From: Rhodophyticola sp. CCM32 | GTDB taxonomy: Bacteria > Pseudomonadota > Alphaproteobacteria > Rhodobacterales > Rhodobacteraceae | DNA length: 64,000 nt | Direction: 5' to 3' | Assembly: GCF_004751985.1 (NCBI RefSeq) | Contig: NZ_CP038492.1 | Location: forward strand, 558,001-622,000 | The notes under the pieces: generated by a model | Told to the model about the DNA's origin: nothing | The model's input: the letters and a program-made list of their open reading frames with translations, nothing else | Databases searched by the model: none | Shown here: piece after piece, positions 1-64,000 of the stretch | How positions within the stretch are numbered: position 1 is the stretch's first letter | Layout of the letters: each line of letters begins with the position of its first letter | Position numbers and translations under genes: made by a program

Positions 1-627
1 GAGGGCGATATCGAGTTGAAAGATGGCCAGTTCACAGTTGCGGGAACGGATAAATCGCTTGCCTGGGGGGATGTGACACTGGCGGCCTATGTGCCCCATA
101 ACTACCCGATCGAGGAGATCGAACCGGGGCTGGAGGAGACGGCGTTTTACGACCCCGGCAACTTCACCTATCCCGCCGGCGCCTATGCCTGCGAGGTGGA
201 GGTCGACCCGGAGACCGGCAAGGTGCAGGTCATGTCCTTTGCCGCCGCTGATGATTTCGGCAATATCGTCAACCCGATGATCGTGGATGGTCAGGTCCAT
301 GGCGGCGTGGCCCAGGGCATCGGCCAGGCGCTGCTGGAACAGGCGGTGTATGATGCGGATGGCCAGTTGGTGAACGCGTCATACATGGATTACACCATGC
401 CGCGCGCCGATGACCTGCCGTTTTATGATGTGGATCATTCCTGTGCCACACCCTGCACCCATAACCCGCTTGGGGTGAAGGGCTGTGGCGAGGCAGGTGC
501 CATCGGGTCGCCGCCTGCGGTGGTCAATGCGGTGGTTGATGCACTGCAACGGGGGGGTCATGCCGATGTGACCCATATCGACATGCCGCTGAGCCCGTCA
601 CGGGTCTGGGCGGCGATGCAGGGATGA
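1..627 (+). CDS. Molybdopterin hydroxylase large subunit (CoxL/XdhB-like), 3' part
   Basis: This is the C-terminal 208 residues of a molybdenum-cofactor-binding large subunit of the xanthine dehydrogenase/aerobic CO dehydrogenase family. The reading frame is open from base 1, so the 5' end lies outside the window. Visible family marks are the stretch around [15 protein letters not shown] and the motif [14 protein letters not shown] near the end, which holds the glutamate that acts as active-site base in this family. The gene for the FAD subunit follows 93 bases downstream, as expected for a heterotrimeric L-M-S enzyme. The substrate cannot be told from this fragment. True CO oxidation would need the active-site loop, which is outside the window, so a general hydroxylase is the safer name. 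Confidence 0.9.
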
Positions 628-663
628 CGTTTCGGGCCTCTGCCCTTTGTGGAGAAGCCCGGA

Positions 664-695
664 TTTGCGTATTTGGAACAAGAAGAAGGGGGCCA
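664..695. repeat. GTATTTGGAACAAGAAG motif between coxL-like and coxM-like genes
   Basis: A short purine-rich stretch containing GTATTTGGAACAAGAAG. It resembles the 3' half of motifs at 32162, 43516 and 58731 (CTCCGGCGG followed by TATTT and an AGA-rich tail). All lie in gaps between genes. I do not know its function. Confidence 0.4.
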
Positions 696-720
696 GACCC
701 TCTTTGCCAAGGAGACCGAG

Positions 721-1509
721 ATGTATGATTTCGACTTTTTGCGCCCAGCCAGCATTCAGGAGGCTGTTACAGCGCTGCAAGGGGATGAGGCCCAGGCTCT
801 GGGCGGCGGGCAGACCCTGATCCCGACCATGAAACAGCGGCTGGCGGCACCGGCCAGTCTGGTCAGCCTGACGGGTATTCCGCAGATGCAGGGTGTCTGC
901 GTCAGCGATGCGGGTGAACTGTGTGTGGGGGGCGCCACACCCCATGCGGTGGTCGCGACCGAGGCGGCGGCGCAGTTTCCCGCGCTGGCCGCGCTTGCGG
1001 GGCGGATCGGTGACCCGGCCGTGCGCAACCGGGGCACGCTGGGCGGCAGTCTGGCCAATAACGACCCTTCGGCCTGTTACCCTGCGGCGGTGCTGGGCAC
1101 CGGGGCCGTGATCACGACCAATGCCCGGGACATTGCGGCGGATGCGTTCTTTCAGGGGATGTTCACCACCGCGCTGGAGGAGGGGGAGATCATCACCGAG
1201 GTCCGGTTCCCGGTGGCGGAGCGGGCCAGTTACCAGAAATTCGTGCAGCCGGCCTCGCGTTTCGCGCTGGTGGGCGTGTTTGTGGGCAAATACGCAAGCG
1301 GCGTGCGGGTTGCGGTCACCGGTGCCTCGGATGATGGTGTGTTCCGCTGGGCCGAGGCCGAGGCGGCGCTCTCCGCCGATTTCTCTGCCGATGCGCTTGC
1401 GGAGCTGAGCCTGGGCGAGGATGGCATGATCTCGGACCTGCATGGCACGGGCGCCTATCGGGCGCATCTTGTGAAGGTGATGACCGGGCGGGCTGTGACG
1501 GCGGCCTGA
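721..1509 (+). CDS. FAD-binding subunit of molybdopterin hydroxylase (CoxM-like)
   Basis: The medium subunit of a xanthine dehydrogenase/CO dehydrogenase-type hydroxylase (262 residues). It carries FAD and passes electrons from the iron-sulfur subunit to the acceptor. The N-terminal segment ALGGGQTLIPTMKQRL and the later TLGGSLANNDPSACYPAA match the two FAD pyrophosphate-binding motifs of the family. The ATG at 721 is chosen because an AAGGAG ribosome binding site ends six bases before it and the product then starts MYDFDFLRPAS, typical of the family. An upstream extension in the same frame has no such support. The small 2Fe-2S subunit is not downstream, so it is probably upstream of the window or elsewhere. 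Confidence 0.9.
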   Translation: MYDFDFLRPASIQEAVTALQGDEAQALGGGQTLIPTMKQRLAAPASLVSLTGIPQMQGVCVSDAGELCVGGATPHAVVATEAAAQFPALAALAGRIGDPAVRNRGTLGGSLANNDPSACYPAAVLGTGAVITTNARDIAADAFFQGMFTTALEEGEIITEVRFPVAERASYQKFVQPASRFALVGVFVGKYASGVRVAVTGASDDGVFRWAEAEAALSADFSADALAELSLGEDGMISDLHGTGAYRAHLVKVMTGRAVTAA

Positions 1510-1520
1510 ACCAGCGTTGA

Positions 1521-1625
1521 TTACAGCATGCTGCCTTAAACCTGAGACATCGCGCATCACAAATACCCTGGGAACGCGAAGCGTGGCAGGGTATTTGTGA
1601 TTCAAGTTTAAGGCAGGGTGCTTTA
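1521..1625 (-). repeat. 105-bp nested palindromic element, copy 1
   Basis: The outer arms CTGCCTTAAAC (1531-1541) and GTTTAAGGCAG (1606-1616) enclose perfect 15-bp inner arms starting ATCACAAATACC (1556-1570 and 1587-1601), with a 16-base loop between them. A nearly identical sequence lies at 36831-36935 in the opposite orientation, differing at about three bases. The size, palindromy and lack of coding capacity fit a MITE-like or REP-like element. No flanking target duplication was established. It sits directly beside an IS3-type fragment. Confidence 0.8.
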
Positions 1626-1658
1626 GATTTTCCTTGGCTGTGAGAGGATCGGATAGCG

Positions 1659-1796
1659 ATGAAAGCATCCAAATTCACAGACGCGCAGAAGGCGTTCATC
1701 ATCAAACAGGGCGAGATCCGGAGGGCATGCGTTCAACCACTCATATCTTGTTACTGGCAGACTTGCTTCAACTACAAACCGGTCCTCTAGCCATAG
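1659..1796 (+). pseudogene. IS3-family transposase OrfA fragment
   Basis: From the ATG at 1659 the frame reads MKASKFTDAQKAFIIKQGE, the N-terminus of IS3-family (IS407/IS511-type) OrfA proteins, which normally continue into a helix-turn-helix. Here similarity stops after about 19 residues. The frame then runs through unrelated residues to a stop at 1796. The remnant shows that an insertion sequence once landed here and was mostly lost. The downstream 150 bases are visibly poorer in GC than the neighbouring genes. No IS ends or orfB were found. Confidence 0.7.
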
Positions 1797-2145
1797 TGTA
1801 TCGGCGACATGATTCAGCGATTCAATCCTTCTGGTCAAAGCAGATAGGACAGTGTTGACGTTCAGTCTTGCGCCAAACGTGCCGGGTTGGTGGCAGTGCG
1901 ATATTTGGTTTTGCAGTTCATACAAAACCGTGGCCGGGTTCCCGGCCATATCCCTGCTTTTGCCCGATCCGATGTGACAGGGACGGCCGTCGCGGGCGGG
2001 CGGGTGTGCGAAAAGCGTATCTGATGCGAAGGCCGGCTGTCTTTGCCCGGCATTGTCGGGCAGATGACAAAGCCCCGGAAATATCTGCTCTACTGTTCCA
2101 GCAGCGGTGTGAGTGCTGCTTTGGAAGGATGAGGCGGAGGCAGAT
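1797..2145. other. Intergenic region before the TPP enzyme genes
   Basis: About 350 bases with no gene I can support. On the minus strand, roughly 1720-1870 reads as a protein-like stretch (for example ADTLWLEDRFVVEASL) without a recognisable start or family, possibly a gene remnant left by the insertion event. The 3' end holds a GGAGG ribosome binding site at 2136-2140 serving the next gene. Confidence 0.4.
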
Positions 2146-2664
2146 ATGGCGATGCCGACGGGTGAGGCCATCCTCGCCAGACTAAAGAAAAACAAGGTCA
2201 CTCATGCGGTGACTGTACCCGATTGGATTCAGATCGGATTGCATCAGGCATTAAGTGCGGATGGGGATATCGACGTGGTCCCGTTCTGCACGGAAGATGA
2301 AGCGATCACAGCCGGTGCCGGCTTGCATATCGGGGGCAAACGCCCCGTTGTCATTATCCAGAACCAGGGTCTCTATGCCGGGTTGAATGCGCTTCGGGCC
2401 ATTGGGCTTGATGCAGGGATGCCGCTGGTTCTGTTCATCGGTCAGTTCGGGCGGGAAATTGCGCATTTCACGCCAGATCCGGCGCAATCCGCGCGCCGTG
2501 TCGTGCGCATTCTTGAGCCGGTGCTGGACGCGGTTGAAGTGCCGCATTGGCGGGTCGAGGATCGCTCGGATCTGGGCGTCATCGATGCCGCCTTCGAGAC
2601 CGCTTTCCGAGACGGCTGGCCATCCGCCGTCATCTTCGGTCAGAATCTGCCGCTTGAAGCCTGA
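2146..2664 (+). CDS. TPP-dependent decarboxylase alpha (PYR-domain) subunit, sulfopyruvate/phosphonopyruvate decarboxylase-like
   Basis: A 172-residue protein matching the pyrimidine-binding half of thiamine pyrophosphate enzymes, in the split form seen in sulfopyruvate decarboxylase (ComD) and phosphonopyruvate decarboxylase. The motif TEDEAITAGAG contains the conserved glutamate that activates the cofactor, and NQGLYAGLNALRAIG matches the following helix. The ATG at 2146 follows GGAGG by five bases; the longer GTG-started frame from 2113 lacks a ribosome site. The beta subunit follows 11 bases after the stop. The substrate is likely a 2-oxo acid, perhaps a sulfonate or phosphonate. This is inferred from the family and the nearby sulfatases, not shown. 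Confidence 0.75.
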   Translation: MAMPTGEAILARLKKNKVTHAVTVPDWIQIGLHQALSADGDIDVVPFCTEDEAITAGAGLHIGGKRPVVIIQNQGLYAGLNALRAIGLDAGMPLVLFIGQFGREIAHFTPDPAQSARRVVRILEPVLDAVEVPHWRVEDRSDLGVIDAAFETAFRDGWPSAVIFGQNLPLEA

Positions 2665-2675
2665 AAGGACTGCAC

Positions 2676-3290
2676 ATGGCCGATTTCATATGCAAGGATG
2701 CTATCGCCGCAATGGCTGACCATCGCGGGTCCGGCCCGGATGAAGCGATTATCGTGGCCACGATGACCTCGATCGCGTGGATCAATCAGCTTTCGCCCAG
2801 CCCGCTGAACATCTCCTGCGTGCCGCTTATGGGTGGGGCATCGGCGCTTGGCCTTGGCATTGCCCTGGCGCAGCCGGAGCGCAAGGTTGTGGTGCTGGAC
2901 GGGGATGGCTCGCTGCTTATGCAATTGGGCAGTCTGGTTTCGATCGCGGGCGCTGCGCCGAAAAACCTGCTGCATATCGTGTTCAACAATGGTGTCTGGT
3001 TCGAGAATATGGTGAACCTGCCCCTGCCCGGGACGGGGGGTACGGAATATGCGACGCTTGCCTCGGCCTCGGGGTTTCCGAAGACATACCGGTTTGATCG
3101 TCTGCAGGATTGGGTTGAGGCATTGCCCGGGGTGTTGCAGTCGGACGGTCCGATCTTTGTTGAGCTTGTGGTCACACCGCAATCAGATGCGCTTTGGACC
3201 CATAATGCCCCGCAACCCGATCTGCCAGAGGTGCAATTCACGCGGATGGGGGATGAAGGCCGCAGAATGCGCGCGGCTTTGTCGCCCTGA
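2676..3290 (+). CDS. TPP-dependent decarboxylase beta (PP-domain) subunit, sulfopyruvate decarboxylase-like
   Basis: A 204-residue partner of the preceding gene. It carries the thiamine diphosphate/Mg binding motif starting GDGSLLMQLGS and ending at NN about 28 residues later (FNNG), and the GGASALGLGIALA segment typical of the PP domain. The two subunits together make one 2-oxo acid decarboxylase of the ComDE/phosphonopyruvate decarboxylase type. The start at 2676 follows AAAGGA. The stop lies nine bases from the convergent stop of the GMC oxidoreductase. The product would be an aldehyde, so a partner dehydrogenase is expected somewhere. The GMC enzyme next door oxidises alcohols and could belong to the same pathway, but that is inference. 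Confidence 0.75.
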   Translation: MADFICKDAIAAMADHRGSGPDEAIIVATMTSIAWINQLSPSPLNISCVPLMGGASALGLGIALAQPERKVVVLDGDGSLLMQLGSLVSIAGAAPKNLLHIVFNNGVWFENMVNLPLPGTGGTEYATLASASGFPKTYRFDRLQDWVEALPGVLQSDGPIFVELVVTPQSDALWTHNAPQPDLPEVQFTRMGDEGRRMRAALSP

Positions 3291-3299
3291 ACCGCCATA

Positions 3300-4910
3300 T
3301 TACGATTGCAATAAAACCTCTGCGGCCTTCAAGCCAACGGCCATGGACGCGGCATTGGTATTGGCCGAACACATTGTCGGAAAGACCGACGCATCGGCGA
3401 TCCGAAGGTTTTCAACACCCCGAACCTTCAGGTCCGGGCCGACAACCGCGTCAGGGTCAGTGCCCATCCGGCATGTCCCCACCGGGTGATATGAGGTCTG
3501 CGCGCTCTGCCGCACGAAATCGAGCAGGTCTTTATCCGTTTCCATCTCTGGCCCGGGGCGCATTTCCTCAACCCCGAACCGTTGCAGGGCGGGTTGCGCT
3601 GCCACATCACGGGCAATGCGGATGGCGGCCAATGTGGTTGCGACATCGTCGGGATGTGCAAGATAATTGGCGGATATCGCCGGGCTTTCCATCGGGTCGG
3701 CAGACCGGATATGGACCGAGCCGCGGGATTTCGGGCGCAGCGGAAATGTCCCGATGGAAATGCCCGGGTGATCGTCAAGCACAAGGCTTTTGGGGTCGCG
3801 TGCATCGGGGCTGGAAAGCCAGTGCAGTTGTATCTTGATATCGGGCTGGGGAAGCTCTGCCGAGCTTTTCAGAAGTGCATGGCTGATCTGGCCCGAGCAT
3901 GACATCAACCCGTTGCCCAGCAAGGCGAACCGCGCCGCCATCAGGCCCTTGCGGATCGGGTTGCGCATGATCTGGTTCAGGGTCACGGCGTCCCGGCAGC
4001 GGTAACTCAGCCTTGTGTGCAAATGATCATGGGCGTTTTCACCCACACCCGGCAGGTCATGCACCACATCAACCCCATGGGCTTTCAGCCGTGCTGCCTG
4101 ACCGATACCGGATAATTCCATGATTTGCGGTGTCTGGACAGCGCCAGCGCAGAGGATCACCTCTTTACGCGCCGCAACCGTGCAGGTCTGCCCGTGGCGG
4201 GTATAGACAACCCCGGTCGCCTGCCGCCCGTCAAAGGTGACCCGCCCCACATGCGCGCCGGTCAACATCCTCAGCTTTGGTGAGCGTTGCGCGCGTTTCA
4301 GAAACGTCTCGCGCGTGCCCTGCCGCCAGCCGCGTTTCGTGTTGAATTGAAGGTATCCGACACCTTCATACCCGCCGGCATTGTAATCGGCGGTTGCCGG
4401 AATGCCGGTTGTCACGCAGGCTTCGATAAACGCGTCCATCAGCGGCGCATGGGGGGAAAATTCGGTGATGGTGACCGGCCCATCCGTGCCGCGATGGGCC
4501 GGGTTCCCGGGTGCATATGTCTCAAGCCGCCGAAACAGCGGGGCCAGATCGTCAAACCCCCAGCCGGGCAGCCCGAATGCATCGCGCCAATGGTCAAACT
4601 CGGCAGGGTCCCCATGGACCCAGATCATGCCGTTGACCGTGGAGGACCCGCCCACCACATGCCCCCGGGGCCAGAAGATATTGCGCCGGTTCATATTCGG
4701 CTCGGGCTCGGTAAAGAAGCGGGACAGGGCCCGGTCTCCGCGTAAAAGGTAAAAGACACCAGCGGGAATACGGGTCCAGATCCAGCGGTCATCCGCCCCG
4801 GATTCCAGCAGCAGAACGCTGTACCGGCCATCCTCCACCAGGGCATCCGCCAGCGCCGCACCGCCCGAGCCAGACCCGACAATGATATAGTCATAGCTTT
4901 CGTTGCTCAT
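3300..4910 (-). CDS. GMC family oxidoreductase (choline dehydrogenase-like)
   Basis: An FAD-dependent alcohol oxidoreductase of about 536 residues. The N-terminus YDYIIVGSGSGGAALA is the Rossmann FAD motif; WPRGHVVGGSSTVNGM is GMC signature 1. The C-terminal segment SYHPVGTCRMG and the later SANTNAAS hold the catalytic His and Asn pair. The family includes choline dehydrogenase and many other alcohol dehydrogenases acting at the membrane side or cytoplasm. An ATG at 4928 is possible, but the start at 4910 (MSNESYDY) fits the family length better; neither has a strong ribosome site. It is the last gene of the minus-strand sulfatase operon, 97 bases after a choline-sulfatase-like gene, so oxidation of the released alcohol is the natural guess. 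Confidence 0.85.
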   Translation of the reverse strand: MSNESYDYIIVGSGSGGAALADALVEDGRYSVLLLESGADDRWIWTRIPAGVFYLLRGDRALSRFFTEPEPNMNRRNIFWPRGHVVGGSSTVNGMIWVHGDPAEFDHWRDAFGLPGWGFDDLAPLFRRLETYAPGNPAHRGTDGPVTITEFSPHAPLMDAFIEACVTTGIPATADYNAGGYEGVGYLQFNTKRGWRQGTRETFLKRAQRSPKLRMLTGAHVGRVTFDGRQATGVVYTRHGQTCTVAARKEVILCAGAVQTPQIMELSGIGQAARLKAHGVDVVHDLPGVGENAHDHLHTRLSYRCRDAVTLNQIMRNPIRKGLMAARFALLGNGLMSCSGQISHALLKSSAELPQPDIKIQLHWLSSPDARDPKSLVLDDHPGISIGTFPLRPKSRGSVHIRSADPMESPAISANYLAHPDDVATTLAAIRIARDVAAQPALQRFGVEEMRPGPEMETDKDLLDFVRQSAQTSYHPVGTCRMGTDPDAVVGPDLKVRGVENLRIADASVFPTMCSANTNAASMAVGLKAAEVLLQS

Positions 4911-5007
4911 CGCGTGATGCCCCGGCATGATCCCGTTTGTCCGATGAGCCTACCGGCCCGGATGCACAGCAAATGTTCCGTTTGAAACAGTTCCGGCGCC
5001 CGGCCCG

Positions 5008-6564
5008 TCAGGGTTTGAGGGCATCCTCCTCGGGCTCGAAATCATACGGCACCGGTTCGAAGACCGGAAAGCGTTGCAGCGCCTTGCGGTGAAAGGCCGC
5101 CTGTCGCCCGCGCACGTAACGATCCTTGTCGCCTTTTCGCACTTCCAGCGCCCAGGTGTCATAGCTGGGTACGGTTTCCGTCAGGTTGCGCAATAACAGC
5201 CGCCGCGCCTGGCTTTCGATACAGGCGGCCTTGACCGCATCGGGGTCCCAGTCCTGCATCAGACGGGCATGCAATTCCGCCTGAAGCTCTGCATGGTCCG
5301 GGTGACCGGCCAGATTCTGCAACTCATCGGGGTCCGCAACCACATCATAAAGCAGCGGGTCAAGCCCCCAGGTCAGCCAGTATTTGTACCGCCCCCGGCG
5401 CAGCATCCGCGAGGGGGAGGGGTATCCGCTGCCCGCATAATCCACGATCGCCTCGTCGCGCCAGCCCTCCGTGTCGCCATGGAGAAGCGGCACAAGGCTT
5501 TCGCCATCCTGACCGGTTGCAACCGGCAAATCGGCCCCGGCAAAATCAAGCAGCGTCGGCATCAGATCGACCAGAGACACCACCGCATCCGAACGCCCCG
5601 CCGCGACACCGGGCGCGGCAATGAACAGCGGCACCCGCGCTGACCATTCATAGAAGCAATCCTTCATCCACATGCCGCGTTCGCCCAGCATCTCGCCATG
5701 ATCAGAGGTGAAGATGATGACCGTGTTTTCGTCGAGCCCGGTGGCGGCCAATGCCTCCAGTATCTCGCCGACCCGGTCGTCGATATAGGACATCATTGCG
5801 TAATAGGCCCGGCGCGATGCGCGTGTACGCTCTTCATTCAGGTCGAACAGATGGGACCCCTGGGCAATATGCTTGGCCTGATCGAACGGGCCAAGCTCGT
5901 CATAGGGAACGGGCGGCACGCGCGGCATGTCGATCTCGACACCCTCATAGAGGTCCCAATGTGCCTTGTCGGCGACAAATGGCGGATGGGGCTGGGTGAA
6001 ACTGACGGTCAGCAGGAAGGGACGGTCATCCGGGTCACGGGCCAGATCATAGACCTTTCTGACCGCCTGAAACCCGACCTCTTCATCGAAATCCTGTTGC
6101 AGGTTGCGGATCGCCATACCCGCATCGGTGACATTGCGGACCCGCACCCCACCGCCCTTGCGGATCGGGTTCGACCAATCGGTCGTCCATGAGAAATCGG
6201 ATGGGTAGATATCGGTTGTCAGCCGGTCTTCATAGCCATGAAACTGGTCGGGGCCGATGAAATGCATCTTGCCGCAAAGGGTTGTGGAATAACCCGCCTG
6301 TTTCAGGTGATGCGCAAAGGTCGGATATTCGGAATGGAACTCGGCCCCGTTATCCCATTGCCGCATCGCAAAGGGCAGCCGCCCGGCATGCATCGAGGCG
6401 CGCGAGGGGGAGCAAAGCGGATAATTGCAATAGGCATTGTCGAAAACGACGCTGCGGGCCCCCAGGGCATCCAGAACCGGGGTGATCGCGGTCTGATTGC
6501 CATAGGTCGGCATTGCCTGGGGGGCCAGTTCATCGACCTGAATGATCAGGATATTCGGTTGCAT
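5008..6564 (-). CDS. Type I sulfatase, choline-sulfatase (BetC)-like
   Basis: An arylsulfatase-fold hydrolase of 518 residues that splits sulfate esters. The motif LCSPSRA near residue 51 is the C-x-P-S-R signature whose cysteine is converted to formylglycine. Metal ligands are seen at D11 (QVDE) and in TSDHGEMLGE. The C-terminal region with SQARRLLLRNL and DRYVRGRQ resembles the tail of choline-sulfatases. There is no signal peptide, so the enzyme is expected in the cytoplasm, acting on an imported ester. AAAGGA precedes the start by seven bases. It lies 15 bases downstream of an uncharacterised gene in the same operon. No formylglycine-generating enzyme gene is in the window. The exact substrate (choline-O-sulfate or another ester) is not proven. 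Confidence 0.85.
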   Translation of the reverse strand: MQPNILIIQVDELAPQAMPTYGNQTAITPVLDALGARSVVFDNAYCNYPLCSPSRASMHAGRLPFAMRQWDNGAEFHSEYPTFAHHLKQAGYSTTLCGKMHFIGPDQFHGYEDRLTTDIYPSDFSWTTDWSNPIRKGGGVRVRNVTDAGMAIRNLQQDFDEEVGFQAVRKVYDLARDPDDRPFLLTVSFTQPHPPFVADKAHWDLYEGVEIDMPRVPPVPYDELGPFDQAKHIAQGSHLFDLNEERTRASRRAYYAMMSYIDDRVGEILEALAATGLDENTVIIFTSDHGEMLGERGMWMKDCFYEWSARVPLFIAAPGVAAGRSDAVVSLVDLMPTLLDFAGADLPVATGQDGESLVPLLHGDTEGWRDEAIVDYAGSGYPSPSRMLRRGRYKYWLTWGLDPLLYDVVADPDELQNLAGHPDHAELQAELHARLMQDWDPDAVKAACIESQARRLLLRNLTETVPSYDTWALEVRKGDKDRYVRGRQAAFHRKALQRFPVFEPVPYDFEPEEDALKP

Positions 6565-6579
6565 GGGTGAATCCTTTGG

Positions 6580-7584
6580 TCAGATGTCGAGCGTGCGCGA
6601 CAGTTCGAACATATAGAATGCCCGCTCAAGAGTCGTATCGAGGGTGATATGCAGCGGTTGTGCATCAAGGCTGTCGAATTGCCCGACCCTGAGCCATCTG
6701 CCATCCCCGGCCTGAATATCGCAATGCCAGGCCCAGACCTCCTGCGCGGCCCTGGCAAAGGCCGGGTCGCGCGTGGCGGCATGCATCCATCCCAGACCCC
6801 AGGCAACCTTGCCGTTGCTGATGATCTGGTAAATGTCATCAGCGCAATTCAGGAACAGGGCATAGGCCTTGTGACCCGCATCAAGCCAGCGTTTTTCGCC
6901 GGTGGCGAGATAGAGGCTGGCACAGGCGTTCATGGCCATGCCGATATACCAGTAAACCTGCCCCGGCGTTCCGATATCAATGCTGGAAACCATGGCGAGC
7001 CCCTGTTTGCGGTCCTCGCGGATGATCTCCCCGTCCGCGTTGCGCAGCAGATAGAACTTGCCTTTCGTGCCCGTCTGTTCATCCAGCAACCCGGCGATGA
7101 AGGCACCGCCCCGGCGCGCGGCCTCGACCCGGCCCATGGCCAGAAATGCCAGAACCGCAGACCCCGTGCTGCCAAGGCAATAGACACGCTCAGCCGGAGG
7201 TTGATTGGCAAGGGTCGCAAGCCCGCCGGTCACCGGATGCATCTGGTTTTCGACCAGCCGGCCGATCTCTGCGGCCATATCGTAGCGCCCAAGCACATGC
7301 AGGCCCCGTGCGATCCAGGCCGCGCGGTAACTGGCCAGACCCTGCGCCGTCGGATCGTCGGGCAGGGTGTTGATGTCGCCGTCTTTCAGAAAGGTCCGCC
7401 CGACGAATTGCGCCAGAACACGCGCCTCGCGGATACGTGCGCCGGTTGTCATTGCCACGATGGATTTGTAGTAGCCATTGATCAGGTTTCCCGCATCGCG
7501 AAAGCCCGTATCGGGATCGACCAGCGCCGCCGCCCAGTCCAGCGCCAGATGGCCCCGCTTCAGGTAGAATTCTGATGATGTCAT
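6580..7584 (-). CDS. Uncharacterised helical protein, six-hairpin glycosidase-like fold
   Basis: A 334-residue protein I do not recognise at family level. It is rich in helical hairpins with repeating aromatic and glycine turns (for example YWYIGMAMNACASLY, AWGLGWMHAATRD), which suggests an alpha/alpha toroid as in six-hairpin glycosidases, epimerases or terpenoid cyclases. There is no signal peptide or transmembrane segment, so a cytoplasmic enzyme is likely. GGGAGG lies nine bases before the ATG. It is sandwiched between two sulfatase genes in one operon with a TctAB transporter, so it probably acts on the same imported sulfated compound or its desulfated product. Function is open. Confidence 0.7.
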   Translation of the reverse strand: MTSSEFYLKRGHLALDWAAALVDPDTGFRDAGNLINGYYKSIVAMTTGARIREARVLAQFVGRTFLKDGDINTLPDDPTAQGLASYRAAWIARGLHVLGRYDMAAEIGRLVENQMHPVTGGLATLANQPPAERVYCLGSTGSAVLAFLAMGRVEAARRGGAFIAGLLDEQTGTKGKFYLLRNADGEIIREDRKQGLAMVSSIDIGTPGQVYWYIGMAMNACASLYLATGEKRWLDAGHKAYALFLNCADDIYQIISNGKVAWGLGWMHAATRDPAFARAAQEVWAWHCDIQAGDGRWLRVGQFDSLDAQPLHITLDTTLERAFYMFELSRTLDI

Positions 7585-7699
7585 AGCGCGGCCCTCCCCG
7601 ACCCGACAGTGATGCGCATGATCCGGCGCAATCTTTCACCAGAGCTTAGCGGCGGTTCTGTCAGGCAATTGTCGACCCCGGCACATTTTACAGCTTCGT

Positions 7700-7812
7700 A
7701 CTCAAATTCCGCACCAGCCACACCACCCTTCCGCCCGGCGGCACTGCCGGGCAGCGCCCGAACCGCCCCCGTGGGGCGGGCGCTGCCCTCTGCGTTGTGC
7801 AGGTATGTTGCG
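7700..7812. repeat. GC-rich modular hairpin repeat, copy A
   Basis: A member of a five-copy family (others near 12605, 17720, 22536, 50961). It contains the GCCCGGCGG / CCGCCGGGC-type hairpin followed by a CCGCCCC-GTG-GGGGCGG hairpin and the flank CCCTCTGCG. It lacks the third module present in copies C, D and E. It lies between the second sulfatase gene and the uncharacterised gene, where it interrupts an otherwise tight operon with a 238-base gap. Confidence 0.75.
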
Positions 7813-7822
7813 GAACTTTGGC

Positions 7823-9325
7823 CTATCGCACGAAGACATCGCCGGGCAGGAAAAAGCTGTTCTTGGCCATCGAGCCACGCTCGATCAGGGTGCGGGCAGG
7901 CCGGATCGGGCGGATCTTGAAGAACGGGCGCACATAACGTGCCATCATCACCTCAATCTCATCCTCGGCCCCGCCTGAAAGCACCAGATTGCGATCTTCC
8001 AGCGGGTCCTCTTCAAGGTTGAAAAACTGCATCGCCTCGCCGGTATCCTCATAAACCACCAGTTTGAGGGTTGCTGTGCGGAACATGGCAACGCCGTAAG
8101 CCTCGCTGATCGCAACCTCCTTGGCCACGCTTTTGCCGTCGAAGGCTGGCAGCAGCGATTGAAATTGCGAACTTGGCAGATCCGCCCCGGCAATGTCGCG
8201 GAAAGTGGTGGAAATATCAGAGAGTTCGACGATCTCGTCAATTTTTCGCGGGCCGGTGCCTCCGGGCGGGCGGATGATCATCGGCACCCGCACCGAGGGA
8301 TCGTAGAACACCATCTTCTTGACCATCCGGTGTTCGCCCATCATCTCCCCATGGTCCGAGACATAGACGATCCATGTGTTGTCCAGCTGGCCTTTTTCCC
8401 GCAGCGCCTCGATGATCCGGCCCATGCTCTGGTCGATCATCATCGTGTTGGCCTGATAGGCGCGGCGGGCCTTGCGAATGGCCTCGGGCGTCATCGTATC
8501 GGTGTCGCAATAGTCCGTCAGAACCTCCAGGAAAGTGGCAAGCGGCCCGCTTTGCGGCATTTCGGGCGGCTCGAAACTGTCCGGCATGGTGATCTCGGGG
8601 GTGCCATATTCGTCAAGCGCCTCCTCGGGGGCATCCCAGGGGTCATGCGGACCGGCAAAGCAGACCTGCAGGAAAAACGGCTCTTCCCGGTCGTAATCGC
8701 GGATCCAGTCAGCGGCATAATCCCCGACCCAGACATCCTGATGCGCATGCAGGGGAAGCGGCAGCGGATCGGCATTCCAGGCTTTCGCGGCCTCCATCCC
8801 GGGGTTTTCTTCCAGCACATGTTTGTTCCGGCTGGTCAGATAGGTCCGGTACTCATCAAGCAGGCCATGTTCCTTCAGATAGTCGGTATAAAGGGAATCC
8901 ACCCTCAGGCTTGCTTCCTTGCCTGCGGTCTCGTGGGTCTCTGTAAACCCGTAGTGATGCAGGATACCAGCCTGATCATTCATATGCCCGCCGGGCCAAG
9001 GCAGGTGGGTATAGAAATGCGTCTTGCCGATCTGGGCCGTGTGGTAGCCCGCGCTTTGCAACGCCTGTGCGAAGGTCGGCACCGTGTCATGAACCCGGGC
9101 GACGTTCTGAAACACGCCGTGATCGCGCACGTAACGCTCTGACAGCATCGAGGCGCGGGACGGCATGCAAAGGGGGGCCTGGCAGAAACAGTTTTCGAAT
9201 TGCAGCCCCTCGGAGGCCAGCCAGTCCGTTGTCTTGGTCCGCGCGCAGGGATCGCCATAGGAGCCGAGCATGTCGGCCCGCTGCTGATCGGGCATCATGA
9301 ACAGGATATTTGGCTTGCGGGTCAT
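7823..9325 (-). CDS. Type I sulfatase (second in operon)
   Basis: A 500-residue sulfatase. LCMPSRAS near residue 53 is the C-x-P-S-R formylglycine site. D13 in MPDQQRAD and the pair in VSDHGEMMGEH are the expected metal ligands. The N-terminus MTRKPNILFMMPD has no signal peptide, so the enzyme should be cytoplasmic like the other sulfatase of this operon. GGAGG precedes the start by nine bases. The gene lies 27 bases after tctB, which ties it to transport. The two sulfatases differ clearly in sequence, so either two ester bonds of one compound or two related compounds may be attacked. Phosphonate monoester hydrolases share this fold and motif and cannot be excluded. Confidence 0.85.
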   Translation of the reverse strand: MTRKPNILFMMPDQQRADMLGSYGDPCARTKTTDWLASEGLQFENCFCQAPLCMPSRASMLSERYVRDHGVFQNVARVHDTVPTFAQALQSAGYHTAQIGKTHFYTHLPWPGGHMNDQAGILHHYGFTETHETAGKEASLRVDSLYTDYLKEHGLLDEYRTYLTSRNKHVLEENPGMEAAKAWNADPLPLPLHAHQDVWVGDYAADWIRDYDREEPFFLQVCFAGPHDPWDAPEEALDEYGTPEITMPDSFEPPEMPQSGPLATFLEVLTDYCDTDTMTPEAIRKARRAYQANTMMIDQSMGRIIEALREKGQLDNTWIVYVSDHGEMMGEHRMVKKMVFYDPSVRVPMIIRPPGGTGPRKIDEIVELSDISTTFRDIAGADLPSSQFQSLLPAFDGKSVAKEVAISEAYGVAMFRTATLKLVVYEDTGEAMQFFNLEEDPLEDRNLVLSGGAEDEIEVMMARYVRPFFKIRPIRPARTLIERGSMAKNSFFLPGDVFVR

Positions 9326-9352
9326 CTGTGACGCCTCCGTGTGCGGGGAAAC

Positions 9353-9844
9353 TCAGAACCAGCCATTGGCGATCATCCATCGCTGCAGGACGGTTGAGGG
9401 GAAAACGATGTTCAGCGTTTGCGACAGCACCAGATAGGTGAAACACCAGATTGCCACGGCCAGGCAGGTGCCGATGATCCACCGGCCGGTCACAACCCCG
9501 ATGAAGGTCACAAGAAAGATCGGCAGGGTGATATGGAACCCCACCAGCCAGACGCCGATACCAACCGCCAATGCAAGGCCGACATAATTCAGGCGCCGCC
9601 GGGTATAGGCCTTGCGCGCGTCTTCATCATGCCATTCCTCATCATTGGCCACGACCCCGGCAATCAGCCCATAAACCGTATGAAGCAATGCCAGCCCCAT
9701 AATCGCGATTGATGTGGCGCCCGGCATCATGCCACCGCGGCCATAATCGCCGGACACGGCATAGGTGATCGCGGCGAAGCCCAGAATGGCCACACCAATC
9801 CACCATGTGATTGAACGAAGCGCCTTTTGCCGGACAAGTGCCAT
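9353..9844 (-). CDS. Tripartite tricarboxylate transporter small permease, TctB family
   Basis: A 163-residue membrane protein with about four hydrophobic segments (for example ITWWIGVAILGFAAITYAV at the N-terminal part and two strongly hydrophobic helices near the C-terminus). It fits the small TctB subunit, and the downstream-of-tctA position with only three bases between genes supports this. TctB works with the large TctA permease and a periplasmic TctC receptor to import organic acids or other small anions by cation symport. The family is variable in sequence, so the call rests largely on topology and context. Confidence 0.8.
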   Translation of the reverse strand: MALVRQKALRSITWWIGVAILGFAAITYAVSGDYGRGGMMPGATSIAIMGLALLHTVYGLIAGVVANDEEWHDEDARKAYTRRRLNYVGLALAVGIGVWLVGFHITLPIFLVTFIGVVTGRWIIGTCLAVAIWCFTYLVLSQTLNIVFPSTVLQRWMIANGWF

Positions 9845-9847
9845 CCC

Positions 9848-11377
9848 TTAATCCTCGAAACTTTCGGCCGGTTTGACGGTGGTTTTCTGCTTGCGGAGCC
9901 GCGAGATCACGATGCTGGCGATGATCGCTGCGATCATCACTTCCATGATCATGACAATCGGTCGTTCCCACATGAACGCCACATCATAGCGCCGCGTCGT
10001 GATCCACAGGTTGTTTTCCAGCAACCCGCCCAGAACGAAGCCGATGATCAGCGGCACGCGCGGCCAGTCGGCATGTTTGAAGATATAGCCGACAACCCCG
10101 AAGGCGCCGAACAGGATGATATCGCCGATGCTGTTGGAGGCCATGGAGGCGCCGACAATCATGAAGCAGAAAATCGTCGGGGCGATGATTTCCGCCCGCA
10201 CGAAGCAGATCAGGATCAGATAACGCTGAAGCCAGAGGCAAAGGAACGCGACGATCAGATTGGCCACCACCACCGTCCAGGTCATCTGGAAGGTGATATG
10301 CAGGTTTTCAAACAGCATCGGGGGACCGGGGCGCAGGCCGACAATCAAAAGCGCCCCCATCATCACCGCCATCGACGCATTGCCGGGGATACCAAGCGCC
10401 ACGGTTGGCACGATGGCGCCGGGTTTCTGCGCGGCGGTTCCGGCTTCGGGTGCGATCACGCCCCGCACATCCCCACGCCCGAACATCGCATTGTCCCTGG
10501 CCGATTGCACAGCATGCCCATAGCTCAGCCATTCGGCCACTGTGCCGCCAAGCCCGGGGATCATCCCGGCCACGCAGCCGATAACCCCGGCCCGGAAGGT
10601 CAGCCACCGGTTGCGGATCGTGTCCTTGAACCCTTCAAGCGCCCCGGAATTGGGGTTGGAGCCTTCCGCTTTCTCGGAAATCGAGCGGCGCGACAACAGC
10701 ATGTCGATCACCTCGGGCAATGCAAAGATGCCAAGCGCAATGGGCACAATCGGAATACCCGCTTCCAGATAGGGGATATCCATCGTGAAACGGTCCTGGC
10801 TGGCGAATTCGGCATAGCCGATGGTCGACAGAAGCAGGCCAAGAAACGCGACGATCAAACCGCGCGTGACCGATGTGCCCACGAGAGAGGCGGCCAGCAT
10901 CAGCCCGAACAGGGAGGTCATGAAAAATTCCGGTGACGCGAAATTGTCGATCACCGCGCGCAGGACAGGAAGAAACAGGATGATGACGAAGACCGATACC
11001 AACGTGCCCCAGACGCTTGCGAAGTAAGATGCGCTTAACGCGCGCCCGGCCTCGCCGCGTTTTGCCATCGGATAGCCGTCAAGATAGGTCGCCTGTGCCG
11101 CCGATGTACCCGGCACCCCGATCAGAACCGCCGGGATCGCATCGGTCTGTGTGGTCACCGCATACATGCCCAACAGAAAGGCGATTGCGATTTCGGGCGG
11201 CTGGGTGATGGCGATGGGCAAAAGCAGGCTCATCCCGGTAAGCCCGCTGAGCCCGGGAATGAGGCCGAAGATCATGCCAAACGTAATGCCCAGCATCATG
11301 AACAGGAATGTCCGCCAGTGGAACAGCAGAACGAAGCCCTCGGCACTTGCGTTCAAGACATCCAGCATGCGGTGCAT
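9848..11377 (-). CDS. Tripartite tricarboxylate transporter large permease, TctA family
   Basis: A 509-residue polytopic permease. The motif GMIFGLIPGLSGLTG near the N-terminus and the repeat-like GMIPGLGGTVAEWLSYG in the second half are family marks of TctA, as is VLIGVPGTSAAQATYLDGYPMAKRGEAGRA. The open frame continues upstream to 11884, but that extension has no membrane or family character. The ATG at 11377, or 11368, after a GGGAGGG stretch is the sensible start. It is the first gene of the minus-strand operon that continues into tctB, two sulfatases, an unknown gene and a GMC oxidoreductase. Its matching TctC is probably the gene at 12946 on the other strand. Confidence 0.9.
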   Translation of the reverse strand: MHRMLDVLNASAEGFVLLFHWRTFLFMMLGITFGMIFGLIPGLSGLTGMSLLLPIAITQPPEIAIAFLLGMYAVTTQTDAIPAVLIGVPGTSAAQATYLDGYPMAKRGEAGRALSASYFASVWGTLVSVFVIILFLPVLRAVIDNFASPEFFMTSLFGLMLAASLVGTSVTRGLIVAFLGLLLSTIGYAEFASQDRFTMDIPYLEAGIPIVPIALGIFALPEVIDMLLSRRSISEKAEGSNPNSGALEGFKDTIRNRWLTFRAGVIGCVAGMIPGLGGTVAEWLSYGHAVQSARDNAMFGRGDVRGVIAPEAGTAAQKPGAIVPTVALGIPGNASMAVMMGALLIVGLRPGPPMLFENLHITFQMTWTVVVANLIVAFLCLWLQRYLILICFVRAEIIAPTIFCFMIVGASMASNSIGDIILFGAFGVVGYIFKHADWPRVPLIIGFVLGGLLENNLWITTRRYDVAFMWERPIVMIMEVMIAAIIASIVISRLRKQKTTVKPAESFED

Positions 11378-11866
11378 TTCCCTCCCGTCCACCAGCCTCT
11401 TACGGGCAACATGCTGAACGCAATGCCCAATCGTAAGATGACACCTGCCCATGGTCCGCATCGGCCTTGCTCTGTGCTCTTGCAGGGCAAGGTTTTTGAT
11501 CGCCACCTTCAGGTTTTGCCAAGCTACGCGCGCTCTGCCGGGTGAATTGTTCTCTCCCCGACAGTTCGCATGGCTCGCCGCCTCTAGCCTTGGGGCATCA
11601 CGGAAAAGCATCCCGTCATGGCAGGATTTGCGACTGATGATGGGGGACTGGTCCGCTATGGTGACGGGGGTGCCGGCAGGAATGCATGCTTTGTCGATTT
11701 TGCCCGTATAAGCAGATGTTTGGGCCCGGTTCACATCGTGCGACCGGTTTGGCGCGTTTCCGTCAATGCGTTGCGATGAAAGCAGAATACCGATAGTCCT
11801 AGGGCAGAACCGCAGACGTGGCGCTTCGGTCTCACCAACTATTTTGCGTGGCCGTTGGGGGGGAAC
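11378..11866. promoter_or_regulatory. Divergent promoter region between tctA operon and crp/fnr-type gene
   Basis: About 490 bases separate the two divergent starts and contain no gene I can support. Both the catabolic operon and its probable regulator must be transcribed from here. I looked for an FNR/CRP-type palindrome (TTGAT-N4-ATCAA or TGTGA-N6-TCACA) and found no convincing full site. Confidence 0.5.
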
Positions 11867-12589
11867 GTGCAAAAGTCCAGACATACCGTTGCGTTATTGG
11901 CGGATCGGTTGCGTATGAACCCGACGCTGGCGAAGCTGCCGGAGGCGACACTTGCAGCCATTGCCGGGCATACGCGACTGACCCGGTTCAAAGCGAATGA
12001 GCGGCTGTTCAGCCGCGGAGATGAAATTCTCCTGGCCGGTGTGATCATTCGCGGTGGCATACGCAACTCGCTTATCGGCTATGACGGGCATGAAATGTCG
12101 ATGTCGGTTCTGCGCCGCGGGGCGTTTTATGGCTGGATTGGCCTTGTCAGCCCGACGCCAAGCCCATGGGATATCTATGCCCAGGGCGAGACCGAGATTG
12201 CGTGCTTTCAGATCAGCGATTTTCGAAACCTGATGAAGCAGCATCCCGAATTGAACACGATGATTGCCGAAGCGTTGAGTGCGCGGCTTCGCAAATCATA
12301 TGACCATATGTATAATCTGGTTCTGGATACATTGGATACCCGGCTTCGCCGGACGCTTGTCATGCTGACCGGGGATCGGACGATGTTTTCATCCGGGGAC
12401 ACACCGCACATCAAAATCACCCAGGAAACTCTTGCAAGTTTTGTGCAGTGTTCGCGCCCGACTGTGAACAAACTTCTGAAAGATCTGGAAAAGGAAGGTC
12501 TGATCCGCCTGGGATATGGGGAAATCATCATCCCCGATCTCGAAGCACTATACCCGCATGCCGAGGTTGAACAATTCCATTTGCTATAG
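11867..12589 (+). CDS. Crp/Fnr family transcriptional regulator
   Basis: A 240-residue regulator. The N-terminal two thirds form a cyclic-nucleotide-binding-like beta barrel (around FSRGDEILLAGVIIRGG). A long dimer helix follows, then a C-terminal winged helix-turn-helix with the recognition region ETLASFVQCSRPTVNKLLKDLE. It lacks the N-terminal cysteine cluster of FNR and a clear cAMP-binding signature, so the ligand is unknown. The GTG at 11867 directly follows a G-rich ribosome site; TTG at 11855 is an alternative. It is divergent from the tctAB-sulfatase operon and upstream of tctC, so it most likely controls that pathway. Confidence 0.85.
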   Translation: MQKSRHTVALLADRLRMNPTLAKLPEATLAAIAGHTRLTRFKANERLFSRGDEILLAGVIIRGGIRNSLIGYDGHEMSMSVLRRGAFYGWIGLVSPTPSPWDIYAQGETEIACFQISDFRNLMKQHPELNTMIAEALSARLRKSYDHMYNLVLDTLDTRLRRTLVMLTGDRTMFSSGDTPHIKITQETLASFVQCSRPTVNKLLKDLEKEGLIRLGYGEIIIPDLEALYPHAEVEQFHLL

Positions 12590-12604
12590 GGTGAGATGGC
12601 TTCG

Positions 12605-12715
12605 GACTGAAATTCCGCACCACCCCTCACCACCATTCCGCCCGGCGGCACCGCCGGGCAGCGCCCACCCCTCGGTGCGGGCTCTGCCCTCTTTGCAATA
12701 TATGTATCACGCGGA
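12605..12715. repeat. GC-rich modular hairpin repeat, copy B
   Basis: The family hairpin GCCCGGCGG-CA-CCGCCGGGC is perfect here. The CCGCCCC hairpin module is missing, so the sequence jumps from GGGCAGCGCC to CACCCCTCGG. The conserved flank CTGAAATTCC lies at the left and GCCCTCTTTGCAATAT at the right. It lies between the regulator and tctC. The 230 bases after it, up to 12945, hold no recognised feature except the ribosome site of tctC. Confidence 0.75.
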
Positions 12716-12945
12716 ATGCCAGGCCAAGGTTTTGACCGGGGTTCGGCCAGTCTGGAAACGGCCGTTCCGGCGCGTTTGGCGCGGCTTGCGCGCGTCACCC
12801 GCTTTTACGGCAATTGTCGCCCGGTGAACAAAGCCGCTATCCTATTCGCCCTAGCCTTTCGGCCCGCAAGGGGGATGTCGGTTTGCGCCGGGTGCACAGT
12901 TTTACTCAGGGGCGCATGCCGGTTCGGTAAAAGGGAGGAAGAGAT

Positions 12946-14037
12946 ATGATGGAGAAAATGACTGTCACACGTCGCATGGCACTGGCTGGCGGGGTGTTTG
13001 CATTCGGGCTTGGCCTTTCCGGTATGGTGATCGCGCAAGAGGTCAGCTTTGAGGGTGAGACCATCGACATTATGGTGAATTTCGCAGCCGGTGGCGGGAC
13101 CGATACCGCCGCAAGGCTGGTCGCACCTTTCGTTGCGCGCCATCTGCCCGGCACACCGGATGTGATCGTGACAAACCGCGCGGGCGCCGGTGGTACGGCC
13201 GCTGTGGAATATCTGATCGACTCGGTTCCGCCCGATGGCCTGCATATCGGCTATTTCGCCGGCACGCCGATCCGCTGGGCGCTGGGGTTGCAACAGGTTC
13301 CCGAAGGCTCCGGCGATCTGCCCTTTGTTGCGGCGCGCAGCGTGAACCAGATCTTCCAGGTACGGACCGATGTGGGGCTGACGGCAGAGACGTTCCACAA
13401 TTACGATGGCCCGTTGTTCATTGCGGTCAACAGCCCTGACAACCATGTCTCGATCCGTGCGCGGCTTCTGGCGGATGCGATGGGTGCGGATGAATTTGAG
13501 CTGATCACCGGTTACCGGGGGCAGGGGAACATGGTGGCCGCCGCCCGCGCGCAGGAAACCGAACTGGCCCAGACCAATGATTCCTTTTTCGGCGCCAACC
13601 GCGAGGCAATCACCGGTGATGGCGTGTTGGAGGCCTTTGGGCAAATGGGGGAATATGTGGATGGTGAAATCGTGGCCCAGACCGGGCTGGAGGATATCGC
13701 CATTTTCGACCAGATGTGGCGGGACTATTCCCCAGATACGCTCGACACCCCCGCGTATCAGGCATGGGAGGCGATCCATATCGCCATGTCGATCCAGAAT
13801 GTGTTCGTTCTGCCGCCCAATACGCCCGAGGCATATATTCCGGTTTGGGAAGAGGCGGTTCTTGCCGCCTATTCTGATCCGGATTATCTGGCCCAACTGG
13901 ATACTGCCGGAGTGCCCAGGCCCACGGCCGTCGGGACCGATGCCGTGCTGGACCGTATGAATGTCTTGCGCGGGGTGTTCCAGGATGATGCCGTTCGCGG
14001 CGCCGTAGAGGCGGCGATTGCACGCAATAACGAATAA
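12946..14037 (+). CDS. Tripartite tricarboxylate transporter substrate-binding protein, TctC (Bug) family
   Basis: A 363-residue periplasmic binding protein. The N-terminus has basic residues, a hydrophobic core and an AQE cleavage region, a Sec-type signal, after a GGGAGGAAGA ribosome site. The segments VNFAAGGGTDTAARLVAPFV and VTNRAGAGGTAAVEYL are the classic Bug/TctC signatures near the ligand pocket. It is somewhat longer than the usual 320 residues. With TctA and TctB encoded on the opposite strand across the regulator gene, it would complete one high-affinity importer. The ligand is unknown but is plausibly the sulfated compound handled by the operon. Confidence 0.85.
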   Translation: MMEKMTVTRRMALAGGVFAFGLGLSGMVIAQEVSFEGETIDIMVNFAAGGGTDTAARLVAPFVARHLPGTPDVIVTNRAGAGGTAAVEYLIDSVPPDGLHIGYFAGTPIRWALGLQQVPEGSGDLPFVAARSVNQIFQVRTDVGLTAETFHNYDGPLFIAVNSPDNHVSIRARLLADAMGADEFELITGYRGQGNMVAAARAQETELAQTNDSFFGANREAITGDGVLEAFGQMGEYVDGEIVAQTGLEDIAIFDQMWRDYSPDTLDTPAYQAWEAIHIAMSIQNVFVLPPNTPEAYIPVWEEAVLAAYSDPDYLAQLDTAGVPRPTAVGTDAVLDRMNVLRGVFQDDAVRGAVEAAIARNNE

Positions 14038-14075
14038 CCTTGGCGACGGGGTCGCGGCATGGGTTCGGGGCCGCC

Positions 14076-14106
14076 GGGGGTCTCTCCCTTTGTGAAAGAG
14101 ACCCCC
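14076..14106. terminator. Hairpin between convergent tctC and TRAP permease genes
   Basis: GGGGGTCTCT at 14076-14085 pairs perfectly with AGAGACCCCC at 14097-14106 across an 11-base loop. It lies between two convergent gene ends, where a bidirectional terminator is expected. No T-run follows on either side, so an intrinsic terminator is only probable. Confidence 0.5.
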
Positions 14107-14143
14107 ACCCTTGGCGGGCGTATCGGGGATATCAAGACGAAAA

Positions 14144-16390
14144 TCAGTCGGCGCCGCGCACCGGCAACACTGCATCTGCGGAAGGTTTGAAAATTTTCTG
14201 GATGAAGAAGATTGCCGTGGCTGCGGCGACCCCGATAAGGTCAGAAATCCACCCGCCTTCGATCATGAACAGGGCGGCGAGGATCAATGCGACGCGCAGG
14301 AACCATGCAGCGCGGCCCCCCATGAACCATCCCTGCACCCCCGATGAAAGCAGGAAGACGCCGAAGGTTGCGGTTATGCCGGCGCGGGTGATTTCGAACC
14401 AGCTGCCCTCCATCAGGATGGCGGAGTTATAGAAGAACATGAACGGCACGATGAAGGCGGCGATGCCGATCTTGAAACTGGCGACCGAGGTTTCCATCGG
14501 GTTGGCCCCGGATATGCCTGCGGCGGCATAGCTGGCCAGCGCCACGGGTGGCGTGATGGCCGAGACCACGGCGAAATAGAAGACGAAGAAATGCGCGGTC
14601 AGCATCGGGATGCCAAGCTGCACCAGGCCCGGTGCCACAACCGAGGCGGCGACCGCATAGGCGGCTGTGGTGGGCATGCCCATCCCCAGAAGGATGGCAA
14701 TGCACATGGCGAAGATCAGGGCAAGCAGTTGATTGGCATCCGCGATGCTCAGCAGCACAGAAGAAAACCGCGCGCCGACACCGGTCAGGCTGATCACGCC
14801 GACAATGATCCCCGCGCAGGCGCAGACCGCGATGATCTGGATCGACATATAACCCGCAATCTCGAAAGCCTTGGAGACGGATTTCACCCCCATGCGATAG
14901 GGTGTGAACCAGCTGACCACAGCCGCAGCGGCCGTGGCCAATGTGCCCGCGCGGATGACGGAATAGCCCATGAAAAGCGCCACGATCAGGATCAGGATCG
15001 GCAGAAACAGGAAGACGCGGCGCACCATGTCACGGAATTTCGGCAATTCATCCTCACGCATGCCGCGCATGCCAAGTTTCGCAGCCTCGAAATCGACCAT
15101 GAAATAGATTGAAACGAAGTAGAGGATTGCCGGGATGATCGCGGCAATCGCGATATCCGTGTAGGGGATGCCGGTGATCTCGGCCATGATGAAGGCCCCG
15201 GCGCCCATGATCGGTGGCATGATCTGCCCGCCTGTCGATGCCGCCGCCTCAACCGCGCCAGCGGTCTTTCGGTGATAGCCGACCTTTTTCATCAGCGGGA
15301 TCGTCAGGGAACCTGTGGCCACCACATTGCCCGCGCTGGTGCCGTTGATCATCCCCATAAGCCCCGAGGCGAAGATTGCCACCTTGGCCGGGCCGCCCCG
15401 GGCGCGCCCGGCGGTGGCGAAGGCGAAATTCACGAAATAATCACCGACTTTCGAGGCCTGAAGGAAGGCCGCGAAGATGATGAAGAGGATGATATAGGTC
15501 GAAGACACCGCCGTGGTCGGGCCCAGAATGCCCGCATCGGTATAGACCTGGCTGAAAAAGCGGGTCCAGGCGATGTCAGGGGCATTCAGAAAGCCGGGCA
15601 GCAGGTCGCCGGTGAAGACATAGGTCAGAAAGACACCTGCGATGATGATCAGGGCAAGCCCCGCAACGCGGCGGGTCAGTTCCATGATCAGGGCGGTGCC
15701 CGCCACGGCAGCCAGGCTGAGGCCGATCGGTGCAAAGGGCGTGCCCGTCGAGGTCCGCATGGCGGTCCCCAGAATGGTGATCAGATAGATCGCAACGCCG
15801 ATACCGCACAGTGCCAGCACCACATCGGGGGCGGCAAACCCGCCCCGGTCGCGGCGATGCACCCAGCCCAGGATAATGCCGCCCGCGGTCGCCGCCAGCA
15901 ATGGCACACCAAAGTGATATATCTCCCGCATGCGGATCGTGTCATCAATTCCGTTCCACATCACACCGCCTGCAATGTCATTGGCAAAGCCAAGGGCGGT
16001 ATAGATGGCGTAGAGTGCCGGAAGCATCAGGACATAGGCGATATAGCCGAAAACCGGGGTTTCGGGCCGCTCCTCGGACCCCCGAAAACTGGTCGCGGAA
16101 TATAGCAGAAAGCCAAGCGCCAGCGCGCCTGCAATATGGACGATGCGGAAATTCCAGGTTTCCATCGGGAAGGTGGGCAGGAAGGGCAGGTCAAGGCCGG
16201 TCCAGCCGTTGATGGACCAGCCATTCAGGGCCGCCATGTGAAACAGGGCGTAACACCCGGAAAAGACCGCAATGGCCAGATAGGCGCGCCCGGTAAACAG
16301 ACGCCGGTTGCTTTCAACCGGTTCCTCGTCAATCCCTTCTGCAATAACAGGGCCGTCGGTCAGGTGATCAGGTTGGGTATCGGTTGCCAT
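14144..16390 (-). CDS. TRAP transporter fused permease (DctQM type, TAXI-associated, 4TM/12TM)
   Basis: A 748-residue multi-pass membrane protein combining the small (DctQ) and large (DctM) permease parts of a TRAP transporter, as is usual for systems with a TAXI binding protein. The segment IFASGLMGMINGTSAGNVVATG and the later AAASTGGQIMPPIMGAGAFIMAE are hallmarks of the 4TM/12TM family. The binding-protein gene lies 125 bases upstream on the same strand. TRAP systems use ion gradients, not ATP, to import organic acids or amino acids; TAXI members often take glutamate or dicarboxylates, but the ligand here is unknown. Confidence 0.92.
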   Translation of the reverse strand: MATDTQPDHLTDGPVIAEGIDEEPVESNRRLFTGRAYLAIAVFSGCYALFHMAALNGWSINGWTGLDLPFLPTFPMETWNFRIVHIAGALALGFLLYSATSFRGSEERPETPVFGYIAYVLMLPALYAIYTALGFANDIAGGVMWNGIDDTIRMREIYHFGVPLLAATAGGIILGWVHRRDRGGFAAPDVVLALCGIGVAIYLITILGTAMRTSTGTPFAPIGLSLAAVAGTALIMELTRRVAGLALIIIAGVFLTYVFTGDLLPGFLNAPDIAWTRFFSQVYTDAGILGPTTAVSSTYIILFIIFAAFLQASKVGDYFVNFAFATAGRARGGPAKVAIFASGLMGMINGTSAGNVVATGSLTIPLMKKVGYHRKTAGAVEAAASTGGQIMPPIMGAGAFIMAEITGIPYTDIAIAAIIPAILYFVSIYFMVDFEAAKLGMRGMREDELPKFRDMVRRVFLFLPILILIVALFMGYSVIRAGTLATAAAAVVSWFTPYRMGVKSVSKAFEIAGYMSIQIIAVCACAGIIVGVISLTGVGARFSSVLLSIADANQLLALIFAMCIAILLGMGMPTTAAYAVAASVVAPGLVQLGIPMLTAHFFVFYFAVVSAITPPVALASYAAAGISGANPMETSVASFKIGIAAFIVPFMFFYNSAILMEGSWFEITRAGITATFGVFLLSSGVQGWFMGGRAAWFLRVALILAALFMIEGGWISDLIGVAAATAIFFIQKIFKPSADAVLPVRGAD

Positions 16391-16515
16391 GTGCTGCCCC
16401 TGGCTACCTCAACAGGCCCGCGTCTGGCGCGGGGTTGAGGCTGAAAGTATAAATATATCCGTAGATGGGTTCGGAGGCCACACCCATGGCATGGCCCCCT
16501 TGTGTCATCGACCGC

Positions 16516-17499
16516 CTAGTCGCCGTGGATCATATCGGCGGGGATACTGGCGTCAGCGTTTTCCGTGAACCACTGGGCCGCACCGGGATGCCACATCATC
16601 ACGGTGTTCTTGTCCCAGTTCCCGGGCAGGGTTGACCGGGCGGCGCGGTGGATGTTCACCATCCGCTCATTATCGCTCATCACCACATCGACAACCGCGT
16701 AGACGAAGCTGGCGGGCAGCTCGCAATTGGCAATCGCGAAGTTCCACATCGAGACAGAGCGCGCATCGGCCTCAAGCGTGGTATAGGTGTCGGCACTGAT
16801 CGAGAAGGCCGAGACCGGGAAGGCGGCCATGATCGCGGCCTGTTCTTCCTCGGTGAACTCGATGATGTTCACATCGGTCTGCACCTCAAGCTGGCTGACC
16901 GCGGGCACCGGCACACCGGCGGCAAAGGCGATCACATCCAGCAGGCCGTCCTGCAACTGGCCGCCCAGATCGGTCCAGCCGCCATTGCGCCGTTCAAACG
17001 CCACACCGAGCTCTTCCATCATCCGTGGAAAATACGTGTCCGAGGTGGAGCCTGCGGGGCCAAAGCCGATCCGCGCGCCTTCCGGAATGTCAGAGACGCT
17101 TTCGATGCCCGAACTGCTGAGCGCGGTCACGCTGAACGGGGTCTGATACATCGGGAACATCGCACAGGCATCGGTCATTTGCAGACCCGGCGCGATGGGG
17201 TTGGTGCCGGCCAGGGATTCCGCCGCCGGGCCCATGGTGGTCATGCCGAACTGGGCCTCGCCGGTATGCACCAGCGCCATGTTCTGCATCGGGCCGCCGG
17301 TGACTTCACCACCGCCGGACAGGCCCAGCTCTTCGGCCACAAGATTGGCCCAGCCCGAGCCATAGGCGAAATAGGTGCCGCCCTGGGATGCGGTGCCCAC
17401 GGTAAAGCTTTCCGGCCAGCCCGTGCGATCCTGATGACCATCGGCAAAAGCTGACGTTGCCGTCAGTGCAGTGGTCGCGACAAATGCTGCGAGTTTCAT
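16516..17499 (-). CDS. TAXI family TRAP transporter solute-binding protein
   Basis: A 327-residue periplasmic receptor. The N-terminus MKLAAFVATTALTATSAFA is a signal peptide. VGTASQGGTYFAYGSGWANLV and IGFGPAGSTSDTYFP match the TAXI (TRAP-associated extracytoplasmic immunogenic-like) family. A strong GGAGGAGG ribosome site precedes the ATG. It is the first gene of a two-gene transporter unit with the fused permease downstream. The DctD/DctB pair further upstream on the same strand may respond to the same substrate and activate this operon from a sigma-54 promoter, but I could not find a convincing -24/-12 site. Confidence 0.92.
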   Translation of the reverse strand: MKLAAFVATTALTATSAFADGHQDRTGWPESFTVGTASQGGTYFAYGSGWANLVAEELGLSGGGEVTGGPMQNMALVHTGEAQFGMTTMGPAAESLAGTNPIAPGLQMTDACAMFPMYQTPFSVTALSSSGIESVSDIPEGARIGFGPAGSTSDTYFPRMMEELGVAFERRNGGWTDLGGQLQDGLLDVIAFAAGVPVPAVSQLEVQTDVNIIEFTEEEQAAIMAAFPVSAFSISADTYTTLEADARSVSMWNFAIANCELPASFVYAVVDVVMSDNERMVNIHRAARSTLPGNWDKNTVMMWHPGAAQWFTENADASIPADMIHGD

Positions 17500-17719
17500 A
17501 GATCCTCCTCCATTTTCTGTCTGGTCCCTCCCGGACCACGTCCTAGCCCAAACACATCAGCGCGCTTAGATTGACGCCTCGCATTCCCACCCATTGCCTG
17601 TGTAAAACAAGGTTGCGGTCATGCCAATTTTGCAAATACCTGCAAAAAATAATCGCCGATGGGTCAGCATCGGAACAAACCGCCGATTACATGGGTCGAA
17701 AACGGGACATTACAGCGCC

Positions 17720-17870
17720 GGCCTGAAATTCTGTACCACCCTGCATCATCCTTCCGCCCGGCGGAACCGCCGGGCAGCGCCCGAACCGCCCCCACGGGGC
17801 GGGCGCTTCTCGCCCACCCCTCGGTTCGGGCGCGGCCCTCTGCGTAATGTATATGCGTTTCAGAATTTCA
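17720..17870. repeat. GC-rich modular hairpin repeat, copy C (full form)
   Basis: A complete member of the five-copy family: left flank GCCTGAAATTC, hairpin GCCCGGCGG / CCGCCGGGC, hairpin CCGCCCC-CAC-GGGGCGG, and an outer pair GCCCGAACC with GGTTCGGGC that encloses the second hairpin. The right flank is CCCTCTGCGTAATGTATATG. It lies between dctD and the TAXI binding protein. The rest of the 17500-17926 gap shows TTGCA repeats near 17635-17650, which could be activator sites, but nothing certain. Confidence 0.75.
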
Positions 17871-17875
17871 ATCCG

Positions 17876-17917
17876 GTCCTATAAAGCAGTTCGCGTTTGA
17901 TCTGAACGAAACCCGTT
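17876..17917. repeat. Hairpin repeat of the GCGTTTGAT type downstream of dctD
   Basis: Contains TTCGCGTTTGATCTGAACGAA, related to hairpins at 51098 and 54411 that carry GCGTTTGATNTGNATCG. All three lie close to the 3' ends of minus-strand genes (dctD, purB, rplI). No T-run is present. Confidence 0.5.
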
Positions 17918-17926
17918 ATGGATGGA

Positions 17927-19264
17927 TCACCGGTCTGCATCCGCTTTTGACAGCCCGTGTTTCTGCATCTTCTCATAAAGCGCCTTGCGGGACAAATTCA
18001 GCGCCTCATAGGTTGGTTTCAGTTGTCCGTCATTGGCGACAAGCGCAGCGAGGATCAGGGATCTTTCATGTGCCGCCATCTGTTGCGCCAGAGATGTCTG
18101 GGGGGCTTCGGTCTCTGGCGTGACCTCTGCGATCTGGTCGAAACCAAGCACAAAGCGATCTGCGGTGTTGCGCAACTCGCGCACATTGCCGGGCCAGTCC
18201 CGCGTGGCCAGTTGTAACAGAACCGATGCGGGGACATCCGGCATTGGTTTCGAATAGCGCGCGGCAGCCTGGGCGGCGAGGTTCAGAAACAGGGACGGCA
18301 CATCGTCGCGGCGGGCCTTCAGCGACGGCACATCTATGGTGACCACATTCAGCCGGTACAGCAGATCGGCCCGGAAAGCGCCGGTCTCGACGGCGGCGGG
18401 CAGATCGCTCTTCGCGGCGGCAATCACCCTTATGTCCAGCGTCACCGGGTCGTTTGACCCAAGCCGTGTGATCTGACGTTCCTGTATCGCATGCAGCAGC
18501 TTGGCCTGCACCGGAACCGACAGGCTGTCGATTTCATCCAGAAAGACGGTGCCCTGACGGGCATATTCAAACTTGCCGAACCGGGCGCGCACGGCCCCGG
18601 CAAAGGCTCCGGCCTCATGGCCGAACAGTTCGGTCTCGACAAGTTCAACCGGCAGGGCGGCGCAGTTGATATGCACAAACGGATGACGCGCGCGCGGCGA
18701 CAGATCATGCAGCGCCCGCGCGGTCATATCCTTCCCCGCGCCCGTGGGTCCGGTGATCAGCACATCCGCATCAGTGGCCGCAATCGTACGGATTGTCTTG
18801 CGCAGGGTGACGATGGCGTCGGACCGTCCGACCAGTCGCGCCTCAAGCTTGTCACGCCCGCCGACCTCGCGCTTGAGGGATCGGTTCTCAAGGGTCAGAC
18901 GACGCTTTTCAAGACCGCGCCGGATGGTGCTGACCAGCCGGGCAGGGGCAAAGGGTTTTTCGATGAAATCATAGGCCCCGTCGCGCATCGAGGTGACCGC
19001 CAGATCCACATCCCCATGGCCGGTGACAAGGATCACCGGGAATTCCGGGTCGATTTCAAGCACCCGCTGCATCAGCCAGAGACCATCCCGGTCAGGCATC
19101 CGGATATCGGTCACAAGCACACCGGCAAAGCCACGACTGATCCTGGCCAGGGCATCTTCGGCGCGGGCAAAGATATCGGCGGGCAAATCGGCCAGCAGCA
19201 GGGTCTGGCCAGCGGCATTGCGCAGCTCTTCCTCATCATCGACAAGAATGACACTCTGCTTCAT
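17927..19264 (-). CDS. dctD: Sigma-54-dependent response regulator, DctD-like
   Basis: A 445-residue NtrC-family activator. Residues 1-115 are a receiver domain with the phospho-acceptor D53 in VTDIRMPDRDG and K103 in IEKPF. An AAA+ domain follows, with Walker A GPTGAGKD at 172-179 and Walker B TVFLDEID near 239-246. The C-terminal Fis-type helix-turn-helix includes LSRKALYEKMQKHGL. The sigma-54 contact loop reads GAFAGA (219-224) instead of GAFTGA. It overlaps the dctB gene by four bases, so it is translationally coupled to its kinase. The neighbouring TAXI-TRAP transporter is the obvious target, though a distant dctPQM operon is also possible. Confidence 0.88.
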   Translation of the reverse strand: MKQSVILVDDEEELRNAAGQTLLLADLPADIFARAEDALARISRGFAGVLVTDIRMPDRDGLWLMQRVLEIDPEFPVILVTGHGDVDLAVTSMRDGAYDFIEKPFAPARLVSTIRRGLEKRRLTLENRSLKREVGGRDKLEARLVGRSDAIVTLRKTIRTIAATDADVLITGPTGAGKDMTARALHDLSPRARHPFVHINCAALPVELVETELFGHEAGAFAGAVRARFGKFEYARQGTVFLDEIDSLSVPVQAKLLHAIQERQITRLGSNDPVTLDIRVIAAAKSDLPAAVETGAFRADLLYRLNVVTIDVPSLKARRDDVPSLFLNLAAQAAARYSKPMPDVPASVLLQLATRDWPGNVRELRNTADRFVLGFDQIAEVTPETEAPQTSLAQQMAAHERSLILAALVANDGQLKPTYEALNLSRKALYEKMQKHGLSKADADR

Positions 19265-21057
19265 TGCGCCGCCAGCCGGGCCGGGCTGGCCGCCTGCAAC
19301 ACGACGCTGAAAACAGCCCCGCCCTCGGGATGATTGGCCGCAGTCAGCGTGCCGCCGAAATCCGAGACGATATTGAATGAAATCGACAGCCCCAGCCCCA
19401 GCCCTTTTCCGGTGGGTTTGGTGGTGAAAAACGGATCAAAGATCTGATCCAGGGTATCAGGGTCAATGCCGTCGCCCGTGTCACGCACCTGCACCGTGGT
19501 ATTGTGTATCGTCAAGCTTACCACCGGATCGCGCTGCCCCGACATTGCATCAAGCGCGTTGTTGATAAGGTTCACGATGACCTGCTGCAATCTGACATGC
19601 CCGCCGGTCACCCAGATTTCCGTCTCCGGGGGGGTGTACTCGACCCGGCCCCCCTCGCTGGCCAGCCGCATCTCGACGACCGCAAGCGCATCCTGAATGA
19701 CGGTGTTCAACACCAATGGGCCCGTCACCTGCTGCGGGCGGCGGGCAAAATTGCGCAGATGGGTCGAGATCGACGCCATCCGGTCCACCATTCTGGAAAT
19801 GCGGGTGATATTGTCCTGCGCTTCCGGCACGCGGCCCCGGTCAAGAAAGGCATGGGCGTTATCGGCATAGGATTTCACCGCCGTAAGCGGCTGATTGAAC
19901 TCATGCGACAGGGCCGCCGACATCTGCCCCAGGGCTGACAGTTTGCCTGCCTGGATCAGATCGGTCTGCGTCTGTTTGAGAGCGGTCAGCGCGGCGCGCA
20001 ACTCGGCGGTGCCTTCGGCGACGGCAGCCTCCAGCGCCTGTTTCGCCTGTTGCTCTGCGGCCAATGCCTCGGACTGGCGGGCCTGTTTCAGGAAATAGGC
20101 CCAGAGACCGGCCATAAGCAGCATCAGGGTCAGCCCGGCAATCAGGAGTGTCTGCAGGGTATTCAGCGTGGCCGGACGGGTTGGCGTCAGCGAGGCGATG
20201 GTCCAGTCCCGCTCATTCAGGTGAAGAGATGTCAGAACGAAACTTTCCCGCGCCGGACCCTCAATATAGATGTGTTTTACCGTCTCATTCAGGTCACGCG
20301 CTGTGATGGGAAGCAGATCAATCCGGTCGATCGGGTATTGCAGGTTCTGGGCGATCACCTGACGGGTTGCATCGCTGAGCGGACGAAGCGCCCGAAAATG
20401 CCAGTCCGGCCGGGAGGACATCAGCACGAAATCATTGCGGTCATAGACCATGAATTCACTATCCGAACCGCGCCAGACACTTTCAAAGGCAGAGATATTG
20501 AACTTCACTGCCAACACGCCCACGATCCGGGTGCCATCCTCCACCGGGGCGGCATAGAAATATCCACGCTCTCCCGTTGTCGTGCCATAGACCTGAAAGC
20601 TGGACAGATCACCATTCATCGCCTGATCGAAATAGGTCTGATAGTTGAAATTCCGGCCCAGATAGCTGCCCGGCTCGCGATATGAGGCGGCGGCAAGTGT
20701 GGTGCCCGAGATATCCATCAAAAAGACATCCGAGGCCCTGACCGTCGCTGCGATCTGGCGCAGATCATCATTCAGTGTCGCAATAAGGCTGGTGTTGTCG
20801 GGCTGTCTCAACGCTGCGGCAAGGCGTGGCCGGTCCGCGATCAGGGCAGGCAAGGGGGCATAGCGGTTCAAAGCCGCCCGCAGGCTTTCCGCCGCCAGCC
20901 GCAATGGCACGGCGTTCTGTTCCGCCTGCTGACGCATGTAATGGCGTTCAAGGGACGGAAAGATAAGACCGCCCAGAATGCACATGCCGACAAACACGGC
21001 TGCGAATACAACAAAAATGCGGGCGCGCGCTGAAAGCATCATCTCAATATACGGCAT
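19261..21057 (-). CDS. dctB: Sensor histidine kinase, DctB-like
   Basis: A 598-residue membrane sensor kinase. A transmembrane helix near residues 12-32 and a second near residue 305 enclose a large periplasmic region that looks like the double-PAS (dCache) ligand sensor of DctB. A coiled linker follows, then HisKA with the phospho-accepting His in SHEFNQPLTAVKSYADN and an HATPase domain with NNALDAMSG, DTGDGIDPDTL and GLGLGLSIS. The last four bases overlap dctD. DctB proteins sense C4-dicarboxylates, but the ligand of this copy could match the adjacent TAXI-TRAP transporter instead. Confidence 0.88.
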   Translation of the reverse strand: MPYIEMMLSARARIFVVFAAVFVGMCILGGLIFPSLERHYMRQQAEQNAVPLRLAAESLRAALNRYAPLPALIADRPRLAAALRQPDNTSLIATLNDDLRQIAATVRASDVFLMDISGTTLAAASYREPGSYLGRNFNYQTYFDQAMNGDLSSFQVYGTTTGERGYFYAAPVEDGTRIVGVLAVKFNISAFESVWRGSDSEFMVYDRNDFVLMSSRPDWHFRALRPLSDATRQVIAQNLQYPIDRIDLLPITARDLNETVKHIYIEGPARESFVLTSLHLNERDWTIASLTPTRPATLNTLQTLLIAGLTLMLLMAGLWAYFLKQARQSEALAAEQQAKQALEAAVAEGTAELRAALTALKQTQTDLIQAGKLSALGQMSAALSHEFNQPLTAVKSYADNAHAFLDRGRVPEAQDNITRISRMVDRMASISTHLRNFARRPQQVTGPLVLNTVIQDALAVVEMRLASEGGRVEYTPPETEIWVTGGHVRLQQVIVNLINNALDAMSGQRDPVVSLTIHNTTVQVRDTGDGIDPDTLDQIFDPFFTTKPTGKGLGLGLSISFNIVSDFGGTLTAANHPEGGAVFSVVLQAASPARLAAQ

Positions 21058-21112
21058 TGCTGCGCCAAAGCAAAATTGCGAAGGCGTTGATGCGGCGCGC
21101 CTGCAAGCCGGG

Positions 21113-22426
21113 TCAGGCCAGCATGACCATCGGGTTTTCCAGATTGTCGATGATGGCTTTCAGCAGATTGGCACCAAGCGCGCCGTCGATGACCCGGTGA
21201 TCGACGCTGAGCGTGACGGACATCACCGTTGCCACGGTCAGTTCGCCATCCTTGCCGACAACCGGTTTCTTCACGCCCGCCCCGACAGCCAGGATCGCGC
21301 CATGGGGGGGGTTGATGACCGCGTCGAAATTGTCGATGCCGAACATGCCGAGGTTCGAGATGGCAAAGCTGCCGCCCATATATTCATGAGGCGCAAGTTT
21401 CCTGTCCCGGGCGCGGGTGGCCAGGTCTTTCATCTCGGCAGAAAGCGCCGAGAGGGATTTCATCTCGGCATCTTTCAGAACCGGGGTGAACAACCCGCCC
21501 TCAATGGCGACGGCAACGGCCACATCCGAGGGTTTCAGGCGCAGCATCCGGTCATTGGCCCAGACCGCATTGGCCTCGGGCACCGATTGCAGGGCCAGAG
21601 CGCAGGCCTTGATGATGAAATCATTGACCGAGAGTTTCACCCCGCGCGCCTCAAGCTGTGTGTTGAGCTGTGCGCGGAAGGCCAGAAGCGCATCCAGCTG
21701 CACATCCCGGCGCAGGTAGAAATGCGGGATGGTCTGTTTGGCCTCGGTCAGGCGGGCGGCGACGGTTTTGCGCATCCCGTCCAGGGCAATCTCTTCATAC
21801 TCGCGGCCCTCATACATTTTGAGGACCGTCTCGGTCGCCGGGCCGGTGGGCATGGCGCCTGATGGGGCAGGGGTCGCACTTGCCGGTGCGGCGGCTTTGG
21901 GCGCGGCACTGGCGGTTTCCACATCGGCCTTCACGATGCGGCCATGAGGGCCGGAGCCTTTGATCGCCGCCAGATCAAGGTTTCTTTCAATCGCAATCCT
22001 GCGCGCCAAAGGCGATGCAAAAAGGCGTCTTGTCTCATCGGGTTTAGGTGTGGGCTCCGGTGTAGGTTTTGGTTCAGGTTCGGGTGTTCCTGGGCCATCA
22101 ACAGGGAGCGGTGGGCGGGCGATTTGACCGTCATCGGCCGGTGCGTTTGCTGCGGGTGTCTCTCCGATATCCGCAGCGCTTTCGCCATCGGTCAGCAGCA
22201 CTGCGATGGGGGAGTTCACCTTCACATTCTCGGCGCCTTCCGCCACCAGAATCTTGCCGATCACCCCTTCATCGACGGCTTCGAATTCCATCGTCGCCTT
22301 GTCGGTCTCGATCTCGGCCAGAAGATCGCCGGAGGCAACCTCATCGCCTTCCTTGACCAGCCATTTGGCCAGGGTGCCTTCCTCCATCGTGGGCGAAAGC
22401 GCGGGCATCAGGATTTCAGTGGGCAT
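21113..22426 (-). CDS. pdhC: Pyruvate dehydrogenase complex E2, dihydrolipoamide acetyltransferase
   Basis: A 437-residue E2 core enzyme that moves acetyl groups to CoA. A single lipoyl domain comes first with the modified lysine K43 in ETDKATM. A Pro/Ala/Glu-rich linker leads to the peripheral subunit-binding domain ([17 protein letters not shown]). The catalytic domain ends with [11 protein letters not shown], which holds the active His and Asp. The ATG at 22426 is preceded by GGAGA; the frame extends 10 codons upstream without support. It is the last gene of pdhA-pdhB-pdhC, but a 378-base gap with a repeat element separates it from pdhB, so a separate promoter or processing site may exist. 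No lpd gene is in the window. Confidence 0.93.
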
Positions 22427-22535
22427 TTTTGTCTCCATCTTCCGCGCTGGTTTCAACTACAAAGAGCGTGTAGTGCGGATTTTCACCGGCACTCAATTGA
22501 TACCTGTCGCCGGAACGGCGAACGTTTATAGATTC

Positions 22536-22687
22536 GGCCTGAAATTCCACATCACCCCACATCACCTTCCCGCCCGGCGGCACCGCCGGGCAGCGCCCGT
22601 ACCGCCCCCACGGGGCGGGCGCTTCTCGCCCACCCCTCGGTCCGGGCACTGCCCTCTGCGCAATGTGTATGTGTTGCAGAATTTTAG
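22536..22687. repeat. GC-rich modular hairpin repeat, copy D (full form)
   Basis: Left flank GGCCTGAAATTCC, hairpin GCCCGGCGG-CA-CCGCCGGGC, hairpin CCGCCCC-CAC-GGGGCGG, then CGCCCACCCCTCGG and the right flank CCCTCTGCGCAATGTGTATG. It is the member closest in sequence to copy C. It splits the pdhB-pdhC junction. Confidence 0.75.
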
Positions 22688-22804
22688 GGCGACGCTCCAG
22701 TGCCTTGGCGTGTTTGTCAGACAGGCGATGCAGAGGAACATCTACCCGATCGACTTCTGCCAATCCGTCATATTGTATAATCCGATACGACTTGTTCACC
22801 ACGG

Positions 22805-24184
22805 TCACCGATAGGTCACTTGTTTCACCGCCGCGATCACCTCATCAGTGGTCAGAAGCGCGTGTTTTTCCAGATTGGCGGCATAGGGCATGGGCACGTC
22901 CTTGCCGGTGCAGTTGATCACCGGTGCGTCCAGATAATCAAACGCGTTTTCCATGATATAGGCCGACAGATGATTGCCGATGGCGCCGACGGGGAAACCT
23001 TCCTCGACGGTCACGCAGCGGTTGGTTTTCTGTACGCTTGCAATCAGGCTGTCATAATCCAGCGGGCGCAGCGTGCGCAGGTCGATCACCTCGGCGCTGA
23101 TCCCGTCTTCGGCCAGCCTGTCAGCGGCTTCCAGCGCATATTGCATGCCGATGCCGAAGCTGACGATGGTGACATCGCTGCCCTCCCGCCAGATGCGGGC
23201 CTTTCCGAAGGGCACGGTATAATCCTCGATCACCGGCACGTCGAAACTGCGCCCGTAGAGGATTTCGTTTTCCAGAAAGATCACCGGATTCGGATCACGG
23301 ATCGCGGTTTTCAGCAGGCCCTTGGCGTCAGAGGCGCAATAGGGCATCACCACTTTCAATCCGGGCACATGGGCATACCAGGCGGCGTAATCCTGGCTGT
23401 GCTGCGCGCCGACGCGGGCCGCCGCACCGTTGGGGCCCCGGAACACCATGGGCGCGCCCATCTGTCCACCGGACATATAGAGCGTTTTGGCCGCCGAGTT
23501 GATGATCTGGTCCATCGCCTGCATGGCGAAGTTGAAGGTCATGAACTCGACAATGGGCTTAAGCCCGCCAAAGGCCGCCCCGACGGCGATACCGGCAAAC
23601 CCGTGTTCGGTGATCGGCGTGTCGATCACCCGTTTGGCACCAAACTCATCCAGCAAGCCTTGTGAAATCTTGTAGGCGCCCTGATATTCGGCCACCTCTT
23701 CACCCATCAGATAGACCGTATCGTCGCGGCGCATCTCTTCGGCCATCGCATCGCGCAGGGCTTCGCGCACCGTGGTCTGTTTCACCTCGGTGCCGGCGGG
23801 GTAATCCGGTTCCACCGCTTTCGACTGGACCGGGGCGGCGGGGGCAGCGGCGGCAACAGGCGCGGCGGGGGCTTCCTCGGCAGCTGCGGGGGTGTCTGCA
23901 GGGGGGGCAGGCGCGCCTGAGGGGATGGCCGAGGCATCTTCGCCTTCTTCCAGCAACACGGCGATCGGGCTGTTCACCTTCACGCCTTCGGTGCCTTCCG
24001 CCACCAGAATCCGGCCCATGATGCCTTCATCGACCGCTTCGAATTCCATTGTTGCCTTGTCGGTTTCGATCTCGGCCATGATGTCGCCCGAGGAGATGGT
24101 ATCGCCCTCCTTGACCAGCCATTTTGCCAAGGTGCCTTCCTCCATCGTGGGGGAGAGGGCGGGCATGAGAATTTCGGTTGCCAT
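22805..24184 (-). CDS. pdhB: Pyruvate dehydrogenase E1 component beta subunit with N-terminal lipoyl domain
   Basis: A 459-residue E1-beta subunit. The first 80 residues are a lipoyl domain almost identical to that of the E2 protein (K43 in ETDKATM), joined by an Ala/Pro linker to a transketolase-like pyrimidine domain (around [20 protein letters not shown]) and a C-terminal domain. E1-beta proteins with an attached lipoyl domain are known in alphaproteobacteria. Together with PdhA it decarboxylates pyruvate and reductively acetylates lipoate. It lies 14 bases downstream of pdhA. Confidence 0.94.
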
Positions 24185-24198
24185 AATGCGCGTCTCCC

Positions 24199-25206
24199 TC
24201 AGGCGTCGGCGTAGATATCGGTCCAGAGCTCTTCGAGCGCCGGTTCCGGGCTGGTTTTGGCGAATTCGGCGGCCTCGTTCACAACCGCCTTGATGTCCTT
24301 GTCGATGGCTTTCAGATCCTCTTCGGTCGCGTGTTTGCCCTGTAGCAGCAGATCGCGCACATGTTCGATCGCGTCGCGTTCCTCGCGCATTTTCTGCACC
24401 TCTTCCCGGGTGCGGTATTTGGCCGGGTCCGACATGGAATGCCCGCGATAGCGATAGGTCTTGATTTCCAGAATATAGGGGCCCTTGCCCGCGCGGCAGT
24501 GGGCGACGGCTTTCTCGCCTGCGGCTTTCACCGCCAGCACATCCATGCCGTCAACCTCTTCTCCGGGGATGCCATAGGCGGCGCCGCGCTGCCAGTATGA
24601 CGGCGATTTGGTGGAGCGTTGGGTCGAGGTGCCCATGGCGTACTGGTTGTTTTCAATCACGAACACAACCGGCAGGTCCCAAAGCTCGGCCATGTTATAG
24701 GCCTCGTAAACCTGGCCCTGATTGGCCGCGCCATCGCCGAAATAGGTGAAGGTGACGCGCCCGTTCTCCAGATATTTATCCGCGAAGGCGAGGCCTGCAC
24801 CAATCGGCACCTGGGCGCCAACGATGCCATGCCCGCCATAAAAATGCTTCTCTTTCGAGAACATGTGCATCGAGCCGCCCTTGCCCTTGGAATAACCGCC
24901 CTCGCGACCGGTCAATTCGGCCATCACGCCTTTGGGATCCATGCCGCAGGCCAGCATATGGCCATGGTCGCGATAGGAGGTGACACGTTTGTCGCCCTCT
25001 TCGGCCGCGGCTTCCAGCCCGACAACAACCGCTTCCTGACCGATATAGAGATGGCAGAACCCGCCGATCAGCCCCATGCCGTAAAGCTGGCCTGCCTTTT
25101 CCTCAAATCTGCGGATCAGCAGCATTTCGCGGTAATATTTCAGCAGGTCTTCGGCGGACATATTCGGTTTCGCAGCCGATTTCGCCGTTGTTTTGCGTGC
25201 AGCCAT
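24199..25206 (-). CDS. pdhA: Pyruvate dehydrogenase E1 component alpha subunit
   Basis: A 335-residue TPP-binding subunit of pyruvate dehydrogenase. The motif GDGAANQGQ followed about 25 residues later by ENNQ is the thiamine diphosphate/Mg site. The phosphorylation-loop-like region [20 protein letters not shown] is typical of E1-alpha. The N-terminus is short and Lys/Ala-rich. GGAGG lies 11 bases before the ATG. It is the first gene of the pdh cluster. The region upstream, 25207-25663, carries tandem palindromes and, presumably, the promoter. Confidence 0.95.
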
Positions 25207-25467
25207 GCCAGGGGCACCTCCAGCCTTGGGTCTCGTACAGTGTTTGGCGATCCGTTAACCGTCATTCCCACCCCTTGCGAGGACTTGAACAGGCGGGCCC
25301 GTCATGGTCGGGCGAGGCAGGGCGAAACACTATAGTTTAATGTTGAACTACCTTTAACAAAGCCTGTCGCGAATTGCACCAGTGGATTCGCACCGGGTCG
25401 CATTTCTGTGAAATTCCCATTTCCCCTGCATATTCAGCCGATGTGCAGAGGGCGGAACCGTAGATGC

Positions 25468-25567
25468 CGGAATTCTCGAGAATTCCGTTTGGAAAACTGG
25501 AGTTTTCCGGGGATTCGGATGCACCTGGAATTCTCGCGAATTCCAGACGAAAAACAGGTGTTTTTCG
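25468..25567. repeat. Cluster of four tandem palindromes upstream of pdhA
   Basis: Four inverted repeats follow one another: CGGAATTCTCGAGAATTCCG (25468-25487), GGAAAACT/AGTTTTCC (25491-25508), TGGAATTC/GAATTCCA (25526-25545) and CGAAAAAC/GTTTTTCG (25548-25567). Similar clusters lie at 28441, 45888, 53867 and 55978. The gap between pdhA and ftsB has no gene besides. Confidence 0.85.
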
Positions 25568-25663
25568 CTGTAGGGAAAGCAATCGCCTGGCAGGGTTTTG
25601 TGAGTCAGGTGTTGCACAGGGAGGGGTTGGCGTTTTCCGCCCCGTCGGGTCGCCATAAAAGCG

Positions 25664-25957
25664 TTACGGCAGCACGATATCATCCGCCCTGACATAGCCC
25701 AGAACATTGCGGGCCTGTTCATCCAGCAGGTCCAGATCCAGATATTCATCTGACATCCGCCAGGTCAGGATTTCCATTTCCGTGGTTTCTTCCTGCAACG
25801 CGGCCAGCGCGTCAGTCAGGCTTTCCACTTCCGCCTCCACCTGAATGCGGTGGAACAACCCGTAATTGCCCTGAACGGCGGAAAAGGTGAAATAGGCGCC
25901 CACGAACAGAAGTGCCATGGGTATCAACAGCCCGGAAACGGAGCGTTTTTTGGTCAT
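25664..25957 (-). CDS. Septum formation initiator, FtsB/DivIC family
   Basis: A small bitopic protein of 97 residues (118 if started at 26020). After a short basic N-terminus comes one transmembrane helix (VSGLLIPMALLFVGAYFTF), the motif AVQGNYGLF typical of alphaproteobacterial FtsB-like proteins, and then a coiled coil (EAEVESLTDALAALQEETTEME). FtsB links FtsL and FtsQ in the divisome and helps start septal wall synthesis. The start at 25957 (MTKKRS) gives the usual short cytoplasmic tail; 25975 is possible. The position beside pdhA and glycolytic genes is the common alphaproteobacterial neighbourhood. Confidence 0.8.
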   Translation of the reverse strand: MTKKRSVSGLLIPMALLFVGAYFTFSAVQGNYGLFHRIQVEAEVESLTDALAALQEETTEMEILTWRMSDEYLDLDLLDEQARNVLGYVRADDIVLP

Positions 25958-26116
25958 CTGTATGTGCCGCCTCATGAACGCGCCGCCTCTGACGGGCGAC
26001 TGCATGGCAGAGATTCGCACAGCTCAACGCAAAAGGGAATCCCCTGAAATCAAAATGTTGCAGCAGACAGGCAGAGGCGCCGGAAAACCCGTATCGCGAC
26101 ATATATGCTTTGCGTC

Positions 26117-27007
26117 TTAACCGGCGACGGAGGCTGCACAAATCGAGTCGATGGAGGACGCGATGGCGGTGTTGAACTCCGCCTCAGTCTGCCGGGCTGA
26201 AAGCCCCTCGGTCAGGGCGCGGGAGAAACTGGCGATCATCCCCGCATTCCCGGCCAGCTTCGCATTCGCCTCTGTGCGCGCATAGCCGCCGGACAGGGCC
26301 ACAACCCGCATCACACCCGGATGATCCACCAGCGGTTTATAAAGATTGGGCTGATCCGGCAGGGTCAGTTTCAACATCACCTGCTGGCCTGCGGGCAGAG
26401 CATCAAGCTGTTTGGTGATCGCTGTCAGAAGCAGGGTTTCGGCCTCGGCCTTATCGGCGATGGAGATGGAGATTTCAGGTTCGATGATCGGCATCAGCCC
26501 CTTGGCGGATACCTGGGCGGCGACTTCGAATTGCTGGGCCACATTGGCGGCAATGCCGCTGGCTGAGGCGCCGTTGATGACCGACCGCATCTTGGTGCCA
26601 AAAACACCGGCGGCACCGGCGCGGTCCAGCAGCGTATCCAGCCCGGGCATCGGTTTCATCAGCTGAACACTGTCCTCTTCCGCCTCAAGCCCCTTGTCGA
26701 TTTTCAGAAACGGGACAACGCCACGCTCTTCCCACAGATATTGCGCCGAGGGTTTGCCGCCGATTTCCCGGTCCATCGTCATCTCGAACAGGATCGCGCC
26801 GATCACCTTCGCCCCGGTAAAGGCGGGCGCCATGGCGATGCGCGACCGCATGCCGTGGATCAGGTCGAACATCTCTGCGTCAGAGGCATAGGCGTCTGCC
26901 CCGATCCCATAGAGGCCAAGCGCCTTCGGCGTCGAGCCACCGCTCTGGTCCAGGGCGGCGATGAAACCGGGGGCCGAGGTCATTTGGGCGGCTTGGGCAT
27001 CGGTCAT
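26117..27007 (-). CDS. Fructose-bisphosphate aldolase, class I
   Basis: A 296-residue bacterial-type class I aldolase, forming a Schiff base on lysine instead of using zinc. Family marks are FIAALDQSGGSTPKALGLYG near the N-terminus, EEDSVQLMKPMPGLD, and KMRSVI, where the residues around the barrel fit the family. It splits fructose 1,6-bisphosphate in glycolysis or joins the trioses in gluconeogenesis. The start at 27007 (MTDAQAAQMTS) is preferred over an upstream extension to 27181 with no family similarity. An operator-like half palindrome lies 70 bases upstream (27077-27090). It is clustered with pgk and two gap genes. Confidence 0.92.
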   Translation of the reverse strand: MTDAQAAQMTSAPGFIAALDQSGGSTPKALGLYGIGADAYASDAEMFDLIHGMRSRIAMAPAFTGAKVIGAILFEMTMDREIGGKPSAQYLWEERGVVPFLKIDKGLEAEEDSVQLMKPMPGLDTLLDRAGAAGVFGTKMRSVINGASASGIAANVAQQFEVAAQVSAKGLMPIIEPEISISIADKAEAETLLLTAITKQLDALPAGQQVMLKLTLPDQPNLYKPLVDHPGVMRVVALSGGYARTEANAKLAGNAGMIASFSRALTEGLSARQTEAEFNTAIASSIDSICAASVAG

Positions 27008-27076
27008 GGGATAAGGCCTTTGGTTTGAAATAACATATGGCCCTGTCCTATGCGGTGCGGCCATGGCGGGCAAGAT

Positions 27077-27090
27077 TGGTGGCGCTAACG
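27077..27090. promoter_or_regulatory. Possible CceR-type (LacI family) operator upstream of aldolase
   Basis: TGGTGGCGCTAACG matches the palindrome TGTTAGCGCTAACA at 11 of 14 positions, with an intact right half GCGCTAAC. Better copies lie upstream of gapA and gap2. LacI-family regulators of central carbon metabolism in Rhodobacterales are known to use such sites; assignment here is inference. Confidence 0.4.
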
Positions 27091-27232
27091 CCGGCGCGGT
27101 TTTGCCGGAACATACTGTTTTCAGGGTGTGCGGCCCCGTGCATGACATGCCCGTGCCGCGTGGCAGAACGGGTTCAGACAAAAACCCTGACCCCGTCAGA
27201 AAGGCGGACCCCGTCTGCTTTTTCTCTCTGCC

Positions 27233-28411
27233 TCACCCTTCCAAGGCGGCGACGCCGGGCAGGGTTTTGCCCTCCATCCATTCCAGAAACGCGCCGCCTG
27301 CGGTGGAGATATAGGTGAACCCGTCCCCATGTCCGGCGGCGTTGATTGCCGCGACGGTATCCCCGCCACCGGCGATCGAGACCAGTTTGCCGGTCCCGGT
27401 CAGGCGGGCGATCTCCTCGACCAGGGCAAAGGTGGCGCGGTGAAACGGTGCCATCTCGAACACGCCCAGCGGGCCGTTCATCACCACGGTGCGGGTATCG
27501 GCGAGACGCGCGGCGATATGTGCGGAGGTCTCGGGCCCCGCATCAAGGATCATGGCATCGGCGGGGCAGGCGCTGACCGGGACGGTCTGGTGCGCGGCGT
27601 GTTCCCTGAATTCGGTTGCCACGACGATATCACTTGGCAGCACGATCTCGCATCCCGCGGCACGGGCCCTGGCCAGAATGTCCCGCGCGGTGTCGGCCAT
27701 GTCATGTTCCGCGAGCGATTTGCCCACATTGACGCCCTGCGCGGCCAGGAATGTGTTGGCCATGCCGCCGCCGATCACCAGCATGTCGGTCTTTGAGACA
27801 AGATTGCCCAGAAGCGCCAGTTTGGTGGAGACTTTGGCCCCCCCCACAATCGCCATCACCGGAGGCTGCGGGGTGCCAAGTGCGGCCTCCAGCGCGCTGA
27901 GTTCCGCCTGCATCAGACGACCGGCACAGGCGGGCAGAAGCCGCGCAATGCCTTCGGTCGAGGCATGGGCCCGATGCGCGGCGGAAAACGCATCATTGCA
28001 GAACACATCACCAAGGGAGGCCAGAAACCCGGCCATTTGCGGGTCATTGGCCTCTTCCATCGGCGTGAAACGGGTGTTTTCGACAAGGATCACCGCATCC
28101 GCCGGTTCCGCCTCAAGAGCCTCGCGGCCTGGTCTCTCAATGAAGGTGACGGGCTGACCGAGGGCTGTTTCAAGCGCGGGCAGGGTGACACGCAGCGACA
28201 TCTCAGGCACCGGTTTGCCCTTGGGGCGACCGAAATGGGCGAGCAGAACAGGTTTCCCGCCTTTGGCCTGAATATCCCTGATGGTCGGTATGATCCGGTC
28301 AATCCGGGTGGTGTCGGTGACCTGGCCGTTTTCGACCGGCACATTGATATCGACACGGGTGAGCACGATCTTGCCCGCAAGCTCCATGTCGTCGAGGGTT
28401 TTCCAGGTCAT
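27233..28411 (-). CDS. pgk: Phosphoglycerate kinase
   Basis: A 392-residue monomeric kinase of the glycolytic payoff phase, converting 1,3-bisphosphoglycerate and ADP to 3-phosphoglycerate and ATP. The N-domain begins [21 protein letters not shown], the conserved substrate-binding signature, and HFGRPKG follows. In the C-domain, [15 protein letters not shown] and the terminal [12 protein letters not shown] form the nucleotide site. GGAG lies seven bases before the ATG. It sits between gapA (upstream, 81 bases) and the class I aldolase (downstream), all on the minus strand. Confidence 0.96.
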
Positions 28412-28440
28412 GCATATCTCCGTGAACCGAAAGGCAGGGC

Positions 28441-28483
28441 GCAGGAGTTCTTAAGAACTCCTGCTGGTTTCCTCAAGGAAACC
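28441..28483. repeat. Two tandem palindromes between gapA and pgk
   Basis: A perfect palindrome with arms GCAGGAGTTCTT / AAGAACTCCTGC (28441-28464) is followed after one base by GGTTTCCT-CA-AGGAAACC (28466-28483). They fill most of the 81-base gap and may form hairpins in the gapA-pgk transcript. They belong with the palindrome clusters at 25468 and 45888. Confidence 0.8.
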
Positions 28484-28492
28484 GACCCCGTG

Positions 28493-29497
28493 TCAAAGAT
28501 ATTTGCCCATTTCAACCGCTGTATCCGACATCCGGCAGGAAAATCCCCATTCATTGTCATACCAGCTCAGCACCCGGCACATATTGCCATCCATCACCTT
28601 GGTCTGATCGGTGGCAAAGATCGAACTGTGGGAATCATGGTTGAAATCCATCGAGACAAGCTTGTCATCGGTGACGCCCAGAATGCCTTTCAGCGGGCCG
28701 TTCGCGGCAGCGGCATGGATCGCGGCATTGATCTCTTCCGCAGATGTGTCGCGGCTGGCCTCAAACGTCAGATCGACAACCGACACATTGGGTGTGGGCA
28801 CCCGGATCGCCACGCCATCCAGCTTGCCGTTCAGCTCGGGCAGCACCAGACCCACGGCCTTGGCCGCCCCGGTCGAGGTCGGGATCATGCTGAGCGCGGC
28901 GGCGCGCGCGCGGTAGAGATCCTTGTGCATCGTGTCCAGCGTTGGCTGGTCGCCGGTATAGGAATGGATCGTGGTCATGAAACCGCGTTTCAGGCCCACG
29001 GCGTCATTCAGAACCTTGGCCACGGGCGACAGGCAATTGGTGGTGCAGGAGGCATTCGAGACAATGACTTTATCCGCGTCCAGCACCTCATGGTTCACCC
29101 CGTAGACAATGGTCGCATCCGCATTCGCGCCCGGGGCCGAGATCAGCACCCGGGAGGCGCCGTTTTCCAGATGCGCCGCGCAGGCCTCTTTCGACGTGAA
29201 GATGCCGGTGCATTCCAGAACGATATCCACATCCGCCCAGGGCAGATCGGCGGGGTTGCGGATGGCGGTCACCGCCATCGGCCCCCGGCCCACATCCATG
29301 CTGGTCTCGGTGGTGGTGACGGTGGCGGGGAACCGGCCATGGACACTGTCAAAGCGCAGCAGATGGGCATTGGTTTCAACCGGGCCCAGATCGTTGATCG
29401 CAATCACCTCGATATCCGTGCGTCCCGATTCTATGATCGCGCGCAGGACGTTTCGGCCGATCCTCCCGAACCCGTTGATTGCAACTTTGACGGCCAT
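28493..29497 (-). CDS. gap: Glyceraldehyde-3-phosphate dehydrogenase, type I (NAD-type)
   Basis: A 334-residue type [19 protein letters not shown] is the Rossmann motif. The catalytic cysteine is C151 in [12 protein letters not shown]. After the second beta strand it reads [10 protein letters not shown], keeping the aspartate that selects NAD in glycolytic enzymes. GAGGAGG lies six bases before the ATG. An operator-like palindrome TGTTAGCGGTAACA is 66 bases upstream. Together with pgk and the aldolase it forms a glycolytic group. A second, different GAPDH gene lies about 400 bases upstream on the same strand. Confidence 0.95.
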
Positions 29498-29562
29498 CTG
29501 AGCCTCCTCAATCCTGATGTGATCCTGACACCACTATGCAGATTTTTCCGGGGCGTGGCATC

Positions 29563-29576
29563 TGTTAGCGGTAACA
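29563..29576. promoter_or_regulatory. CceR-type operator candidate upstream of gapA
   Basis: TGTTAGCGGTAACA is a palindrome with one central mismatch, placed 66 bases before the gapA start. LacI-family regulators of the central carbon pathway (CceR in Rhodobacter) bind sites of this form. Two related sites lie at 31002 and 31021 upstream of gap2. Confidence 0.6.
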
Positions 29577-29688
29577 TGGGCCTTGTAACGCCCTGATGAC
29601 CGGTTGGAAAGGGGGCCCTGACCGGGCGGCCACGATGTCGCCCCGGGGTCTGATTGCAGGCGGTCTTGCCGATCCGGCTTGGCGCGGA

Positions 29689-29832
29689 TCAGCGCCAGAA
29701 GGCGACCCAGTCCAGTACGCCCAGCATCAGCCGGCCCAGGATCAGCGGCAAGCCCCAGTCAAAGACAAAATGATCCGCCGCAAAGATCGCGATGATCACG
29801 GCGGCCAGCCAGGCGGCGACGGTGTTGGTCAT
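29689..29832 (-). CDS. Small conserved-looking membrane protein between two gap genes
   Basis: A 47-codon ORF reading MTNTVAAWLAAVIIAIFAAD then HFVFDWGLPLILGRLMLGVLDWVAFWR in two parts. It has two hydrophobic segments around a HFVFDWG turn and ends right after tryptophan- and arginine-containing residues. A GGGGA stretch lies upstream of the ATG. It is on the same strand and between gap2 and gapA, with no room for another gene. The amphiphilic pattern and good codon use make it likely to be real. Function unknown; it may be a small inner-membrane protein. Confidence 0.6.
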   Translation of the reverse strand: MTNTVAAWLAAVIIAIFAADHFVFDWGLPLILGRLMLGVLDWVAFWR

Positions 29833-29899
29833 TCCCGATGATCCCCGGGCGATTGCTCAAGGGGGCAGACTGGGGCGGGGCGGGCGCGGGCGCAACCCC

Positions 29900-30904
29900 T
29901 CAGTGCAGCAAACGGCCCATGGCGCCTGCCACATCGGCCATCCGCACCGAGAACCCCCATTCATTGTCATACCAGGCCAGCACCCGCACCGTGCGCCCGC
30001 CCACAACCTTGGTCTGGTCCGGCGCAAAGATCGAGGAATGGCTGGTATGGTTGAAATCAATGGAAACCTTGGCCTCGGGGTCATAGGCCAGAACCGCGCC
30101 CATATGGCCTTGCGCGGCCTCGGCCACCACGGCGTTGACCTCCTCCACCGAGGTCTCGCGCCCGGCCTCGAAGGTCAGATCGACGGCAGAGACATTCGGC
30201 GTGGGCACCCGAAGCGCGGAGCCGTCAAGCTTGCCCTCCAGTTCCGGCAGCACCTCTTTCAGGGCCTTTGCCGCACCGGTCGAGGTCGGGATCATTGCCA
30301 GGGCCGCCGCCCGCGCGCGATAGAGATCGCCGTGCCGACGGTCCAGCGTGGGCTGATCGCCCGTATAGCTGTGGATCGTGGTCATGATCCCACGCTCGAT
30401 GCCGATGGCATCATTCAGCACCTTTGCCAGCGGCGCCAGGCAATTGGTGGTGCAGGATCCGTTGGAGACCACGTGATGGTCGCGGGTCAGCTCCCGGTGG
30501 TTCACGCCATAGACCACGGTTTTATCCACATCGCGGGCCGGGGCCGAGACCAGAACCCGTTTCGCCCCCTGATCCAGATGCACCGCCGCCTGATCGCGGC
30601 TGTTGAATTTGCCGGTGCATTCCAGAACCACATCGCAGCCGGACCAGTCCAGCGCCCGGGGCTCATAGGTTGAAAACACCTTCATCGGCCCGCGCCCCAG
30701 ATCAAGCGTATCGCCCGAGACTCGGACCTCGCCGCCAAACCGGCCATGGATCGAGTCATATTTCAGGAGATGGGCATTTGTGTCGATCGGGCCGGTTGCA
30801 TTGATCTTGACAACCTGCACGTCATTGCGCCCGCTTTCGGCGATATGGGCCAGCGTACAGCGCCCGATGCGGCCAAACCCGTTGATCCCGATTGTCACAG
30901 TCAT
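29900..30904 (-). CDS. Glyceraldehyde-3-phosphate dehydrogenase, second paralogue (possibly NADP-preferring)
   Basis: A 334-residue type I GAPDH that differs widely from the gene at 28493. The Rossmann motif [14 protein letters not shown] and the catalytic SNGSCTTNCLAP are intact. At the cofactor-selecting position it reads INATGPIDTN, where NAD enzymes have an aspartate (IND). Loss of this aspartate is a known feature of NADP-using, GapB-type gluconeogenic enzymes, so a role in gluconeogenesis is inferred. AAGGAG lies six bases before the ATG at 30904; the frame continues upstream without support. Two operator-like palindromes lie about 100 bases upstream, shared with the divergent DUF808 gene. 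Confidence 0.92.
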   Translation of the reverse strand: MTVTIGINGFGRIGRCTLAHIAESGRNDVQVVKINATGPIDTNAHLLKYDSIHGRFGGEVRVSGDTLDLGRGPMKVFSTYEPRALDWSGCDVVLECTGKFNSRDQAAVHLDQGAKRVLVSAPARDVDKTVVYGVNHRELTRDHHVVSNGSCTTNCLAPLAKVLNDAIGIERGIMTTIHSYTGDQPTLDRRHGDLYRARAAALAMIPTSTGAAKALKEVLPELEGKLDGSALRVPTPNVSAVDLTFEAGRETSVEEVNAVVAEAAQGHMGAVLAYDPEAKVSIDFNHTSHSSIFAPDQTKVVGGRTVRVLAWYDNEWGFSVRMADVAGAMGRLLH

Positions 30905-31001
30905 GTCCACTCCTTCAGGGCGTGTTTCCGATGACCCCCACATGGCGCGGCATACAATGGTATTCTTTTCGGGAAAAGGTAAAAATCACGTGTTTTCTGT
31001 A

Positions 31002-31034
31002 TGTTAGCGCAAACTTCCGATGTTGGCGCTAACG
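31002..31034. promoter_or_regulatory. Pair of CceR-type operator candidates between gap2 and DUF808 gene
   Basis: TGTTAGCGCAAAC (31002-31014) and TGTTGGCGCTAACG (31021-31034) are spaced 19 bases apart, about two helical turns. Each resembles the palindrome TGTTAGCGCTAACA. They sit in the divergent promoter region, about 100 bases from each start, so one regulator could control both. Confidence 0.55.
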
Positions 31035-31126
31035 GGTGGGCAGGGCGTGTCAGTGCAGGCAATGATTGCCTTCCGGCAGGGAATGGGCCACGTCTGGTTT
31101 GCGAAACGCGGATAGGGCAGAGAATT

Positions 31127-32101
31127 ATGAGCGGTCTTCTGGCGCTGTTGGATGATGTGGCGGGAATTGCCAAGATGGCAGCCGCGTCGGTTGATGATGT
31201 GGTCGGGCAGGCGGCCAAGGCCGGGGCCAAGGCGGCAGGTGCGGTGATCGACGATGCCGCCGTGACGCCGAAATATGTGCATGGGTTTGAGGCCCGGCGC
31301 GAATTGCCGATTGTCTGGCGCATCGCCCGCGGCTCGATCTTCAACAAACTGGTGATCCTGCTGCCTGTGGCGATGCTGTTATCGGTCTTCGCCCCATGGA
31401 TGATCCCGCCGCTTCTGATGCTGGGCGGGGGCTATCTGTGTTTCGAAGGGGCCGAAAAGATCTGGCACAAGCTGAGCCCGGGCGGGCAGGGCCATGGCGG
31501 GGGGGATGTGATCCCGGAAGATGCGGCGCATCTGGAGGAGGAGAAGGTACAGGGCGCGATCAAGACCGATTTCATCCTGTCAGCCGAGATCATGACCATT
31601 GCGCTGGCCGCCCTTCCCGAAAGCGGGTTGTGGTTCAAGGCGGCGGCCCTGGGGCTTGTGGGCCTGGGGATCACGGTGCTGGTGTATGGCAGCGTCGCGT
31701 TGATTGTGAAGGCCGATGATGTGGGGCTGCATATGGCGGCAGCCGGGCGTCTGCGGGCCACGCGCGCGCTGGGCCGGGCCATTGTGCGCGGCATGCCGGG
31801 CTTCATGACCGGTCTGACCTGGGTGGGCACGGCGGCAATGCTGTGGGTTGGCGGGTCGATCATCCTCCACGGGCTGGCGGAACTGGGCTGGCACGCGCCC
31901 GAAGAGATGATCCATCATGCGGCCGAGGCGGTGGCGCATCTGGCGCCCGCTGATCTGAGAGGCGCGGTGGGCTGGGCCGTGAAGGCGGTGATCGACGGTG
32001 CTTTGGGCCTGATGCTGGGTTTTGTGCTGATCCCGCTGGCCACAAAGGTGATCAGCCCCGCGATCCGCGCGGTGACGGGGCGGGCGGCGAAGGGGCATTG
32101 A
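31127..32101 (+). CDS. DUF808 family membrane protein (YedI-like)
   Basis: A 324-residue inner-membrane protein of the DUF808/YedI family. The N-terminus MSGLLALLDDVAGIAKMAA is the family hallmark. At least five or six hydrophobic segments follow, including KLVILLPVAMLLSVFAPWM and the glycine-rich PPLLMLGGGYLCFEGAEKI. Its function is not established. The ATG at 31127 is preferred over an upstream extension because the product then starts exactly at the family start. It is divergent from gap2 across a region with two LacI-type operator candidates, so its expression may follow carbon supply. Confidence 0.88.
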   Translation: MSGLLALLDDVAGIAKMAAASVDDVVGQAAKAGAKAAGAVIDDAAVTPKYVHGFEARRELPIVWRIARGSIFNKLVILLPVAMLLSVFAPWMIPPLLMLGGGYLCFEGAEKIWHKLSPGGQGHGGGDVIPEDAAHLEEEKVQGAIKTDFILSAEIMTIALAALPESGLWFKAAALGLVGLGITVLVYGSVALIVKADDVGLHMAAAGRLRATRALGRAIVRGMPGFMTGLTWVGTAAMLWVGGSIILHGLAELGWHAPEEMIHHAAEAVAHLAPADLRGAVGWAVKAVIDGALGLMLGFVLIPLATKVISPAIRAVTGRAAKGH

Positions 32102-32161
32102 TCGCGGGCGGCAATTGTGGGCGCAAAGCCGGGGCCGGGTGCGGGCGGGCCGGTTTGCGCA

Positions 32162-32196
32162 GCCTCCGGCGGAAGTATTTTTGAGATAGAGAAGGG
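32162..32196. repeat. CTCCGGCGG-GTATTT intergenic motif
   Basis: GCCTCCGGCGGAAGTATTT and an AGATAGAGAAGG tail, between the convergent DUF808 and tkt genes. The same order of motifs recurs at 43516 and 58731. A recurrent intergenic sequence of this group, from memory; function unknown. Confidence 0.5.
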
Positions 32197-32242
32197 GCGG
32201 GCAGGGCGGTGAGCGCCGCGCCTGCCGGATGTGCCGTCTGTG

Positions 32243-34270
32243 TTATGCCAGCAGGGATTTGGCCTTGTCGGCCACCGCTTCGGCGGTGATGCCGAAATGG
32301 GTATAAAGATCACCCGCCGGGGCGGAGCCGCCAAAGCCGTCCATGCCGATGAACCCCGCCTTTGCCGGTTTGCCGCGTTCACCAAAAAGCCAGCGATCCC
32401 AGCCAAAGCGCATGGCGGCCTCAACCGCCACCCGCACCGGGCCGCCCGGCAGAACCCGTTTGCGATAGGTTTCGGGCTGGGCCTCGAACAGCTCCCAGCA
32501 GGGCATGGAAACCACGCGGGTGCCGATGCCCCGGGCCTGAAGCAGATCGCGCGCCTCCATGGCGATGGACACTTCCGATCCGGTGGCCATGAGGATCACC
32601 TGGCGTTTGCCCTCGGCATCGGCCAGCACATAGCCACCCTGGGCGACCATGTTTCTGGTCTTATGATCAAGCCGCACCGTAGGCAGGCCCTGACGGCTGA
32701 GCGCCAGCACTGATGGTGTTGTCTTTTGTTCAAGTGCCAGTTCCCAGGCCTCGGCGGTTTCAACCGCATCTGCCGGGCGGAACAGCAGGCAGTTGGGTGT
32801 GGCGCGCAGCATGGCCAGATGTTCCACCGGCTGATGGGTGGGGCCATCTTCGCCCAGGCCGATGCTGTCATGGGTCATCACATATTGCACCGGCACCCCC
32901 ATCAGCGCGCTGAGCCGGATCGCGCCGCGCGCGTAATCGGTGAAGCACATGAAGGTGCCGCCATAGGGCCGCACCCCCCCATGAAGCGCCATGCCGTTCA
33001 TCGCCGCCGCCATGCCATGTTCGCGGATGCCGTAATGGATATGGCGGCCCTTGCGGTCTTCGGGGCCGAACATGCCGAGCCCCGCAGTTCTGGTGTTGTT
33101 CGACCCGGTCAGATCGGCAGAGCCGCCCAGGGTTTCCGGCACAATCGGGTTGATCACCTCCAACGCCATTTCGCTGGCCTTGCGGGTGGCCAGTTTGGGG
33201 GCGGTTTCAGATATCTGCTTTTTCAGGGCTTTGATCGTGGCCGAAAGCTTTTTGGGCAGATCGCCTGCGAAAGCCCGGGTGAAATTGGCCTGGCGGTTGG
33301 CGGATGTCAGGCCAAACTCGGTCTCCCATGCCTCGCGGGTTGCACGCCCCCGGGCGCCGATGGCTTCCCATTCCGCTTTCAGATCGGAGGGGATTTCGAA
33401 CGGCCCGTAGGACCAGCCATAGGCGGCTTTGGTATCTGCGATCAATTTCGGATCGGTCAGCGCGCCATGGCCTTTGGCAGTATCCTGTGCGGCGGAGCCG
33501 AGGGCGATATGGGTCTTGCAGGCAATCATGGCCGGGCGGGGCGAGGCCTTTGCCTCGGTCAGCGCGCGGTCGATATCTACCGGGTCATGGCCGTCGCATT
33601 CGACCACATCCCAGCCCGAGGCCGCGAACCGGGCTTTCTGCTCGGTCCGGTCCGACAGGGCCACATCTCCGTCGATGGTGATGCCGTTATTGTCCCACAT
33701 CACGATCAGCCGGCTCAGCTCCTGACGTCCGGCAAGGGCGATGGCCTCCTGGCTGATCCCTTCCATCAGGCAGCCATCGCCGGCGATGCAATAGGTGTGA
33801 TGGTTGATCAGCTTGCGGCCCCAGCGGGCGCGGAGCGATTCCTCGGCCATGGCAAAACCCACCGCATTGGCGATCCCCTGACCCAGGGGGCCGGTGGTGG
33901 TTTCAATGCCGGTGGCATGGCCATATTCCGGGTGACCGGCGGTGATGGCGCCCAATTGGCGGAAATTCCTGATCTGGTCGAGGGTCATATCTGCATAGCC
34001 GGTCAGATGCAGCAGCGCATAGATCAGCATCGAGCCATGGCCCGCAGAGAGAATGAACCGGTCGCGGTTCGGCCAGTCAGGCGCTGCGGCATCAAAGCTC
34101 AGATGCTTTTCGAACAGAACCGTCGCCACATCGGCCATGCCCATGGGCATGCCGGAATGGCCGGAATTGGCCGCATGGACCGCATCCAGCGTCAGTGTGC
34201 GAATGCAGGTGGCGCGGGCCCAATGGGCGGGGTTCTTTGCGGCAAGGGCGGAAAGGTCCAATGTGGGCAT
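32243..34270 (-). CDS. tkt: Transketolase
   Basis: A 675-residue TPP enzyme that exchanges two-carbon ketol units between sugar phosphates in the pentose phosphate pathway. The first domain has [17 protein letters not shown] and [13 protein letters not shown], with the metal/TPP motif running on to the WDNN region. The second has [10 protein letters not shown] and a histidine in [19 protein letters not shown]; the third carries a typical C-terminal fold ending in [14 protein letters not shown]. Full length for the family. It is convergent with the DUF808 gene and divergent from a coiled-coil gene and zapA, a neighbourhood common in Rhodobacterales. Confidence 0.96.
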
Positions 34271-34529
34271 CCTGTCTCAAATGGCGGTTGCGTGCGGCGG
34301 TGATAGCAGAGGCAAGGCGAAGTGCAAGCAGACCGGGTATGGGGGACGGTGATTTTGCCCCGAAATACGCCTGTCAGGGGCCAAAACAGCGGGAAATGGT
34401 TGCAAAATGGGGCTGGATGCGATTCGCTGTGGCAGAGGGTTCGGCATGTGGCACCACGCCCGCCGGGCAGGGCGAAAAACGGCCCCTTTCAAAGGGGCGC
34501 CAAAGAGAGACCGGGGACATCGACAGAGC

Positions 34530-35387
34530 ATGAGCGATACCGCAGATATGGAGAAAATCTCCGCGCTGGAGGGGCGGCTGGCCGCCGCACTGGACAGGAT
34601 TGCCGCGGGCATGGGCAGTTTGCGAAGCCAGGGCAGGGGCGAGGTTGAGGCCGCAACCGCCGCGCTGGAGGCCGCTGAGGCCCGCGCCGCCGAACTGGCC
34701 GCAAGGTTGTCTGAAACGGAAGGTGCCGATGGCGCGGCTTTGGCTGAAACCCAGGTTGCGCTGGCTGCCGAACAGGCGGCCCAGGCCGATCTGACGGAAC
34801 AGCTTCGCGCGCTGGAGGCGTCGCGTCAGGCCAGCCAGGATGAACTGGCCCGTGTCGCCGCGGCCCATGAGGACCAATTGGCGGAGCTCAAGGGCGAATT
34901 GGAAGAGGCCCGCACCGCCAATGAAGAGTTGCGCGGGAAAATGGCGGAACTGGACGCAGCGGCAGGCAGCGTGACCAGCGACCCGGCGGATATAGAGACA
35001 ATCACCCGGCTGGAAGGGGAGGTTGTGGTTCTGCGCCGCCGGGCCAAGCGCCTGCGGACTGAAAGCCAGGCCGCACAGCAGGCACGGGATGAAGCACAGG
35101 ATGCGCTGGATGAGTTGCGCGCGCGCGAAGGGGATGGGGGGGCCGAAACAACCTTGCGCGGCGAATTGCGCCAGTTGCGCCTTGCCAATGCGGCGCTGCG
35201 CGATGCCAGTCAGGAAATGCGTCAGATCGCGGCCAGGGGCGATGCGGTGGACCCGGATCTGCTGAACGCGGCGATGGCCGCTGAACTGGTCACCCTGAAG
35301 GCCGAACGGGCGGCAGATGCGGCGGAGATGCAGGATATTCTTGACGAACTGACCCCTTTGGTAAGTGGAGACAACGCCAATGCCTGA
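34530..35387 (+). CDS. Predicted coiled-coil protein upstream of zapA
   Basis: A 285-residue, Ala/Glu/Gln-rich protein without a signal peptide. Nearly its whole length (about residues 7-270) shows heptad patterns, for example AELKGELEEARTANEELRGK and VVLRRRAKRLRTESQAAQQ. The only extended non-coil region is the short C-terminal tail. The next gene, zapA, overlaps its last eight bases in another frame, so the two are co-translated. By context it may support cell division or envelope organisation, but no named family is recognised. The sequence composition makes homology searches prone to false hits. Confidence 0.8.
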   Translation: MSDTADMEKISALEGRLAAALDRIAAGMGSLRSQGRGEVEAATAALEAAEARAAELAARLSETEGADGAALAETQVALAAEQAAQADLTEQLRALEASRQASQDELARVAAAHEDQLAELKGELEEARTANEELRGKMAELDAAAGSVTSDPADIETITRLEGEVVVLRRRAKRLRTESQAAQQARDEAQDALDELRAREGDGGAETTLRGELRQLRLANAALRDASQEMRQIAARGDAVDPDLLNAAMAAELVTLKAERAADAAEMQDILDELTPLVSGDNANA

Positions 35388-35802
35388 ACTGGATATCGAA
35401 ATCGGCGGCCGCAGTTTCGCCGTGGCCTGCCAGGAGGGCGAAGAGGTGTTTCTGGAAGCGGCGGGCCGCATGCTGGACAGGGAGGCCGCCGTCATTCTGG
35501 GCCAGGTCGGGCGGATGCCGCCGGAACGCATGCTGCTGATGGCGGGCCTGATGCTGGCCGACAAGACCGCCGGTCTGGAAGAGGATCTGCGCTGCATGCA
35601 GGGCGAGGCCGAAGAGATGCAGGCAGCCCTGACTGCGGCGCAGGGCAAGCTTGACGACCGGGCCCGCCGGATCACGGAACTGGAAGAGGCCGCACCGCCC
35701 GCCGAGATCACGGTGATCCCGGCGCAGGTGACCGATGCCCTGGCCGAACTGGCCGCCCGGGCCGAGGCATTGGCCAATGAGATGGATGCCGAAGCGGGCT
35801 GA
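35380..35802 (+). CDS. zapA: Cell division protein ZapA
   Basis: A 140-residue FtsZ-ring associated protein. The N-terminal part (LDIEIGGRSFAVACQEGEE) forms the small beta domain of ZapA, followed by a long helix that packs as a dimeric coiled coil (EDLRCMQGEAEEMQAALTAAQ). ZapA cross-links FtsZ filaments at midcell. GGAG lies nine bases before the ATG at 35380, within the end of the preceding coiled-coil gene. The family is short and variable, so the name rests on the N-terminal domain and context. Confidence 0.85.
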   Translation: MPELDIEIGGRSFAVACQEGEEVFLEAAGRMLDREAAVILGQVGRMPPERMLLMAGLMLADKTAGLEEDLRCMQGEAEEMQAALTAAQGKLDDRARRITELEEAAPPAEITVIPAQVTDALAELAARAEALANEMDAEAG

Positions 35803-36145
35803 TATGAACCGTCGCGCAGCTTTGACATGATGTGGCAGACTTCCCGGACCAAATCATATAGGCATGTCAGTTATTTATGGCCCAGAGGTCAGGGGCGGGT
35901 GTACGGAATAAAGTGAGATTTCGCTGCAACTGCTCCGATGACCGCTTTCGGGGATGAATTCAACATTCAACATATAGTCTTTTTCGGTGTGATATTGCCT
36001 GCGCATGAAGGATTACTTTGGGTCTTCAGCCGCAGGATGCCTAAATGATCGATCATGTCGCGGTTATTGAACCGGATTATGTGTTGGCCTACCACAATGC
36101 TGTAAACGCATTGCAACAACCAAACTTCCGGAAAGGACGCGCAGC
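35803..36145. other. Intergenic region with a possible small ORF
   Basis: About 340 bases without a certain gene, with lower GC than the surroundings. A 34-codon frame at 36044-36148 reads VIEPDYVLAYHNAVNALQ, resembling a single tetratricopeptide repeat, and its stop overlaps the ATG of the VOC gene. It may be a remnant of a TPR gene or a chance frame. No RNA gene was seen. Confidence 0.35.
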
Positions 36146-36562
36146 ATGATTGCCTATGTCACGGTCGGTGCCGATGACATCGCTCGCGCGAAGCGGTTTT
36201 ACTCTGCATTCCTGCCAGCGCTTGATTACGACCTGAAGGAAAGTTCTGAGGGCCTGAGCTACGCACTGCCCGCCGGGCCGGGTCAGTCTGCCGTTTTGCC
36301 GGATTTCTACGTTAAACCAACTTTCGATGGACGTCCGGCCTCGGCCGGGAACGGCACTATGATCGCATTCGAGGCGCACAATCAAAAGCAGGTTCGCGAC
36401 CTTCACTCCGCCGCGCTTGCCGCAGGCGGTTCGGATGAGGGCCAGCCGGGTTTCCGTGCCTCCTATGGACCCCATTTCTATGTTGGCTACCTGCGCGACC
36501 CCCAAGGCAACAAGATCGCCCTGTTCTCCAGCGACCCGGACGAACCCGGACGCGACGGATAA
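36146..36562 (+). CDS. VOC (glyoxalase/bleomycin resistance) superfamily protein
   Basis: A 138-residue protein with the paired beta-alpha-beta-beta-beta units of the vicinal oxygen chelate fold. It starts MIAYVTVGADDIARAKRFYSAF and ends with YVGYLRDPQGNKIALFSSDPDEP, the usual edge strand with a metal-facing pattern. The family binds metal and includes glyoxalase I, dioxygenases and antibiotic-binding proteins; the substrate here is unknown. AAAGGA precedes the ATG. The base composition is a little lower in GC than neighbouring genes, and both sides carry repeat-rich intergenic DNA, so it may be a recent arrival. Confidence 0.8.
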   Translation: MIAYVTVGADDIARAKRFYSAFLPALDYDLKESSEGLSYALPAGPGQSAVLPDFYVKPTFDGRPASAGNGTMIAFEAHNQKQVRDLHSAALAAGGSDEGQPGFRASYGPHFYVGYLRDPQGNKIALFSSDPDEPGRDG

Positions 36563-36569
36563 TGCTAGA

Positions 36570-36716
36570 GCAGAAATCGTTTCATCTGAATCAAAATTCT
36601 CTGCCTCCGGGTCAGAAAGCTACTGATCCAATGCGTTTCAACAGTAAGTCGAAACGCTATAGAACGCGAATTTTGATGAGCGGTGGTGCAGAATAAAACG
36701 ATTTCGCTATAGTTTC
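36570..36716. repeat. Cluster of GCGTTTCAAC / GTCGAAACGC hairpins
   Basis: Contains GCGTTTCAACAGTAAGTCGAAACGC near 36630-36656 as two arms (GCGTTTC and GAAACGC), and paired AAATCGTTT and AAACGATTTCGCTATAG sequences at its two ends. Related sequences lie around 45796, 45985 and 47751. No gene is seen in the gap. The last bases run into the palindromic element at 36831 after about 110 further bases. Confidence 0.6.
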
Positions 36717-36830
36717 GCGGGCGATAAAAGCGCTTCGCCGCACTACAGAAAACCGGCAAAGCGGGCTCGTCTGACATTTCCGCTGCAAACCGCCCGATCC
36801 ACAGCGTCTCCAGGTTTCGCATGTTTGGTT

Positions 36831-36935
36831 TAAAGCACCCTGCCTTAAACTTGAATCACAAATACCCTGCCACGCTTCGCGTTCCCGGGACATTTGTGAT
36901 GCGCGATGTCTCAGGTTTAAGGCAGCATGCTGTAA
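36831..36935 (+). repeat. 105-bp nested palindromic element, copy 2
   Basis: The reverse-complement counterpart of the element at 1521-1625, with outer arms CTGCCTTAAAC and GTTTAAGGCAG and inner arms around CACAAATACCCTG. It differs from copy 1 at about three bases (GGGACATTTG where copy 1 reads GGGTATTTG), which slightly damages the inner stem. It lies between the VOC gene and an SDR gene. Confidence 0.8.
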
Positions 36936-37006
36936 TGTCAGGGTGTGACGGTCAAAGCCGTCTGACGGCTGATCCTTTTCAGCATTTGGCCCTTCGCCGA
37001 ACCGGG

Positions 37007-37672
37007 TTACGTGTCGAATACGGCTGGCAGAAGCCGTGCGGCTTCCTCCTTCGGGCTGGCCAGTCTGTCGCGGGGCTCACCGGGGTAGAACCGGGCGCGG
37101 ATGGCGGTGGGCATCGGGGCCGGGCGCAGCAGGTGCACCGCCAGGCTGTCGCGCAGGGTTTCGGCCTGCCAGCTTTCCACCAGCGCCCGCCCGGCGGCTT
37201 TGGACAGTCCATAGGCGCTGGCGAATTTCGCGTCCCAGTCGCTGTCGAAAAACACCGCTTTCGGGGCCGGGCTGGGGGTGATCAGCGGATCGATCAGGGC
37301 GATCAGCCGGGCCAGGGCGCGGATATTGGTGGCGATCACCGTATCGAGATCATGTGCGGTCAGATGCGGGGTGGGGGTCAGGGCGCTGGCATGAAACGCT
37401 GTATGCACCCAGATATCCGCCTTGCCCCACCGGTCATGTATGGACCGGCAGAAATGGGCCATCGCATTCTCATCCGTCACATCCATCGGGGCCAGGGTGG
37501 CGCTGCCGCCTGCGGTCTGAATGCGGTCATCCAGCTCTTCCAGCCCGCCGATTGTGCGCGCCACCGCAACCACATGGGCGCCGCGACCCGCCAGCCATTC
37601 GGCACTGGCCGCGCCGATCCCCCGTGACGCGCCGGTGACCAGCGCGATCTGTCCATCAAGTCGGTTTTCCAT
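37007..37672 (-). CDS. Short-chain dehydrogenase/reductase family protein
   Basis: A 221-residue SDR with the nucleotide motif LVTGASRGIGAASAEWL and the catalytic YGLSK. The usual NNAG motif after the fourth strand is replaced by WVHTAF, which is unusual and may alter the active-site shape. The start at 37672 (MENRLDGQIAL) is at the family start; the open frame runs on far upstream across bioY without support. Substrate unknown. It is divergent from bioY. Confidence 0.85.
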   Translation of the reverse strand: MENRLDGQIALVTGASRGIGAASAEWLAGRGAHVVAVARTIGGLEELDDRIQTAGGSATLAPMDVTDENAMAHFCRSIHDRWGKADIWVHTAFHASALTPTPHLTAHDLDTVIATNIRALARLIALIDPLITPSPAPKAVFFDSDWDAKFASAYGLSKAAGRALVESWQAETLRDSLAVHLLRPAPMPTAIRARFYPGEPRDRLASPKEEAARLLPAVFDT

Positions 37673-37801
37673 GGCTGCCTCATGGCGGTTTCGGGGTGGC
37701 TTGACAAGACCGCCTGCCTGCGGCGGATCGCTTGACTTTGACCGGCCTGCACGGGACAAGGTTTCGCAACAGGATTTTACAGATGAAGTGAGGAGAGGCC
37801 G

Positions 37802-38404
37802 ATGAGCCGCAACATGACCCTGAGCCAGGCCACATTCGGGACCGATGGCTTGCTGCGCAAGACCCTGATGGTGCTGGCTGGTACTTTGCTGATTGCCATG
37901 GCCGCGAAGGTCAGTGTGCCGCTCTGGCCCTCGCCGATGAGCTTGCAGACGCTGGCCATTCTGAGTGTCGGTTTTGCCTTTGGCTCGCGCATGGGCGCGG
38001 TGACATTGCTGGCCTATCTGGCCCAGGGATGGGCGGGCCTGCCGGTGTTCACGCCAACAACCGCGATTGGCCCGGCGGCCTTTGCCGGTCCGACGGCGGG
38101 GTTTCTGATCGGGTTTGTCGGCATGGCCTGGCTGGCGGGTTTCGCGGCTGAGCGTGGCCTGGCGCGGGGTGTGGTGACCACGGGGCTGTCGGCTCTGGTG
38201 ATCTCGGCGCTGCTGTATCTGCCCGGCCTGGCCTGGCCGATGGCTGTGGCCGGCGCCCTTGGGGTTGAGGCCGGCTGGGTCGGCCTGCCCGCCGCGTCGG
38301 TCTGGGCCGGGTTTGTGGCCCCGTTCCTGATTGGCGATGCGATCAAGGCGGTGCTTGCCGCGCTGATCGTCACTGGGGCCTGGAAGGCGCTGGCGCGCCG
38401 TTAA
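37802..38404 (+). CDS. bioY: Biotin transporter BioY (ECF S component)
   Basis: A 200-residue membrane protein with about six hydrophobic helices. The family signature begins MAAKVSVPLWPSPMSLQTLA near residue 35. It then shows GSRMGAVTLLAYLAQGWAGLPVF and GPAAFAGPTAGFLIGF. BioY binds and carries biotin, alone or with an ECF energising module; no bioM or bioN gene is adjacent. GAGGAGA precedes the ATG. A search by eye for a BioR box (TTATCTATAA type) upstream found none. A terminator follows directly. Confidence 0.93.
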   Translation: MSRNMTLSQATFGTDGLLRKTLMVLAGTLLIAMAAKVSVPLWPSPMSLQTLAILSVGFAFGSRMGAVTLLAYLAQGWAGLPVFTPTTAIGPAAFAGPTAGFLIGFVGMAWLAGFAAERGLARGVVTTGLSALVISALLYLPGLAWPMAVAGALGVEAGWVGLPAASVWAGFVAPFLIGDAIKAVLAALIVTGAWKALARR

Positions 38405-38424
38405 CGCCGTTTGCCAAAGATGCG

Positions 38425-38456
38425 AAAAACGCCGTCCGGGTTCGGGCGGCGTTTTT
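38425..38456 (+). terminator. Intrinsic terminator after bioY
   Basis: AACGCCGTCC pairs with GGGCGGCGTT (one G-T pair) across a GGGTTC-type loop, followed by TTTTT. It starts 21 bases after the bioY stop. Confidence 0.85.
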
Positions 38457-38558
38457 GTATGGGTATCTGGATTGGCGCGATGAAAGCCCCCGGTGGCTAT
38501 TGTCTCGGATAAAGCATATGTGTGAATCCGAGGCCGGGAGGTTGAAATTTCCAATGCT

Positions 38559-41162
38559 TCAGGCAAGCATCCGTGCCGTCATCTCGGTCAGATCCGGGCT
38601 CAGCCCCCTGGTCTGCGCGATCCGGTTCAACGCCCCGGTCATCAGGGCCTGCCGGTCCGTATCGTACCGTTTCCATGTCTCGAACGCGGTGGACATGCGG
38701 GCGGCGGTTTGCGGGTTTGTCCGGTCAAGCCTGATCAGCCAGTCAGCCAGAAACCCATAACCCGCCCCGCTCGGGTCGTGGAACCCGGCCGGGTTGCCCG
38801 CGGTCAGCCCGCCGATCACGGCGCGGAACCGGTTGGGGTTTTTCCAGTCGAAGAGCGGATGCCCGGTCAGCGCTTCGGCGGTTGCAACGGCGACATCCGG
38901 CGCCGCATGGCTGACTTGCAGGGTGAACCATTTGTCCATCACCAGCCGGTCGCCCTGCCATTGGTCATGGAACTGCCCGGCGATATCCGGATCGCCCTGA
39001 TCCAGCAGGCAGGCGAACCCGGCCAGCTGGTCGGTCATGTTCCCGGCCCCGTCGTAATGGGTCCGGGCGCGGGCGCCCTGATCCAGATGGGCGGTCAGGC
39101 CAAGGGCGGTGTTGCGCAAGGCGCGTTTGCCCGCCTGGATGGCATCAGGGCTGTAATCCGGGCCCGGGTCCAGGGCGTCATAAAGCCGGTCAAGCACCGG
39201 GCGCAGATGGGTGCCGATGATCTCTTTCAGCGCTTTCCTTGTGGCGTGAATGGCGCTTGGGTCCGGCACCAGCCCATGTTCCAGCGCGCCCTGTGCGATG
39301 TCATCCTCTGACGGCAGCGCCAGGGCCAGGGCCCGGAAATCCGGGTCAAGACTGTCATCATCTGCCAGGTGCATAAGCCCATCAAGGAAAGCCGGGGCGG
39401 GGGCGGTATTGGTGTCGGACAGCATGCCAAGCAGGGTTTCGCGGGCCAGGCTGCGCCCGGCTTCCCACCGGTTGAACGGGTCCGTGTCATGGGCCAGAAG
39501 CAGCGCGCGATCTGTGAAATCGGGTGTGTGGTCAAGGATGACCGGGGCCGAAAACCCGCGCAGAAGCGAGGGTACCGGCTTTTCGGCCAGCCCGCCGACG
39601 ATGACCGTGGTTTCCGCATCCGCCAGTTCAATGACGCGGGTGGGGTGGGTTTCCACCCCCCGGGGGGACAGAAGACCAAAAGCGATGGGGATCAAAGCGG
39701 GCTCTTTCCGCGGCTGATCCGGGGTTGGCGGGATGGTCTGGCGAAGGGTCAGGCTGTAGGTGCCATTCCGGAACTGTTCCTCAAGTGTCACGCGCGGGGT
39801 GCCCGCCTGACTGTACCAGCGTTTGAACTGTGACAGATCGCGGCCGGTCGCATCCTCGAACACGGCCAGCCAATCCTCGATCGTGCAGGCCTGCCCGTCA
39901 TGACGGTCGAAATAGAGCTGAAGCGCCTGGTCATACCCGTCCGGCCCGACAATCAGGCGCAGCATGCGGATCACCTCGGCGCCTTTTTCATAGACCGTGG
40001 CGGTGTAGAAATTGTTGATTTCCACATAATGTTCCGGGCGCACATTATGGGCCAGGGGGCCGGCATCCTCGCGGAACTGACGCGCGCGCAACTGCACCAC
40101 ATCCTCGATACGTTTCACCGGGGCGGATCGCATATCGGCGCTGAACTGCTGGTCCCGAAAGACGGTCAGGCCCTCTTTCAGGCACAGCTGGAACCAGTCG
40201 CGGCAGGTGATGCGGTTGCCGGTCCAGTTATGGAAATATTCATGGGCGATGATCCGTTCGATGAAATCGAAATCGCGGTCGGTGGCGGTTTCGGGGCTGG
40301 CCAGAACGAATTTCGAGTTGAAAACATTCAGGCCCTTGTTCTCCATCGCGCCCATGTTGAAATCATCCACGGCGACGATGTTGAACATCTCCAGATCATA
40401 GGCCCGCCGATAGACCTGTTCATCCCAGGTCATGGAGCGCTTCAGCGCATCCATCGCATAGGCGCATCGGTCCTCATCCCCGAGGCGGACCCAGATGTTG
40501 AGCGCGATATCCTTGGCCTCCATCGTGGTGAACCTGTCGGACACCGCCCTGAGATCACCGGCCACCAGCGCGAACAGATAGGCCGGTTTCGGCCATGGGT
40601 CATGCCAGGTGGTGGCGGAAACCGGCAGATTTCCGTCGGGATTTCTTGCGAAATCCGGGTCCTGCGGGTTGCCGTTGGACAGCATCACCGGAAGGGCGCT
40701 TTCAACCGTGACGGTGAAAGGCGCCATCACATCGGGGCGGTCCGGGTAATAGGTGATCTTGCGAAAGCCCTCGGCCTCGCATTGGGTGCAATACATGCCG
40801 TTCGACATATACAGCCCTTCCAGCGCGGTGTTGTCTTCCGGCGCGATCTCCACCTCGGCCTCCCAGGTGAAACTGTCGCCGGGAAGCCGCGCGGCGGGCA
40901 CGGTCAGCCCGATCTCGGTCAGCAGATATTCATCTGTGTTCAGGGGGCTGTCGTCGATACGGGCCGAAATCAGCTTCAGGTTCTCGCCGTCCAGCACCAG
41001 ATCACCCCGGTCACCACCATCGGGATTGGCGCGAAAGGTGATCCGGCTGCGGACGCGGGTGGCTTTCGGGTCCAGCCGGAAGCTCAGATGGACCGCGTCG
41101 ATCAGATAGGCGGGGGGCTGGTAATCGGCCAGGTTTATGGTCTGCGGGGCGGCGTCTTTCAC
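38559..41162 (-). CDS. pepN: Aminopeptidase N
   Basis: An 867-residue M1 zinc metallopeptidase that removes N-terminal residues from peptides in the cytoplasm. The substrate-recognition motif [12 protein letters not shown] and the zinc site [11 protein letters not shown], with the downstream glutamate in [10 protein letters not shown], are intact. The length suits the proteobacterial PepN type. The GTG at 41162 (then [16 protein letters not shown]) is chosen because the family starts there; the open frame extends to a TTG at 41231 without support. It is divergent from malate synthase. Confidence 0.93.
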
Positions 41163-41322
41163 GGCGGGAAGCTCCGGCGAGGGCAATATGCAATCTGCGG
41201 GGACGGTAGGCCAGCCTGTCGCAGGGGGCAAGACGTCCGGCTTTCTTGCGTCCGGGACGGTTTGTTTCTACTGGAGAACGGGGCCGGATAAAGGCCGTCA
41301 TGGAACAGGGCGAGGTGTCGAG

Positions 41323-43470
41323 ATGACAGGACGGGTCGAGCGGGACGGGTTGCAGGTGGCCCCTGAACTTGCGGAGTTTCTGGAACAGCGGGCCCTGCCC
41401 GGAACCGGGGTGGACAAGGCCAGGTTCTGGGCCGGGTTTTCGGCCTTGCTGCACGAGGCGGCTCCGGAAAACCGGGCGCTTCTGGACCGGCGCGAAGAGA
41501 TACAGGGCCGGATTGATGCCTGGCATATTGCCCGGCGCGGTCAGCCCCATGACCCGGATGCCTATCAGGCGTTTCTGGAAGAGATCGGTTATATCGTGCC
41601 GGACGGCGGCAATGTCGCGGTTGAAACCTCGTATATCGACCGCGAGATTGCCGAGGTGGCGGGCCCGCAACTGGTGGTGCCGGTGACCAATGCACGCTTT
41701 GCGCTGAACGCGGCGAATGCCCGCTGGGGCAGCCTGTATGATGCCTTTTACGGCACCGATGCGATCGGGTCTTTGCCGCCGGACGGGGGGTTTGACCAGG
41801 GGCGGGGCGCGCGGGTGGTGGCACGCGCAAGGGTGTTTCTGGATCAGGCCTTTCCGATTGCGGGGGCAAGCCATGCGGAGGCCGGGCGCTACCATGTGGA
41901 AAAGGGCGCGCTGCGGATCGACGGGGCGCCTTTGGTCAGCCCGGGGAAATTCGCCGGATATATGGGCGACCCAGAGGCGCCGGAGCGGGTGCTTCTGGTC
42001 AATCACGGGCTGCATGTGGAGCTGGTCTTTGACAGCGCCCATCCGATCGGCAGCCGGGACCGGGCCGGGCTGGCGGATATTCGGATGGAGGCGGCGGTTT
42101 CCGCGATCATGGATTGCGAGGATTCCGTGGCCTGCGTCGATGCGGCGGACAAGGTGCAGGCCTATGGCAACTGGCTGGGCCTGATGAAAGGCGATCTGGA
42201 GGAACGCTTCGAGAAAGGCGGCCGGATGATGACCCGGCGGCTGGCGGGCGATCTTGAATACACTGCCCCCGATGGCCGCCCGATGCAGGTGAACGCCCGG
42301 GCCCTGATGCTGGTCAGGAATGTGGGGCATCTGATGACCAACAAGGCGATCCTGCTGCGCGATGGGTCAGAGGCGTTTGAAGGGCTGATGGACGGGATGA
42401 TCACCACGCTGATCGCCTGCCATGATCTGCGGAAAACCGGTGACGAGGCGCGTAACTCGGCCGCCGGATCGGTCTATGTGGTCAAGCCGAAGATGCACGG
42501 GCCTGACGAGGTGGGTTTTGCCGATGCCTGTTTCAGCCGGGTTGAGGCGGTGCTGGGGCTTGAGCGCTACACCGTGAAGCTGGGGATCATGGATGAGGAG
42601 CGCCGCACCTCGGTCAATCTCAAGGAATGCATCCGCGCCGCCAAACACCGCGTCGCCTTCATCAATACCGGGTTTCTGGACCGGACCGGGGATGAGATTC
42701 ATACCTCGATGGAGGCGGGGCCGTTCAGCCGCAAGGATTTCATAAAGCAGAAACCCTGGATCGAGGCCTATGAAAGCCGGAATGTGGATATCGGGCTGGA
42801 ATGCGGGCTGCGCGGGCGGGCGCAGATCGGCAAGGGCATGTGGGCGATGCCCGACAAGATGGCCGCGATGCTGGAGGCGAAGATCGGTCATCCGCGCGCG
42901 GGGGCAAATTGCGCCTGGGTGCCATCGCCCACAGCGGCGGTGCTGCACAGCCTGCATTATCATCAGGTGGATGTGGCGGACGTGCAGGCACGGCTGGCGA
43001 AAGGCGGGTTGCGGGCCCCGGTCTCGGCCTTGCTGGATATCCCGCTGGCGGCCCGCCGACGCTGGAGCGAGGCGCAGATTTTGCGCGAGCTGGAGAACAA
43101 TGCCCAGGGTATTCTGGGCTATGTGGTGCGCTGGATTGATCAGGGTGTGGGGTGTTCCAAAGTGCCGGATATCCATGATGTGGGGCTGATGGAGGATCGG
43201 GCGACCTGCCGGATCTCGGCCCAGCATATGGCAAACTGGCTGCATCACGGGGTGGCGGATGAGGCACAGGTGATGGAGGTGATGCGCCGCATGGCCGAAG
43301 TGGTGGACGGCCAGAATGCGGGCGATCCCGCCTATACGCCGATGGCGCCGGGTTTCAACGGCCTCGCTTTCGCTGCGGCCTGCGATCTGGTGTTCAAGGG
43401 GCGGGATCAGCCCTCGGGCTATACCGAGCCGGTGCTCCATGCGCGGCGTCTGGAGTGGAAGGCGGAGTGA
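41323..43470 (+). CDS. glcB: Malate synthase G
   Basis: A 715-residue monomeric malate synthase that condenses glyoxylate with acetyl-CoA. Typical pieces are [36 protein letters not shown], and [20 protein letters not shown], with the C-terminal [21 protein letters not shown]. The ATG at 41323 starts at the family start; the frame is open for 62 codons upstream with no support. Isocitrate lyase is not in the window. The GlcG-like gene follows after 156 bases, which echoes glycolate-utilisation clusters. It may serve glyoxylate arising from glycolate, purines or the ethylmalonyl-CoA route. Confidence 0.95.
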
Positions 43471-43515
43471 AGCCGGGGTTTTATCTGTGAGCATCGGGAT
43501 GTTGGCGGGGGCAGA

Positions 43516-43552
43516 TGCCTCCGGCGGCCATATTTGGGAAACAAAGAAGGGG
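43516..43552. repeat. CTCCGGCGG-TATTT intergenic motif
   Basis: TGCCTCCGGCGGCCATATTT and an AACAAAGAAGG tail between glcB and the GlcG-like gene; similar to motifs at 32162 and 58731. Confidence 0.5.
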
Positions 43553-43626
43553 CTGATGCGGGCCTGCCCGGGATCGGAGTATCCGGCAGCGGGGCGGTGT
43601 TTTGCCTGTATGGGGAGAGGTGAAGA

Positions 43627-44052
43627 ATGGCGATTTCATTGGAACAGGCGCGGGTGATCGTGGCGGAGGCCCGCGCCAAAGGCCGGGAGTTGGGTCTGAA
43701 ACCGCTTTCGGTGGTGGTGCTGGATGCGGGCGGTCATGTGCTGGCCTTCGAGCGGGAAGACGGCGCAGCCCCGGGCCGGTTCGAGATCGCGCAGGGCAAG
43801 GCCTATGGCGCGGTGATGCTGGGCATGCCCGGATCGGCGCAGATGGCGCGCGCGGAAAGCCAGGCCTATTTCATGGCCGCCGTGAATGGCGCCTATGGTG
43901 GCAAGGTGATCCCGGTGCCGGGTGGGGTTCTTGTAAAAGGTTCTGCGGGCGCGGTGATCGGCGCCGTGGGCGTAACCGGCGACACCTCGGAAAATGACGC
44001 AGAGGCCGCGCTGGCCGGGATCGCGGCGGCGGGGCTGGAGGGGGTGGCGTGA
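43627..44052 (+). CDS. GlcG/HbpS family heme-binding-like protein
   Basis: A 141-residue protein of the DUF336 (GlcG/HbpS) family. The segments RELGLKPLSVVVLDAGGHVLAFERE and MLGMPGSAQMARAESQ, then GGVLVKGSAGAVIGAVGVTGDT, are diagnostic. Members bind heme, corrinoids or small diols; GlcG is found in glycolate operons without a firm role. A GGGGAGAGG ribosome site precedes the ATG. It follows malate synthase G and overlaps the RidA gene by four bases, so these three likely work in one pathway handling glycolate or reactive imines. Confidence 0.88.
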   Translation: MAISLEQARVIVAEARAKGRELGLKPLSVVVLDAGGHVLAFEREDGAAPGRFEIAQGKAYGAVMLGMPGSAQMARAESQAYFMAAVNGAYGGKVIPVPGGVLVKGSAGAVIGAVGVTGDTSENDAEAALAGIAAAGLEGVA

Positions 44053-44429
44053 CACGGCGGCTGATCAGTTCCGGCTCGGAGTTTGAGGCGCAGATTGGCT
44101 ATGCGCGGGCGGTGGTCTGCGATGGCTGGGTCTTTGTCGCCGGGACCACCGGGTTTGAGTATGCCAGTATGGAGATCAGCGCGGATGTTGCGGTGCAGGC
44201 CGAACAGGCCTTTCGCAATATCGACGCGGCGCTGACAGAGGCAGGCGCGTCGATGGGCGATGTGGTCCGCGTGCGTTACATCCTGCCCGATGGTGCGGAT
44301 TGGGAACCCTGCTGGCCGGTGACCCGCGCCTGGCTGGGCACGGCGCGCCCGGCGGCGACGATGATCATCGCCGCCCTGCAGGACCCGCGCATGAAGATCG
44401 AGATTGAAGTGACCGCGCATCTGCCGTGA
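44049..44429 (+). CDS. RidA family (YjgF/YER057c) protein
   Basis: A 126-residue small protein of the RidA fold, starting with GTG in a GTGA overlap with the preceding stop. RAVVCDGWVFVAGTTGFEYA and the later VRYILPDGADWEPCW are family segments. RidA proteins hydrolyse reactive imine or enamine intermediates. The conserved C-terminal arginine/glutamate motif appears altered (LQDPRMKIEIEVTAHLP), so it belongs with one of the Rid subgroups other than canonical RidA. Function not certain. Confidence 0.87.
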   Translation: MTRRLISSGSEFEAQIGYARAVVCDGWVFVAGTTGFEYASMEISADVAVQAEQAFRNIDAALTEAGASMGDVVRVRYILPDGADWEPCWPVTRAWLGTARPAATMIIAALQDPRMKIEIEVTAHLP

Positions 44430-44541
44430 CTGCCCAAAATCCGGGCAGGTGCGCTGATGCACAGAGGGTTTCGCTTGGGCGCGGGTTTGCAGGGTTTCCA
44501 CAGGCGCGTATAGAAAGACCATCTTGCATGACGGAGGGATC

Positions 44542-45321
44542 ATGGGGCGACCTGTCATTGGTATCATCGGCAATCATCATCTGATCAATGATGAATATGC
44601 CACCCATGCGGGGGGCACGATGAATTCCGAGGCTGTGGCGGAGGTCTCGGAAGGGATGCCTCTGCTGATCCCGGCGGACCCGCGTTTTGTCTCGACCGAG
44701 GAACTGATGGAGACCTGTGCCGGGTTTCTGTTCACCGGCGGGCGCCCGAATGTCCACCCGGAGGAATATGGCGAGGCCGAAACCGAGGCCCATGGCGCCT
44801 TTGACCGCGCCCGCGATGCGGTTGCGCTGCCATTGATCCGCGCCTGTGTCGACCGGGGGCAGCCGTTTCTGGGGGTGTGCCGCGGCTTTCAGGAGGTGAA
44901 TGTGGCCATGGGCGGCACGCTTTACCCGGAAATCCGCGATCTGCCCGGGCGCATGAACCATAGGATGCCGCCTGATGGCTCCCTTGATGAGAAATTCGCC
45001 CTGCGCCACAAGGTGAGCTTTTCCGAAAACGGGCCGTTTCACCGGTTGATGGGGGCCCGCCAGGTGATGACGAACACATTGCACGGGCAGGGGATCAAAC
45101 GGGCCGGATCCCGCGTGGTGATTGATGGCCATGCAGAGGATGGCACGCCCGAGGCCATCTATATCGCCGATGCCCCGGGCCTTACCCTGTCGGTGCAGTG
45201 GCACCCGGAATACCGGGCCGCCGAAGACCCGGTATCGCGCCCGCTTTTCGCGGCCTTCGGGGTGGCGGCACGGGAATGGGCGGCGGGGCAGCGCCCGGTC
45301 TCGGTTGCGGATGTGGCCTGA
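44542..45321 (+). CDS. Class I glutamine amidotransferase, gamma-glutamyl-GABA hydrolase (PuuD)-like
   Basis: A 259-residue hydrolase of the peptidase C26 type. The nucleophile is in LGVCRGFQEVNVAMG and the catalytic histidine in VQWHPEY near the C-terminus; GFLFTGGRPNVHPEEYG marks the oxyanion region. Such enzymes release glutamate from gamma-glutamyl compounds in putrescine catabolism. GGAGG precedes the ATG at 44542. No other puu gene is nearby, so its real substrate is uncertain. Confidence 0.87.
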   Translation: MGRPVIGIIGNHHLINDEYATHAGGTMNSEAVAEVSEGMPLLIPADPRFVSTEELMETCAGFLFTGGRPNVHPEEYGEAETEAHGAFDRARDAVALPLIRACVDRGQPFLGVCRGFQEVNVAMGGTLYPEIRDLPGRMNHRMPPDGSLDEKFALRHKVSFSENGPFHRLMGARQVMTNTLHGQGIKRAGSRVVIDGHAEDGTPEAIYIADAPGLTLSVQWHPEYRAAEDPVSRPLFAAFGVAAREWAAGQRPVSVADVA

Positions 45322-45362
45322 GACGGGTTTCAGCGCTATATCCTGACCGGACAGCAAGAAGG

Positions 45363-45797
45363 ATGGTGGCGCCTGTGACCAGATATGACCCTGAGAATAT
45401 TTTTGCGAAAATCCTGCGTGGCGATCTTCCGGCCGAGCGGGTCTATGAGGATGACGAGACGGTTGCGATCATGGATATCATGCCGCGCGCCGATGGCCAT
45501 TGCCTGGTGATCCCGCGCAGCGGCGCGCGCAATCTGCTGGATGCCACACCGGCGCAACTGACTGCCTGTATCCAGACGGTGCAGACACTGGGCCATGCGG
45601 TGATGACCGCGTTTGAGGCCGATGGCGTGACCCTTCAGCAATTCAACGAGGCGGCAGGCGGGCAGGAGGTGTTCCACCTGCATTTCCATGTCCTGCCGCG
45701 CCATGAGGGCCAGCCGATACGCCCCCCGGGCATAATGGCCGATCCCGAGGCTCTGGCAGCCCATGCCGCGAAGATCAGGGCTGTGTTGGCGGGGTAG
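45363..45797 (+). CDS. HIT family nucleotide-binding protein
   Basis: A 144-residue histidine triad protein. The triad is HLHFHVLPRH, and the N-terminal half has IFAKILRGDLPAERVYEDDETVAIMDI typical of the HinT branch. These proteins hydrolyse nucleoside phosphoramidates and acyl-adenylates. The start is uncertain: the ATG at 45363 abuts its ribosome site, and GTGs at 45366 and 45375 are possible; the family begins near 45375. Confidence 0.88.
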   Translation: MVAPVTRYDPENIFAKILRGDLPAERVYEDDETVAIMDIMPRADGHCLVIPRSGARNLLDATPAQLTACIQTVQTLGHAVMTAFEADGVTLQQFNEAAGGQEVFHLHFHVLPRHEGQPIRPPGIMADPEALAAHAAKIRAVLAG

Positions 45798-46040
45798 AAC
45801 GAAATCGTTTATTCTGTGCCATCGTTCATCGAAATTCGCGTTTGAGCCGAAGGCGAGAGGCCGCTTTTTTCGAGACAAGGCCTATCCGAAACGCATCAGG
45901 CGTTTTCCTCAAGGAAAACGACAGGGAAAACTCCAGTTTTCCCGTTCGGAATTCTGCAGAATTCCGGCAATCGCGCTTTGCCGCGCATCAAGACTGTCGT
46001 TATAGCGTTTCAACATAAAGTCGAAACGCGTTAGCAGTCG
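45796..46040. repeat. Repeat-dense gap with hairpins and four tandem palindromes
   Basis: Starts with CGAAATCGTTTATTCTG and TTCGCGTTTGAGCCGAAGGCG (as two adjoining pieces), then four palindromes: GAAACGC/GCGTTTTC (45888-45907), CGTTTTCCT-CA-AGGAAAACG (45901-45920), GGGAAAAC/GTTTTCCC (45924-45943) and GGAATTCTGCAGAATTCC (45948-45965). It ends with ATAGCGTTTCAAC and GTCGAAACGC (46002-46028). The 45836-45866 part is nearly repeated at 47780-47815 on the far side of the ligase gene. Confidence 0.8.
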
Positions 46041-46072
46041 CACCTCAACAGGTTGTTCCGATCCAGGCCCAG

Positions 46073-47665
46073 TCAGCCATATTGCGCCAGCATCTGTTGC
46101 AGATCCTCGAATGTATTGGCCTCCTCAACCGGTTTGTCGCGCCGCCAGCGCAGCATCCGGGGGAAGCGCAGGGCGACACCGGATTTGTGCCGGGGTGAGG
46201 CCTGAATGCCTTCAAAGGCGATCTCGAACACATGTTGCGGGGTCACGGCGCGGACCGGGCCGAATGTGTCGGTTGTGTTCTTGCGGACCCAGGCGGTGAT
46301 CTCGCGAAACTCCGCATCGGTCAGGCCGGAATAGGCCTTGGCGAAGGGCACCAGATCGGTGCCCTTCCAGACCGCGAAGGTGAAATCGGTATACAGTGTT
46401 GCCCGGCGCCCCGATCCGGCCTGGGCATAGATCATCACCGCATCAATGGTCAGCGGATCGACCTTCCATTTCCACCAGTCGCCTTTTTTGCGGCCTGCCA
46501 GATAGGGGGCGGACAGGCGTTTCAGCATCAGACCCTCGGCACCGATCTCGCGGCTGATCTGGCGGGCGGCGACAAGATCATCCCAGCTTTGGGCCGGAAC
46601 CGCGGCGGAAAGGCGGAGCGGGAGGGCAGGGGGCAGATGCGCGATATGTGTTTCAAGCAAAGCGCGGCGGGCGGAAATGGGCCGGTCGCGGATATCCGCG
46701 CCCTCCCATTCCAGCAGGTCATAGGCCATCAGGATCACCGGCGCCTCGGCCAGCAGTGTCTTCGGCACCGTCTTGCGCCCGATGCGGGGTTGCAGCCGCG
46801 AGAAAGGCAGCGGTTTTTCCGCAGCAAAGGCCAGCACTTCGGCATCCAGAACGGTGCCGTCGGGCAAAAAATCCTTAAGCTGGGCCAGTTCCGGAAACCT
46901 GTCAGTCATCAGCTCTTCACCCCGCGACCACAGGAAATGCTGCCCCTCGCGCAGGATGAACTGGCCACGAATCCCGTCCCATTTCCGCTCGGCCAGCCAG
47001 TTGGTCACCGGGCCAAGGGCGTCCGGCGGACCGTCGAGTTGATAGGCCAGATAAAACGGGTAGGGGCGCGACAGATCGGCGGTCGGGTCAGGGGCCTCGA
47101 TCAGGGCGTGAAAACTGGTGGTTTCCGGGGTCCAGTTGCCCATCAGACGGTGGGTCAGATCCGGTTCCTCCACGCCCGTGGCCTGAGACAGGGCGCGGGT
47201 CATGAGTTTTTGGCTGACCCCCATGCGCCAGCCGCCGGTGATCAGCTTGTTGAACACGAAACGCTCTGTCGGTGGCAGTTGATCCCAGGCCGCGAGGATC
47301 GCGGTTTTCTTCTCGGCCTCACCGGCGGTGCCCAATGTGCGCAACGCGGTGATCCAGTGTGTCAGGCTGTGATCGCTGGTCCGGGTGGCCGGGGGCAGCA
47401 CAAGGGCGATGGTTTCGCTCAGATCGCCGACCACCGGATAACAGTCTTCGAACAGCCAAAGCGGAATGTCGGCCCGTTCCGCCGCCCATGCGCGCAGAAG
47501 CGTGGTGGTCACCGTGCGGCGCGGGCGGCGACCGGAGAGCAGGGCGATGGTCCACAGCTTGTCATCCGCCGGGGCATCGCGGAAATACTCCGCCAGCGCG
47601 GCGGTCTTGAGGCTGGTTTTGGTGGTCTGGTCCAGCGCGGTGAACAGGGCGGCGAAACGTTTCAT
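46073..47665 (-). CDS. ATP-dependent DNA ligase (ligase-associated DNA repair type)
   Basis: A 530-residue ATP-dependent DNA ligase. An N-terminal helical domain with RMGVSQKLMTRALSQATGV precedes the adenylation domain with the motif AERKWDGIRG, whose K228 receives AMP, and later DAEVLAF, LLEWEGADIRDRP, EGLMLKR and WWKWKVDPLTID motifs; an OB-fold follows. This subfamily is linked with an MBL-fold exonuclease in bacterial DNA damage response (cisplatin resistance in NCBI names). The partner exonuclease is at 48602, but here the pair is broken apart by a Nudix gene and repeats. Confidence 0.92.
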   Translation of the reverse strand: MKRFAALFTALDQTTKTSLKTAALAEYFRDAPADDKLWTIALLSGRRPRRTVTTTLLRAWAAERADIPLWLFEDCYPVVGDLSETIALVLPPATRTSDHSLTHWITALRTLGTAGEAEKKTAILAAWDQLPPTERFVFNKLITGGWRMGVSQKLMTRALSQATGVEEPDLTHRLMGNWTPETTSFHALIEAPDPTADLSRPYPFYLAYQLDGPPDALGPVTNWLAERKWDGIRGQFILREGQHFLWSRGEELMTDRFPELAQLKDFLPDGTVLDAEVLAFAAEKPLPFSRLQPRIGRKTVPKTLLAEAPVILMAYDLLEWEGADIRDRPISARRALLETHIAHLPPALPLRLSAAVPAQSWDDLVAARQISREIGAEGLMLKRLSAPYLAGRKKGDWWKWKVDPLTIDAVMIYAQAGSGRRATLYTDFTFAVWKGTDLVPFAKAYSGLTDAEFREITAWVRKNTTDTFGPVRAVTPQHVFEIAFEGIQASPRHKSGVALRFPRMLRWRRDKPVEEANTFEDLQQMLAQYG

Positions 47666-47975
47666 CCCGGTATCACAGGATGATGCGGGTGACCTGCCCG
47701 GCGTGGAACATCGCGCGTCTTTGACGGAATGAAACGGATTTTCTGCATCCTATAGCGTTTCGACTTTACCTTGAAGCAATACAACGCCTTTCGCGTTTGA
47801 GCCAAAGGCGAGAGGCAGCGAAAGGCGTTTCAAAATGAAGTCGAAACGCTTTGTAATGGGGCTGTGTCGCGCAATATTGGCCTTCAATGCAGCCCGCGCC
47901 AAGGTCGACAGGGCGGGACGAAGCGGACCTCGGTCGATGTCGATTTAACGTCCGCTTTCTAGCCGTTAGAAATGA
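47666..47975. repeat. Gap with nested GCGTTTCGAC hairpin
   Basis: Arms AGCGTTTCGACTT (47754-47766) and AAGTCGAAACGCT (47838-47850) enclose a second pair CGCCTTTCGC (47775-47784) and GCGAAAGGCG (47818-47827). Inside lies TTCGCGTTTGAGCC, also found at 45836. From about 47940 the GC content falls toward the Nudix gene. No gene otherwise. Confidence 0.75.
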
Positions 47976-48428
47976 TCAACCGGCAACTTCATTTATGGAA
48001 GTTAGAGAAAGGCCAAAGTCTACAACCTCTACCCTGTTCAATTGTTGGACTGCGTCGATTGAGAACCAAGCTGCCCCCACCGTTGTATCATCGCCCCTGA
48101 AGTCTGTCTTGAGTTCGCCTTCACAGTTCCGCGCTTTGAATATCAAGCGGAGTGCGAGGCCGCATTGTCTTCGCTCGGATGTCCTTTCGTCAAACCACTC
48201 CGACTGTGCACCTAATAAGGGGCCGATATCTGCGCATAGGCCAGTCTCTTCCTCCAGTTCACGTAGTGCTGTTTCGTGTGCCTGCTCGCCCCATTCCATG
48301 CCGCCACCCGGCAACGTCCAAGCGCCGGATTTGGGATGCCCGGCTTTGCTAAATTGCGTCAGCAAAATCTGTTGGTTTGCGTCAACAGCAACGACATAGG
48401 CTGCTGCCCTTTGCCAATCGATACTCAT
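47976..48428 (-). CDS. Nudix hydrolase, inserted between ligase and exonuclease genes
   Basis: A 150-residue Nudix hydrolase. The Nudix box is complete, from GGGMEWGEQAHETALRELEE to ETGL, giving G-x5-E-x7-R-E-x2-E-E. Such enzymes cleave nucleoside diphosphates linked to other groups, including oxidised nucleotides. The gene has a visibly lower GC content and different codon use from both flanking repair genes, and no clear ribosome site, which suggests acquisition by transfer. Its place between the ligase and its partner exonuclease is unusual. Confidence 0.85.
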   Translation of the reverse strand: MSIDWQRAAAYVVAVDANQQILLTQFSKAGHPKSGAWTLPGGGMEWGEQAHETALRELEEETGLCADIGPLLGAQSEWFDERTSERRQCGLALRLIFKARNCEGELKTDFRGDDTTVGAAWFSIDAVQQLNRVEVVDFGLSLTSINEVAG

Positions 48429-48601
48429 TCCAGTGCCTATTCATTTTTCCGAGAAGGTGACATTGGCGGCAATGCAGCATTCTTGCAAGACGGGCTCTTT
48501 TCCCTCTTTCTCTGCATCCAGCGCCAAGGTCCGCTTTCCCGATTTTGGGTCGGTTTATGACGTAAAGGTCAAAACCGTCTGACATTCCACACCCCGGCAG
48601 A

Positions 48602-49615
48602 TCATGCCTGATCCTTCTTGGTGTCCTGTTCATCCAGGCTCTCGCCGTTGTAATCGGTTTCGACAATGCCTGCGTCATAGCCCTGATCTCTCAGCCAGCG
48701 ACAGAACTGGGCCGTATAGCCATGGGTGACAAACACCCGTTCGGCGCCCGTGGCCCGGATCGCGCTGTTCAAGCCTTCCCAATCCGCGTGGTCCGAGATC
48801 ACAAAGCCCCGGTCGGCGGCGCGGCGGCGGCGCATGCCCCGCAGGCGCATCCAGCCTGATGCGAAACCGGTGGAGGCAGGGCCGAACCGGCGCATCCAGG
48901 CAGAGCCAAGCGCCGAGGGCGGGGCCAGAACCATCGGGCCGGGCAGGGTTTTGAGGTCAAGATCGGGGGTGACCGGAATGGTCTCGGGCAGGGCCAGGCC
49001 CTGGGCGCGGATCACCTGATTGGTCGCCTCCACCGCGCCATGGGTCAGGATCGGGCCGATGGCCGGGTCCAGCAGGCGCAGCACCCGTTGCGCCTTGCCC
49101 AGGGAATAGACCCCCAGAACCGAGGCGCGGTTCGCGGCGGCATTCGCGGCCCACCAACCGTTGATATCTGCGGCCAGTGTCGCCTGATCCGGCCATTTAT
49201 AGATCGGCAGGCCGAAGGTGGATTCGGTGATGAACGCATGGCAACGCACCGGTTCAAACGGTTCCGACAGCCCGTCATCAACGGTTTTGTAATCGCCCGA
49301 GGCAACCCAGACCTCGCCCGAGACCTCCACCCTGATCTGGGCAGAGCCCGGCACATGGCCTGCGGGGTGATAGCTGACCCGCGCCGCGCCGATCTGCCGG
49401 GTTTCGCCATAGGCCAGCGTGTCCAGCGCGATATCCCCAAGCCGGTGACGTATGACCGGCGCGGCAGAACCGGTGGTCAGATAGCGGCCATGGCCCGGAC
49501 GGGCATGATCCGCATGGCCATGGGTGATCAAAGCGCGGTCAACCGGTTTCCACGGGTCGATATAGAACCCGCCTGCGGGGCAATAAATGCCGCGATCTGT
49601 GAATTGCAGGACCAT
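48602..49615 (-). CDS. Ligase-associated DNA exonuclease (MBL fold)
   Basis: A 337-residue metallo-beta-lactamase/beta-CASP nuclease. The metal motif is THGHADHARPGHGR, followed by SYHPAGHVPGSAQIRVE and a later SDHADWEGLN. These are features of the exonuclease that occurs beside the ATP-dependent DNA ligase in bacterial DNA damage response loci. Relatives are usually directly next to or overlapping the ligase gene; here 936 bases intervene. The C-terminal tail is charged (ESLDEQDTKKDQA) and the gene stops soon after the region where the disruption begins. Confidence 0.88.
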   Translation of the reverse strand: MVLQFTDRGIYCPAGGFYIDPWKPVDRALITHGHADHARPGHGRYLTTGSAAPVIRHRLGDIALDTLAYGETRQIGAARVSYHPAGHVPGSAQIRVEVSGEVWVASGDYKTVDDGLSEPFEPVRCHAFITESTFGLPIYKWPDQATLAADINGWWAANAAANRASVLGVYSLGKAQRVLRLLDPAIGPILTHGAVEATNQVIRAQGLALPETIPVTPDLDLKTLPGPMVLAPPSALGSAWMRRFGPASTGFASGWMRLRGMRRRRAADRGFVISDHADWEGLNSAIRATGAERVFVTHGYTAQFCRWLRDQGYDAGIVETDYNGESLDEQDTKKDQA

Positions 49616-49762
49616 TCCACCGCCTCCGATCCACCCGGATCATAGGGGGTGGGGGCCGTGGCGGCTAGGGTTCGGGCCCGGCCCGGGGCTGCCGCCGGGC
49701 GGGAGATTGATGTGGACCATTGTGGTGGACTGTCCGGCCGCGGCCATGGCGCCCCCCCAACC

Positions 49763-50830
49763 CTATATCTCGTCCTCCTCCTGCGGGATCAGCATGATTT
49801 CATTGCTTTCGACCAGATCGCGGATCGCGGTGATGATCTCGGCCATTGCGGCCTCTCCTTCATTCAGGCGGGGGGTGCCGAGGGTTTCGGCGTCTTCGCG
49901 CAACTGTTCGGCCATGCGTTTCGACATGTTTTCCAGCAGGAATTCCACCGCAATGGGATATTCGGCCAGACCCGAGGCACAGGCGATGATCGCCTTGCCG
50001 GGGTCCACCAGGCGCATCACCTTCGGCACATCGGTCGGTTTCAGGCGTTTGGGGATATGTTCGAAGGTAAAGATCGCGCGGCGCACCTGTTCGGCAAATT
50101 CGGCATTGCGTTTGTCCAGCCCGTCGAGAATGGCATCGCGGATCGAGCCCGAGGCCGCGTTCAGGATTGCGCCGACCCGGTCCACCGCGCTGGTATTGAA
50201 GGCGATCTTGGGTTTGTTCCCAAGCTGGCCGGTCAGGGTCATGCCGATGCGGTCAACCATGTCGGGCGAGACCGTGCTGGTCAGCGACACCGCATGTGCG
50301 ACCAGTTCGGCGCGGTCTTCGGGCAGCATGGCCAGAATCTCGGCCGCACGGGCGACAGAAAGTTTCGACAGAAGGATCGCGCACACCTCGGCGCTTTCGC
50401 TGGTGATCAGCGCCACCAGATCCTCATCTTCCAGTTCCGCCAGCCGGGCCCAGGGATCGGCGGGGGTCTGGGCCTGGGTTTCGGCCAGAAGCCCCTCGCG
50501 TGCCGGGGCGGACAGATGCGGCTCCAGCAGGGTCAGCGCATCTGGCAGACCTTCGGGAAAGATCAGGGCCAGATTGTCGAGCGCGGTTGTGAACTCCTGC
50601 ACCACGCCGGCAAGTGTGGCGCGGTTCACATGGCTGAGCGTTGCCATATACCGGGCCAGACGTTCCTGCTGCACCGGGGTCAGCCGGTCCAGCGCCAGGG
50701 GCACATCTTCGGACAGTAGCAGTCGGACGATCACCGCCGCCTTCTGCCCCGGTGTCAGCCGTTGAACCGCCCCCGGCCCACCGGATGGGGCGGGGCCCGC
50801 ATGATCCAAAACCTCGCCACCCTGCGCCAT
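49763..50830 (-). CDS. fliG: Flagellar motor switch protein FliG (divergent), orphan
   Basis: A 355-residue armadillo-like protein that assembles the rotor switch ring and contacts the stator. The C-terminal domain has FAEQVRRAIFTFEHIPKRL and then VDPGKAIIACASG and MAEQLREDAETLG, typical of FliG-C. In the middle domain the usual EHPQ motif is replaced by ESAEVCAILLSKL, so it is divergent, as in some Roseobacter-group proteins. The start at 50830 (MAQGGEVLDH) is preferred; the open frame continues into a repeat. No other flagellar gene lies in the window. Confidence 0.85.
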   Translation of the reverse strand: MAQGGEVLDHAGPAPSGGPGAVQRLTPGQKAAVIVRLLLSEDVPLALDRLTPVQQERLARYMATLSHVNRATLAGVVQEFTTALDNLALIFPEGLPDALTLLEPHLSAPAREGLLAETQAQTPADPWARLAELEDEDLVALITSESAEVCAILLSKLSVARAAEILAMLPEDRAELVAHAVSLTSTVSPDMVDRIGMTLTGQLGNKPKIAFNTSAVDRVGAILNAASGSIRDAILDGLDKRNAEFAEQVRRAIFTFEHIPKRLKPTDVPKVMRLVDPGKAIIACASGLAEYPIAVEFLLENMSKRMAEQLREDAETLGTPRLNEGEAAMAEIITAIRDLVESNEIMLIPQEEDEI

Positions 50831-50960
50831 TGCCTTGCCCCGTTCATTGTCTGCCCACCACAGGGGCCAGCATTGGGGGGCAGGGTTAAGCCCGGGTTTC
50901 CAACGCTGCGGGAAATCCGATGGATTTTCAGTGAATTTCTCTGGTTTCGGGACGAGAGGC

Positions 50961-51082
50961 CACACCATCCTTGCGCCCGGCGGCACCGCCGGGCAGCGCC
51001 CGTACCGCGCCCACGGGGCGCGGGCGCTTCTCACCCAGCCCTCGGTTCGGGCGATGCCCTCGGCATTCATGTGGTTATGTGG
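50961..51082. repeat. GC-rich modular hairpin repeat, copy E
   Basis: GCCCGGCGG-CA-CCGCCGGGC hairpin, then CCGCGCCC-AC-GGGGCGCGG, a lengthened second hairpin, then CTCGGTTCGGGC. It lies between fliG and purB. It lacks the CCTGAAATTC left flank seen in copies B, C and D. Confidence 0.75.
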
Positions 51083-51097
51083 TCGGTTTCTGCTCTA

Positions 51098-51135
51098 TAG
51101 CGGTTTGCGTTTGATCTGCATCGAAAACCGCTTTA
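51098..51135. repeat. AGCGGTTT-GCGTTTGAT hairpin at the purB stop
   Basis: AGCGGTTT (51099-51106) pairs with AAACCGCT (51125-51132) around GCGTTTGATCTGCATCG. The right arm touches the purB stop codon (51133-51135). An almost identical hairpin lies at 54411-54445. Confidence 0.65.
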
Positions 51136-52437
51136 ATCGCCAAACACCCGGGCAAAGATCGTGTCCACGTGTTTGGTGTGATAGCCGAGGTCGAATTTCT
51201 CGGCAATCTCGGTCGGGCTGAGCGCGGCGGTCACCTCGGCATCACCCAGAAGCTCCTGTTGAAAATCCTTGCCCTCTTCCCAGACCTTCATCGCATTGCG
51301 CTGCACCAGCCGATAGGCATCCTCGCGGCTGATGCCTGCCTGTGTCAGGGCCAGAAGCACCCGTTGGGAATGCACGAGACCGCGGAATTTATGCATGTTT
51401 GCCAGCATGTTGTCAGGGTAGATCACCAGTTTTTCGATCACGCCGGTCAGCCGGGCAAGGGCAAAATCAAGGGTGATCGTGGCATCAGGGCCGATCATCC
51501 GTTCGACCGAGGAATGGCTGATATCGCGTTCATGCCAAAGCGCCACATTTTCCATCGCCGGGATCACCGACATGCGCACCAGCCGCGCCAGCCCGGTCAG
51601 GTTCTCGGTCAGCACCGGGTTGCGCTTATGGGGCATCGCCGAAGAGCCTTTCTGGCCTTTGGAAAAGAACTCCTCGGCCTCCAGAACCTCGGTGCGCTGC
51701 ATATGGCGGATCTCGATGGCGATATTCTCGATACTGCTGGCGATGACGCCCAGGGTGGCAAAGAACATCGCATGGCGGTCGCGGGGGATAACCTGGGTCG
51801 AGATCGGCTCCGGCTCCAGCCCCAGTTGCGCGCAGACATGAGCCTCGACCGCGGGGTCGATATTGGCAAAAGTCCCCACCGCGCCCGAGATGGCGCCGGT
51901 GGCAATCTCGGCCCGCGCGGTGCGCAGACGGGTGCGGTTCCGGTCCATCTCGGCATAGAAGCGTGCGAAGGTCAGGCCCATGGTCACCGGCTCGGCATGG
52001 ATGCCATGGGACCGGCCGATGCGCACATCCATCCTGTGTTCATGGGCCCGGCGTTTCAGGGCCGCCAAGAGCGCCTCCATATCCGCCAGAAGGATATCGG
52101 CGGCACGCACCAGTTGTACGTTCAGCGTGGTGTCGAGTACATCCGACGAGGTCATGCCCTGATGCACGAACCGGGCCTCGTCATTGCCGATGATCTCGGC
52201 CAGATGGGTCAGAAAGGCGATGACATCATGTTTGGTGACGGCCTCGATCTCATCAATCCGGGCGACATCGAAAGCCACGTCTTTGGCCTTCCACACTGCC
52301 TGCGCATTCTCTTTCGGGATCACCCCGAGGGCGGCCTGGGCATCGCAAGCATGGGCCTCGATCTCATACCAGATGCGGAATTTGCTGGCGGGCTCCCAAA
52401 GGGCGACCATTTGTGGGCGGGAATAGCGGGGGATCAT
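51133..52437 (-). CDS. purB: Adenylosuccinate lyase
   Basis: A 434-residue lyase acting twice in purine synthesis, on SAICAR and on adenylosuccinate. The fumarase/lyase superfamily signature GSSAMPHKRNPVL is present, along with RSHGIHAEPVTMGLTFA and GMTSSDVLDT. AAGGA lies eight bases before the ATG at 52437; nine further codons upstream are open but unsupported. The tetrameric helical enzyme works in the cytoplasm. It is the only purine gene in this window. Confidence 0.95.
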   Translation of the reverse strand: MIPRYSRPQMVALWEPASKFRIWYEIEAHACDAQAALGVIPKENAQAVWKAKDVAFDVARIDEIEAVTKHDVIAFLTHLAEIIGNDEARFVHQGMTSSDVLDTTLNVQLVRAADILLADMEALLAALKRRAHEHRMDVRIGRSHGIHAEPVTMGLTFARFYAEMDRNRTRLRTARAEIATGAISGAVGTFANIDPAVEAHVCAQLGLEPEPISTQVIPRDRHAMFFATLGVIASSIENIAIEIRHMQRTEVLEAEEFFSKGQKGSSAMPHKRNPVLTENLTGLARLVRMSVIPAMENVALWHERDISHSSVERMIGPDATITLDFALARLTGVIEKLVIYPDNMLANMHKFRGLVHSQRVLLALTQAGISREDAYRLVQRNAMKVWEEGKDFQQELLGDAEVTAALSPTEIAEKFDLGYHTKHVDTIFARVFGD

Positions 52438-52620
52438 GGGGCAGTCCTTCGTAGCAGCCTTCAAGCACGCCCGCGTGGTTTACGGAGCCTGAGGGCCAAG
52501 GACAAGCGCAGAGGTGGCGCAAGACGCCGGACGCAGGGCCGTGGGGTGAATTTCATTGCCCTCTGATGCAGAATGGCCCAAGCCTTGATCGGAACGGTCT
52601 CACCTGCGGAGGGTCTTTTC

Positions 52621-53433
52621 ATGTCTTTTTGCCGTGTGGCCCCTTTTGTGGTTGGCCTCTGCCTTGGGGCGCTGCCCGCACCGGCAGAGGAAGATTTTGG
52701 CTGGGCCTATACAAGGTCTGTCGATCCCGACCCTTCTGAAACGCGCCTGACCCTCATCTATGGGGGGACAGACCCGGATGCGGCACAGATCATCGCCCGG
52801 TGCGGGATCGGGGCGGGCGGGCCCTACACGGGTGTGCAACTGACAACGGATCTGGACGAGGCCAGTATCGGTACCATCGTGTCTTATGAGATAAGCGCGG
52901 GCGCAGCCAACCTGACAGGCGCAGCGACAGTGCTTGCACCGGGCCATAAGGACGGCCTTGTGCGTCTGGCTTTCAGGCTGGACCTGGAATCGCCGATCTG
53001 GCTGGCTTTATCCATCTCCAGGCGGTTGGAATACGGGTATTCCGGGGAAACTCTGGAAACCGTCTCGCTGGACGGGATCGGCAGGATGGCCATGCAGTTT
53101 CGCGATGAGTGTGCGATGATCGGGGAACTGACAGAGGCCGGGGGCGGCACAGGCTGGGTCCGGCTGGAGGAAAGTGAAATCACCACTCTGCTCACCGGTC
53201 ATGATCTGATCTATGACACTGGCGCATTCCAGCAATTCCTGCCCTCGGGCCGGACGTTTTATCGCGCGGGGGAGGCAAGCTGGGGCTATTGGCGGGTGGA
53301 GGCGGGCCGGTATTGCAGCCAATGGCCCCCGGGAGAGGGCTGGGACTGCTATGATCTGGAGCATGACGGGGCCGCATCCCTGCGCTTCATTGACGATTGG
53401 GGCCATATCTCGGTCGGGAGGTTTGCAGAGTGA
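52621..53433 (+). CDS. Exported protein of unknown function
   Basis: A 270-residue protein that starts with a signal peptide (SFCRVAPFVVGLCLGALPAPA, cleaved probably before EEDFGW). GGAGGG lies seven bases before the ATG at 52621. The rest looks beta-rich with several cysteines in pairs (CGIG, EGWDCYDLEH), perhaps a disulfide-bonded periplasmic protein. No family is recognised. Its stop overlaps the GTG start of the next gene, so the two are coupled and probably related. Confidence 0.7.
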   Translation: MSFCRVAPFVVGLCLGALPAPAEEDFGWAYTRSVDPDPSETRLTLIYGGTDPDAAQIIARCGIGAGGPYTGVQLTTDLDEASIGTIVSYEISAGAANLTGAATVLAPGHKDGLVRLAFRLDLESPIWLALSISRRLEYGYSGETLETVSLDGIGRMAMQFRDECAMIGELTEAGGGTGWVRLEESEITTLLTGHDLIYDTGAFQQFLPSGRTFYRAGEASWGYWRVEAGRYCSQWPPGEGWDCYDLEHDGAASLRFIDDWGHISVGRFAE

Positions 53434-53837
53434 TCACTCTGGCGGCGCTGGAAGGGGTCTGGTGTCTGGATCGTGAGATCGACGACCGCCGCGCGGGGCT
53501 GACAGGCCGCTTCGTGGGAGAGGCGATCTGGGCGCCCGACGGCGCCGGGCTGACCCAGACCGAAACCGGGCTGTTGCGCTATGGCACGGCCCCGCCGATG
53601 CAGGCCACGCGACGCTATATATGGCGGGAGGGACATGGCGGCCCGGAGGTGTTCTTTGCCGATGGCCGCCCGTTTCATCAGGTGACCGGAACAGGCGCGG
53701 CCCATCATGACTGCCCGCCGGATGTCTATGAGGTGCGGTATGAGGTGACGGATTGGCCGCTTTGGCAAAGCCGTTGGCAGGTGTCGGGGCCGCGCAAGGA
53801 TGCGGTGATCATCAGCCGGTATCGGCGGATACCTTGA
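53430..53837 (+). CDS. Small protein, possibly DUF6314 family
   Basis: A 135-residue cytoplasmic protein with repeated aromatic strands (EGVWCLDREIDDRRAGLTGRF, QATRRYIWREGHGGPEVFF, RYEVTDWPLWQSRWQVSGPRKD), consistent with a small beta barrel such as DUF6314 members, though I am not sure of the family. The GTG start overlaps the stop of the exported protein (GTGA). No role is known. Tandem palindromes begin about 30 bases after its stop. Confidence 0.6.
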   Translation: MITLAALEGVWCLDREIDDRRAGLTGRFVGEAIWAPDGAGLTQTETGLLRYGTAPPMQATRRYIWREGHGGPEVFFADGRPFHQVTGTGAAHHDCPPDVYEVRYEVTDWPLWQSRWQVSGPRKDAVIISRYRRIP

Positions 53838-53866
53838 TTGCGATAGGCTGGCTGTGCCGCAGGGGT

Positions 53867-53907
53867 GGAAAACTCCAGTTTTCCATACGGAATTCTGCAG
53901 AATTCCG
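53867..53907. repeat. Two tandem palindromes after the DUF6314-like gene
   Basis: GGAAAACTCCAGTTTTCC (53867-53884) and CGGAATTCTGCAGAATTCCG (53888-53907). The same pair, in the same order, occurs at 45924-45965. Confidence 0.85.
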
Positions 53908-53966
53908 GTGCCTGCGCTTTGCGCGCATCCGGCTTTCCGCATTTTACCTGAAACCTGCATCTCCGC

Positions 53967-54380
53967 TCAATCATCCGCGTCATCGGCCTTCATCAGACGG
54001 TCGGATTTTTTGCGCACCAGCACGCTGCGCAGGTCATGCATCGCCAGCAAAAGCCGGTCGGTGACATCTTCCAGATCCTCATCGCTGGCGCGGGATTGCG
54101 CCCAATGGGTGGTCAGGTTCATGTAATCCACGGCCCGGTGGATATCGTCGATATCGCGATCCGCCAGAACGGCCTGCCGTTCGTCCATCCATTCGGCGAT
54201 CACCGCATTTTCCTCGGCGCTCAGCACATGGTCCCCATGGGGTTTCACATTGCCGTTGCGGATGTTGACCACGGCGATTTCCTGCATCTCGATCCGGCGC
54301 TGGCGGTTTTCGGTATCAATCCGAAACACGGCCGCGCCATTCTCGCGGATGCGGAAATAGAATTCTGGTAGATCTGACAT
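53967..54380 (-). CDS. Hypothetical protein, conserved-looking
   Basis: A 137-residue, charged, soluble protein without a signal. It starts MSDLPEFYFRIRENGAAVFRI, has helical middle parts (EENAVIAEWMDERQAVLADRD) and an acidic end. I do not recognise the family. It lies convergent with the DUF6314-like gene and downstream of the rplI terminator on the same strand as the ribosomal genes, so it has its own promoter or is read through. The frame looks coding from codon use. Confidence 0.65.
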   Translation of the reverse strand: MSDLPEFYFRIRENGAAVFRIDTENRQRRIEMQEIAVVNIRNGNVKPHGDHVLSAEENAVIAEWMDERQAVLADRDIDDIHRAVDYMNLTTHWAQSRASDEDLEDVTDRLLLAMHDLRSVLVRKKSDRLMKADDADD

Positions 54381-54410
54381 TGCCTGCCCTTGCCCCGTTT
54401 GGCCCAGCCT

Positions 54411-54445
54411 AAAGCGGTTTGCGTTTGATTTGAATCGAAAAACCG
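54411..54445. repeat. AAAGCGGTTT-GCGTTTGAT hairpin
   Basis: Contains AAAGCGGTTTGCGTTTGATT followed by TGAATCGAAAAACCGG, nearly the same as 51098-51135. It lies just upstream of the small hypothetical gene. Confidence 0.6.
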
Positions 54446-54495
54446 GCCGGTGGATCAGGCCGGTCTTCGATCTGCCGGCAGAGGGGTGGGCGACA

Positions 54496-54526
54496 GAAAA
54501 AAACCGCGCCCGAAAAGGCGCGGTTT
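54496..54526 (-). terminator. Intrinsic terminator after rplI
   Basis: Read on the minus strand, AAACCGCGCC pairs with GGCGCGGTTT and is followed by a T-run. It starts about 25 bases after the rplI stop. Confidence 0.85.
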
Positions 54527-54551
54527 CAACAGGATACGTGATCAGGCGCGA

Positions 54552-55208
54552 TCAGGCGGTTTCGTCGTCACCGTCTTCCGTGCTGCCGTCTGCGTCAGAG
54601 GAGGCTTCGGCCTCTTCGGCACCGGCGGTGCCCTCTTCCAGATCATCAAGCTGCGCGGCGCCGATATCGTCGAACAGTTCGGCGATTTCGAACTCCGCCG
54701 CGGCTTCTTCCTCGGCGGCCAGATCCTGTATAGATTTGCCCGAGGCCTGAAGCTCGGCCTCTTCGGGGGACCGGGCCACATTCAGCAGAATATCCACCTC
54801 GACCTCGGGGTGCAGGATCACATGCACCGTATGCAGGCCCAGATCCTTGATCGGGCGTGACAGGGCGACCTGTTTGCGATCAACGGTAAAGCCATCCGCC
54901 GTCGCGGCCTCCGCTGCGTCACGGGTGGTGACAGAGCCATAAAGCGCACCGGCATCCGAGGCGGACCGGATCACGATGAACTGCTGACCAGCCAGCTTTT
55001 CGCCCATCTTGTCGGCTTCGGCCTTGGTCTCCAGGTTCTGCGTTTCAAGCTGCGCTTTCTGGTTTTCAAACGCCTTCAGATTCGCATCATTGGCGCGCAG
55101 CGCCTTTTTCTGCGGCAGAAGATAGTTGCGCGCATAGCCCTGTTTGACCGAGACCACATCGCCCATCTGGCCCAGTTTGGCCACGCGTTGCAGAAGAATA
55201 ACATCCAT
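54552..55208 (-). CDS. rplI: 50S ribosomal protein L9
   Basis: A 218-residue L9. The N-terminal domain begins [20 protein letters not shown] and runs into [19 protein letters not shown], the diagnostic motif. A long helix then leads to the C-terminal RNA-binding domain ([20 protein letters not shown]). It is longer than the usual 150 residues because of an acidic tail ([19 protein letters not shown] and more), seen in related alphaproteobacteria. An AGGAGAACAACC ribosome site precedes the ATG. It closes the operon rpsF-rpsR-rplI. Confidence 0.96.
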
Positions 55209-55219
55209 GGTTGTTCTCC

Positions 55220-55447
55220 TTATTTCACGGCGTAGGGCAGCAATGCCAGAAACCGGGCGCGCTTGATGGCCTGGGCCAGTTTGCGCTGGTTCTTGGCACC
55301 GACAGCGGTGATGCGCGACGGCACGATCTTGCCACGCTCAGAGATGTAGCGTTGCAGAAGGCGGGTGTCTTTATAGTCGATCTTCGGCGCGTTATCGCCC
55401 TCAAACGGGTCAGATTTGCGACGACGGAAAAATGGTTTGGCAGCCAT
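55220..55447 (-). CDS. rpsR: 30S ribosomal protein S18
   Basis: A 75-residue ribosomal protein with the typical core [20 protein letters not shown] and the C-terminal [16 protein letters not shown]. It binds next to S6 on the platform of the small subunit. It sits between rpsF and rplI, 11 bases before rplI, as in most bacteria. Confidence 0.97.
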
Positions 55448-55465
55448 GGGTCTGATCCTTTCCTG

Positions 55466-55819
55466 TCAGCGACGTTCGCGGCGGTCGCCACGGTCGTCAC
55501 GTTTCTGCATCTGGACCGAGGGCAGCTCGGCATGTTCATCGACCTTGATGGTCAGAACCCGCATTACGTCATCATGCAGACGCATCAGGCGTTCCATTTC
55601 CTGCACGGCGGGCGCGGGGGCGTCGCTGCGCATATAGGCGTAATGGCCCTTGCGGTTCTTGTTGATCTTGTAGGCCATGGTCTTGATGCCCCAATACTCG
55701 TGATCCACGAGGTTGCCGCCATTATCGGTCAGCACGGTGCCAAAATGTTCGATCAGGCCTTCGGCTTGCGTGTTGGACAGATCCTGACGCGCAATCATCA
55801 CATGCTCATAAAGCGGCAT
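55466..55819 (-). CDS. rpsF: 30S ribosomal protein S6
   Basis: A 117-residue protein starting MPLYEHVMIARQDLSNTQAE, with YRINKN-like and YAYMRSDAPAPAVQEMERLMRL segments of S6. S6 and S18 form a heterodimer binding the central domain of 16S rRNA. It is the first gene of the operon. The 295-base gap upstream, to fabD, holds a weaker palindrome cluster (55978-56020) and the shared divergent promoter region. Confidence 0.96.
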   Translation of the reverse strand: MPLYEHVMIARQDLSNTQAEGLIEHFGTVLTDNGGNLVDHEYWGIKTMAYKINKNRKGHYAYMRSDAPAPAVQEMERLMRLHDDVMRVLTIKVDEHAELPSVQMQKRDDRGDRRERR

Positions 55820-55977
55820 GTCATCTCCAGTTCATGTCAAAGCGTGTTTCAAAGACCGGGGCTGTGATCCTCCGCCCCCCGGTCACGAGAGACCACGCCG
55901 GTGCAAAACAACGACGAAGGATTGGCGGCTTATAAGAGGGCCGGGGCCATGGCGCAAGACCCCTGATGCAGGGCTGT

Positions 55978-56020
55978 GGAAACCGCGCGTTTTCCATCTG
56001 GAATTCCTGCGAATTGCAGA
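55978..56020. repeat. Decayed tandem palindromes between rpsF and fabD
   Basis: GGAAACCGCGCGTTTTCC then GGAATTCCTGCGAATT, which resemble the perfect pair at 53867 but with several changed bases. Confidence 0.55.
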
Positions 56021-56114
56021 TGCTGCGATATGTCTGAAACCGGTTCACAATTGCGAAAAAGACCCGCATGCTCTAGCCCCGAGCCTGAAAGCAAGCGATG
56101 TGGAGGAGCATCCC

Positions 56115-57056
56115 ATGACCCGAGCCTTTATTTTCCCCGGTCAGGGCGCGCAGACCATTGGCATGGGCCATGACCTGGCCCAGGCCTATCCGGCGGCCAA
56201 AGCGGTGTTTGACGAGGTCGATGACGCTTTGGGTGAACGCCTGAGCACGCTGATCTGGGAGGGAGAGATCGACACGCTGACCCTGACCCGCAATGCGCAG
56301 CCTGCGCTGATGGCAACCTCGATGGCGGCGATGGCGGCGCTGAAATCCGAAGGGGTCGCGGTGACCGAGGCCGCGTTTGTCGCGGGCCATTCGCTTGGCG
56401 AATATTCGGCGCTTTGCGCGGCGGGGTCGATATCGCTGGCCGATACCGCCCGGTTGCTGCGCCGCCGGGGCGAGGCGATGCAGGAGGCCGTGCCCATGGG
56501 AGAGGGGGCGATGGCGGCCCTGCTGGGGCTGGATTTCGAGGCGGCGGTGGCCGTGGCGGAAGAGGCGGCGGACGGCCAGGTTTGTCAGGCGGCAAATGAC
56601 AATGATCCGGCGCAGGTTGTGGTGTCCGGCCACCGGGCGGCGGTGATGCGCGCGGTGGAGATTGCCAAGGTTGCGGGCGCGAAGCGGGCGATACTGCTGC
56701 CGGTCAGCGCCCCGTTCCATTGCGCGTTGATGGAACCGGCGGCCAAAGTCATGGCCGACGCGTTGAGCCATGTGGATGTGGAAGAACCGGTGGTGCCGCT
56801 GGTGGGCAATGTCACGGCGCGGTCGGAACGCTCTAAAATGCTGATCAGGAACAATCTGGTGGATCAGGTTACCGGATCGGTGCGCTGGCGTGAAAGCGTG
56901 TTGTGGATGGGCGAAAACGGTGTGACCGAGACCTGGGAAATTGGCGCGGGCAAGGCCCTGACGGGTATGGTGCGGCGGATCAACCGGGAGATTGCAACCT
57001 GTGCCGTGGGCACAGCCGATGATGTAAAGGCGGCTGCGGCGAGCCTGGGGGCGTAG
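56115..57056 (+). CDS. fabD: Malonyl-CoA:ACP transacylase
   Basis: A 313-residue acyltransferase that loads malonate onto acyl carrier protein. The nucleophile is S93 in GHSLGEYSAL; the partner histidine is in SAPFHCALMEPAA. The N-terminus TRAFIFPGQGAQTIGMG is the usual start. GGAGGA lies seven bases before the ATG at 56115. It opens a fatty-acid synthesis group with fabG, acpP and fabF downstream. Confidence 0.95.
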   Translation: MTRAFIFPGQGAQTIGMGHDLAQAYPAAKAVFDEVDDALGERLSTLIWEGEIDTLTLTRNAQPALMATSMAAMAALKSEGVAVTEAAFVAGHSLGEYSALCAAGSISLADTARLLRRRGEAMQEAVPMGEGAMAALLGLDFEAAVAVAEEAADGQVCQAANDNDPAQVVVSGHRAAVMRAVEIAKVAGAKRAILLPVSAPFHCALMEPAAKVMADALSHVDVEEPVVPLVGNVTARSERSKMLIRNNLVDQVTGSVRWRESVLWMGENGVTETWEIGAGKALTGMVRRINREIATCAVGTADDVKAAAASLGA

Positions 57057-57148
57057 CGACGGGCGGGTTTGCGGTAAGACATTTTTGTACCCCCTTTCGC
57101 GGGGCGGACCGGGCGCCGGATATGGGCCAATGGAAAAGGAAATCCACA

Positions 57149-57886
57149 ATGTTCGATTTGACAGGAAAAACCGCGCTGGTGACCGGGGCGTCCGGTGGGA
57201 TCGGGGCCGATATCGCGCGTCATCTGCATGGGGCGGGTGCCACGGTCGGCCTCAGCGGAACCCAGGTGGCGCCCCTGGAGGAGCTGGCCGCTGAACTGGC
57301 AGAGCGGGCGCATGTGCTGCCCTGCAACCTCAGCGATGCGGATGCGGTGGAGGCCCTTCCAAAACAAGCCATTGCCGAGATGGGGTCAGTGGATATCCTT
57401 GTGAATAACGCAGGGATAACGCGGGATAACCTGTTCATGCGCATGTCTGACGAGGACTGGGCCAGCGTGCTGGAGGTGAACCTGACCTCGACCATGCGAC
57501 TGTGCCGGGGGGTGTTGCGCGGAATGATGAAAGCCCGCTGGGGGCGGATTGTGAATATCAGTTCGGTTGTGGGGGCCACGGGCAACCCGGGGCAGGGCAA
57601 TTATGCCGCCTCGAAGGCCGGAATGGTGGGCATGTCGAAATCGCTTGCCTATGAGGTGGCCTCGCGCGGGATCACGGTGAATGCGGTGGCACCGGGTTTC
57701 ATCGAAACGGCGATGACCGGGAAACTGACAGAAGATCAGAAAGGCAAGATTCTGACGCAGATCCCGACGGGACGGATGGGGACACCGGCGGAGATTGCGG
57801 CAGCGGTGTTGTATCTGGCAAGTGCCGAGGCCGGATATGTCACCGGAACCGTGCTGCATGTGAATGGCGGAATGGCGATGTTGTGA
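57149..57886 (+). CDS. fabG: 3-oxoacyl-ACP reductase
   Basis: A 245-residue NADPH-dependent SDR of fatty-acid elongation. The cofactor motif TGASGGIG, the VNNAG motif, the serine in NISSVVGATGNPGQ, and YAASKAG give the complete catalytic set. The C-terminal GTVLHVNGGMAML is the family end. AAAAGGA lies eight bases before the ATG at 57149. Between fabG and acpP lies a 497-base gap, unusual for this group. Confidence 0.95.
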   Translation: MFDLTGKTALVTGASGGIGADIARHLHGAGATVGLSGTQVAPLEELAAELAERAHVLPCNLSDADAVEALPKQAIAEMGSVDILVNNAGITRDNLFMRMSDEDWASVLEVNLTSTMRLCRGVLRGMMKARWGRIVNISSVVGATGNPGQGNYAASKAGMVGMSKSLAYEVASRGITVNAVAPGFIETAMTGKLTEDQKGKILTQIPTGRMGTPAEIAAAVLYLASAEAGYVTGTVLHVNGGMAML

Positions 57887-58383
57887 TCCGCGCTGTCTGG
57901 CGCGGTCGGGGCCGCTATTGCGCTGTGCGGTACATTCATTCCGGTGCAGATAACGGTATCCTTTTTGAAGGCGTAACTTTTATTTCGGATAGTGAAAACG
58001 GCAGAAAATCCACGGGAAAACTGGCATATTGCGGGTCATCTGCGGGCGTTCCGCGCGGCGAAGGGCTGGATTTTTGGCGCCCGGTGCCTCATGTGTGGCA
58101 GCAGATTGATGGCGTTGTGCGCAAAGCGGATCGGAGCGGGACAGTGCCCCTGTCTTCCCGGGACGCTCTGTCATACGGCTTTCGGGGTTCGGTTATGGTG
58201 CCGGAAAAACCGCTATCACCGTAGTTGCCTTCGCGTCGGAGTATGCTATAGGCGGCGCAGATTTTCCGGGGGACGGTGACGTCAGACGGATATGGCGCGG
58301 GCAACCGGGTCAGAAACCGCCATATGGGCGAAACGAAGGGTGGCGCGAAGCATGCCAGCCCATAACGTATGAGGAAAAAGACC
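57887..58383. other. Long gap between fabG and acpP
   Basis: About 500 bases with no gene I can support. A few open frames exist on both strands (for example 57883-58224) but with poor codon use and no similarity. An AT-richer part near 57960-58000 and the TTGCCT and CTATAG sequences near 58225-58251 may be promoter parts for acpP. A structured leader cannot be excluded. Confidence 0.4.
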
Positions 58384-58617
58384 ATGAGCGACATCGCAGA
58401 TCGCGTTAAGAAAATCGTCGTTGAGCACCTGAGTGTGGAAGAGGACAAAGTGACCGAGAATGCCTCGTTCATTGACGACCTGGGCGCAGATTCGCTCGAC
58501 ACTGTTGAACTGGTGATGGCGTTTGAAGAAGAATTCGGCATCGAAATTCCCGATGATGCGGCTGAGACGATCCAGACTTTTGGCGACGCGGTGAAGTTCA
58601 TCAAGGACGCCTCGTAA
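58384..58617 (+). CDS. acpP: Acyl carrier protein
   Basis: A 77-residue, highly acidic four-helix carrier. The motif [19 protein letters not shown] holds the serine that carries 4-phosphopantetheine. It begins [16 protein letters not shown]. It delivers acyl chains in fatty-acid synthesis and to other enzymes. A clear terminator follows, so it is probably made from its own abundant transcript with fabF also transcribed separately or by read-through. Confidence 0.97.
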
Positions 58618-58647
58618 GCGACAGCTTGCTGGGTTACGATTTGCAGG

Positions 58648-58673
58648 CGGCACCTTTGACAGGTGCCGTTTTT
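58648..58673 (+). terminator. Intrinsic terminator after acpP
   Basis: CGGCACCT and AGGTGCCG form an eight-base stem with loop TTGAC, followed by TTTTT. Confidence 0.88.
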
Positions 58674-58730
58674 GCGTTTGGGGCCGGTGGTGACATGAGG
58701 GTGATCTTCAGGCGGGGTGCAGGCCGCGGG

Positions 58731-58766
58731 TGCCTCCGGCGGAAGTATTTCTGAGATAGAGAAGCA
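58731..58766. repeat. CTCCGGCGG-GTATTT intergenic motif
   Basis: TGCCTCCGGCGGAAGTATTT with a CTGAGATAGAGAAG tail, nearly identical to the motif at 32162. It lies between acpP and fabF. Confidence 0.55.
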
Positions 58767-58843
58767 GGGCGGGGCCGATTGCAGTGATTGCCCATTGGCG
58801 GTATCACGTATCGGATTGGGCTGAGAATAAAGAGGGGCAGATC

Positions 58844-60100
58844 ATGCGTCGTGTTGTTGTTACCGGGCTGGGCCTGGTTACGCCATTGGCATGCGGGGTC
58901 GAGGAAAGCTGGTCACGTTTGCTGGCCGGGCAATCGGGCGCCGGGACCATCACCAAATTTGACACGACCGGTTTTGCCACGACCTATGCCTGTGAGGTGC
59001 CGCGCGGCGATGGGTCGGACGGAACATTCAACCCCGATGACTGGATGGAGCCGAAAGAGCAGCGCAAGGTGGATGAGTTCATCCTCTATGGCATGGCGGC
59101 GGCGCAACAGGCGGTGGAAGATGCGGGCTGGACCCCCGAGGGGCGCGAGGATCAGATCCGCACCGGGGTGATGATCGGTTCCGGCATCGGCGGGCTGAAT
59201 TCGATTGCCGATACCTCGATTGTGCTGAACGAGCGCGGGCCACGGCGGGTATCGCCGTTCTTTGTGCCCGGCGCGCTGATCAATCTGGTCTCGGGGCAGG
59301 TGAGCATCCGCTACGGGTTCAAGGGGCCGAACCATGCGGTGGTGACCGCCTGTTCCACCGGCGCCCATGCGATTGGTGACGCGGCGCGGCTGATCATGCT
59401 GGATGATGCGGATGTGATGATTGCCGGGGGCGCCGAAAGCCCGATCGGGGCGATCGGTGTGGCCGGGTTCAATGCCTGCAAGGCGTTGAGCACCAAGCGC
59501 GGCGATACGCCGGAGGCGGCGAGCCGGCCCTGGGACGCGGATAGCGACGGGTTTGTCATGGGCGAGGGCGCCGGTGTGGTCGTGCTGGAGGAATATGAGC
59601 ATGCCATGGCCCGGGGTGCGAAGATCTATGCCGAGATACTGGGTTATGGCCTGTCGGGGGATGCCCATCACATCACCGCGCCACCGCCGGATCATGAAGG
59701 TGCCGAGCGGGCGATGCGCGCGGCGCTGAAACGGGCCGGGCTACAGCCATCGGATGTGGATTACGTGAATGCCCATGGCACCTCGACCATGGCCGATACG
59801 ATTGAACTGGCGGCGGTTGAGCGGCTGATGGGGGATCATGCGGCGGATCTGCTGATGTCCTCCACCAAATCGGCCACCGGGCATCTGCTGGGCGCGGCCG
59901 GGGCGATCGAGGCGATCTTTTCGATCCTGGCGCTGCGTGATCAGGTGGTGCCGCCGACCATCAATCTGGATAATGTGGCGGCTGAAACGCAGATCAACCT
60001 GTGTGCCAATGCCAAGGTCGAGGGGGAGATCAATGTGGTTCAGTCGAACTCTTTCGGGTTCGGCGGGACCAATGCCTGTCTGATCATGGGGAAAGTCTGA
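58844..60100 (+). CDS. fabF: 3-oxoacyl-ACP synthase II
   Basis: A 418-residue condensing enzyme. The catalytic cysteine is C170 in VVTACSTGAHAIGDA; the two histidines are in NAHGTSTMADTIE and ATGHLLGAAGAIEA. The last strand is SNSFGFGGTNACLI. An AGAGGGG site precedes the ATG at 58844; 20 codons upstream are open but unsupported. It follows acpP and precedes mltG by four bases. Confidence 0.96.
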   Translation: MRRVVVTGLGLVTPLACGVEESWSRLLAGQSGAGTITKFDTTGFATTYACEVPRGDGSDGTFNPDDWMEPKEQRKVDEFILYGMAAAQQAVEDAGWTPEGREDQIRTGVMIGSGIGGLNSIADTSIVLNERGPRRVSPFFVPGALINLVSGQVSIRYGFKGPNHAVVTACSTGAHAIGDAARLIMLDDADVMIAGGAESPIGAIGVAGFNACKALSTKRGDTPEAASRPWDADSDGFVMGEGAGVVVLEEYEHAMARGAKIYAEILGYGLSGDAHHITAPPPDHEGAERAMRAALKRAGLQPSDVDYVNAHGTSTMADTIELAAVERLMGDHAADLLMSSTKSATGHLLGAAGAIEAIFSILALRDQVVPPTINLDNVAAETQINLCANAKVEGEINVVQSNSFGFGGTNACLIMGKV

Positions 60101-60104
60101 CCTT

Positions 60105-61271
60105 ATGTGGAAACACATCGCGGCCAACGGGCTGAGCTTTCTGATTGTCGGGTTTATCGCCTTTGCCGGGGTCATCGGCTGGGGCCAGCGGACATTTACA
60201 AGCGAAGGCCCGCTGGATCAGGCGATTTTCTTTGAAGTGGCGCGGGGGGCGAGCCTGCGGACGGTTTCGGAAAACCTGTCGGAAGAGGGGGCGATTTCGA
60301 GCGCGATGATCTTTCGCCTTGGAGCGGATTACACCGATCAGGCGGGCGCCTTGCGGTTTGGGAATTACGAAATTCCGGCGGGGGCCTCGATGGTGGATAT
60401 TCTGGATATCCTGACCTCGGGCGGGGCCTCGACCTTCCGTTACACGGCCACATTCGTACTGGAAAATCAGGGATCGGGGGAGATCCGCCTGCGGGAGCGT
60501 GTGCCGGGGACCGGCGAGATTATCGACCTGGCGCGGTTCGCCTATGAGGAGGAGGTGCCGGAGATTTACCGGGAGCTGACAGCCGGGGATGCGGGCGTGG
60601 TGTATCGCATTTCGGTGCCCGAGGGCCTGACCAACTGGCAGATTGTCGAGGGTCTGACCCAGGCGGAATTTCTGAGCGGAGAGGTGTCTGAGCAACCGGC
60701 CGAAGGGATGCTGGCGCCCGATACCTATGAGGTGGCCCGGGGCGCCGACCGGCAGGGTTTGCTGGACCGGATGCAGGCGGCGCAGGAGGATATTCTGGCC
60801 CTGGCCTGGGCGGAGCGGGCCGATGATGTGCCGCTGGATACGCCGGAAGAGGCGCTGATACTGGCCTCGATCATCGAGAAAGAGACGTCGGTGCCCGGAG
60901 AACGGGGCGCTGTGGCCAGTGTGTTCGAGAATCGGCTGAACCGGGGGATGCGGTTGCAGACCGATCCGACGGTGATTTACGGGGTCACAAACGGGCGCGG
61001 TGTGTTGGGGCGCGGCATCCGGCAAAGCGAATTGCGCGATGACAACCCCTGGAACACCTATGTGATTGACGGGCTGCCCGCGACGCCGATCGCGAACCCG
61101 GGGCGGGCGGCAATCGCGGCGGCGGTGAACCCGGATGAGACGGATTTCGTGTTCTTCGTGGCCGATGGGAGCGGCGGGCATGCCTTTGCCGAAACCCTTG
61201 AGGAACATAATGAAAATGTTGCCCGTTGGCGGCAGATCGAGGCCGAGCAGGGGGCGGCCGAGACCGAGTGA
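60105..61271 (+). CDS. mltG: Endolytic transglycosylase MltG (YceG family)
   Basis: A 388-residue inner-membrane enzyme that cuts peptidoglycan strands and sets their length. One N-terminal transmembrane helix (LSFLIVGFIAFAGVIGW) leads to a LysM-like domain and the YceG catalytic domain. The catalytic glutamate is in ASIIEKETSVPGER (near residue 258), followed by VASVFENRLNRGMRLQTDPT and the terminal FVADGSGGHAFAETLEEHN. It is four bases after fabF. In Rhodobacterales this gene is a common left neighbour of the gene transfer agent cluster. Confidence 0.94.
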   Translation: MWKHIAANGLSFLIVGFIAFAGVIGWGQRTFTSEGPLDQAIFFEVARGASLRTVSENLSEEGAISSAMIFRLGADYTDQAGALRFGNYEIPAGASMVDILDILTSGGASTFRYTATFVLENQGSGEIRLRERVPGTGEIIDLARFAYEEEVPEIYRELTAGDAGVVYRISVPEGLTNWQIVEGLTQAEFLSGEVSEQPAEGMLAPDTYEVARGADRQGLLDRMQAAQEDILALAWAERADDVPLDTPEEALILASIIEKETSVPGERGAVASVFENRLNRGMRLQTDPTVIYGVTNGRGVLGRGIRQSELRDDNPWNTYVIDGLPATPIANPGRAAIAAAVNPDETDFVFFVADGSGGHAFAETLEEHNENVARWRQIEAEQGAAETE

Positions 61272-61533
61272 GGGCAGAGGCGATGGACCGAGGGGCCAGC
61301 CCCTCGTGCTCCCCGGGATATTGGTAAAGCAGAGAAGGCAGGGTTAACAGATCGTAACAGCGTGCGGTCTGTGTTAAGTATTTGGAAATAAAAAACTTAT
61401 TGACTATGCGAACGGTCTCTGGCATCTCTTGTGGCATGCTGGAAGAAGTGGGTAAGCGGCCCGGGAGTTGATCCCCGTGGTCGCTTTTTCGTTTCTCGCT
61501 CGTGCGGATTTTCAGGCACGGGAAATTTCAAAC
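61272..61533 (+). promoter_or_regulatory. Probable promoter region of the GTA cluster
   Basis: A 260-base gap. The part 61343-61415 is strikingly AT-rich compared with the surroundings and holds GTTAAC, TTAAG and a TTGACT hexamer (61400-61405) but only a weak -10 17 bases later. GTA clusters are known to be controlled by GafA and CtrA; TTAA-containing half sites here fit that idea, but no full CtrA site (TTAA-N7-TTAA) was found. A variant of the intergenic motif (TCCCCGGGATATTGG) is at 61308-61340. Confidence 0.5.
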
Positions 61534-61725
61534 ATGACAGTGATTACAGAAGACAGATCCGGCCCGGGAACGGACCGGGAAGATATGGCGCGGGCGGACC
61601 GGGTTGTGACGCAGGCGATGAAGGCGTTCGAAGTGACGCTGGAAGTTCTGGACGATGCGGTTGAGACCCTGAGGGCCGGGGCAATGGCGGGGGGCAGGAG
61701 GTCTCGAAAGACCTCAGGGCGATGA
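61534..61725 (+). CDS. Small protein at the start of the GTA cluster (g1-like, possible small terminase)
   Basis: A 63-residue protein upstream of the large terminase. It is acidic in the middle and has a helical segment ADRVVTQAMKAFEVTLEVLD, suitable for a small DNA-binding or oligomerising protein. The position matches the first gene (g1) of the Rhodobacter capsulatus GTA, whose product was identified as a small terminase. Sequence alone does not prove it. The ATG at 61534 has only a weak ribosome site; a frame open from 61468 exists. Confidence 0.6.
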   Translation: MTVITEDRSGPGTDREDMARADRVVTQAMKAFEVTLEVLDDAVETLRAGAMAGGRRSRKTSGR

Positions 61726-61767
61726 ATGGCGCCTTTCTGTTCGCTTTGGCTATGGAGGAGAAGGCAC

Positions 61768-63177
61768 GTGTTGCAGCAGGAAAACATGTCGGGGGCGGGG
61801 CGGGAGGCCGGTTTGACCTCGACGCGGCCCGCGCTGAGATCGGCCTCCGCCTGGCTTGCCTCAGAACCGCCGGAAGTGGTGGAGAGATTTCTGGCGGGGT
61901 TGAGTGACGCGGCCCTTGCGGCTTTGCCTTATGTGTTTGACGTCTGGGCGCTGCCGCATCAATTGCCGCCGGAGGGGGATTGGCGGAGCTGGGTCATTCT
62001 GGGCGGTCGCGGCGCGGGGAAAACCCGCGCCGGGGCGGAATGGGTGCGGGCCATGGTGGAAGGCGGCACGCCCGAGGCGCCGGGACGGGCGCGACGGGTG
62101 GCGCTGGTGGGGGAGACCTATGATCAGGCATTGGCGGTGATGGTGAAGGGGGAGAGCGGGATACTTGCCTGTTCTCCCCCCGACCGTTGCCCGCGCTGGG
62201 TGGCGGGTGAGCGGTTGCTGATCTGGCCGAACGGGGCGGAGGCGCGGCTGTATTCCGCCCATGACCCGGAGGCGTTGCGCGGGCCGCAATTCGATGCGGC
62301 CTGGGTGGATGAGCTGGCGAAGTGGAAACGGGCGGAAGAGACCTGGGACATGTTGCAATTCGGGCTGCGGCTGGGCCGTCATCCGCAGCAGGTTGTGACG
62401 ACGACCCCCCGCAATCTGGGGGTTCTGAAGGATTTGCTTGCGCGTGACAGCACGGTGATGACCCATGCGCCGACAGAGGCGAACCGGGCCTATCTGGCGC
62501 CGTCTTTTCTGGAGGATGTGCGGGAGCGGTATGGGCAAACGCGGCTGGGGCGGCAGGAGCTGGATGGCGAATTGCTGGAAGATGTGGAGGGCGCCCTGTG
62601 GCGCCGGGCCGATCTGGATGCCGGGCGTGTGGATCAGGTGCCGGAGGGTGCGGGCGTGATTGTGGCGGTGGACCCGCCGGTGACCGGGCATGACGGGTCT
62701 GATGCCTGCGGGATCGTGGTGGTGGCCGTGATGCGGGACGGGCCGCCGGAGACATGGCGCGCGGTGGTTCTTGAGGATTGTTCGGTCCGGGCGGCAACGC
62801 CGCAGGGTTGGGCGGAAGTGGCCAGCGCCGCATATCACCGGCACCGGGCCGAGCGCATGGTGGCGGAGGTCAATCAGGGCGGTGATCTGGTCGAGACGAT
62901 CATGCGGCAGACCGATCCGCTGATCAATTACCGGGCGGTCCGGGCGTCGCGGGGCAAGGTTGCGCGGGCCGAGCCGGTGGCGGCGCTCTATGAACAGGGG
63001 CGGGTGGCGCATCTGGGGGTCTTGAGCGCGTTGGAAGACGAGATGTGCCGGATGGCCCTGACCGGGTTTGAGGGCCGCGGCAGCCCGGACCGGGTGGATG
63101 CGCTGGTCTGGGCGCTGACCGACGGGATGCTGGTGCCCGCGCGCGCCTATCGCAACCCGAAGCTGCGGGTGCTTTAG
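61768..63177 (+). CDS. GTA large terminase (DNA-packaging ATPase/nuclease, g2)
   Basis: A 469-residue terminase. The ATPase Walker A is GGRGAGKTRAGAEWVR near residues 79-94, and the Walker B is DAAWVDELAKW. The C-terminal nuclease domain has VDPPVTGHDGSDACG with its metal-binding aspartates. It packs host DNA into GTA heads. The GTG at 61768 follows GGAGGAG by seven bases; ATG at 61786 is an alternative, and an ATG-started frame at 61726 has no support. It lies between a small g1-like gene and a portal gene, in GTA order. Confidence 0.9.
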   Translation: MLQQENMSGAGREAGLTSTRPALRSASAWLASEPPEVVERFLAGLSDAALAALPYVFDVWALPHQLPPEGDWRSWVILGGRGAGKTRAGAEWVRAMVEGGTPEAPGRARRVALVGETYDQALAVMVKGESGILACSPPDRCPRWVAGERLLIWPNGAEARLYSAHDPEALRGPQFDAAWVDELAKWKRAEETWDMLQFGLRLGRHPQQVVTTTPRNLGVLKDLLARDSTVMTHAPTEANRAYLAPSFLEDVRERYGQTRLGRQELDGELLEDVEGALWRRADLDAGRVDQVPEGAGVIVAVDPPVTGHDGSDACGIVVVAVMRDGPPETWRAVVLEDCSVRAATPQGWAEVASAAYHRHRAERMVAEVNQGGDLVETIMRQTDPLINYRAVRASRGKVARAEPVAALYEQGRVAHLGVLSALEDEMCRMALTGFEGRGSPDRVDALVWALTDGMLVPARAYRNPKLRVL

Positions 63178-63284
63178 GAACCTGGCAGCAGGATATCGGA
63201 CCGGGACGGGGCGCTCATCTGCCCTTGTTGGGGGGCCTCGCAATCGCGACGGCGCCCTTTTTCATGGATTGAGGAGAGATGCGG

Positions 63285-64000
63285 ATGGTGTTGGAGTTCT
63301 TGAAACGGGGGGTGTCTGGGATGCCGGAGGCCAAAGCCTCGGCCACGGGGCGGGTGATGGCCTGGGCGGGCACCGGGCGCGTGGCCTGGAGCCCGCGCGA
63401 CACGGTATCGCTGACCCGTACGGGGTTTCAGGGGAACCCGGTCGGCTATCGGTCTGTAACGCTGATTGCCGAGGCGGCGGCGGCTTTGCCGGTGATCTGC
63501 CAGGATGCGGAGCGACGCTATGACATGCATCCGGTTCTGGGGTTGCTGGCGCGGCCCAATGCAGGGCAGGGGCGCAGCGCGCTGATGGAGGCGCTCTATG
63601 CGCAGCTGATGCTGTCGGGCAATGGCTATGTGGAGGCGGTGGCGCCGGAGCCGGGCATGCCTGCGGAGTTGCATGTGTTGCGGTCCGACCGGATGCGCCT
63701 GATCCCCGGTGTGGATGGCTGGCCCGTGGCCTATGAATATACGGTAGGGGCAAAGACCCACCGGTTTGCGCCGGAGCTGATTTGCCATATCCGCAATTTC
63801 CACCCGCAGGATGACCATTACGGGCTGGCGCCGTTGCAGGCGGCGGCAACGGCGATTGATGTGCATAATGCGGCCTCTCGCTGGTCGAAATCCCTGCTGG
63901 ACAATGCGGCGCGGCCTTCGGGCGCGATTGTCTATCGTGGTGTCGATGGGGCGGGCGGGATGAGCCAGGAGCAGTTCGACCGGTTGCAGGAGGAGATGGA
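63285..64000 (+). CDS. GTA portal protein (HK97 family, g3), 5' part
   Basis: The frame is open from 63285 to the end of the window (about 238 residues). It reads MVLEFLKRGVSGMPEAKASA, then GYRSVTLIAEAAAALPVICQ and the portal hallmark LMLSGNGYVEAV, with LNARPNAGQ-type and HIRNFHPQDDHYGLAPLQAA segments. Portal proteins form the ring through which DNA enters the head. GAGGAG lies eight bases before the ATG at 63285; an ATG at 63279 is too close to it. The rest of the gene and the cluster lie outside the window. Confidence 0.88.
   Translation, partial: MVLEFLKRGVSGMPEAKASATGRVMAWAGTGRVAWSPRDTVSLTRTGFQGNPVGYRSVTLIAEAAAALPVICQDAERRYDMHPVLGLLARPNAGQGRSALMEALYAQLMLSGNGYVEAVAPEPGMPAELHVLRSDRMRLIPGVDGWPVAYEYTVGAKTHRFAPELICHIRNFHPQDDHYGLAPLQAAATAIDVHNAASRWSKSLLDNAARPSGAIVYRGVDGAGGMSQEQFDRLQEEM

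What the first reader, a model, noticed from the sequence alone, without database searches (positions are those of the whole stretch)
3300..14037. Six-gene sulfatase-TTT operon with divergent regulator: possible import and cytoplasmic desulfation pathway
Seen in the sequence: tctA-tctB-sulfatase-unknown-sulfatase-GMC oxidoreductase, all on the minus strand with mostly short gaps, and a Crp/Fnr regulator and TctC on the other side. Both sulfatases have C-x-P-S-R and no signal peptide. Known: tripartite tricarboxylate transporters import organic anions; choline-sulfatases are cytoplasmic. Inference: a sulfated compound is imported intact, then desulfated inside and oxidised. Sulfatases paired with a TTT system rather than an ABC or TonB system would be unusual.
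Basis: partly seen in the sequence, partly recalled or inferred. Interest (0 to 1): 0.75.

Follow-up and report, generated by a model that had tools for sequence, protein, structure and literature searches.

The report
Sulfatase operon with carboxylate importer
A bacterium carries a conserved gene set that probably imports a charged sulfate ester through a carboxylate transporter and removes its sulfate inside the cell; one enzyme named choline sulfatase by database models has lost its choline pocket, and the 'unknown' gene is a relative of an antibiotic-making sugar enzyme.

The parts
3300..4928 (-). GMC (FAD) oxidoreductase, choline-dehydrogenase-like, predicted cytoplasmic
   Evidence: PF00732/PF05199; below choline dehydrogenase cut-offs, 525 of 605 and 458 of 732 bits; closest solved relative 9lq0 'oxygen-dependent choline dehydrogenase'; after sulfatase 1 in L019, L020, L021 and, past one inserted gene, L022
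5008..6564 (-). Sulfatase 1: class I (formylglycine) sulfatase of the choline-sulfatase family without the choline clamp
   Evidence: TIGR03417 549 bits, cut-off 433; solved choline sulfatase 6fny E 7.6e-123; catalytic residues kept, WYHN hairpin absent
6133..6168 (-). Loop PIRKGGGVRVRN of sulfatase 1 (residues 133-144) in place of the choline-binding hairpin
   Evidence: Alignment with 6fny
6400..6414 (-). CSPSR formylglycine motif of sulfatase 1 (C51)
   Evidence: Sequence; aligned with Cys54 of choline sulfatase
6580..7584 (-).
7585..7822 (.). 238-bp gap with a copy of a dispersed intergenic repeat containing GCCCGGCGGCACTGCCGGGC
7823..9325 (-). Sulfatase 2: class I sulfatase, substrate unknown, CMPSR motif at 9155-9169
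   Evidence: PF00884 167 bits; 224 bits to TIGR03417, under its cut-off; homolog beside the AprG-like gene in L019-L025, seven of eight loci
9353..9844 (-). TctB, small membrane subunit of the TTT transporter
   Evidence: PF07331 36.2 bits, cut-off 29.1
9848..11368 (-). TctA, large membrane subunit of the TTT transporter (start corrected from 11884)
   Evidence: PF01970 399 bits; start by comparison with L019/L021
11855..12589 (+). Crp/Fnr-family regulator, divergent
   Evidence: PF00027 and PF13545; homologs near the cluster in L019 and L021-L025
12946..14037 (+). TctC-type periplasmic binding protein, divergent subfamily with a signal-peptide-like start
   Evidence: Weak PF03401; 47 homologs, several carrying PF03401; profile vs solved TctC/Bug proteins 1.3e-12

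Best explanation
A catabolic unit for a sulfate ester that carries at least one further negative charge (a carboxylate or second sulfate), most likely a small sulfated sugar acid or polyol acid. Inferred: TctC binds it in the periplasm and TctAB imports it intact. Inferred from family and lack of signal peptides: sulfatases 2 and 1, activated by the genome's FGE-family enzyme, remove the sulfates in the cytoplasm. Sulfatase 1 works like choline sulfatase on an alkyl-type ester, but reads an anionic neighbour group through its basic RKGGG(V/I)R loop instead of choline. Inferred: the AprG-like enzyme isomerises or (retro-)aldol-cleaves the freed open-chain carbonyl compound. The GMC enzyme oxidises an alcohol to an aldehyde, and an aldehyde dehydrogenase, linked in two relatives but unlinked here, finishes to an acid. 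The Crp/Fnr regulator controls the unit. Shown by computation only: gene content, conserved order, lost choline clamp, AprG homology, recurrence of sulfatase-TTT pairs.
For: Order TctA-TctB-Sul2-AprG-like-Sul1-GMC kept in L019, L021, L022. ALDH just before tctA in L021 and L022. FGE-family genes (PF03781) in the L019 and L022 stretches and one in this genome. Two further sulfatase-TTT loci in the same genome (L027, L028), and a TctB-TctA-sulfatase-TctC run in L041. 7 of 49 TctA within 6 kb of a sulfatase where 1.2 are expected. Clamp loss in all seven loop-type sequences first aligned, window included and one a fragment, with catalytic residues kept. Among choline-sulfatase-like genes compared, those with the HN hairpin (WYHN, YYHN or WFHN) lie by a choline-binding-protein gene in 8 of 11 and by a detected TTT/TRAP gene in 0 of 11; clamp-less ones lie by TTT/TRAP genes in 9 of 12. 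A review has a TTT system for galactarate/glucarate in its table and names sulfolactate uptake (passages of PMC5812351).
Against: No transport, binding or activity data. The 9-of-12 count is not independent: five of the nine were found through the cluster itself or a TctA search, L034/L091 are near copies with TctC genes only (orphan TctC genes are common in betaproteobacteria, PMC5812351), and two are in one cluster (L092). In most relatives the pairing is absent: 0 of 34 TctA in eleven of the 13 genomes counted; 3 of 40 in the one-per-genome sample. One of the four paired TctA of G059 has a TGA inside its frame. Three Rhodospirillales loci keep the AprG-like gene, sulfatase 2 and a regulator homolog with no TTT gene found; a sulfatase 1 homolog is further off in two of them. 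L026 keeps GMC, AprG-like and ALDH with no homolog of either sulfatase found. The ALDH scores under its best model's cut-off (588 of 646 bits), and its best relative in this genome is 50% identical and unlinked. The 238-bp repeat-bearing gap may split the transcript.
Confidence: 0.55

Rival explanations
1. The TTT imports an ordinary carboxylate and the sulfatases act on a compound that enters by another route; the genes are co-regulated as parts of one broader diet, not one linear pathway.
For: Rhodospirillales loci keep sulfatase 2, AprG-like and regulator without a TTT gene found; L025 has the start of a peptide-type binding protein after sulfatase 1. L026 has an MFS-like transporter instead.
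Against: TctA, TctB and sulfatase 2 are back to back with 3- and 27-bp gaps here, and their order is kept in L019, L021 and L022; four other TctA loci have a same-strand sulfatase 165-919 bp away.
Confidence: 0.22
2. The two 'sulfatases' are phosphodiesterases or phosphonate monoester hydrolases of the same fold, so the substrate is an organophosphate.
For: Phosphonate monoester hydrolases share the formylglycine and the aligned active-site residues (passages of PMC5870055).
Against: Sulfatase 1 scores 414 bits against choline sulfatase 6fny and 107-114 against the chains named or known as phosphonate monoester hydrolases; sulfatase 2 scores 169 bits against 7oz8 and 89-101 against those chains. 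FGE linkage does not discriminate.
Confidence: 0.12
3. It is a choline-O-sulfate route: sulfatase 1 is BetC, GMC is BetA.
For: TIGR03417 above cut-off, the only such hit in the genome; GMC is choline-dehydrogenase-like.
Against: W142, W143, Y144, H145, N146, E386 and L499/D500 of choline sulfatase are not kept; GMC is below both choline-dehydrogenase cut-offs; two WYHN-type genes score 822 and 882 bits against 549 here.
Confidence: 0.06

Closest known systems
Choline sulfatase BetC/ChoS of Sinorhizobium meliloti (PDB 6fny, 7pth) with the bet pathway
   Same: Fold family, formylglycine nucleophile, metal and sulfate-binding residues, full-length alignment; sulfatase next to a GMC dehydrogenase and, in two relatives, an aldehyde dehydrogenase in the cluster, as in BetC-BetB-BetA (Phaeobacter bet genes in passages of PMC10132767)
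   Different: Choline clamp and Glu386 absent; basic loop in their place; TTT instead of a choline transporter; second sulfatase and AprG-like protein added
TTT transporters for sulfolactate and galactarate/glucarate
   Same: Secondary carboxylate importers of the same family, one of them for a sulfur-bearing carboxylate (review PMC5812351, passages)
   Different: Those substrates are a sulfonate and sugar acids; the word sulfatase does not occur in that review's main text
AprG transaldolase of apramycin biosynthesis (PDB 9lfq, 9c95)
   Same: Whole-length fold and 23-24% identity; Y39, K40, Y86, G258, K259 shared
   Different: AprG comes from Streptoalloteichus antibiotic biosynthesis; this one sits in an apparently catabolic operon; activity untested
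AGE-fold sugar isomerases such as YihS sulfoquinovose isomerase
   Different: About 10% identity; ranks far below AprG

Membership tests
Choline sulfatase (TIGR03417 / BetC) | Score above the curated cut-off | tested here: met
   549 bits, cut-off 433.45
Choline sulfatase (TIGR03417 / BetC) | Choline clamp Trp129 + His145 in a GW-X13-WYHN hairpin (PMC9063841) | tested here: not met
   Trp129 kept, WYHN replaced by GGGVR. In 131 aligned sequences, chosen as nearest to the window protein plus 11, position 145 is V, I or H in 92, 36 and 3
Choline sulfatase (TIGR03417 / BetC) | Glu386 and C-terminal gate Leu499/Asp500 | tested here: not met
   S at 386, A and F at 499/500 in the window protein
Choline sulfatase (TIGR03417 / BetC) | Hydrolyses choline-O-sulfate | not testable with these tools
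   Needs purified enzyme
Class I (formylglycine) sulfatase | C-x-P-S-R motif plus metal and sulfate-binding residues | tested here: met
   D14, C54, R58, N75, K102, H201, H297, K309 columns kept in sulfatase 1; for sulfatase 2 only the CMPSR motif and Pfam were looked at
Class I (formylglycine) sulfatase | A formylglycine-generating enzyme in the same cell | tested here: met
   One PF03781 protein in the genome, 239 bits
TTT transporter | TctA, TctB and TctC all present | tested here: met
   PF01970, PF07331; TctC by profile vs solved TctC/Bug proteins, below the Pfam cut-off on its own
TTT transporter | Transport of a carboxylate | not testable with these tools
   Needs binding or uptake assay
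AprG family | Sequence profile and whole-length fold match | tested here: met
AprG family | Transaldolase activity | not testable with these tools
   Only residue conservation seen
Choline dehydrogenase (BetA) | Score above NCBIfam cut-off | tested here: not met
   458 of 732 (TIGR01810) and 525 of 605 (NF002550)

The most novel reading that the evidence does not exclude
A TTT-fed pathway for O-sulfated sugar acids, in which import, cytoplasmic double desulfation and C-C cleavage or isomerisation by an AprG-family enzyme form one unit. AprG-type chemistry would then be part of primary catabolism and not only of antibiotic making, and 'choline sulfatase' genes without the WYHN clamp would mark a large set of unrecognised sulfate-ester pathways.
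Probability: 0.3. Interest if true: 0.78.

Novelty: new variant of a known kind. Interest (0 to 1): 0.6.

Why it matters
If true, some bacteria take up sulfate esters whole through a transporter class known for carboxylates and free the sulfate inside the cell, so this flux would be missed when sulfatases are assumed to act outside. The clamp test gives a simple sequence rule to separate true choline sulfatases from paralogs that pass NCBI's model. The AprG link gives a named starting point for a protein family without a Pfam match of its own.

Tried and rejected
TctC structure prediction had pLDDT 52.6 from four sequences and was not searched. Scans for promoters and terminators found little more than shuffles (5 against a mean of 4.4; 12 against 9.9). 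A plasmid search with the AprG-like protein found nothing. A search of 394 genomes of the family found it in 2, this genome and one other, at E 1e-10 or better. A search for L019's DUF3604 protein in this genome found nothing, without a positive control. Literature on AprG: two searches gave no paper on its mechanism (one search listed 10 of 26). Literature on sulfatase with TTT: searches listed no paper whose title or abstract start joins the two; one search listed 10 of 153. Of the seven papers I read passages of two, which do not join them, and did not open the other five. This is an absence in that open library only. The reading of sulfatase 1 as a plain choline sulfatase was rejected on the clamp residues. 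The reading that pairing is general in the family was rejected: 0 of 34 in eleven genomes.

Full report
What is there. Pfam supports GMC, both sulfatases, TctB, TctA and the Crp/Fnr regulator above cut-off; TctC falls below its cut-off but its family profile hits solved TctC/Bug proteins, best E 1.3e-12. The likely tctA start is at 11368, not 11884. The window is bases 558001-622000 of a single-contig genome of 3.86 Mb.

Is it a unit? One pattern-based scan of the genome collection (84,980 species) with the profile of the 'unknown' protein gave eight loci. TctA-TctB-sulfatase 2-unknown-sulfatase 1-GMC stand in this order in L019 (83-93% identity), L021 and L022 (60-82%, TctB 51-56%); L020 has the last four before its contig ends; L023-L025 keep a regulator homolog, the unknown and sulfatase 2, and L024 and L025 also hold a sulfatase 1 homolog further along; L026 keeps GMC and the unknown with an aldehyde dehydrogenase. 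An aldehyde dehydrogenase, nearest to succinate-semialdehyde dehydrogenase but under that cut-off, stands before tctA in L021 and L022. L022 has one membrane protein gene between sulfatase 1 and GMC. A DUF3604 protein is in L019, L021, L023 and L025. FGE-family genes are in the L019 and L022 stretches. The longest-contig lengths 18196 and 16645 recur for homologs of the unknown, sulfatase 1 and TctC, which suggests but does not prove linkage there too.

Sulfatase 1. It passes the choline-sulfatase model and is the only match of the genome above that cut-off. The solved enzyme holds choline between Trp129 and His145 of a GW-X13-WYHN hairpin (PMC9063841, abstract and passages), and Glu386 takes part in recognition (PMC5870055, abstract and passages). 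In sulfatase 1 and its loop-type relatives Trp129 and Tyr123 stay, the hairpin becomes RKGGG(V/I)R, and Glu386 and the C-terminal gate are not kept, while the catalytic residues are (one relative is a fragment). In an alignment of 131 sequences (the 120 listed, nearest homologs of 7277 hits, plus 11) the WYHN string is in two, the solved enzyme and a Nitratireductor gene beside a choline-binding-protein gene; the catalytic residues are kept in the rows printed, about half, apart from one fragment. The ten homologs scored all pass the model: eight clamp-less at 546-623 bits, two WYHN at 822 and 882 bits. So the model's cut-off covers proteins without the choline clamp.

Clamp type and neighbours. 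In the loci compared, HN-hairpin genes lie by a choline-binding-protein gene in 8 of 11 and by a detected TTT or TRAP gene in 0 of 11. Clamp-less genes lie by TTT or TRAP genes in 9 of 12 (window, L019, L021, L022, L034, L048, L091, two in L092); the other three are L024, L025 and the Azospirillum gene L033, which lies by a taurine ABC transporter. In L034 and L091 only TctC genes were seen. L024 does hold a TRAP gene, but more than 10 kb from sulfatase 1, so it was not counted. L020 was left out because its contig ends. These rows are related and partly chosen by the search, so this is a lead, not a test.

Recurrence of sulfatase-TTT pairs. This genome has five TctA loci. Three have a sulfatase match within 1 kb: the window; L027, TctC-TctB-TctA-GntR-sulfatase with a second, divergent sulfatase; and L028, TctC-TctB-TctA-sulfatase (in L027 and L028 the TctB, TctC and regulator names are read by eye). 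In 13 genomes of the family, 7 of 49 TctA have a sulfatase within 6 kb (1.2 expected) and 6 of 49 within 3 kb (0.7 expected); all are in this genome (3 of 5, the window's own included) and G059 (4 of 10 within 6 kb), and 0 of 34 in the other eleven. In a separate sample of one TctA from each of 40 genomes, 3 had a sulfatase within about 6 kb (one of them is also a G059 pair); one, L041, has TctB-TctA-sulfatase-TctC in a row on one strand. So the pairing is real, patchy and uncommon.

How it probably works. Sulfate esters with a second charge suit a TTT binding protein and a basic loop in sulfatase 1. Without signal peptides the enzymes should act in the cytoplasm. Two sulfatases, an AprG-like sugar enzyme, an alcohol-oxidising GMC enzyme and an aldehyde dehydrogenase in relatives make a small sulfated sugar acid or polyol acid the most likely substrate. 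The transporter, enzyme and substrate steps are all inferred.

Known or new. Each part belongs to a known family. The combination, the clamp-less choline-sulfatase type with a TTT, and an AprG relative in a catabolic-looking operon were not met in the listings nor in the passages read; of the papers opened I saw only passages, some of them from abstracts, and the library is open-access only.

Noticed in passing
G000:C1:196000-215000 (L027) 6564-13284: A second sulfatase-TTT locus: TctC-TctB-TctA-GntR-sulfatase with a divergent second sulfatase (TctB, TctC and GntR by eye).
   Followed up: partly
G000:C1:2386000-2405000 (L028) 8022-12507: A third sulfatase-TTT operon: TctC-TctB-TctA-sulfatase with divergent LacI-like regulators (TctB, TctC and regulators by eye).
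   Followed up: partly
window 2113-3290: Two TPP-enzyme halves resembling sulfopyruvate/phosphonopyruvate decarboxylase (below cut-off), convergent with GMC; among L019-L026 the same pair was found in L019 only.
   Followed up: partly
window 14144-17499: A large fused TRAP-type membrane protein and a TAXI-type binding protein directly beyond tctC, read by eye from the sequence.
   Followed up: no
window 7689, 12596, 17712, 22528, 50931: Five copies of a dispersed intergenic repeat with a GC-rich inverted repeat, two of them inside the finding.
   Followed up: partly
window 1520-1625 and 36831-36936: A 106-nt inverted pair, 97% complementary, 35 kb apart.
   Followed up: no
L034 3995-12137: Cupriavidus cluster: PF03601 membrane protein, GMC (by eye), clamp-less choline-sulfatase-like gene, TPR protein and TctC on one strand; PF03601 holds putative sulfate exporters (recalled).
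   Followed up: partly
L092 7842-18334: GMC-ALDH-sulfatase-regulator-TRAP-TAXI-sulfatase run in another genome of the family (regulator by eye): a TRAP counterpart of this unit.
   Followed up: partly
L033 5279-10434: Azospirillum gene named betC sits between taurine ABC transporter genes and a taurine dioxygenase and has WSHH in place of WYHN.
   Followed up: no
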